Shown here: positions 1-64,000 of the stretch, piece by piece
Numbering within the stretch: the first letter of the stretch is position 1
Layout: the number at the start of each line of letters is the position of its first letter
Assembly: GCA_014706295.1 (NCBI GenBank)
Contig: JACSVZ010000011.1
Coordinates: 22,663-86,662, forward strand
DNA length: 64,000 bases
Direction of reading: 5' to 3'
From: Lycocorax pyrrhopterus obiensis
Taxonomy: Eukaryota; Chordata; Aves; Passeriformes; Paradisaeidae
The notes under the pieces: model-generated
The model's input: only the letters and a program-made list of their open reading frames with translations
Told to the model about the DNA's origin: nothing
Databases searched by the model: none
Made by a program: the position numbers and the translations under genes

Positions 1-642
1 GAGCCGAGAAGGAGCGGGCAGACAGCACCGCCACCTGACGGGCGCTCTGCAGCTTGCGGCCGGGAAGCGGACCCGGCCCTGGAAGGCGCTGCGGCCGCGA
101 GTTGCCGCAAGCGTCAGGGCCAAGCGCCGGGCGAGCCGCTCGTCCCGGCACGGTTCTCCGTGCGGGACGCAGCCGAGCAGCTTTCCGTTTCCTTTCAGAC
201 CACCCTTCCAGAGAGGCAGAATGTGGTGGTACGTAGCGCTCGGCAGGAAAGGGGCAGAAAGCTTTCACTGATGTGCCCCCTTGCCTTTTCCTTGCAGCCT
301 TTCCTCTTCAGAGCACCCACTGAAGCTATGCACTTTGCTTCTCAGCTGAGTGTATTGTCATATTGCCAGAGTCCCATACGTCCCCCTCCTTCTCGCACCA
401 ACTGCTTCTGTTGAAACTTGCCAATGCTACGCCCTTTCCCTCTCAGCTATTCGAACCATCACATTCTGCGTCCCGCTTGCAGTCTGAATCTAAACTGAAG
501 TTTCTGGCCTTATCTTGCATACACAGATGTGCCAGGAGGAAAAGTTTGCTCGGACCTTGCCGCTTATGTTCGAAAACGTCCATTCGCTCCACAATCAAAT
601 GCCAGCTTTCTTCCCTTTACATCCTACAAACTTCACACATGA

Positions 643-668
643 ACACACACACACACACACACACACAC
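643..668. repeat. (AC)n microsatellite in unit 1
   Basis: Thirteen AC dinucleotides. The matching tract in unit 2 has eleven, so this is one of the few differences between the two copies. Confidence 0.97.
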
Positions 669-779
669 TGGAGCTATGCACTTTCTTTCTTTCTTTCTCA
701 GCTGCACTCGCCAGTTCTCCACCTTGACTTCTCTACCGCTTTTCTCTTGGCCTTGCCATGCATGGACTTCTCCTCTTAT

Positions 780-1970
780 GACACCCACTGTGTTGCCTAC
801 CCCTCCCTTCCATTGCCTTGCCTTTCCTACCCAACCTTGCATTTCCTTGTCATTCCAAACCGTTCCTTTCCTTTACCTTCCTGACCCGTCCATGTCCTTC
901 CCTTGCCCTTCCTACCAATCCAGTTCCTTGCATTGACTTGTTCACCCATCCCCCACCTGACTTCCCTTCCCATTTGTCCAGGTCCAACCTTTCATTTCCT
1001 TCTCCTTCTAGGACTCTCATTGCCTTGCCTGCTTCACCCTTGTCTTGCCTTGCAAAGCCATCATTTGTCTTGCCTTGCCCTTGAACCCCTCCCTTGCCTT
1101 GCATTACTTTGCTCACCCCTCCCTCACCTGCAACTCAAGACCCCTTTTCTCCTGGCCCACACTTTCCCTGCCCTGTCTGCTCCCCTGAGGAATCCCAAGA
1201 CTCTCATGTAGCACCAGTGTTTCAGAAGCACGTGAGAAAAAGCCCAGGGGAGGTCCCATGCAGCCAAGCCCATCTTTCTGGCATATCTTTTGTCTGGGAC
1301 CAGTGCTCGCATGTGTTCAATTTTGGACACACAATCCACGTTTCACCCTTGGGCTCCGCAACCAGAATGACAGTTCTTTTGCATACAGCTAGACCAAGTG
1401 TTTTAGGTGCAGATTAGAGACTGCCCATGTGGGATCAAAGCCAGACAGAGAAGTAGGTCCTGGCCACTTTTGCATCCCAGAAATCCTTGAATGTACCTCT
1501 CACCTCCCTTGCCTTGGAAACCCAACAGTTTCCTTGCCTTGCCCTGCTAACCCTCCCTTGCCTTGCATTCCCTTGCATGCCCATGCCCCACCTTTCATCT
1601 GTCTACTGCTTTCCTCCAGGGCCTTGCCTTGCCCAGCCTTTCCTGTTTCTGCCAGGCCCACCCATCACTGGCCTTACCTTCCTATACCTAGCCTTGCCTC
1701 TAACTTCTGGGCTTTCTCTCGCCTACCACTCCATTTGCTTTCCTCTCACTGCTCTGGCCTTGCCTACCTCTCCCTTGACTTGCCCAGAGTTGCCTACACT
1801 TGGTTTGCGTTTCCTTGCCTGCACGGAAGGCAATGGAAAGTGATAGGCAGGGCAAAACAAAACAAGGAAGTTGTAGGCAAGGCGAGGCAAAGCAGACATA
1901 GGCAAGGGAAGCAAAGCAAGGGTAGGCTAGGAAAATCTAGGCACAGTACTGAAGGGAAGGCAAGGCCAAG
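780..1970. repeat. Degenerate CCTTGCC tract with strand flip
   Basis: From about 780 to 1825 the plus strand is dominated by C and T in loose repeats of CCTTG or CCTTGCC. From 1826 to about 1970 the composition inverts to AGGCAAGG-type words, with a compact inverted repeat at the junction (CCTTGCC, five bases, then GGAAGGC near 1818-1836). The same structure is present in unit 2 (about 5502-6692). It is low-complexity sequence with the potential to fold; no gene is supported. Confidence 0.8.
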
Positions 1971-3101
1971 TGACTCAGACTACCTTTTCTTGGGAAGCAA
2001 AGAGCAGAGTGCCAGTGTTGGTGGAGCAGATGTTAAGTTACCATGGGGAGGAATAGTCCAGCAAGATATTTCTGTCCTGGCACTTTCTGTGTGGGAGCAA
2101 TTGTTGCACGTATACAATATGGAAAGTGGTATGCAGCTTTGGCTGCGTAAGTTCCTGAACGAGAATGGCAATGCTTTTTCATGGGAAGGAAAGCACATAG
2201 CCCCAGATTTGGTGGTGCTGATAAGAAGCTGCCTCGTGGAGGTCAAGGAGGCCAGCAACTTTCTGTCCTGGCATATTTGATATGGAAACATTGCCTCAAT
2301 TCATGCAATGATGGCACTGGCATCCATCTTTGGAAGGTGGTCTCCTGAAAGATTCCATTTTGCATGTGGTTTCCATTTCTCAGAGGTGGCCTTCTGAAAT
2401 TCTGGCAGCCACACCTAATTTGGACAAGGTAAAACAGCTATGCTGAGTCTTGATGTGCAGCTGATCTAGTGCCCTGGGCAGGTAATGCCCAGTAACAGTG
2501 TTCTGGCACCTTTGTATGGGATCAGGCACTGGATGCTTTGTATTTTGGAGGAGGGGATGCTATTTCTTTGGAGATGGGCTTATAGTTCCTCTTTGGCAAA
2601 GAAAGCAAGTTTGGATCTGCACATTGGGTGCTCTTAGTGAATTTAAAGGCTTTTCCCAATTGCCAGTTCTCTGGGTTAGAGCTGTTGAACTGTCAGTGGG
2701 AATGCAAAGGCCAAACTATTGAGCTTTTTGTCCTGGTACCTTTAGTGTGTCAGCAGTCCCTGGTTCCGTTCAGCTCCTGACTCTCTGAGACTGGGCTGGG
2801 TGCGTTTCCTTCTTTTGCAGGTCGACAGCGGCATCGTGTGGTTGTTTTTTGTGAGCGCTGACAGTGCCCGGGAAAAAGACACGCGCTTTTCTGGTCAGGC
2901 CCCATTCGTGTGGGAGCGGTTCGTGGAAGAGCTCTGCTGTAGATCCTGGCTCTTGGAGACTTGAAAGAATGTGATCTTGCATCTAGCAGCGAAGGAAGAG
3001 GAATCTTTTCATTGTTGGCTGTTCATAGGTTGCAAAAGAAAAGACAATTCTAGCACTGCCTCTTTCTTTTAGAACCTTTTCTGCTTGATCAGATGCTCAT
3101 G

Positions 3102-3291
3102 TAACTCGCACACACTGAACTGCATAGAACTCACTGGACACGTACACTTTCTCTCAAGCTCTATGTCCCATCTTACCCTCTCACTCACGGAGACCCCAAA
3201 CCCCTTCAAAACATCCAGGACTTGCTCCCAAAGAAAAACTCCAAGAACAAATAGCCAGCGCTGGCCTTCATAGTCCCTTTGCAGTCTGTAA
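3102..3291 (-). repeat. Inverted sub-repeat present only in unit 1
   Basis: This 190-bp block has no counterpart at the matching place in unit 2. Its reverse complement resembles plus-strand sequence at 10977-11100: an 'actgcaaagggactatgaag' segment matches 'gctgcaaagggaaagtgaag', followed by 'TTTGTTCTtGGA' and 'GGGAGCA'. It is therefore a copy of the family's sub-repeat in the opposite orientation, sitting exactly where the near-identity of the two large units stops. Confidence 0.7.
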
Positions 3292-4727
3292 ACAAGACGA
3301 AGCACACTAGTGACTTGCACTTCCCTTCTCAACTCTATTTCTAGAGATATCATCAACAGATTCTCTCCAGGTAGCAGAGTCCATCACTACAGCAAAGAGT
3401 TTCCAGCTGCAGTTCAGACTGAGAGATGTACCAGAACAGAAAGCATTTCCTGATCTTCCCCCTTCTCTAAGAAACATGATCCGCTGGGCAATCACTTTCA
3501 CACACCTTCAGTGTGGACAAGTGCAAACAGCGAGACCTTACAGAGAAGGAACTGTAAGGACAGAAGAAATTCCTAAAGTAGCCATTTTTCCTAGCAGCAT
3601 TTAAATGATGCAAAACGTACTAGGACAACGCACCTTCCTTCTAAGATAGATGAACTGTCCTGTATTACCCGTTCTCACAGCTCCGTTACAGAGGCCCCAA
3701 TAAATACGCTCTAGAAAAGAAAACCGGTGGTGGGCAGCACCTTTCCCTTGCCACATGCCAGCAAAATCAAATTCGCCCGTGCAATCTGTATGTCTCCTCT
3801 ACATCTACCATCGTGTTCTCTGAATGTGGGAGATTAAATGGAAGCGCAGTTGTTTTCCCAAAGAGCTGGAATAGGAACAGGTAGCAGCACAAGCAGCTGT
3901 GGTAGAACTTCCACCTTCCAAATGCTAAAAAGTGAAATCAGAAGACAGGAGAGTAGCCCGGCCCTCGGCTCTTGCTTCTGCGGCCGTTCTCCACGAGAGC
4001 AGCTGCTGGAGCTTGGCAGCGGGAGCTGCGAGGGTGCAAACAAGGCGGACGTCTGTCGCTGAAGAAAGGCACAGAGCCGCAGTGTGATGTGCGCCTTTGG
4101 AAGGCTGCCTGGAGAAGGGGTGCTCTCGGAACGCCTTCCTTGCTTTGACTCGTGCTCCTGGGTGAGCTCTAGCTGCAGGCACTGTGCAGCGCTGAACGAC
4201 TAGGAAAGTGCTTATCTCCACGCTGTGCGGTGAAGCGGGGCGGCTGGGCTGTCCTTTTCGGAGCGGCGAGAACACTCTCAGGCGACTCGGCTTGTGAACG
4301 AGCCCTTGCCGGACTTGTGCAGTTCGGTGCGCTGCACACGCGAGCCCGCTGCTCTGCGGCTTCGTTCTTCGCCTTGCCTTGTCTGGAGAGACGAGAAGCC
4401 CAGCCACGGCCTTCCACTCGGACCCCCCCTCTTTGGCGTGCCTGCTGCCCGCTCGGTTTTCCCTCAGCTCGAGGCACAAGGAGGCCCTTTCGGAGTCGCA
4501 GCGTGCACGCTGTGCACGGAGCTCTCGCTCAGCGAGATGTGCCGGGGGAGAAGCGCTGGCTGGGCGAGTGCTTCGATGTGCGGGACTTTCAAGGCAGCAC
4601 CACAATGTGGGCCACGAGAAGGGGGGATGAGGAACGTGCTTTTGTCCTGGCGCCGTTCTCCTGTGCCAGGCGTCTGCCCAAGATCCCTGCTCCTTGCGAG
4701 ACGGCGGCGTGCGCCCGGGCTGCACTC
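3292..4727. repeat. Macrosatellite unit 1, distal part with CpG-rich block
   Basis: About 3300-3930 is alignable to 7830-8450 but only as an old, diverged match; shared words include 'cagctgc', 'gactgagagatgt' and 'ggtagcagcacaagcagctg'. About 3950-4727 is strongly GC- and CpG-rich and runs into the CpG-rich start of the next unit at 4728, so the island spans the unit boundary. A 255-codon open frame crosses the boundary (4230-4997), but it overlaps other long open frames on both strands, as expected of GC-rich DNA, and it shows no domain. Confidence 0.8.
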
Positions 4728-7700
4728 GAGCCGAGAAGGAGCGGGCAGACAGCACCGCCACCTGACGGGCGCTCTGCAGCTTGCGGCCGGGAAGCGGACC
4801 GGCCCTGGAAGGCGCTGCGGCCGCGAGTTGCCGCAAGTGTCAGGGCCAAGCGCCGGGCGAGCCGCTCGTCCCGGCACGGTTCTCCGTGCGGGACGCAGCC
4901 GAGCAGCTTTCCGTTTCCTTTCAGACCACCCTTCCAGAGAGGCAGAATGTGGTGGTACGTAGCGCTCGGCAGGAAAGGGGCAGAAAGCTTTCACTGATGT
5001 GCCCCCTTGCCTTTTCCTTGCAGCCTTTCCTCTTCAGAGCACCCACTGAAGCTATGCACTTTGCTTCTCAGCTGAGTGTATTGTCATATTGCCAGAGTCC
5101 CATACGTCCCCCTCCTTCTCGCACCAACTGCTTCTGTTGAAACTTGCCAATGCTACGCCCTTTCCCTCTCAGCTATTCGAACCATCACATTCTGCGTCCC
5201 GCTTGCAGTCTGAATCTAAACTGAAGTTTCTGGCCTTATCTTGCATACACAGATGTGCCAGGAGGAAAAGTTTGCTCGGACCTTGCCGCTTATGTTCGAA
5301 AACGTCCATTCGCTCCACAATCAAATGCCAGCTTTCTTCCCTTTACATCCTACAAACTTCACACATGAACACACACACACACACACACACTGGAGCTATG
5401 CACTTTCTTTCTTTCTTTCTCAGCTGCACTCGCCAGTTCTCCACCTTGACTTCTCTACCGCTTTTCTCTTGGCCTTGCCATGCATGGACTTCTCCTCTTA
5501 TGACACCCACTGTGTTGCCTACCCCTCCCTTCCATTGCCTTGCCTTTCCTACCCAACCTTGCATTTCCTTGTCATTCCAAACCGTTCCTTTCCTTTACCT
5601 TCCTGACCCGTCCATGTCCTTCCCTTGCCCTTCCTACCAATCCAGTTCCTTGCATTGACTTGTTCACCCATCCCCCACCTGACTTCCCTTCCCATTTGTC
5701 CAGGTCCAACCTTTCATTTCCTTCTCCTTCTAGGACTCTCATTGCCTTGCCTGCTTCACCCTTGTCTTGCCTTGCAAAGCCATCATTTGTCTTGCCTTGC
5801 CCTTGAACCCCTCCCTTGCCTTGCATTACTTTGCTCACCCCTCCCTCACCTGCAACTCAAGACCCCTTTTCTCCTGGCCCACACTTTCCCTGCCCTGTCT
5901 GCTCCCCTGAGGAATCCCAAGACTCTCATGTAGCACCAGTGTTTCAGAAGCACGTGAGAAAAAGCCCAGGGGAGGTCCCATGCAGCCAAGCCCATCTTTC
6001 TGGCATATCTTTTGTCTGGGACCAGTGCTCGCATGTGTTCAATTTTGGACGCACAATCCACGTTTCACCCTTGGGCTCCGCAACCAGAATGACAGTTCTT
6101 TTGCATACAGCTAGACCAAGTGTTTTAGGTGCAGATTAGAGACTGCCCATGTGGGATCAAAGCCAGACAGAGAAGTAGGTCCTGGCCACTTTTGCATCCC
6201 AGAAATCCTTGAATGTACCTCTCACCTCCCTTGCCTTGGAAACCCAACAGTTTCCTTGCCTTGCCCTGCTAACCCTCCCTTGCCTTGCATTCCCTTGCAT
6301 GCCCATGCCCCACCTTTCATCTGTCTACTGCTTTCCTCCAGGGCCTTGCCTTGCCCAGCCTTTCCTGTTTCTGCCAGGCCCACCCATCACTGGCCTTACC
6401 TTCCTATACCTAGCCTTGCCTCTAACTTCTGGGCTTTCTCTCGCCTACCACTCCATTTGCTTTCCTCTCACTGCTCTGGCCTTGCCTACCTCTCCCTTGA
6501 CTTGCCCAGAGTTGCCTACACTTGGTTTGCGTTTCCTTGCCTGCACGGAAGGCAATGGAAAGTGATAGGCAGGGCAAAACAAAACAAGGAAGTTGTAGGC
6601 AAGGCGAGGCAAAGCAGACATAGGCAAGGGAAGCAAAGCAAGGGTAGGCTAGGAAAATCTAGGCACAGTACTGAAGGGAAGGCAAGGCCAAGTGACTCAG
6701 ACTACCTTTTCTTGGGAAGCAAAGAGCAGAGTGCCAGTGTTGGTGGAGCAGATGTTAAGTTACCATGGGGAGGAATAGTCCAGCAAGATATTTCTGTCCT
6801 GGCACTTTCTGTGTGGGAGCAATTGTTGCACGTATACAATATGGAAAGTGGTATGCAGCTTTGGCTGCGTAAGTTCCTGAACGAGAATGGCAATGCTTTT
6901 TCATGGGAAGGAAAGCACATAGCCCCAGATTTGGTGGTGCTGATAAGAAGCTGCCTCGTGGAGGTCAAGGAGGCCAGCAACTTTCTGTCCTGGCATATTT
7001 GATATGGAAACATTGCCTCAATTCATGCAATTATGGCACTGGCATCCATCTTTGGAAGGTGGTCTCCTGAAAGATTCCATTTTGCATGTGGTTTCCATTT
7101 CTCAGAGGTGGCCTTCTGAAATTCTGGCAGCCACACCTAATTTGGACAAGGTAAAACAGCTATGCTGAGTCTTGATGTGCAGCTGATCTAGTGCCCTGGG
7201 CAGGTAATGCCCAGTAACAGTGTTCTGGCACCTTTGTATGGGATCAGGCACTGGATGCTTTGTATTTTGGAGGAGGGGATGCTATTTCTTTTGAGATGGG
7301 CTTATAGTTCCTCTTTGGCAAAGAAAGCAAGTTTGGATCTGCACATTGGGTGCTCTTAGTGAATTTAAAGGCTTTTCCCAATTGCCAGTTCTCTGGGTTA
7401 GAGCTGTTGAACTGTCAGTGGGAATGCAAAGGCCAAACTATTGAGCTTTTTGTCCTGGTACCTTTAGTGTGTCAGCAGTCCCTGGTTCCGTTCAGATCCT
7501 GACTCTCTGAGACTGGGCTGGGTGCGTTTCCTTCTTTTGCAGGTCGACAGCGGCATCGTGTGGTTGTTTTTTGTGAGCGCTGACAGTGCCCGGGAAAAAG
7601 ACACGCGCTTTTCTGGTCAGGCCCCATTCGTGTGGGAGCGGTTCGTGGAAGAGCTCTGCTGTAGATCCTGGCTCTTGGAGACTTGAAAGAATGTGATCTT

Positions 7701-7823
7701 GCATCTAGCAGCGAAGGAAGAGGAATCTTTTCATTGTTGGCTGTTCATAGGTTGCAAAAGAAAAGACAATTCCAGCACTGCCTCTTTCTTTTAGAACCTT
7801 TTCTGCTTGATCAGATGCTCATG
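4728..7823. repeat. Macrosatellite unit 2, near-identical segment
   Basis: Second copy of 1-3101, offset by 4727 bases at its start and 4722 after the CA tract. Both copies agree to within a handful of bases up to the words 'agatgctcatg' at 3091-3101 and 7813-7823, after which they diverge abruptly. Identity at this level points to recent duplication or gene conversion. Confidence 0.95.
5369..5390. repeat. (AC)n microsatellite in unit 2
   Basis: Eleven AC dinucleotides, two fewer than the matching tract in unit 1. Confidence 0.95.
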
Positions 7824-8450
7824 CAAAACACACCAGTGACCCGCACTTTTCTTCTCAACCATACATAGAGCAGCATCACGTTCTCGCCAAGTGGCAGAGT
7901 CCAGCCTTACAGGGCAGCGATCCCAGCTGCACCTCGGACTGAGAGATGTGCCAGGAGGGAAAGCATTTGTTGACTTTCCCTCGTCCCTGTAAAACTTGAT
8001 ACTCGCAGAGCAGTCACTTTCACATCCCTTCAGTGTTGCCGAGTTCAAGCAGCTAGAGCTCACAGAGACGGAAGTGTCAGGACTAGAGAAGTTCCAAAAG
8101 TACCCTATTGTTCTAGCAGCAGTAACAATTGTGCACAGCAGACTGCGGCTCTGCAGCTTCCTTCTCAGACAGAATTGCCATGCCATTGTTGGCTCTCGCA
8201 GCTCCGTGGCGAGCTGCTCTCGTGGCAAAAAGAACTAGAACAAAAAGCCAGTGCTGGGCTGCCCCTTGGCCTTGACGCAAGTAAGCCAAACTCATGGGTG
8301 CACTCTGTTCTTCCCTTCGTCGCTGCATCTAAGCTCGTGATCCTTGCGTCTCAGAGCCGAAAGCAAAGTGCAATTGCTTCCACAAAGGGCTGGAAGAAGA
8401 AGAGGTAGCAGCACAAGCAGCTGTCATTGAACTTCCTCCTTCCAACTGCT
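7824..8450. repeat. Macrosatellite unit 2, diverged distal part
   Basis: Anciently diverged relative of 3300-3930. It contains an inverted sub-repeat copy near 8200-8260; the reverse complement reads as CCAGCACTGGC, TTTTTGTTCTAG, then a GAGCAGCT end. The unit does not continue into a CpG-rich block like that of unit 1. The array stops here. Confidence 0.7.
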
Positions 8451-8800
8451 AACGTGAATTCGGCAGGCAGGCCAGTGGCAGCCACAGGGGCTCCGTCTCA
8501 GCCGGCAAGGAAAGCTGCAGCGTGCGGGGAACGAATCCCCGCCGGCCTCCTGCCCCAGGCGGTCCCCCGGGGGCTGCCGTGCTCCAGGCCCTGACTGTCA
8601 CCTGCACTCCGAAGGACCCGGAGCCGGTGTTACACACCACGGCTGCGCCTGGGACAGAGACATGAGTGGCCACACAAGTGGCCATGGCACTGTCTGCATG
8701 CTGTCCCTGCTGCTTCTCCCCCAGCCACTGCCGGGGCACTACCTCCGAGCCACCCACTCCTAAAGCCAAGGGCCCACTGGGACACTGTGCAGGGGCTCCT
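8451..8800. other. GC-rich non-repeat stretch, no gene seen
   Basis: GC-rich unique-looking sequence between the macrosatellite and the minisatellite. Open frames on the minus strand are long because stops are rare in GC-rich DNA; none shows a domain or a splice pattern I can support. Confidence 0.5.
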
Positions 8801-8804
8801 GGAA

Positions 8805-9240
8805 GCCAGCGGCCACGGTGACACAGCGGGGGAGCACAGAATCCACGGTGCTTTGTGGGCCGGTGGCTCCCAGGAGAGCCTTTGTGGTGCTGTGCAACCA
8901 CATGGAAGCCTGGCTCCACTGTGACACCACAGAAGCTCAGGGAACCCAGGAGAGTCTTTGTGATGCTGTGCAGCTACACGGAATCCTGGCTGCGCTGTGA
9001 CACCACAGAAGCTCAGGGAACCCAGGAGAGCCTTTGTAACACGATGCAACTACACGGAAGCCTGGCTCCACTGTGGCACCACAGAAGCTCAGGGAAGCCA
9101 GGAGAGCCTTTGTGATGCTGTGCAACTACACAGTTCCCTCGCTCCACTGTGACACCAGGGAAACTCAGGGAGCCCTGGAGACCGTGAGGATGCTAGGCAA
9201 GCTGACGGAACCCTGGCTACCACTGTAACTCTATGGAAGC
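8805..9240. repeat. 76-bp minisatellite, about five copies
   Basis: The word 'TTTGTG(A/G)TGCTGTGCA' and its variants start at 8881, 8957, 9033 and 9109, exactly 76 bases apart, with a weaker copy near 9185 and a partial one near 8805. Each unit carries 'ccacagaagctcaggga' and 'ggaagcctggctccactgtg'. Copy identity falls towards both edges. Confidence 0.9.
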
Positions 9241-10013
9241 TGGTGGAACCGAGGGGCCATACTGACACTGTGGGGCCTTTGGAAGCAAGGAGACCCTGAT
9301 GGGAGCGCAGCGGATGCTTAATCCTGGCAGGAACCTGCTCTAGTTGGGCTCCTCTCTCCTGGCTTGCACAGGTGCTGCTAGGATCTCGCTCCGGGACTGC
9401 CTTGCCACAGGCTCCCAGCTTCCTTTGGGAATGGCTCTGCTCCAGGATGGCATGCCGCAGAAGATGCAGGTAGATTTTGTGCTCACACACGGCATGCAGG
9501 TGGACAATAAATCATGAGCCAGCCGCCCCTCAGCCCGTGTCCGGCTGTGTCATCGGGGCGGGGGAACTTTGGCAGCAGCCCCAGCCCTGCTCCTGCTCCT
9601 GCTCCTGGCTGGGCACGCAGCTGCTAAGGCATGGCTGTGTCCTGATATCCCCGCCCGCCCCCTTACCGCTGGACAAGGTTTGGGCCACTTTGAAGCCGTG
9701 TTCGGGGTGAATTTGGCCGCTTCAGAGAAGGCAAAGGGACAATTTGAGAGTCTTTCTGGGGTGTCCCTGTGTTCGCGCCCACCCCAAATCTCCCCTTCTC
9801 TTGCTACTGCCTGCCCTGCCCCTACTGGTCCCTCATGTACCCCCCAAAACCTGCCGCGGACAGGACAGGACGGGACCCCAATAGCTGAGGTCCCAGGTTT
9901 GTGGAAAGGACTGCCACCCTTTCCCCCACCCCATGTCAAATCTCCTCTTGGCATGCCAGGTACTGCCGGAAAGTGGCACATCCTAACAGGACAGTTCTGG
10001 TTGTCTTGTCTTG
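9241..10013. other. Unique stretch, no supported gene
   Basis: Contains a short CTCCTG hexamer run near 9588-9606. Read from a TTG at 9569, the run mimics a signal peptide (a Leu-rich stretch followed by GHAAAK), but there is no ATG, no domain and no exon structure that I can support. Confidence 0.5.
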
Positions 10014-12230
10014 TGGAGGCGGGGATGCATTTCTTTTGAGATGAGCTTGTAGTTGCTCTCTTTGGCAAGGAAAGCAAGCTTGGAGCTGCACGTGAGGTGC
10101 CCTTAGTGATCGGAAAGGTTTTTCCCAGTAGGCAGTTCTCTGGATTAGAGCTGTTGAGCTTTTCATTGGGAATGCAAAGGCCAAGCTCTTGAGCAGTTTC
10201 TTCCTGAGACCTTTAGTGTGTAAGCAGTCCCTGGTGCCGTCCTCTTTGGATCCTGGCTCTGGGAGACTGAAGGCTTCGCATGGTACCTAGAGCTGAGAAG
10301 GGAAGTGCTGATCTCAGGGCATGTGCTGCTAGTTTGAGGGGTGCAGTTCAAGTTGCAGGCAGCAAGAGCTTTCTCAGATGGAACTTTTGTGAGCTCTGTT
10401 TTTGCCAGATGTTTTCAAGTTGGTGGCCGGACTCTGCGAGAGTGAAAAGATTCTGTAGGGCAAAAGAGTTCGTGTTGTTCTTTGAGGGTGGTGCAAAGAA
10501 GAGTTTGCACTTGGAAGGGGATGCTTAGGGAAATCTTTTTGTCCTGACGCCGTTGATTTGAGAGCGGGGACGTTTCCAGCTCCGCTCTGCCCTCGGAGTG
10601 CTTTCGAGCTGCGCCCGGCGCGTGTCCTTCTTTTGCAAGTCGGCGGCGCCACCGTGTGCTTGTTTTCATGAGCGCTGACAGTGCCCAGGAAAAAGCCAAG
10701 CGCTTTGCTGGCCCGGCCGCAGTGGTGTGGGAGCAGCTGGTGGGAGAGCTCCGCTGTGCATCCTGCCTCTTGGAGACAAAGAACGTGATCCTGCACAGCG
10801 CTGGGAAGGAAGATGAATCGTCTCATTGTTGGCTGTGCAGTTTATAAGCTGCAAAACAAAAGTGAATTCTAGTGCGGCCTCTTTCGCCCGGAACTTTTTC
10901 TGTGGGACCAGCTGCTGAATGTTCTTTGTTTTGTAACTACACTCTGTGACACTGAAAGTGCATGAAAGTCCAGAGAGCTCAATGCACAGACCTGTGTGTG
11001 CTGAACTTCATAAGCTGCAAAGGGAAAGTGAAGGCCAGCACTTACTTTTTGTTCTAGGACTTTTGGACTGGGAGCAGTTGCTGGCCATAGCAAGTTTTGA
11101 AGCTGGGCTGTGCAAGAATGAAAGAATGTGATGATACATGCAGCAGATGGTAAAGTGCATAACTCCACGGAGTGTGTTGCTTCTCACATGATGTGAGTGA
11201 AATGTGGACACAACAGTTTGCTGAGCACGCACTTTTTTGACCAATATTTACACTTGGTACAGTTAGTTTAGGTTCAGGAGCTCCGCATGATTTAAAGAAT
11301 GTGATAGTACATAGTCTGAAAGAAGCTCACAGCCCCGGTTTGCATGGTGTTGTTGATGTCCTTTGAAGTGAATGTGAAACTCAGCAGCCATTTTCTCCTC
11401 TTTTATTTCCAGATTAATGTGAAAAACGAGGTTCACTCTCCTGTTAGGATTTAAAAGTTTAATAAAGGACAAAAAGGGACAATGATAATACAGCAAAATT
11501 CACAGGGCTGGGTGCTTTGGCACTCAGCCAAGAGTACACCTGTTATTGCAGAGACTCCCTTTACATACCTGTCCTATTTCATCAGCCTAATGCATACTCA
11601 TAATCAATTATGCATATTCCAACTTTTCCCCAAACTAGTTGACATGTTCCAGGAACTGTTTAGCACGGCTCCTCCTTGGGTCCGCCTTTTTAGAGCATGC
11701 GCATTTCTTGGCTGTGCTTTTAGTCAGTTTTTATTATCACCCCCAGAGTGGGCTTTGGTCCCTGGTTTCTGCAGACGGTCCTTGCTGATAGTTGGCATGT
11801 CAGTAGCAGGGGTCCTCAACACACGTTGGTTGGATGTTATCCAACCAAGCAGACAGTTCAATTACCACAAGCATAACTACATTAGCTGTTTCACTATTAT
11901 GTCTAAGTTTAGTTAATGACAGAAATAAAGACATTAGTTATTGTTACAAAACTACGTCTTTATAACAAAGCTACATTATACATATAGCATCTATTTTAAC
12001 ATTTGTAGAAAGCCAATATTATAATATGTATCTATCACATTTAGATTATGGATCAGGGCTCAGAGAGAGCAAAAATGTAGAGGTGCATGAAGCTGAAATC
12101 AAAAAACATAACACCTATGTGTGTTGTGCAGCTTAAAGCTGCATAGGAGAAGTGATGCCCAGTACTGCCTTTCTATATTCTAGGACGTTTTTTAAGGCAG
12201 CAGATCCTGAATGTATCTCTGTGAGACTGA
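10014..12230. repeat. Decayed copies of the macrosatellite sub-repeat
   Basis: 10014-10260 aligns to 2551-2770 (the block with 'cagttctctgg(g/a)ttagagctgttga'), and 10600-10930 aligns to 2795-3095 (the block with 'gagcgctgacagtgccc'). Further degenerate copies of the motif 'agctgcaaa...TTGTTCTAGGAC...GGGAGCAG' lie near 10850, 11010 and 12130. Divergence from the 4.7-kb units is obvious, so this is an older layer of the same family, interrupted by the LTR at 11418-11821. Confidence 0.75.
11418..11821 (-). mobile_element. ERV LTR-like block
   Basis: Read on the minus strand it begins TGTTGAGGACCCC and runs to an ATTAAA-type polyadenylation signal near 11458, ending around CCTAACA at about 11445 or TTTTTCACA at 11418. 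Layout and TGT...ACA ends suggest an endogenous-retrovirus LTR. I see no target-site duplication and no adjacent coding region, so the boundaries are approximate. Confidence 0.5.
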
Positions 12231-12457
12231 AGTTATAGGATGCAATATTCAACTTCAAAGACTGATGTTTTGATAGCTGATGTTTGGTCTAAGAACCTGA
12301 GGAGAAAGCTAGTCTGGTATTAATGTGATTTTTGTCCTTTCTGTGATGCTGTAGGTAAGAGCTGTGTTGTTCTTTCCATATTGTCATCAAAAGCATCTTG
12401 ACACTGTTGCTGCTAAATTTTGCCATCTTCATAACTGAAAAGGTTTTTGAGTCATTT
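11822..12457. other. AT-rich spacer, no gene seen
   Basis: AT-rich sequence with one decayed copy of the sub-repeat motif near 12130-12215. No open frame of note. Confidence 0.5.
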
Positions 12458-13338
12458 TGTACGGAAAAATCACACTATGAAAAGCCAGTGTCCACAAAGG
12501 AGACAGAGGAGTCCTGCAACTTTATTCGAATATGAAGGGAGAGAGGCCACCAGGGCACATGCCCACGGGGTTTTCTCTCCGAGGTTTCGGAGGGTGCAGA
12601 GGCAAAAGAACGGGACATCACACAGCGATCAATATGACCATGTGAAGCCATTTATTATTTGAAGAATATACACTTATATAGCATTTTGAGTTCTGAATAC
12701 GTGATGATTCGAACATCGTGCAGTCAAAAGCAGTATAATGATTGGATGCTTGCTACTGTTAGCATGTTGCATCTAAACTTCTGATTGGACACTTGCTGTG
12801 ACAGCTATTCACCATATTTCAACTTCTCACATTCTTTTTGTTCAGCATAATGTATCAATCTTGTTTGAACTAAATTATTGTTTCAGCAGTTCCTAAACTA
12901 TAGTTCTTTCATATTGCTGAACTAACTTATTGTTTCAGCAATTCCTAAACTATATTTCTATTGTGCTGTGGTCAATACATCCTTATTTCATATCCTTGGG
13001 TTGTTTCTCTTCTTTCTTCCGTGGTGTTATCAAAGATAGCGTATCCTTTACTCAGCTTGATTCAATGCTGGGAAAGCTGGGTTGTGCATTCCCAGTGTCT
13101 GTTCTCCTGCAAAAATTCCTCAACAGGAGGGTGCAGCCTCCTTTTATCCTAAACTCCCAGCTGCATGTTGCCCTCTTCCTTTCCCCATTGGCTGAGGTAC
13201 TAGGAAAGTACAGCCTTCCCAAACCACCTACCACATATTCCCCCTTGAACCTGCCATTTTCCCCCAAAGTTCAGAAGTTCAGGCTTGTGCGGACCCATTT
13301 GTCTGTTTCAGGAGTCAAACTGTCTGGGTTCTGTAACA
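12458..13338 (-). mobile_element. ERV LTR-like block
   Basis: On the minus strand it begins TGTTACAGAACCC at 13338 and ends CCGTACA at 12458. It contains a TATA-like GGATAAAAGG near 13140, a second TATATAAG near 12675, AATAAA signals near 12655 and 12519, and a roughly 55-bp tandem duplication at 12867-12970. These are features of LTR U3 and R regions. It may be one long LTR or two overlapping insertions; no target-site duplication was found. Confidence 0.5.
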
Positions 13339-13537
13339 AACCTGCGGCTTGACGTCGGTAGAGACATTAGGACCCATTTCAAAGACATTAACACCCATCC
13401 CCTCACCCATGGAATTGTTTGTAAAGACATGAGCACACATCTTTGCTATCGATTTTAATTCAGAAAACAAGACACCACAACTGATTAGGGAAAAACAAAA
13501 ACAGCTTTGCTGGACACTGTAGTCTGGCTTAGAAATC

Positions 13538-13543
13538 TTTTAT
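13538..13543 (-). terminator. Poly(A) signal of SLC7A9
   Basis: TTTATT on the plus strand reads AATAAA on the minus strand, about 150 bases past the SLC7A9 stop codon. It is the first canonical signal downstream of the stop. Confidence 0.65.
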
Positions 13544-13690
13544 TATGTATATTCAATACTTTGAAGTACTAAAGTGTTGCAAAAGTAATACACCAGTATG
13601 AATTTAGCAAGTGTTTATGTGTGCCAAACTACATTGAATCTACTTCAACCAGTACAGCACTTAAAAAGAACCTGGTAGGTATAAAATACT

Positions 13691-16600
13691 TCACTGAGTA
13701 ACTTCTTCTTCTGGAACAACTTCCAAAAGCATCTGGAGGTGCATAGTGATGGGCTCTGAGGAGAAGATTTATTGTTAGAGGCTTTATCAGAGAGAGCAAT
13801 ATTTCAATTCAAACTATTTGTCTAAGTAAGAAAATTATCCTTCTGCGTAGTTGTTTGTCTTATCTGTATTCCTATTTCAAAATGAAAAATAAAGGATGGG
13901 GAATAAACAGTCTTAAGATCCAAACTGCAGCATTCCACATTTCCAAACTTGCATTAGAGTACAATGCTTCCAATTACATAATTAAAATTATAATTCATTA
14001 CAATTATTTAATTATAATTAATGATATTAATACATTATACTTAATAGTCCCAGGGGACAATAGAGACAGATGATGGATTTTTTGAATGTCTGTAGAACTA
14101 CAAATCCTGTTGTATTCAGCTAGTTCCAATTAGCCTCTTAGAAATACCTGTATATCCTGCTTTACCTGAGATAATATCAGAGTTTCTCTAGTGACTATGC
14201 AATCAGTTCATAAATGGTCACGCTGGGTTCTTGCAGCTTTCACTGTATGCAGCACTGGGATTATTTTTTATCTTAATGCTGTTAACATTTTCTTTAGTAA
14301 GTATTGTAAAATTAATAATCAGAGCTAAGAGCCCAGTGTTTGGTGGCATAAGAAGTTATGTCTGCTAATTTTAGTTAATCGCTAAAGCAACGTTTTGAAA
14401 TACAGATAACTGAAAAACTACCTTTACAGATTAATTAGTTCTGTGAACTTTAAAAGTCGGTTTCTTTGTGCTACTACAGCGATGTGTTGCTTTTTGTGAA
14501 TTAAGTTTAATTTTTCCTCAAGTCAGACATTACTTCCTTTCAACAGGAAGGAGTAAAATACAGTCTTCAGTAAAGCCCACTATATACTAGGGAAATTTTT
14601 TTCCCTCCATGTCCCGCTCACGTGCTTTAGAAGGGATGCACCAGATAGTGAGCTTTATTATAGTAATTGAATCTCAAGTTTAGCAAATGTTCTGTTGAGT
14701 TTGGAGCTGGCTGCCTGATGTATACTTACTTGATATTTTTTGGGGCCAGTTGAATTTTAAGTGAACAAAAAGTACATAAACTATAAGTCCACTAAGTATA
14801 AATAAAATACAGTACAAATAGGCCAGTTCAGGTGCACTGATGATTGGTGCCAATACCAGTAAAATTGAGACCAGTGTCACTATGACAGGAATGATGATGG
14901 GTATCTGCAAGATACAAAGAATAAAATCACTTCTTCATTATTTAGCTGTTCTTACAGAAGTTTCCTGTATGAAAGAATATTTTGATCGCCTTATGCATTT
15001 TTTACTTTTAAAATTTCTGGAATCAGATGGGGCAATTGAAGGAGTAGCAGAAGTATGGATAGGGAAAACTCTTCTGCTAAATTCTTCACTAAGATCTCTT
15101 TGTCTGTATTTCAAATTGCAGTGTACAAGTTTGCAGTTTAGTAAATGTGGGGCCTGACTTATGTGCAATAACCTGGGGTCTTATTTTGGATATTCTTTCA
15201 GTGGTAGTCTGCTGACTGCAGTTGCACATCTCTCAAAATTTGGCTTGTGCCCTGTGGTCTGTGCAAGTGAAAATCAACATCTTTTCACAGTCCTTATGAG
15301 CTTAGTCCTAGTGCAGAACTACTATTAAATGGCTAGATTTCAGGTAAGGGGAGTGAAAAACAAGGATACTGTTCAAGGGTCCTGGTTAAATATCCAGATA
15401 CTTAGGGTGAATCCATGCTACAGCATCTATGGAGTGGAGAAAAAGCCATACAGAACTTACCCTGATAGGTCTCCTGAGTTCCTTCCTTGTAAACCTCATA
15501 ATAATTAGTGCAAGTACAGTTAAACCATAAAATATCCAGACTGCAAAACTGAAGTAATTTATGAGTGTGTCAATGTCACCAGGAATAATATAAATAATAG
15601 CAATGGCCCCCTAAAAATGAAAACAAAATTACTGTAGTCTGTTATAGAAGAAGGCTGAATTTTACTTATGTTCCAATACAGCTGCATGCTTAGTGTTCCA
15701 GAGGATGAACTGTGAATGTTTTTGCTTAAACATTTGGGTGTAAGTGTATTGCAGCACCTTTAAAGATTGTGACTACATCCTGCCAACATGTGGTTATTTT
15801 TGTGTGTAATCTTAATACCATTTTAAGTCAAAATGCTTATAATTTTTATGCATTAATCTGTTTCATTGTTAATTGAATATCTTGAAGATACAAAATGTAT
15901 TTTTAGGTTTTTAATGTTACTGGGATTGAATAGATCTTGTTTTGCCTTGAAGATAAAAGGGTAAAATGAAAATAACAAGATGTTTTAGGGTTATTAATAA
16001 ATGTATTTACTGACTGGATTTTTTTTAGTGAGATGTAAATTTCTTATGTGGAGGAAACAGGGTAGTGATAGCTTGCTTGCAAGCATCTTGTGAAAGGATT
16101 CTGTAATATTAACCATTCATTTAAGTTTTTGTTTTCATGCTGTTGATTCTTAACCATTTTGATTTTTAAAATCCAGTCCGGAATGAGTATGTTCAATTTA
16201 GAGAAGCTGTGGGTTTTATGTAGTCTTTTTTCCAAAATGTATTTAGCAATTTTCTTGTCTAGATAGTTAAAGATATGTGTCAAGACTGCTTGTAAGAAAC
16301 TGTGGAAGTATGTATTACTGGAGAATTTTTGTTGATAATTTTTCTGTACTTAGAATATATACTTACATAAAATATGATAGCAGGTGCTGGTGTTAAGTGC
16401 TTAACACTAATGTAAGATAGTACCTTTAGCATGTGCCCTTCACGACCTGCAACATAAACAAGTCTGACAAAACAAAAACAAGGCAATGTAGTTAGTGTGG
16501 CACCTAGACTTTAGGTGGCATTACTAAAAATAGACATCTGACTAATTTAATCAGTATTTTCTTTTTGATATGCATTGGGATTTAAAGAGTATTGTAGCAG

Positions 16601-19600
16601 TTTAAAATAAGGGAAATAACCAGTAATAAAGCAGTGAGCTAAATCAAATTCTGAACCAGTATTAAAATAGTACACTTGAAATTAATTTCAGAATCATTAT
16701 TTTGCACATATAGTTGAAAATTATTTTGGGAAATGTTACCTACTGTGTCCCTTTTAATTAAATATTTCCTTTTTCATGTGCTTCATAGCAAAAAGCTATA
16801 TTGACAACATTTTTTCAAAAAATGGCCTTTACAGCTGCAATGTATTCAGATGGTTTTGAAATTTTAAAATACTTTAAATAGCAAATGGAAGCACTGAACA
16901 ACTGATAGAAAGGAATAGTTTCTCAGTTACCTTTGCTAGTGTAGTCATGTTTTTACTGGTAACTTTTAACTGTTTAATTCTCATCTTTAAAATTGATGAT
17001 TGGTGAAAAAACCTTTTTGTCCTACAGTGCTATACCTGCATAGAATTAAGAAGAGACCATGTTTTCTAGTTTTTCAAACCTGAATAGCCACCATTTATTT
17101 TTGAAAATTAATCAATAAAGCTAGATTTACAGGCAATTCTAAATTACATTTTTTATAATGTGCATCAGAAGAATGTCTTTATGTCTGTAGATACATGTAT
17201 ATACATTTTTCCATCCTTCAAAAACTTTCATTTGAAGATATTTAGAATGGGGACTTACCTCCCTGCAGTAAAACAGGTGCCATTGGCAGATCCAAGTGTA
17301 GAAAATACCACAAAGAGAGGAACTATCCAAGAGGCTGGATAAAGGACTCTATCTCCAAATGTCTGGGATATGGGATTAAAATTAATAATTTTGGCATTTT
17401 AATTACCATTTAATATATTCAGTAATGTTAGAGCCTCTTTGTAGGTAAAGTAAATGGGTATCTGAGCTGTGTTACCAACAAAACCATGTTGTATATTTTG
17501 TGTTCTTAAACAAGATTTAACTTGATACATTCTTTGCTGTAACTCCTGGTGCAGACAAGCTGCTGAAATGCACAAAAGATCTAAATTTTAAAAGCTTTTC
17601 TTTAAAAAAAAAATTTAAGCATTTAAACATTAGTGTACTTTTTCACTGTGCTACACTATATACTGTTTGTTTTCCTCAAAAACGAACATTAAAAAAATTG
17701 TTGCATGACCTCAACAGTTGTTTTGGAGACATGGAAAATTTACTGAGCGGAACTGAAGGCATAGATGTATTTTTTAAGGTTTCAGAAACTTACACAGTTT
17801 CTAATTTTACCTGTAAGAGTATATCTTGCAAAAATGTAAAAATTATATCTTTCAAATTTGTTAAGAAAAAAACCCAAAAAGAATAAGGTGGAAGTGAATG
17901 ATGGACTATTTGCTGTTATCTCCAGAGCAACAAACTTTCATCTACCGTCATTTAGCCTGTGCTTCTTTCTCAGAAATACTGAAAATGGCAAAGTGACTGT
18001 CAAATTTTATTTCTCTTTCCATCTTTTTGATGCCTATGGAAAGCAGTCACCCTCTGAGCTGCAATGTTTACAAAACGCTTGCTGAAGACTGTATTGCTTC
18101 CTTCCTTTATTCCCATTGGGATATGATAGAACTACTCTTTAAATTAGGCATTACTGAAATTTTAGATTAAGAAATGATAGCAGATAATGGGGGAAAAGGT
18201 GGCACTAACATCTTAGACTAAAATTAATTTTATCTTAAAAAAAATTAATGGAACTTAATGACTTACATGACTTCAATGCACACAGCATTCTTCAGATGTT
18301 CTATTACAAAATTAAGTAGCTTACCACAGCAACTGCCTGGGACTGCAGGAGTTCTGTTGAAGTCATTACAGTGAAATAGGAAACGTTTATCAGAATGTAA
18401 CAAACCGTAACCAAGGGGATTCCAATAATTATAGACAGCGGTAGATTTCTAAAGAATGGAAAAGTAAGATCCCATCAGCATTGCTGTATCACTGGTACAG
18501 TTGTCGTAGTACACTGTGGATTCTTTCTTTTCCTGATATGCTCTTTAGGTGTATTTACATTTTTTTTTTACTGTAGAGCTAAGGAAATCAGGATTATAAA
18601 AAAGGAAAACTATAAATTATGCAAAGATACAAAGTCTGCAATTGCTAATTAGCTTTGTCTGTTAGTGCTCAAACCTTGAATAACTAGTGCTTTTAAAAAA
18701 CAAACCAAAATATATGCTTGCTTGTAGAAAAATATTTAGTGTTTGATTTTTGCCAGTAAAAACACTTCTTTCCTACATAGTTTTACCTGTAAGGATTTTT
18801 AAGTTCTTCTGTGATGTAATTGAGTTGATTCCTGGAAGGAAAAACATTCATAGAGTATTTTAGCAGTCAGGTGCTTAAATATGACTGTACTATAAGGTGA
18901 GGTGTTATTTCTTGTGTTATTGTTTTTAATCTTTTCAGCTTAAAAAAAAGAAAAAAAAAGTACAATCAAACTTTTAAGTGGGAAAACTGCATGACAAAAC
19001 CTATGTGAGCTTCTTATCCAAAAGTCAGCCTCTTGATTCATCATCTCTTTCTGCATTATCTCTATTATCTCTGAGACACTGAAATCTTGGATAAAATATC
19101 CCAGAATAATCAAACAAAAATTTGGCAGGCATTTAAGATGTACAAGATTGCCTTCCAGCTTCAAGCTCTGCAGTATTTGGGTCTTTTCAAATAAAAGCAA
19201 AACTGTGCTGAGGGCAAGGAGTGAAGCAAGTCTGCTGGTGTTTCACAGTGGTTCTGTAAGTCATACTAGCATGAAAACCTTTTTAAGGATTTTACGTATC
19301 TGAATTATAATTTCCAAATACTCATTTTTGCTAGAGCATGTAGACCAATTGAAACAAGGTTTTTATATTAATCTGCTCTGAAAATGGGAAGAGTTAGTAT
19401 TTATGGTTCAAAAGGCAAATTTTCAGATGTTAGTGCCTGGTGGTTACATACACAAATAATTATTTAGGAATCAGCTTCTTTGCCCTCTTAAAAAGTCCAT
19501 ATGAATGCCTGAATTAGGAGACTTACATGCCTGAGTTGAGACACTCAAGCTTGGAAATAGAATCTAAAAAAAAATCTATTTAAAAATAAATTCAGTTTTA

Positions 19601-22600
19601 GAAGCTTTTAATGGGAACTGCTGTGCGGCAGATCAAGATTATATTCTTATTTGCTTCTGAAGTACAGACCTATATTCAGACTTTTGCAGTTTGTACATTT
19701 AAGAATAACAATGGATTTGTGCCAACAGAACACTATGCCAACTGACATTCCCTAAGAAAAAATATGCAGGTTGAACCTTATAATTTCTGATATAATGTTT
19801 TTTTTTATGTTCTCCTGTACTAATCAAACACCATTACATATTTTGCAAGAAATGGAATTTGATGGAGTAACCTGCAGGGAAAGCTATTTTGCCTAACACA
19901 AGGGAATTAAACTGTGTTATATCCTCCTCATTACTTCAGTTTCTAAGCACCTTCAGCAGCAAAGCAGTAGTAGTAGTAGTCCTTTTGAGATCTAATATAA
20001 TTTCTTTCCCTAATGAACAGCAACTAAAAGAGGGTGGAGTTTTGGGGTTTTTTTAACCAAACTAGTGCTCTTTTTCCAGAATTCATCAACACATTCTTAA
20101 TAACAAGTCAGTTGTTAACTTTTTCAGAGAGTTCTACGGGGAGAAAGTAAACCAGTTAAAGGCTGTTAAAGTGTAACTGTTAAGGCTAATAAAGATTCCT
20201 TACCATCCATCATATGCCCAGAGTCCGTTATAAAACGCCAAACTGATAGAGCTAACAGAAATTTTACTGTCCTTGAAAGAATCTTTGAAGTTTTCAGTTT
20301 TTCCTGCAAATAAGAGGAAGATTACTGATCAGTGTTAAAACTAATTCTTGTAATCCTCACCAGATGAAAAAACATTCCAACATATGTCTCATGTTTTGAA
20401 ACTTTTCACTTTAATTAATACCCTTTTGTATTTAATGATCAGTAGTCTTGCATTTCCCACCCATCCCCATTCTCTAAAAGAAAATACCATAGTTTCCAAC
20501 AGATGCAAACTAAAACCCGGAATGAAGAGATTCAGGGCTGTGCCTTATTACTGTGTCACTTCTGTCAGTGGGGAACTTTTTAATGATCATAGCAGAAGCG
20601 AAAAGAATTTTTTCAAATAATGTATATTTTATTACCTTTTGCAAGGAGAACAATTCCACTTACAATAATGATTGTCACAATGATCATTTTAGCAGCTGTG
20701 AGAAAATTCTGGAGGTAGCTTCCCAGCTTCACACTCAGTGAATTCACAATTGTAATTACCACTAAAAGAAATCAAATTATAAATTTTTGCATTGTTTGTC
20801 AGAATGTAAAGAAAAGTTGCCCCTCCCCTTATTTACTGTACTGCTTTTCCCTCACACTTTTTGTCTAAATTATATACAGTTTTTACGTACTGTGTTTGGA
20901 TAAGTTTTAAAATAGTGAGGAAAAACAGATTTATGAATTAGATTTTGATAGTACCTTTAACAAAAAATATTTTGAAGTTGCACAGCAGTCTGATAAATAA
21001 AAAAATAGTATTTCCACACTTATTTTTTCTTCGTTTTCTGCTAGAGATAAGCATGCATTATACAGCTGCATCTATCTTAATGAAGAATAAAAAACCCCTT
21101 GGACTAGGAACAAACCATTTTTAAACCTATCCTTTTTAAGTTGTTGAATTAGTTATTGTGGGAACGACTCACTGGACTGTGTCTTAAAGATTTCTGGTGT
21201 CTTTGTGAAGATGAATCTAAGGAAGTTTCGGGGTACGGACGTGCGCTTATTGATGGGGCCAGACACAGGTCACTATGCAATTTTGGATCTGGTCTGTCTT
21301 AAAAAGTGTGAGTCTTACCAATAGCAGCTGCTGCAAGACACTTGATGACAACCTGGGGTGGATCACAACCTGGATAAAAAGGGGCTGATGCGTATTCTGC
21401 AAAGCTGAGACAAATGATTGCAAATGAACTGGGTTTTGTAACCAGTAAGCTTGTCCAAGAAAACAAAAATGCTGGAATTGGGCCAAATGCCTCCATAAGG
21501 TAAGGATATTCTCCCCCAGACTTTGTGATCATTGTACCAAGCTCAGCAAAACAAAGTGCACCTGAATAACAAGAAAAGCAGGTTTAGTTCATACACTTTT
21601 GAACCTTGGACTGCTTGAAGAGATGATCACTTTTTAATAGGTAGAAAAGTTAAGGAAATTGATATATACAGTGCATCATTACTCTGTTCATGTTTCTGTA
21701 TATTTTACTGTATATGCAAAATAAAATTTTAATTACTTGTGAGCAATTGAAAAAAATACCCTGAAATGATTAATATGCAGTCTAAAAATTACTACCATTG
21801 ATGTTTAAGACTTCACCAAAACCAGTACAAACATTGTGATTTCATTGGATTTCTGTTTAAGAAACAAGCACTATAAGAAGCGTTTAAGTGGCTGACACAC
21901 CTTTTGGAAACCTCAAAAAACAGACTTTCTGCACAATTTTGAACTAAAATGGCTGCTAAGCACAACATTAAAGTACAGTGATACTTCCTATTCTATTGCT
22001 CTATGTGGCATCCTGAATTAAGGGTTTTCTGTATGCTGTCTGCCTTGATACAATGCTCAAAAATTTCTTTGTTTTACTTCTTGAAATATTTTGAGGTGCT
22101 TAGTGCTAAATTTTCAGACAATAAAATTAGAATTATGGAAGTACAAAGCTAGCAGAAAGTACCTAGCTCACTACCAGTAAATTTTACATATAGCCAGTTA
22201 TTTAAGTAGAATAGTGTTCTCTTTATTACAGTCAGTGGATGAAGCAGGCAAAACTAAAACTTTGTTTCAAAATAAATTGAGAGTGTGATTTACAAATTTA
22301 AAAACTTTGTGTTCTATAAACACTCCATTTTAAATTTATGGTTGAGTGCTGCTATGCATACATACAGCAGGATTTAGTTGATTTTGGTCTCGGTGCTATT
22401 AGCTAATTTGTGAAATGAGAGTAGTATGCAGAAACAGCAGATATAAAGATTTAAGCCAAAGATTCAGATTCTTTGCTGACTCCTTTACCTAATGTTGCCA
22501 GAACTCCACAGGCTGCCCAGATGGTTAAACAAGGACCCACAGCTTCAACATTGGCAAGCACTGATTTTGGAGAAACGAAGATACCTGAGCCAATAATTGT

Positions 22601-23897
22601 ACCAACAATCATACAGATTCCACTAACGAGGCCCACCTTGAAATAAAATGAGATGTATTTGTAAGCAATTTCTAGTAATTCAGCAATTACTTCTCAGTAT
22701 CATAGAACTACAGCAATTGTCATTACTGACTTATTTTTATTGGCTTTCAAAATATAGTTCTATAAAGAAATATATTAAACAATTTTGCAAGGTTTCACTC
22801 TTCTTTCCAAGACCAGCATGTACCCTGTGGTGTACTTCTGCTGTTTTCAAAAGTACATCTATTTGTGTTTTGTCTGCCCGTGTATTTCCTTTATTAAACT
22901 GTCTTTTGGATTGAGTCTCAAATATAACTGTGGATGGGTGAACTTGCCCTTTCCTCTCTGATTAAGCAATGACATTCTATTACGAACAGTTGGTGAATTC
23001 TGAATTTTCTAAGATTCAAAAATTGTCTTTCATGGACGGAGTCAGTTTTTTTTTGTTGAGCAGCTGTTTTCCTCTCCTTGCTTTAAATATTTGTGCATAG
23101 GAATCGTGTTGATACTGCTAGGTGGTGATAAGATCATGTTCGCCTAAATCTGTAGTGACCTACAAGTGGCACAGGCTACTTAATATTTTCTGATAGTTAT
23201 GGCTACTCTAATGACATCAGTATTTTTCCAGTCTTGCCATCAAACTAAAACCACATAGATAATCTTTTTCCAGGTTACTTAAATTAACTTTAAGAGAAAT
23301 GCCACTCCCCTCCTGAGAGGAAATGATACAACTGTTTTCTAAAGTATCTGTAATTTTCTGGAGGAGACAGATTTTCACTTGTCCTCAAGTACCAGTGCCT
23401 ATTTCCTGGCTATAAACACTAACAAACTTTCAGAAACAATGAGCTGGACAACCCACTACAACTTCTAAAAAGTCCATGTGGAAAAAAAGTAAAGTTTATG
23501 AAATGCCTCAGTTATCAACTTGGAATAAGTCTTTGAATTATTTTTATATCGGATAACTTCAATGACATATTCTTGGGGTTTTATTCTGTTTATATCAGAG
23601 CTATTTAACTATAGTAATTAGCAGTTTCTGAAAATGTCCATCAACCACATTGTTGAGATATTAGCATATTTTTGCTAAATTGGGACACAGTAGTGGTTTT
23701 TGTAGGCTGATACATATGCACAAATACCCCCTTCTGCCTCCCTCTGCCAACCCCTCACACATGGATCAAAGGGGGAAAAGAAAAAGGTTTGCCTGCTTTC
23801 GTAGGTTCATCGTTTGGGGTTCATGATTCTGAATGGATTGTCTGTCCTCTCTTCCTTTGTCCTCTCCTTTTCTTTTCTTCAAGCTTTCTTCACCCAT
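13691..23897 (-). CDS. SLC7A9: b(0,+)-type amino acid transporter 1, complete
   Basis: Light subunit of the b0,+ exchanger. With SLC3A1 (rBAT) it takes up cystine and dibasic amino acids in exchange for neutral ones at the apical membrane of kidney and gut. Twelve coding exons (5' to 3'): 23897-23793, 22636-22489, 21561-21319, 20761-20636, 20303-20204, 18831-18787, 18448-18325, 17362-17259, 16463-16367, 15610-15461, 14904-14730, 13755-13691. They total 1482 nt with consistent phases and encode 493 aa (human 487, from memory). Seen: start [16 protein letters not shown]1 motif [15 protein letters not shown]6 motif [37 protein letters not shown], and C-terminus [12 protein letters not shown]. 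Cys150 in [10 protein letters not shown] matches the human Cys144 that is disulfide-linked to rBAT. Every internal splice site is GT-AG except the first donor, which is GC (23792-23791). No frameshifts or stops were seen, so it appears functional. Confidence 0.96.
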
Positions 23898-23918
23898 TTG
23901 TTTGTCTTGTTGAAATTT
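23898..23918 (-). other. 5' UTR part of first coding exon of SLC7A9
   Basis: A polypyrimidine tract and AG acceptor lie just above 23918, leaving 21 untranslated bases before the ATG at 23897-23895. The gene therefore needs an upstream noncoding exon. Confidence 0.65.
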
Positions 23919-24149
23919 CTAAGGAAATAAAAACAAAATCTTACTCTAGCATAATAATGTTGCTTGATTTTTGCTGACGATGTGGGTCCAAAATAGTGTA
24001 GGTAAATATTACCAGGAAACAAACACATGCACACACTCGCTCAAAGGCAAAGGACTTCCATCGAACTACCTACTCAGAGAAGAAATTGAAGAGGAGAAGT
24101 TATGTCAACTTCTGATGTCTGACCTGCTGTGGATTTTCCTCATACCCAC

Positions 24150-24198
24150 CCGGCAAGTGAATGTCTGTCTTCTGTCGCAGACTACATTCAGTTTCGAG
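24150..24198 (-). other. Probable noncoding exon 1 of SLC7A9
   Basis: Inferred. The TATA box at 24223-24230 predicts a start site near 24198, and a donor-like GCCGG|GTGGGT lies at 24150. A second possible donor lies at 24146. Transcript data would be needed to fix the ends. Confidence 0.4.
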
Positions 24199-24222
24199 GA
24201 TGTCCTTACCGGAACGATCAAG

Positions 24223-24230
24223 CTTTTATA
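24223..24230 (-). promoter_or_regulatory. TATA box of SLC7A9
   Basis: On the minus strand the sequence reads GGCTATAAAAGCTTG, a strong TATA box. It sits about 330 bases above the SLC7A9 start codon and about 140 bases from the ATG of the divergent plus-strand candidate gene. A GTTAAATTAG word at 24336-24345 resembles part of an HNF1 site, and mammalian SLC7A9 is reported to be HNF1-dependent; the match is weak. Confidence 0.6.
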
Positions 24231-24367
24231 GCCAGTCCTTCCTCTGAACTCCTCCAACGGTCCAGACAGATTTTATCTTCCCCCCAAAAGCTAGTCTGTT
24301 TTCTTCTTATCTAGGAGACCTTCTTTCTGTTCTTCGTTAAATTAGGCCCTGCCTCAGTTCCTTGGAG

Positions 24368-27300
24368 ATGGAAGCATCTGCTAAACAGAGTGTGGGCTAC
24401 TACAACTATCTAATTAGCAGCTCTTTGCCTCAGAAGGAGTCACCAGTCTTCTCTGTGTTGATTCAGGGTGAATGTCTTCCACTCAAAGTTTTGTCCTGTT
24501 TAGAGCAGGAATGTAAACAGTTTGTTTTCAAATTTAAATTTAGACTTACAGTTTTTTTTCGGTGAGGATTTTGCTTGTTTTCCTTAGTATTGGTCTAAAA
24601 TACAATCTGAGACAGTGAAGGAAATTGATCGGGTTTAGGTCCTGAGTCTCTAAAGTGGATTCAGTCAGAAGTCTCTTCTCTCCTAAGACTCTACAACTAT
24701 AATTACTTTAATTTGAATGCTGAAGATCATTATGCTTTTATACAGATGATAACTCTGGAAGGCATCATGTTTAGGAAACATAAGTTGGGGTTTTTTGAAA
24801 ATTAAGTAGTAACTGGCTACAAAAACTGCAGCATTTTAAATTGACAGAACACCTATCTCAGTATTGTGGTCTTCAGAAACATTTGGGCTGTAAAAACATC
24901 AAGTTTATCTTTTGAATTAAAGATTTTTTAAAGAATCATAATGAATCTAACTTTTTAGATTAAACCTATGATAGAAAACACATGAAGAATGCAGGGCTTG
25001 GGTCCCTGAACTTCATTATAGCTTTGTGCCCAATGTCTCTCTTTTAAAGCCATGTATTTAGACTGCTTCAATTATCACCTTTAGCAATTCTTGCTTTCAC
25101 TTACCTTATTTGTTTACATTTGTTTGGTGTTAATCGGGTCCAGGAATCCTTGTCAAGTGTATTTCTCCTGTTATTTCCCAGCCAGTTACAAGCAAGGAAT
25201 GTCCATGTCTGAAACCGGAATACGCAGAAGGAGCAGCAGCTTAAGTACAGAGGTTATAAAAGGTAATCATTAAACCCATTCTCTGCCAAGAAACTCTGAG
25301 TTAGGAACCACAGGTAAACCGATAGTCCAATTAGTTTATCTTTAAAAACAAGAAAATTCGTCTTTGTTCCATTTGTGAGAATGTTTGTCCAGTGCCTAAG
25401 TAGTGTATTACATAGTGAGAGTGAACCATAATTTGGAGAGTCTATTTTGATGATTTTTATAGCAAGCAGTTGCTAATTAAGAAATGCTTTGGAAAGATAA
25501 CCTTGAAGTAATTGTCATATTATGGGTGCATCAAAACAATTTGTCCAGATTTTATTTGAATCCTATAAAAATAGTTGGTATTTTTATCTTGAGAAGGTAG
25601 AGAAGCATGAGAAAAAAATGTTTCCTTTGTTTTTCATTAACCTGAGGCAGCTGAGTGGGCAACTTGTGTTCCCTTTGCTTGCAGTTACAAATATTTTCCA
25701 TTTTTGTAAATATTTAAAAATCTTGCTCCAGTGAAAAATACCATTCTCTATTTCTATGCAGTTGTATATCCAGGAAAAAAAGTATTACTATCCTGAATTC
25801 TGTAATAAGGCAACAGCTTTCATTTGAGCTGTAATAAGGCAACAGCTTTCATTTGAGCTAGTTATTCCTAAAACACTTGAAAAAAAACCCCTTGATCATG
25901 TTAATCACTTAATTGTTTTTAGCAATGCAGTTGAACAACTCCTTTGCTGTATGACATTCAAAAGTCCTAACCAAACCCCTCTAAATGCCGATGAGTTTTT
26001 CAATAAGTATCTACTGTTAAAAGCTAAAAGATGTTCAGGTACTGGTCCCTGATGTTAACATTTAACATCTGTTGCCTTCTTGAGATAATGCCTCATAAAC
26101 AGGCAGTACAGGGCTGGAAATAAGACCAAATTGTTGGGCCTGAGCATCAACAAAACTATCCTAAGCATGATTTAACAGTTGTTTTCCTCACTTTTTTTTA
26201 AGCATGCAGGATTGATCAACAGGAATTCCTTCTGTAATGATGATGTAAATCTGTGACTGAACATGGACTCTTAAGAATATGTGAAACACTTGTTAGTTTA
26301 TATTTGCCATGTTTTGTGATGTTTGAGCCAGACTGTGCTGGGAATGTTTTTCTCCAAGACTGAAGTTGCAAAGTAATGTCGGTACGGAAAACAAAATCAA
26401 AGGTGTACTTTTTAGTCACTGGCTTTTTTCTCTCTTTGTTTTTATTGTTTAATTCTCACAGAAATAGGGTTAAGATACAAGAGAAGCTCTTCCATTTTAA
26501 ATAACTTCTTATTGAAAAACTACGACAGTAAGTATGGCCTAACAAAAGTTTGGGGCATTTTTACCTACAGATAAAGAGAATAAAACATGTTAAAATTATA
26601 GTCTTACTACAACCATATCAACAAAGGTATGAACAATTTATTCCTTTTTCTACAAGTTTTACAAGGACTTTTAAAATATTTTTCGTGGTAACTGTGATGC
26701 ATGATTAACTTATGTTTTCAGATCCTTCAATTTCACATGCCTCATTTGGGATCAGATACTATGTAATGTACTTCTGTGTTCTTTATACCGATAATTTTGA
26801 AATGAAGATTTATAATCTTATCATTCCTGTGTTGTTCCTGAAATGCCACAGAGACTATTGAAACAGCTAATGTGAAAAGAAAAAAAGAAGGGAGGGATCA
26901 TATTATGGGGCTACCATTGTCCCTTGAAATGAAGCAGGCGCATCTTTCACATCATCTCTACCCTGCAACTTCCAAACCAACAAAAAACCCTGAAAAAACA
27001 GGTAATTTTGATGAAAAGATAATGGGGTATTTAACCTTTATTGTTCTGTTAAGTAAGGTTTTGCTTGGGAATTTTTCTTGGATTTAGTGTAGGTAGTCTT
27101 CGATTTTTTTGTATAGATGTACGCCTTAGTTGTCTTTTCTTTCTCCTTCAGATCTGTACTCCATTTTGTTTCTTCAGGTCCCATAAAATCAACATTGAAA
27201 ATATGTTGTTTGAGTTTTTGCCTAAGCAACCGGTTTCTTTAGTCAGCCTGGAATGTCCATCTGGAGAATTCCCACCCCTTCAATAGGTGTCTTAAGTCTC

Positions 27301-27648
27301 TGCAGTGATTTGACCTTAACTAGTCTGTGTTTCTTTATAAAAATAGAAAAGTATCTTCGTTTATTGTCTAGTTTTGCTTTAGGGGTTGCTCTTCTTGGGA
27401 TGCTGTAAACCTATTAAAAGATTTGCAGTTTTACCAGCAATCCTTCTTTTCCTCAGCCACTGAAGTTATAAATAAACATTGATTTCAAGGATTCTATTAG
27501 TATTTTCTTCATAGACAAGAGAAATGACATTTTACAGCCGTGGGAAAAGAGTCCTTCCCTCTCAAATAGGTACACAGATGAAGAGATGAAGGAGTTCAAA
27601 TTCCAAGGGACTACACAGGCAAACACTTTGAGGGCTGGTCCTATTTAA
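24368..27648 (+). CDS. Candidate novel five-exon gene, 176 aa, divergent from SLC7A9
   Basis: Not recognised. Exons: 24368-24467, 25182-25262, 26462-26527, 26852-27001, 27515-27648, totalling 531 nt including the TAA stop at 27646-27648. All four introns are GT-AG with good sites (donors GG|GTGAAT, AAAG|GTAATC, GACA|GTAAGT, ACAG|GTAATT; pyrimidine-rich acceptors) and the phases match at every junction. The ATG is in good context (GAGATGG). The product starts MEASAKQSVGYYNYLISSS, has a basic Ser-rich part (GIRRRSSSLSTEV, then LRYKRSSSILNNFLL), a Lys/Arg patch (VKRKKEGRDH), a His/Pro stretch (AHLSHHLYPATSKPTKNPEK) and ends TTQANTLRAGPI. No signal peptide, membrane segment or known domain was seen. 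It is probably a small intracellular protein. An alternative donor at 27570 could extend it. I recall no gene between SLC7A9 and CEP89 in human. Confidence 0.55.
25800..25858. repeat. 29-bp tandem duplication
   Basis: Two perfect copies of a unit beginning 'ctgtaataaggcaacag' lie side by side in an intron of the candidate gene. Confidence 0.95.
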
Positions 27649-27685
27649 ACACTGTAGTTTGAACCTTTTCAAATGCTATTTACCA

Positions 27686-27691
27686 ATTAAA
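27686..27691 (+). terminator. Poly(A) signal candidate of the novel gene
   Basis: ATTAAA, a common variant signal, 38 bases after the predicted stop codon. It supports reading 27515-27648 as the last exon. Confidence 0.4.
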
Positions 27692-27699
27692 TTGTAAAA

Positions 27700-30600
27700 A
27701 GTAATTTTTAACTTTAATTCAGGAAATAGCAAGGGCACAGTGTATAAATACACTTTTATTATTAGTTACTAAAAGGAAAAGTTAATGTTTGTTAGGGTTG
27801 GTATTTATTGCTTGCAGTAATGCATGTTCTACTTTGACCAATACTAAAGCAAATCATAAGGATGATCTTAACTTGCAGCTTTTAATTGTAGCTTAGCAGT
27901 ATCTTAGAGTGGATACTTTCCATTCTAACCTTCCTGCTTACAAGTTAATTTTAATGAGAGGACCCGTGTGTTTCCTCGTATTTGGTCTTGTTTGAATCTG
28001 ACCATTAATAGATGTGTTCCATGACGTGATCTCAGTACTGTCATCCTTAAAAGCATTTTTTTTCTGAGTAATGGCGGGTATGCTGCAAGTGGAACATAAG
28101 GAAAAGGTCTTATTTAATAGCTATGGTGATGCTGGGTTATGCTACTGGATTGCAAGATCTTTGCATCTTGTGGAAGTGAATAGGAAATATTAGGTGACTG
28201 TAGTTCTTAACAGAACTACTTAATAGAGTATGGTTCTTAACAGAATATATGGGGGTTAAATACCCGTATTTTTTCCCTACATAGTTCTTGGTTACAGTGT
28301 AATTGGTTTTTCTTCTGTGACAAATACGGCTTTTGAAAAGATATTCAGGTTTGCTAAAGGTTTTGTACTATATCTACCTGAATTGTGCAGAGTCTTTAGT
28401 CTAAAGAGAGATTTCTTTTTGTATAATGTATTTTTTAAGCGCAGCTGTTCAGAGACTCTTAACAAACTTGTGAAAGCTGGGTGTGTCATTCTATCCAAAA
28501 GGTCATCAAAAAATCAAGGAGTCTCTTCATAAGGATGTTCTAAAGGAATTTTGATGGCCTCTGAAGAAAACTAGCTTGAGTATGTCATACTAGGTTTTTT
28601 TTCAAAGACTGTGAGGATTTTAACAGTGCATCAAAGTCTGATCAGAATCAATGATTTTTCTGATAAACAACCAGCCCCTCGTGTTTTTCTCTTTTAAAAA
28701 CAAGACCTGATTTTGATCTCCTTTTTGAGTCCAAAACTCAGGTTGCTTTCCACTGGCCTTTCACCAAGGAAGGGTTACCAGATAACATTGGTTTTGGAAG
28801 ACACATCTGTCTTGTGCCCACCTCTAGCTGAGGAAGGAAGCAGTGAATACTGAAGCACTCTACTGAGGTTATGATGTTCTGTGCTACTTTCGAAGTCTCA
28901 TTTTAATTTTATATTTATCAAAACAAAATATTTGAAGTATAAAACAACTCTAATTGCTACAATATATATCCTTCTATATTTCATATCTGAACATGTGCTT
29001 ATATAGGTATGTTGAAATAAATTTAGTACAGAAGGAAGAAGTTCAGAACTAAAAAAAATCTGGAGAGCTCACTCCCTGATAAATCACATTTTTAAACATA
29101 AAGAAGCCTTCAAAGTGCATCTGGTTTTCTAGATTCAAGCTGATTGACACCATGGAGTTTTTACCATACTTATTTACATTAGATTTGGAGAGCAGGATGA
29201 GTGCTTAGAACTCTCCTAAATGGAAGAGCCATGCCTGGCCAAGGATTTGTATTCCCAAGGGAAAAGCTCTTTGAACTCCTGATGCAATGTACCAGGAGAG
29301 TGGCATGAATTTTTCATAGTGAAAAAGTCCTAGGGGGTTCTCTCTTCTGAGCTGGTGAAAGGCAATCTTCTGGCCTGAAAAACAGCATCTTTCAGGCTTG
29401 AAAATAGAGGTAGGGGAAAAGAAAAAAGCTGGGTTTAAATGACTTCTTAATGGTTGGAGGAAATTTTCTATAAACTGGAAAAAATGATAAGGCAAGTATA
29501 CGTCAATGCTCTGTCAGTTCACAGGACATTGGTACATACTTACCTTAATGACTGCTGAGTGACTGCTGAGCGTCAGACTCTCCCTGGTATTTACACAACC
29601 AAAACACAGAGTATGAAATGCTTTGTTCTGACAATAAAGTAAGAAGTAATGCTACTATTTTAGCAGTAGTTGACAAATGCATTGGAACTACTGATATTTA
29701 CTCTGAACTCTCCTGCGGTTTTGGTTTTGGAAGGGTGATAGCAATGTTTGCTTTTTGAATACATAATTACATTATTTATTCCAAATTATGGCAAAATTAT
29801 GTTCAGTTATTATGGACAGAATATGCTCTGTAAATTCATCAATGAAACTTGAATGTGACTACAGTTCCACAAATCCTGAATTGTTTTCCCTTTTCTTGGT
29901 AGGAATGGAAGAATGTTTTTATGTTGTCTTGTGAAAGGAAGCTGAAACTACTTCATGGATTCAATTTAGTGACTGGAAGATCTGGAAGATACTGTAACTG
30001 GAAGGCAGGTGCAATATAATGGAGTCAGGATGCTCTGCCAGCTGTGGTCAAGGGAAAATAACAAGTTGCTATTGTCAGGTGGGTAATAGAAAAAGGATAA
30101 ATTGGCATGGGTAGAATTATTGTACTAGAATAAAACAGTCAAATAATTTCTTTAGTCATCCAAATTTAGCATAGTATCTATAAAACAAGGAAAAGCTCTG
30201 ATTTTAAAATTCTCATTAAGTTACACACCTTTAATGAAACATCATCTGGCAGTAGTGGTCCAGTAAATACTCCTATAAAGGCATTTTTCAGTCATCCTGG
30301 ATTTTCTGTAGTGTGCTGAAAACTACACCAAGCGTGGGAAAGAAATGAGAACAAGTGTGCCACCTTCATGAGACACAATAGTTAGCATCACCAAAAGCTT
30401 TTGTGGCTCTTCAGTTATTGTGTATAGAAGAGGTCCTGAAAACTTTGATAACACTTGCACATGTATGTATGCAAAATGCTTATCACAGTGAATGGTAAAA
30501 GGGAAAAATTCACAGATCCATCTTTGTATCGGAAGTGCTGACTTATTTTTGGCTTTTGATCTTTAGATCAAAATTAATCCTTAATTAAACATTAGATTGA

Positions 30601-30810
30601 CTTAGATTGGACAAGTCCTATCCTAACTTGTCCACTTTGCTTCTAACTCTTGTAAGCACCTCTTTCCTGCCTTCCTGCTGAGTCCTGCAGCACAGCAAGA
30701 GCATGACAGTGAAGAGGAATCGCTGGGCACAAGGCAGCAACATGTTCGAATTGGGATTTTAATACAGCTACAAAAGGAGAAGGTAATGAAGGCAGTTGTG
30801 TCTAACATCT
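27700..30810. other. Intergenic stretch, no gene seen
   Basis: AT-rich unique sequence between the candidate gene and the ERVL LTR. The longest open frame (96 codons, minus strand, 29205-29495) starts without a supported context and has no domain. I found no splice-consistent continuation of the candidate gene here. Confidence 0.6.
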
Positions 30811-31869
30811 TGTCGTGGTTTGACACTGGCCAAATGCCACGAACCCACGACAGCTGCTCACTCACCCTCCCCTGCCACAGCTGGGCAAAGGAGACAAAAA
30901 AACTAAACGAAGGGTTCATGAGTTAAGGACCACGAGAAAACACTCCAAGGGCATAACAGGCTCAACTTATAGGTACAAAGTGAATTTATTACTAACAAAA
31001 TCAGAGGAGGATAATGAGAAGTAAAATAAGCCGTTAAAAACACCTTTTCCCCCCATCCCCTCCCTCCTTCCCAACAATAGCGCAGGGAGACAGGGCAGGG
31101 GGGTTTGGTCAGTTCACCACCCGAGTTCTTCTTCCACTGCTCAGGGAGAGGAATCCTTCCCCTGCTGCACCGTGGGGTCCCTCCCACAGGAGACAGTTCT
31201 CTGTGAACTTCTCCAGTGTGGGTCCACTCTCACGAGCAGCAGTCCTCCCAAAACTGCTGCAACGCGAGTCCCTCCCACAGGCAGACAGTCCTCCCAGAAC
31301 TGCTGTGGCGTGGGTCACTCTTCCACGGGGTGCAGTCCTCCAAGGACAGGCTGCTCCAGCCTGGGAGCAGGGCCCTCTCTCTCCACTGGGTCTCCCACTG
31401 GATCACAGCCTCCTCCAGGCATCCACCCACCCTGGTGTGAGCACCTCCCCCACGGGCTGCGGGTGGATCTCTGCATCCCCCAAGGACCTCCAGGGACTGC
31501 AAGGGGACAACCTGCATCACCACGGCCTGCAGAGGAATCTTGGCTCCGGGGTCTGGAGTACCTCCCTCCTGCTCCTTCTCCACTGACCTTGGTGTCTCCA
31601 TGTTGTTTCCCTCACATGTTCTCACCTCCTCCTCTTCTCTAGCTGGAATTAAAAGTGCCCCTCTTTGTTTTGATTTTCTTCTTAAATCTGTTACCACAGA
31701 GGCATTACCATCATCTCTAATTTGCCCAGCTTTGGCCAGCAGCATGTCCATCTTCAGAGCCATCAGGGATTGGCTCTGCTGGACAAGGTGGAAGCTTCCA
31801 GCAGCTTCTCACAGAAGCCACCTCTGTGGTGCCCCTGCTACCAAAAACCAGCCCGTGCAAAACCAGTAA
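30811..31869 (+). mobile_element. Solo LTR, avian ERVL type
   Basis: Begins TGTCGTGGTTTGACACTGG and contains the recurrent 'gggtccctcccac' and 'gcagtcctcc' phrases typical of songbird ERVL-family LTRs. Near the end it has the phrases 'cagcttctcacagaagccac' and 'gctaccaaaaaccagccc'. Length is about 1.06 kb. The terminal ACA is degraded and no target-site duplication was found. No retroviral coding region lies next to it. Long open frames within it are by-products of GC content. Orientation follows the usual presentation of this family from memory. Confidence 0.8.
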
Positions 31870-34240
31870 GTGTAACACTGTCTTGCCTCATCACTTCTCA
31901 CAAATCCTTGGTGGCTGTACTGAGGAACTGCTGATCTCTCTATCCTTTAACTAGTGTTCCACACTATGGTGAGATGCATCTTTGTCTTCAGACCTGTCTG
32001 CCTGATACTCCTTTATTTAAGCTATTTTTCCTGTTGCTCCGATGAAGTAAAATGAGTTTCAGAAATACTGTTCCTTGTGACATTTCTTCACCAAATAATG
32101 CTATTAAACTCTCCTTAACTGCACCTCCTAGAATTCAATTTTTGATATTCTGAAGCTGAAAAGATTAACTGCCAAAATACACAAAATGTCTCTAATTGGA
32201 TTGGTTTCTAGTGGCTCCTCTTTTTTTTCTTTCAGTGCTAAAAGATTATTTTCTTCTTATTTTTAATTATTTCTTTAGTGCAGAAGTGATGGACATACAT
32301 CCTTTAAGTTCTTCCTTCTAGCTAGCTTTTGAGACATTGGATTTTGGTTTGATTAGGTAGTGGTATTGCCTGCTAGGCAACTTAGCTCCTAAAATTATCA
32401 ACTTTGTTAGTAATTTTAGCAGGTTTTTGTTTTTCCTTTATATTTAAATGTTGTGTGTTTTAATAAAACCATATTTTTTTTTCAGAAGAATATTTATACA
32501 TGTAATGCTATTCTTTTAATGTTTTTTCTAGTCCTAAAATCGATAGTCAGCAATAAGCATTATTTTGTGTACTTTCTGTACACAGAAATATCCTAAAACC
32601 AAGCGGTTTAATGCAAGATAAGAAACATACAGAGCATAAGATTTATGTTTCTTATGAAAGAGATTTACAGGAAAACCAATTCTTTCAGCTGTTAATAAAA
32701 GAGAGAATCAATTTCTTTCCTGTCAGAAGGAACTGGAGGGAAGCACCTATCTAATCATCAATTCTATTTGTACAACACTTGGCACAATTGCAAATGTGTT
32801 TACTTTTGTGGATCTGAAACAATTCCAATATTTTACTGTCCAAGTATGTCAAATGGGTGATATGTTCATATGTATTTAAAATATCCTATAACAGGATTAT
32901 TCGTTATGCCAAAAAAGTGTTCCTGAGCCACAAAAGGACTTTTTCATCCATGGGACATAGTTTTTTTCTCAGTTTTTCCTGTGGAAACTGAGTATGGAGA
33001 ATCACTCATGGATTTGATTAAATGTTAGCTCATTTAAAGTTTAACACCATATTTTAATGATAAGCAAATGACAAAGAAGTGTAGCATTTCTGAACAAATT
33101 CTTAGGAGTGTCACTGTCAAGGTGCTGCCCTTTGAACCATGTATTAAAATCTACTCTAAAACAATTCTAGACATTCCCAGATCACTTCAGTGGAAGAACA
33201 GTTAGGCCAATATTGAGAATTTTGAAAATCTTGCTTCTGTTTCTGAGGAATTACCAATACAATAGTTTTTCCTTGTGAAACTGCTTATTTTTAGAAACTC
33301 TTAAAACATACTCAAAAGGGCAATTAAAACCAGATGAGGATAATATTGTAAATACTAAATCAGTTCTGAGATTGTATGTGCATATTCAGAGATGCTTATA
33401 TTAAAAAATATGACATGAGAGGCTTCATTTTCCAAACCTGCCTTCAAAAACATAAAAAGCTGTGGGTATAGCCATGTTCGATGCTCTTCCAGGGTCTGCA
33501 CACCTGCAGATTGAAGCTTGTGTGGAAACGAGAGGAGTGTGTATGCCTGTCTAACTTACCTCTAATACTTAAGAGGTATTTCAGTCTTGACATTTCAAAT
33601 TAGTTTTTTTTTTTTGTCAAATTCAAGGAAGAGAGGAGACAGGACTGGTTTAGTGAAAGACCACCCCCATGCCAATTTCACTTATTAACGAAGTTATTTA
33701 AGATTGTGTTTAAAAATAGTTTCTGGTTGTTATGTTGAGGCATAGAGTCCTAAAATAATCAAGTTGAAAAAGCCAGGAGAGGCTTCGAAAGGATTCGAAG
33801 GTGTAGCTCTTGTTAAGTCTCTGGGCAGGGATCAAATGATAGTGTGCTGTTAGAGACTAGTTCTGTTAATCAGTGTCTTCATGACTCTGGCATGCTGAAG
33901 TTGTATCTTGATGAGCTGCTAAGGTTGTTGCACTTGTTTTATTCCTATGAAAGATAAGTAATTAAAGTACATCTTAAAATCCTGCTTGCATATATATGAC
34001 TTAGCTACTTTGGTGGTTTCCTATAATCAGGGCAGTATCTGAGTGCACTGAGATTCTGCCAGTGCTTTGAAAGTCTGTAGATTCTTTAACTTTGCACTGT
34101 ACTGCAGAACCTGGCTTTGAAAGCTGTACATCTACCTGTCCTTGAACATCATGGTGTGACAGGAAGTGCTGTCCCCACCCTCTCCTGAATAAAGCCATTC
34201 TGCTGAGTCATGGCCTTACCCTGAAGGAAAGTGCTGCAGG
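31870..34240. other. Intergenic stretch, no gene seen
   Basis: AT-rich sequence without recognisable repeats or coding potential. An isolated 65-codon minus-strand frame (34001-34198) is noted but unsupported. Confidence 0.55.
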
Positions 34241-34262
34241 AACCTTTCTAGACACAAACAAG

Positions 34263-34268
34263 ATTTAT
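34263..34268 (-). terminator. Possible poly(A) signal of CEP89
   Basis: AATAAA on the minus strand, about 1.1 kb past the CEP89 stop. The region 34245-35391 would then be 3' UTR. Other signals may be used. Confidence 0.3.
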
Positions 34269-35391
34269 TTCTTTTGGTATTTTAACTTGGTTTTCTGCTC
34301 TTTTTGTTAACTTTGATCAAAGCCAATGAAATTCTTCATTATTTCTAACACTACACAACTATGATAGTTACAGGGTTTTTGTATTGTTACAGTTTTCTGG
34401 TACCATTTACATTTTGTTATGAAAACGAAGCAAAACCAAAAAGCTGATCCAGCAAGTTATATGTAAATCCAAAATAAAGTCACATCATAGTAATTACATA
34501 CTACTATAAAGCTGATGTGCAATATTGTGAAAAATCAACAATTCTGAAAGCTAAGACAAATACACGTCAATAATCTAAAGGCATAAACAATAAGCATTTG
34601 CTTCAGAGAATACTTTGGAAAGAAGTGGCTTTTGAAGCCACTGAATCTGAAGCAGGATGAACAAAACAATCTGGAGGAGAACTGCATCCTGTGCTGGCAG
34701 CTCACCCCCTTGGCAAAACCATGGTAGGAGCCTTCCAACATCTACAGGGCTCCTGTAAATCTACACGGTGGACAGTTGTGCATTCAGGCACCAGCAGTTG
34801 TCATGAGGATGCTTCAGTCTTGTCTGCTTCAAGTTCTTGTCTGTAGTCAAGTTCTTCTCTGTCCTTGAGATGACAAGATTTTTTGGCACACAATCTAGTA
34901 TAAGGACATCCTTGCATCTTAGGAAGTTAAGATGCTTCATCATGAGAAAAGCACAAGCCATACATTTTTTTTCAGCTTGGGTCATACTCCATCTGGTGTT
35001 TTATGGAGAAGTTACTGAAATTTGTCCTTTTCATTTTAATGAGCACTGTCTTGCTGTTCACTTGTTTTGCGACAAGGTATATATCTGGGCTAAACACCAC
35101 GCTTACCAGCTACTTAATCCTGTTAACTAGTTACTTGTCTTTACATGTTAACTTAAAGCTCTATCACATTTTGTCTTAAGAAGGAATAGCCTTTTCTTCA
35201 AATACCAAAGTAATATTTTGGGCTAGATTTACACTATTCATAGTACAAGTAGAGAATATGTTGTTGTCATTCTGATGACCTTAAAAATACAGTAATATTG
35301 AAGAGAGTAAACATTCCATTACATCTTGTGCTGCTGAAAAAGTCAAATTCAGGCACCAAGTTCTCTTTCTTGGATGAGATGCAGGTTCTTA

Positions 35392-63251
<27,860 letters not shown>

Positions 63252-64000
63252 TGTCCTGGTTAAAAGGAAAGGCATTTGCCAAGGAAGGTGGGAACCTCCT
63301 TTGGAATGGAAAATGTGATCCTCTTCCCTCCAAATCACTGTAACTTTGAAATTATGGGGCTTTCAGGCAAAGATATGTGAAAAGGAATAACAGTGCTTTA
63401 CTAGAATGAATATATATATATATATATATATAAATGAAAAGGCAAACAAGCAACAGCAGTGGCAGCAGCAACAAACAAACCCAAGAACCCAGTGGCAGCC
63501 TCTCTCGGCCGCAGGCCCTTTCCCCCTCGGTGCAGTTCCGCTCATGGCCACCAGGGGCGCTGGTGGCTCCCGGCTGGGCAGGGCGGGTGCGGTCATTCCC
63601 CGCCTGCAGGGGGCGCTGTGGCGCGAGCTCGGCCGCCTCTCTGCACCCGGTTAATGGTGGGGCAGCTGGCAGAAGAGATGGCAAAGGGGCTTCCTTTGCA
63701 AATTCATGGGGGGCAGCCGGTCCCGGTGCCCCTCTGGATAGTGAAATGGGCCGTAGCAGGAACCTCAGAGTGGCAGCCTGGAACGGCAGAGGCGGGCACA
63801 CCCAGGGTGGCAAACAAGGTGCAGCAAAAACTCCAGGGCTGTGCCAGGAGCCGCGGGATGTCCGGGCAGGCACTGGATGTCAGGTTAAAGTGTAGCGAAA
63901 AACCCGAAGCAGCGGCAGAAAGCAGCGGGGCTGGGCAGTGGCAGCCAGGCTTCTGCAAGCAGCTGCTGCACACAGCTGGGAGACACTCCCTCTGGGAAGG
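63252..64000 (+). mobile_element. ERV LTR, cut by window end
   Basis: Begins TGTCCTGGTTAAAAGG and continues with 'ggaaggtgggaacctcc', 'ggaatggaaaatgtgatcc' and 'ggaataacagtgctttact', phrases I associate with songbird ERVL-type LTRs. GC content rises sharply after 63490. The 3' end is not in the window. Open frames here are not genes. Confidence 0.65.
63410..63432. repeat. (TA)n microsatellite
   Basis: About eleven TA dinucleotides inside the terminal LTR. Confidence 0.95.

Follow-up and report, generated by a model that had tools for sequence, protein, structure and literature searches.

A five-exon open frame beside SLC7A9 in Lycocorax pyrrhopterus obiensis: a non-coding reading favoured over a lineage-restricted gene

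The window analysed here, a stretch of 64,000 nucleotides from the bird-of-paradise Lycocorax pyrrhopterus obiensis, carries between SLC7A9 and CEP89 five stretches that join across splice-like sites into one open reading frame (Table 1). The sequence facts of this five-exon reading were confirmed. On balance, we lean towards the view that they do not amount to a protein-coding gene of the proposed structure, and a non-coding reading is modestly favoured over that of a lineage-restricted coding gene, which keeps a substantial though lesser probability. The 176-aa frame would be one of many open paths that splice-like sites permit in ordinary AT-rich intergenic DNA, and we infer from the evidence set out below that coding function is absent. 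Transcription of the stretch, if it occurs, would most likely arise from the SLC7A9 promoter firing divergently, giving a non-coding RNA that might use the donor of exon 1 and the acceptor of exon 2; any peptide made from it would be incidental.

Table 1. Position of the candidate exons and neighbouring features in the window
Feature	Position	Strand	Remarks
SLC7A9 coding exons	13703..23897	-	tblastn with human protein; splice sites for all junctions but the first; start codon at 23897, final matched coding exon ends at 13703
Local GC rise, possible shared promoter	24000..24399	.	GC 0.45 against ~0.35; between the two start codons
Proposed exon 1	24368..24467	+	start codon, 33 codons + 1 nt; open; donor GG|GTGAAT; chosen unguided by simple gene finder
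Proposed exon 2	25182..25262	+	81 nt, phase 1-1; top acceptor of the model, log-odds 4.9
Proposed exon 3	26462..26527	+	66 nt, phase 1-1; open, GT-AG; GC 0.288; codon and amino-acid scores negative
Proposed exon 4	26852..27001	+	150 nt, phase 1-1; open; weak acceptor, log-odds -0.07; protein-like amino-acid composition
Proposed exon 5	27515..27648	+	open, TAA stop; acceptor CTTCATAG; protein-like amino-acid composition
Possible polyadenylation signal ATTAAA	27686..27691	+	motif class every ~549 bases
CEP89 3' coding exons	35422..60475	-	tblastn with human protein; matches human residues 424-782

The window begins 22.7 kb into a 21.14-Mb contig of a 1.10-Gb genome, and SLC7A9 and CEP89 were placed in it by tblastn with the human proteins. 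The CEP89 fragment of the window is 93-96% identical to the CEP89 of Ptilorrhoa, Vireo and Rhagologus over 89% of the fragment, with named bird CEP89 proteins ranging from 64 to 96% identity over 11-100% of it. Since both genes lie on the minus strand, with the candidate on the plus strand between them, the candidate stands head-to-head with SLC7A9 and tail-to-tail with CEP89. The first-pass annotation of this DNA had proposed the head-to-head arrangement, and the two start codons, on opposite strands and 471 bp apart, bear it out. SLC7A9 and CEP89 are likewise neighbours on the same strand in human 19q13.11, where the interval measures about 6 kb, compared with about 11.5 kb between the matched coding parts in the window. 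No gene is known to be annotated between the two in human; by human gene order, TDRD12 would be expected beyond SLC7A9. The excerpts of the literature that name SLC7A9 together with CEP89 mention no gene in the interval, and a search of the literature on the two genes with a bidirectional promoter found no paper.

In GC-rich DNA at the beginning of the window, positions 1-3101 (3.1 kb) are repeated at 4728-7823 with 99.6% identity, which looks like a recent duplication; four open frames of 186-304 aa in 1-7823 gave no significant Pfam match, the best being JTB, below the cut-off (E 0.019). A 76-bp tandem repeat with 4.7 copies and 81% matches occupies 8869-9226. Another GC-rich, repeat-like stretch at 30800-31950 (GC up to 0.63), perhaps an LTR, shares 66% identity across some 850 bases with part of another contig. 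Within an intron of CEP89, part of a retroelement is marked by an RVT_1 reverse-transcriptase domain (49414-50223, minus strand, E 5.8e-22).

The candidate gene (24368-27648, plus strand) was reproduced from the sequence as it had been described, with consistent phase and canonical splice sites: its five exons give 531 nt and 176 aa in a continuous frame from start to stop across GT-AG introns, all four of phase 1, and the single stop is terminal. The good start-codon context (GGAGATGG, with G at -3 and at +4) and the ATTAAA signal at 27686, 38 nt past the stop codon, were both found. The signal alone carries little weight, because A[AT]TAAA motifs occur about once per 549 bases on the plus strand. 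The predicted product is small, basic and rich in serine, as had been claimed (pI 9.7, 13% Ser, 10% Lys, no Cys), and the 176-aa sequence gave no match in Pfam. A perfect 29-bp tandem duplication lies at 25800-25859, in proposed intron 2.

Nearby GT and AG sites allow 48 stop-free in-frame combinations, the proposed model included, several of which use weak sites. With thresholds set to approximately the scores of the model's own weakest sites, the longest open path in the stretch is a different model of 723 nt, in which exons 1 and 2 have different boundaries and the last exon is a different one. Open paths of at least 531 nt were found in 2 of 52 real GC-matched windows of 3.5 kb (taken from 20 loci on one other contig and from non-coding DNA within this window); with three background models, such paths arose in 1, 13 and 4 of 300 simulations. 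For paths of at least 723 nt, the counts were 0 of 52 and 0, 4 and 2 of 300, respectively. Against chance in matched DNA, the open length is borderline. If some 25 windows could have been read, which is our estimate for both strands of the AT-rich part, the probability of at least one chance path of 531 nt would be roughly 8 to 67%; with the whole window open to search, the model can arise by chance.

When both strands of 12.0-63.5 kb were scanned (194 overlapping windows), the candidate stretch came fourth among seven paths of at least 400 nt. All three longer paths are in GC-rich DNA, one at 30.0-32.8 kb and the others around the reverse-transcriptase element at about 47.5-51.6 kb, and the path of SLC7A9 reached 486 nt. 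The outcome shifted with the choice of site thresholds. At (1.4, 1.1, 0.5), the candidate stretch gave 507 nt, a length attained by none of the 52 real windows; pieces of SLC7A9 and CEP89, for which no start threshold was set, gave 582, 468 and 327 nt. At (2.5, 2.5, 0.5), the stretch gave 312 nt, reached by 4 of the 52. Overall, the tests against chance are mixed.

The stretch was also scored with a simple gene finder with a local background, which replaced earlier permissive runs dominated by GC-rich DNA. The whole five-exon model scored 0.1 (-1.4 and -10.4 under two other training sets), and 138 of 500 simulated and 55 of 96 real windows had a best model scoring no lower. A separate run gave the five-exon model -0.2, a value matched or exceeded in 30 of 50 real windows; pieces of known genes, which were inside the training set, scored 16.3, 12.5 and 19.5. 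With held-out training, windows on real genes reached at most 7.1, a value that the null also attains, and per-exon scores were negative for the true chains of SLC7A9 and CEP89. Because held-out known genes also score poorly, the low whole-model score has little force, and the method cannot reject the model.

Left unguided, the gene finder preferred exons 1 and 2 together with another last exon at 27152-27186, for a score of 9.6; none of 500 simulated windows scored as high, and the 3 of 96 real windows that did came from a single locus. Exons 1 and 2 were chosen with all three training sets, exon 4 being added with one. In the separate run, the two were chosen together at two of three intron penalties, the harshest giving other ends for exon 2; for the three penalties in turn, 1, 2 and 8 of 50 real windows matched or exceeded the unguided optimum. 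Exon 3 was absent from the unguided choice, and exon 5 was never chosen unguided. Exons 1 and 5 had been regarded as the least certain in the first-pass annotation; in the unguided scoring, exon 1 was, with exon 2, the one selected most often, and exon 5 has a protein-like composition. The least protein-like exon is exon 3.

The coding statistics as a whole point both ways, and several were picked after the sequence had been seen. The amino-acid composition of the candidate, scored as human frequencies against local six-frame noise, exceeds that of SLC7A9; 1 of 336 simulated open frames and 9 of 120 overlapping real ones scored at least as high, 6 of these 9 coming from two loci. With a codon model trained on SLC7A9 and CEP89, 1 of 210 simulated frames and 5 of 63 real ones matched or exceeded the candidate; with training on one known gene, the candidate scored about equal to or above the held-out other. 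Untrained codon models agree with the trained score more weakly, as the candidate was reached, at three settings, by 5 of 235, 16 of 215 and 49 of 230 simulated frames and by 15, 19 and 31 of 119 real ones. Composition by codon position is noise-like. G1 minus G2 is 0.057; 48 of 191 simulated open frames have at least this value, and every one of 89 overlapping pieces of 176 codons from SLC7A9 and CEP89 is higher (lowest 0.114). GC1 minus GC2 was reached by 142 of the 191; a basic, Ser/Lys-rich protein would likewise lower G1 minus G2. Equal phase of the first four introns arose in 7 of 251 simulations. The exonic and intronic CpG counts of the candidate (5/526 vs 14/2746) stand in a ratio that resembles SLC7A9 (9/1298 and 21/6586), and CEP89 shows little difference between exons and introns (9/1067 and 171/23974).

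Searches for related proteins among 5.77 billion sequences returned none at E<=0.1, with 535 candidates having words in common with the query; only proteins 0.55-1.75 times as long as the query were eligible. As a control, the CEP89 of the window retrieved 33 proteins, 13 of them with bird names (two being "hypothetical proteins") and 12 from a source tagged lgn, which we take to be Logan assemblies; this is a single control gene and does not gauge the completeness of bird coverage. Since bird proteins are present in the collection, the lack of a match makes an annotated, conserved bird gene of 97-308 aa less likely, but the search would overlook a product well above that length or a gene listed as lncRNA. 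The absence of relatives fits a taxonomically restricted gene and no gene equally well. Two PDB matches, the only ones (E 0.91 and 1), were taken as chance. No Rfam match was found in the window at gathering scores, nor a relative in IMG/VR and prokaryote contigs, where none was expected.

Within the genome of the bird itself, the protein-level search found no paralogue, and a sixth match on another contig (E 1.44), with stops inside, was set aside as noise. A DNA search of the whole genome, in which simple repeats and very common words were skipped, returned one match, the candidate itself, and no DNA copies at E<=1e-3 were found in the window or in 20 sampled loci. Repetition elsewhere in the genome, as expected of a transposon-derived stretch, was not seen, and an origin from a paralogue or repeat was rejected, no second DNA copy having been found.

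The alternative with a substantial claim is a real, small, fast-evolving gene restricted to songbirds or to birds more widely, with a basic, Ser/Lys-rich product of 176 aa and a promoter common with SLC7A9, to which we assign a somewhat lower probability than to the non-coding reading. The peptides of exons 2 and 3 align (ETGIR-RRSSSL and EIGLRYKRSSSI) in a motif E-x-G-[IL]-R..RSSS[LI]; the match was reached by 8 of 3000 shuffles and concerns one of ten exon pairs, picked after the fact. It does not look like a DNA repeat, because its serine codons differ (AGC AGC AGC vs AGC TCT TCC). This motif, with no repeat copies found, argues for a coding gene along with the frame held open over five exons with phase-1 introns, the protein-like amino-acid composition, the codon score and the unguided choice of exons 1 and 2, but the codon positions are noise-like, the full model does not rise above the null, several of the favourable statistics were selected with the sequence in view and the 5.77 billion proteins, bird proteins among them, hold no relative. 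For such a gene, one may guess that the product would probably be disordered and that RSSS[LI] could serve as a phosphorylation or binding site. We give a slightly lower probability still to its specific form, a songbird- or bird-restricted gene for a 176-aa basic, Ser/Lys-rich protein, head-to-head with SLC7A9, with two E-x-G-[IL]-R-..-R-S-S-S-[LI] copies in the phase-1 exons 2 and 3 and no relative in the collections searched.

It is unlikely, in our judgement, that the model is partly right, in the sense that exons 1 and 2 belong to a real gene or transcript whose 3' exons differ and which encodes another, perhaps longer, protein missed by the length filter. Exons 1 and 2 were indeed chosen without exons 3 and 5, and the limits of 0.55-1.75 times the query length leave room for a longer product, but Pfam in the three plus-strand frames of 24300-34201 gave nothing at E<=1. 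As this reading overlaps the other two, the probabilities of the three do not add up to one.

The favoured non-coding reading may involve the region upstream of the SLC7A9 start codon. The local GC rise there contains 9 CpG (observed/expected 0.45) and forms no clear CpG island. HNF1-like sites were considered as a marker of the SLC7A9 promoter and discarded: 6 matches (two mismatches) were found vs 3.96 expected, and 26 of 100 shuffles reach 6. None of the matches lies between the two start codons, and three are inside the proposed gene. Long non-coding RNAs near coding promoters are described as common (PMC3882496). The candidate resembles divergent head-to-head lncRNAs in its position and orientation beside the SLC7A9 start, the 471 bp being counted from start codon to start codon on opposite strands, and canonical splice sites need no coding. 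It differs from them in having no known transcript and no clear CpG island at the putative promoter.

The candidate also resembles taxonomically restricted or orphan genes, being short, devoid of detectable relatives or a domain and situated beside an existing promoter. Genes of that class are recognised by being transcribed and translated and by a frame kept intact in relatives, all of which would be predictions for the candidate. PhyloCSF tracks have been produced for chicken (PMC6886504). If real, it would be a protein gene missed by annotation in a well-studied syntenic interval, and a case for asking how lineage-restricted genes come to use an old neighbour's promoter. Otherwise, it would provide a measured example of how easily an open, splice-consistent path of 176 codons arises in AT-rich bird DNA.
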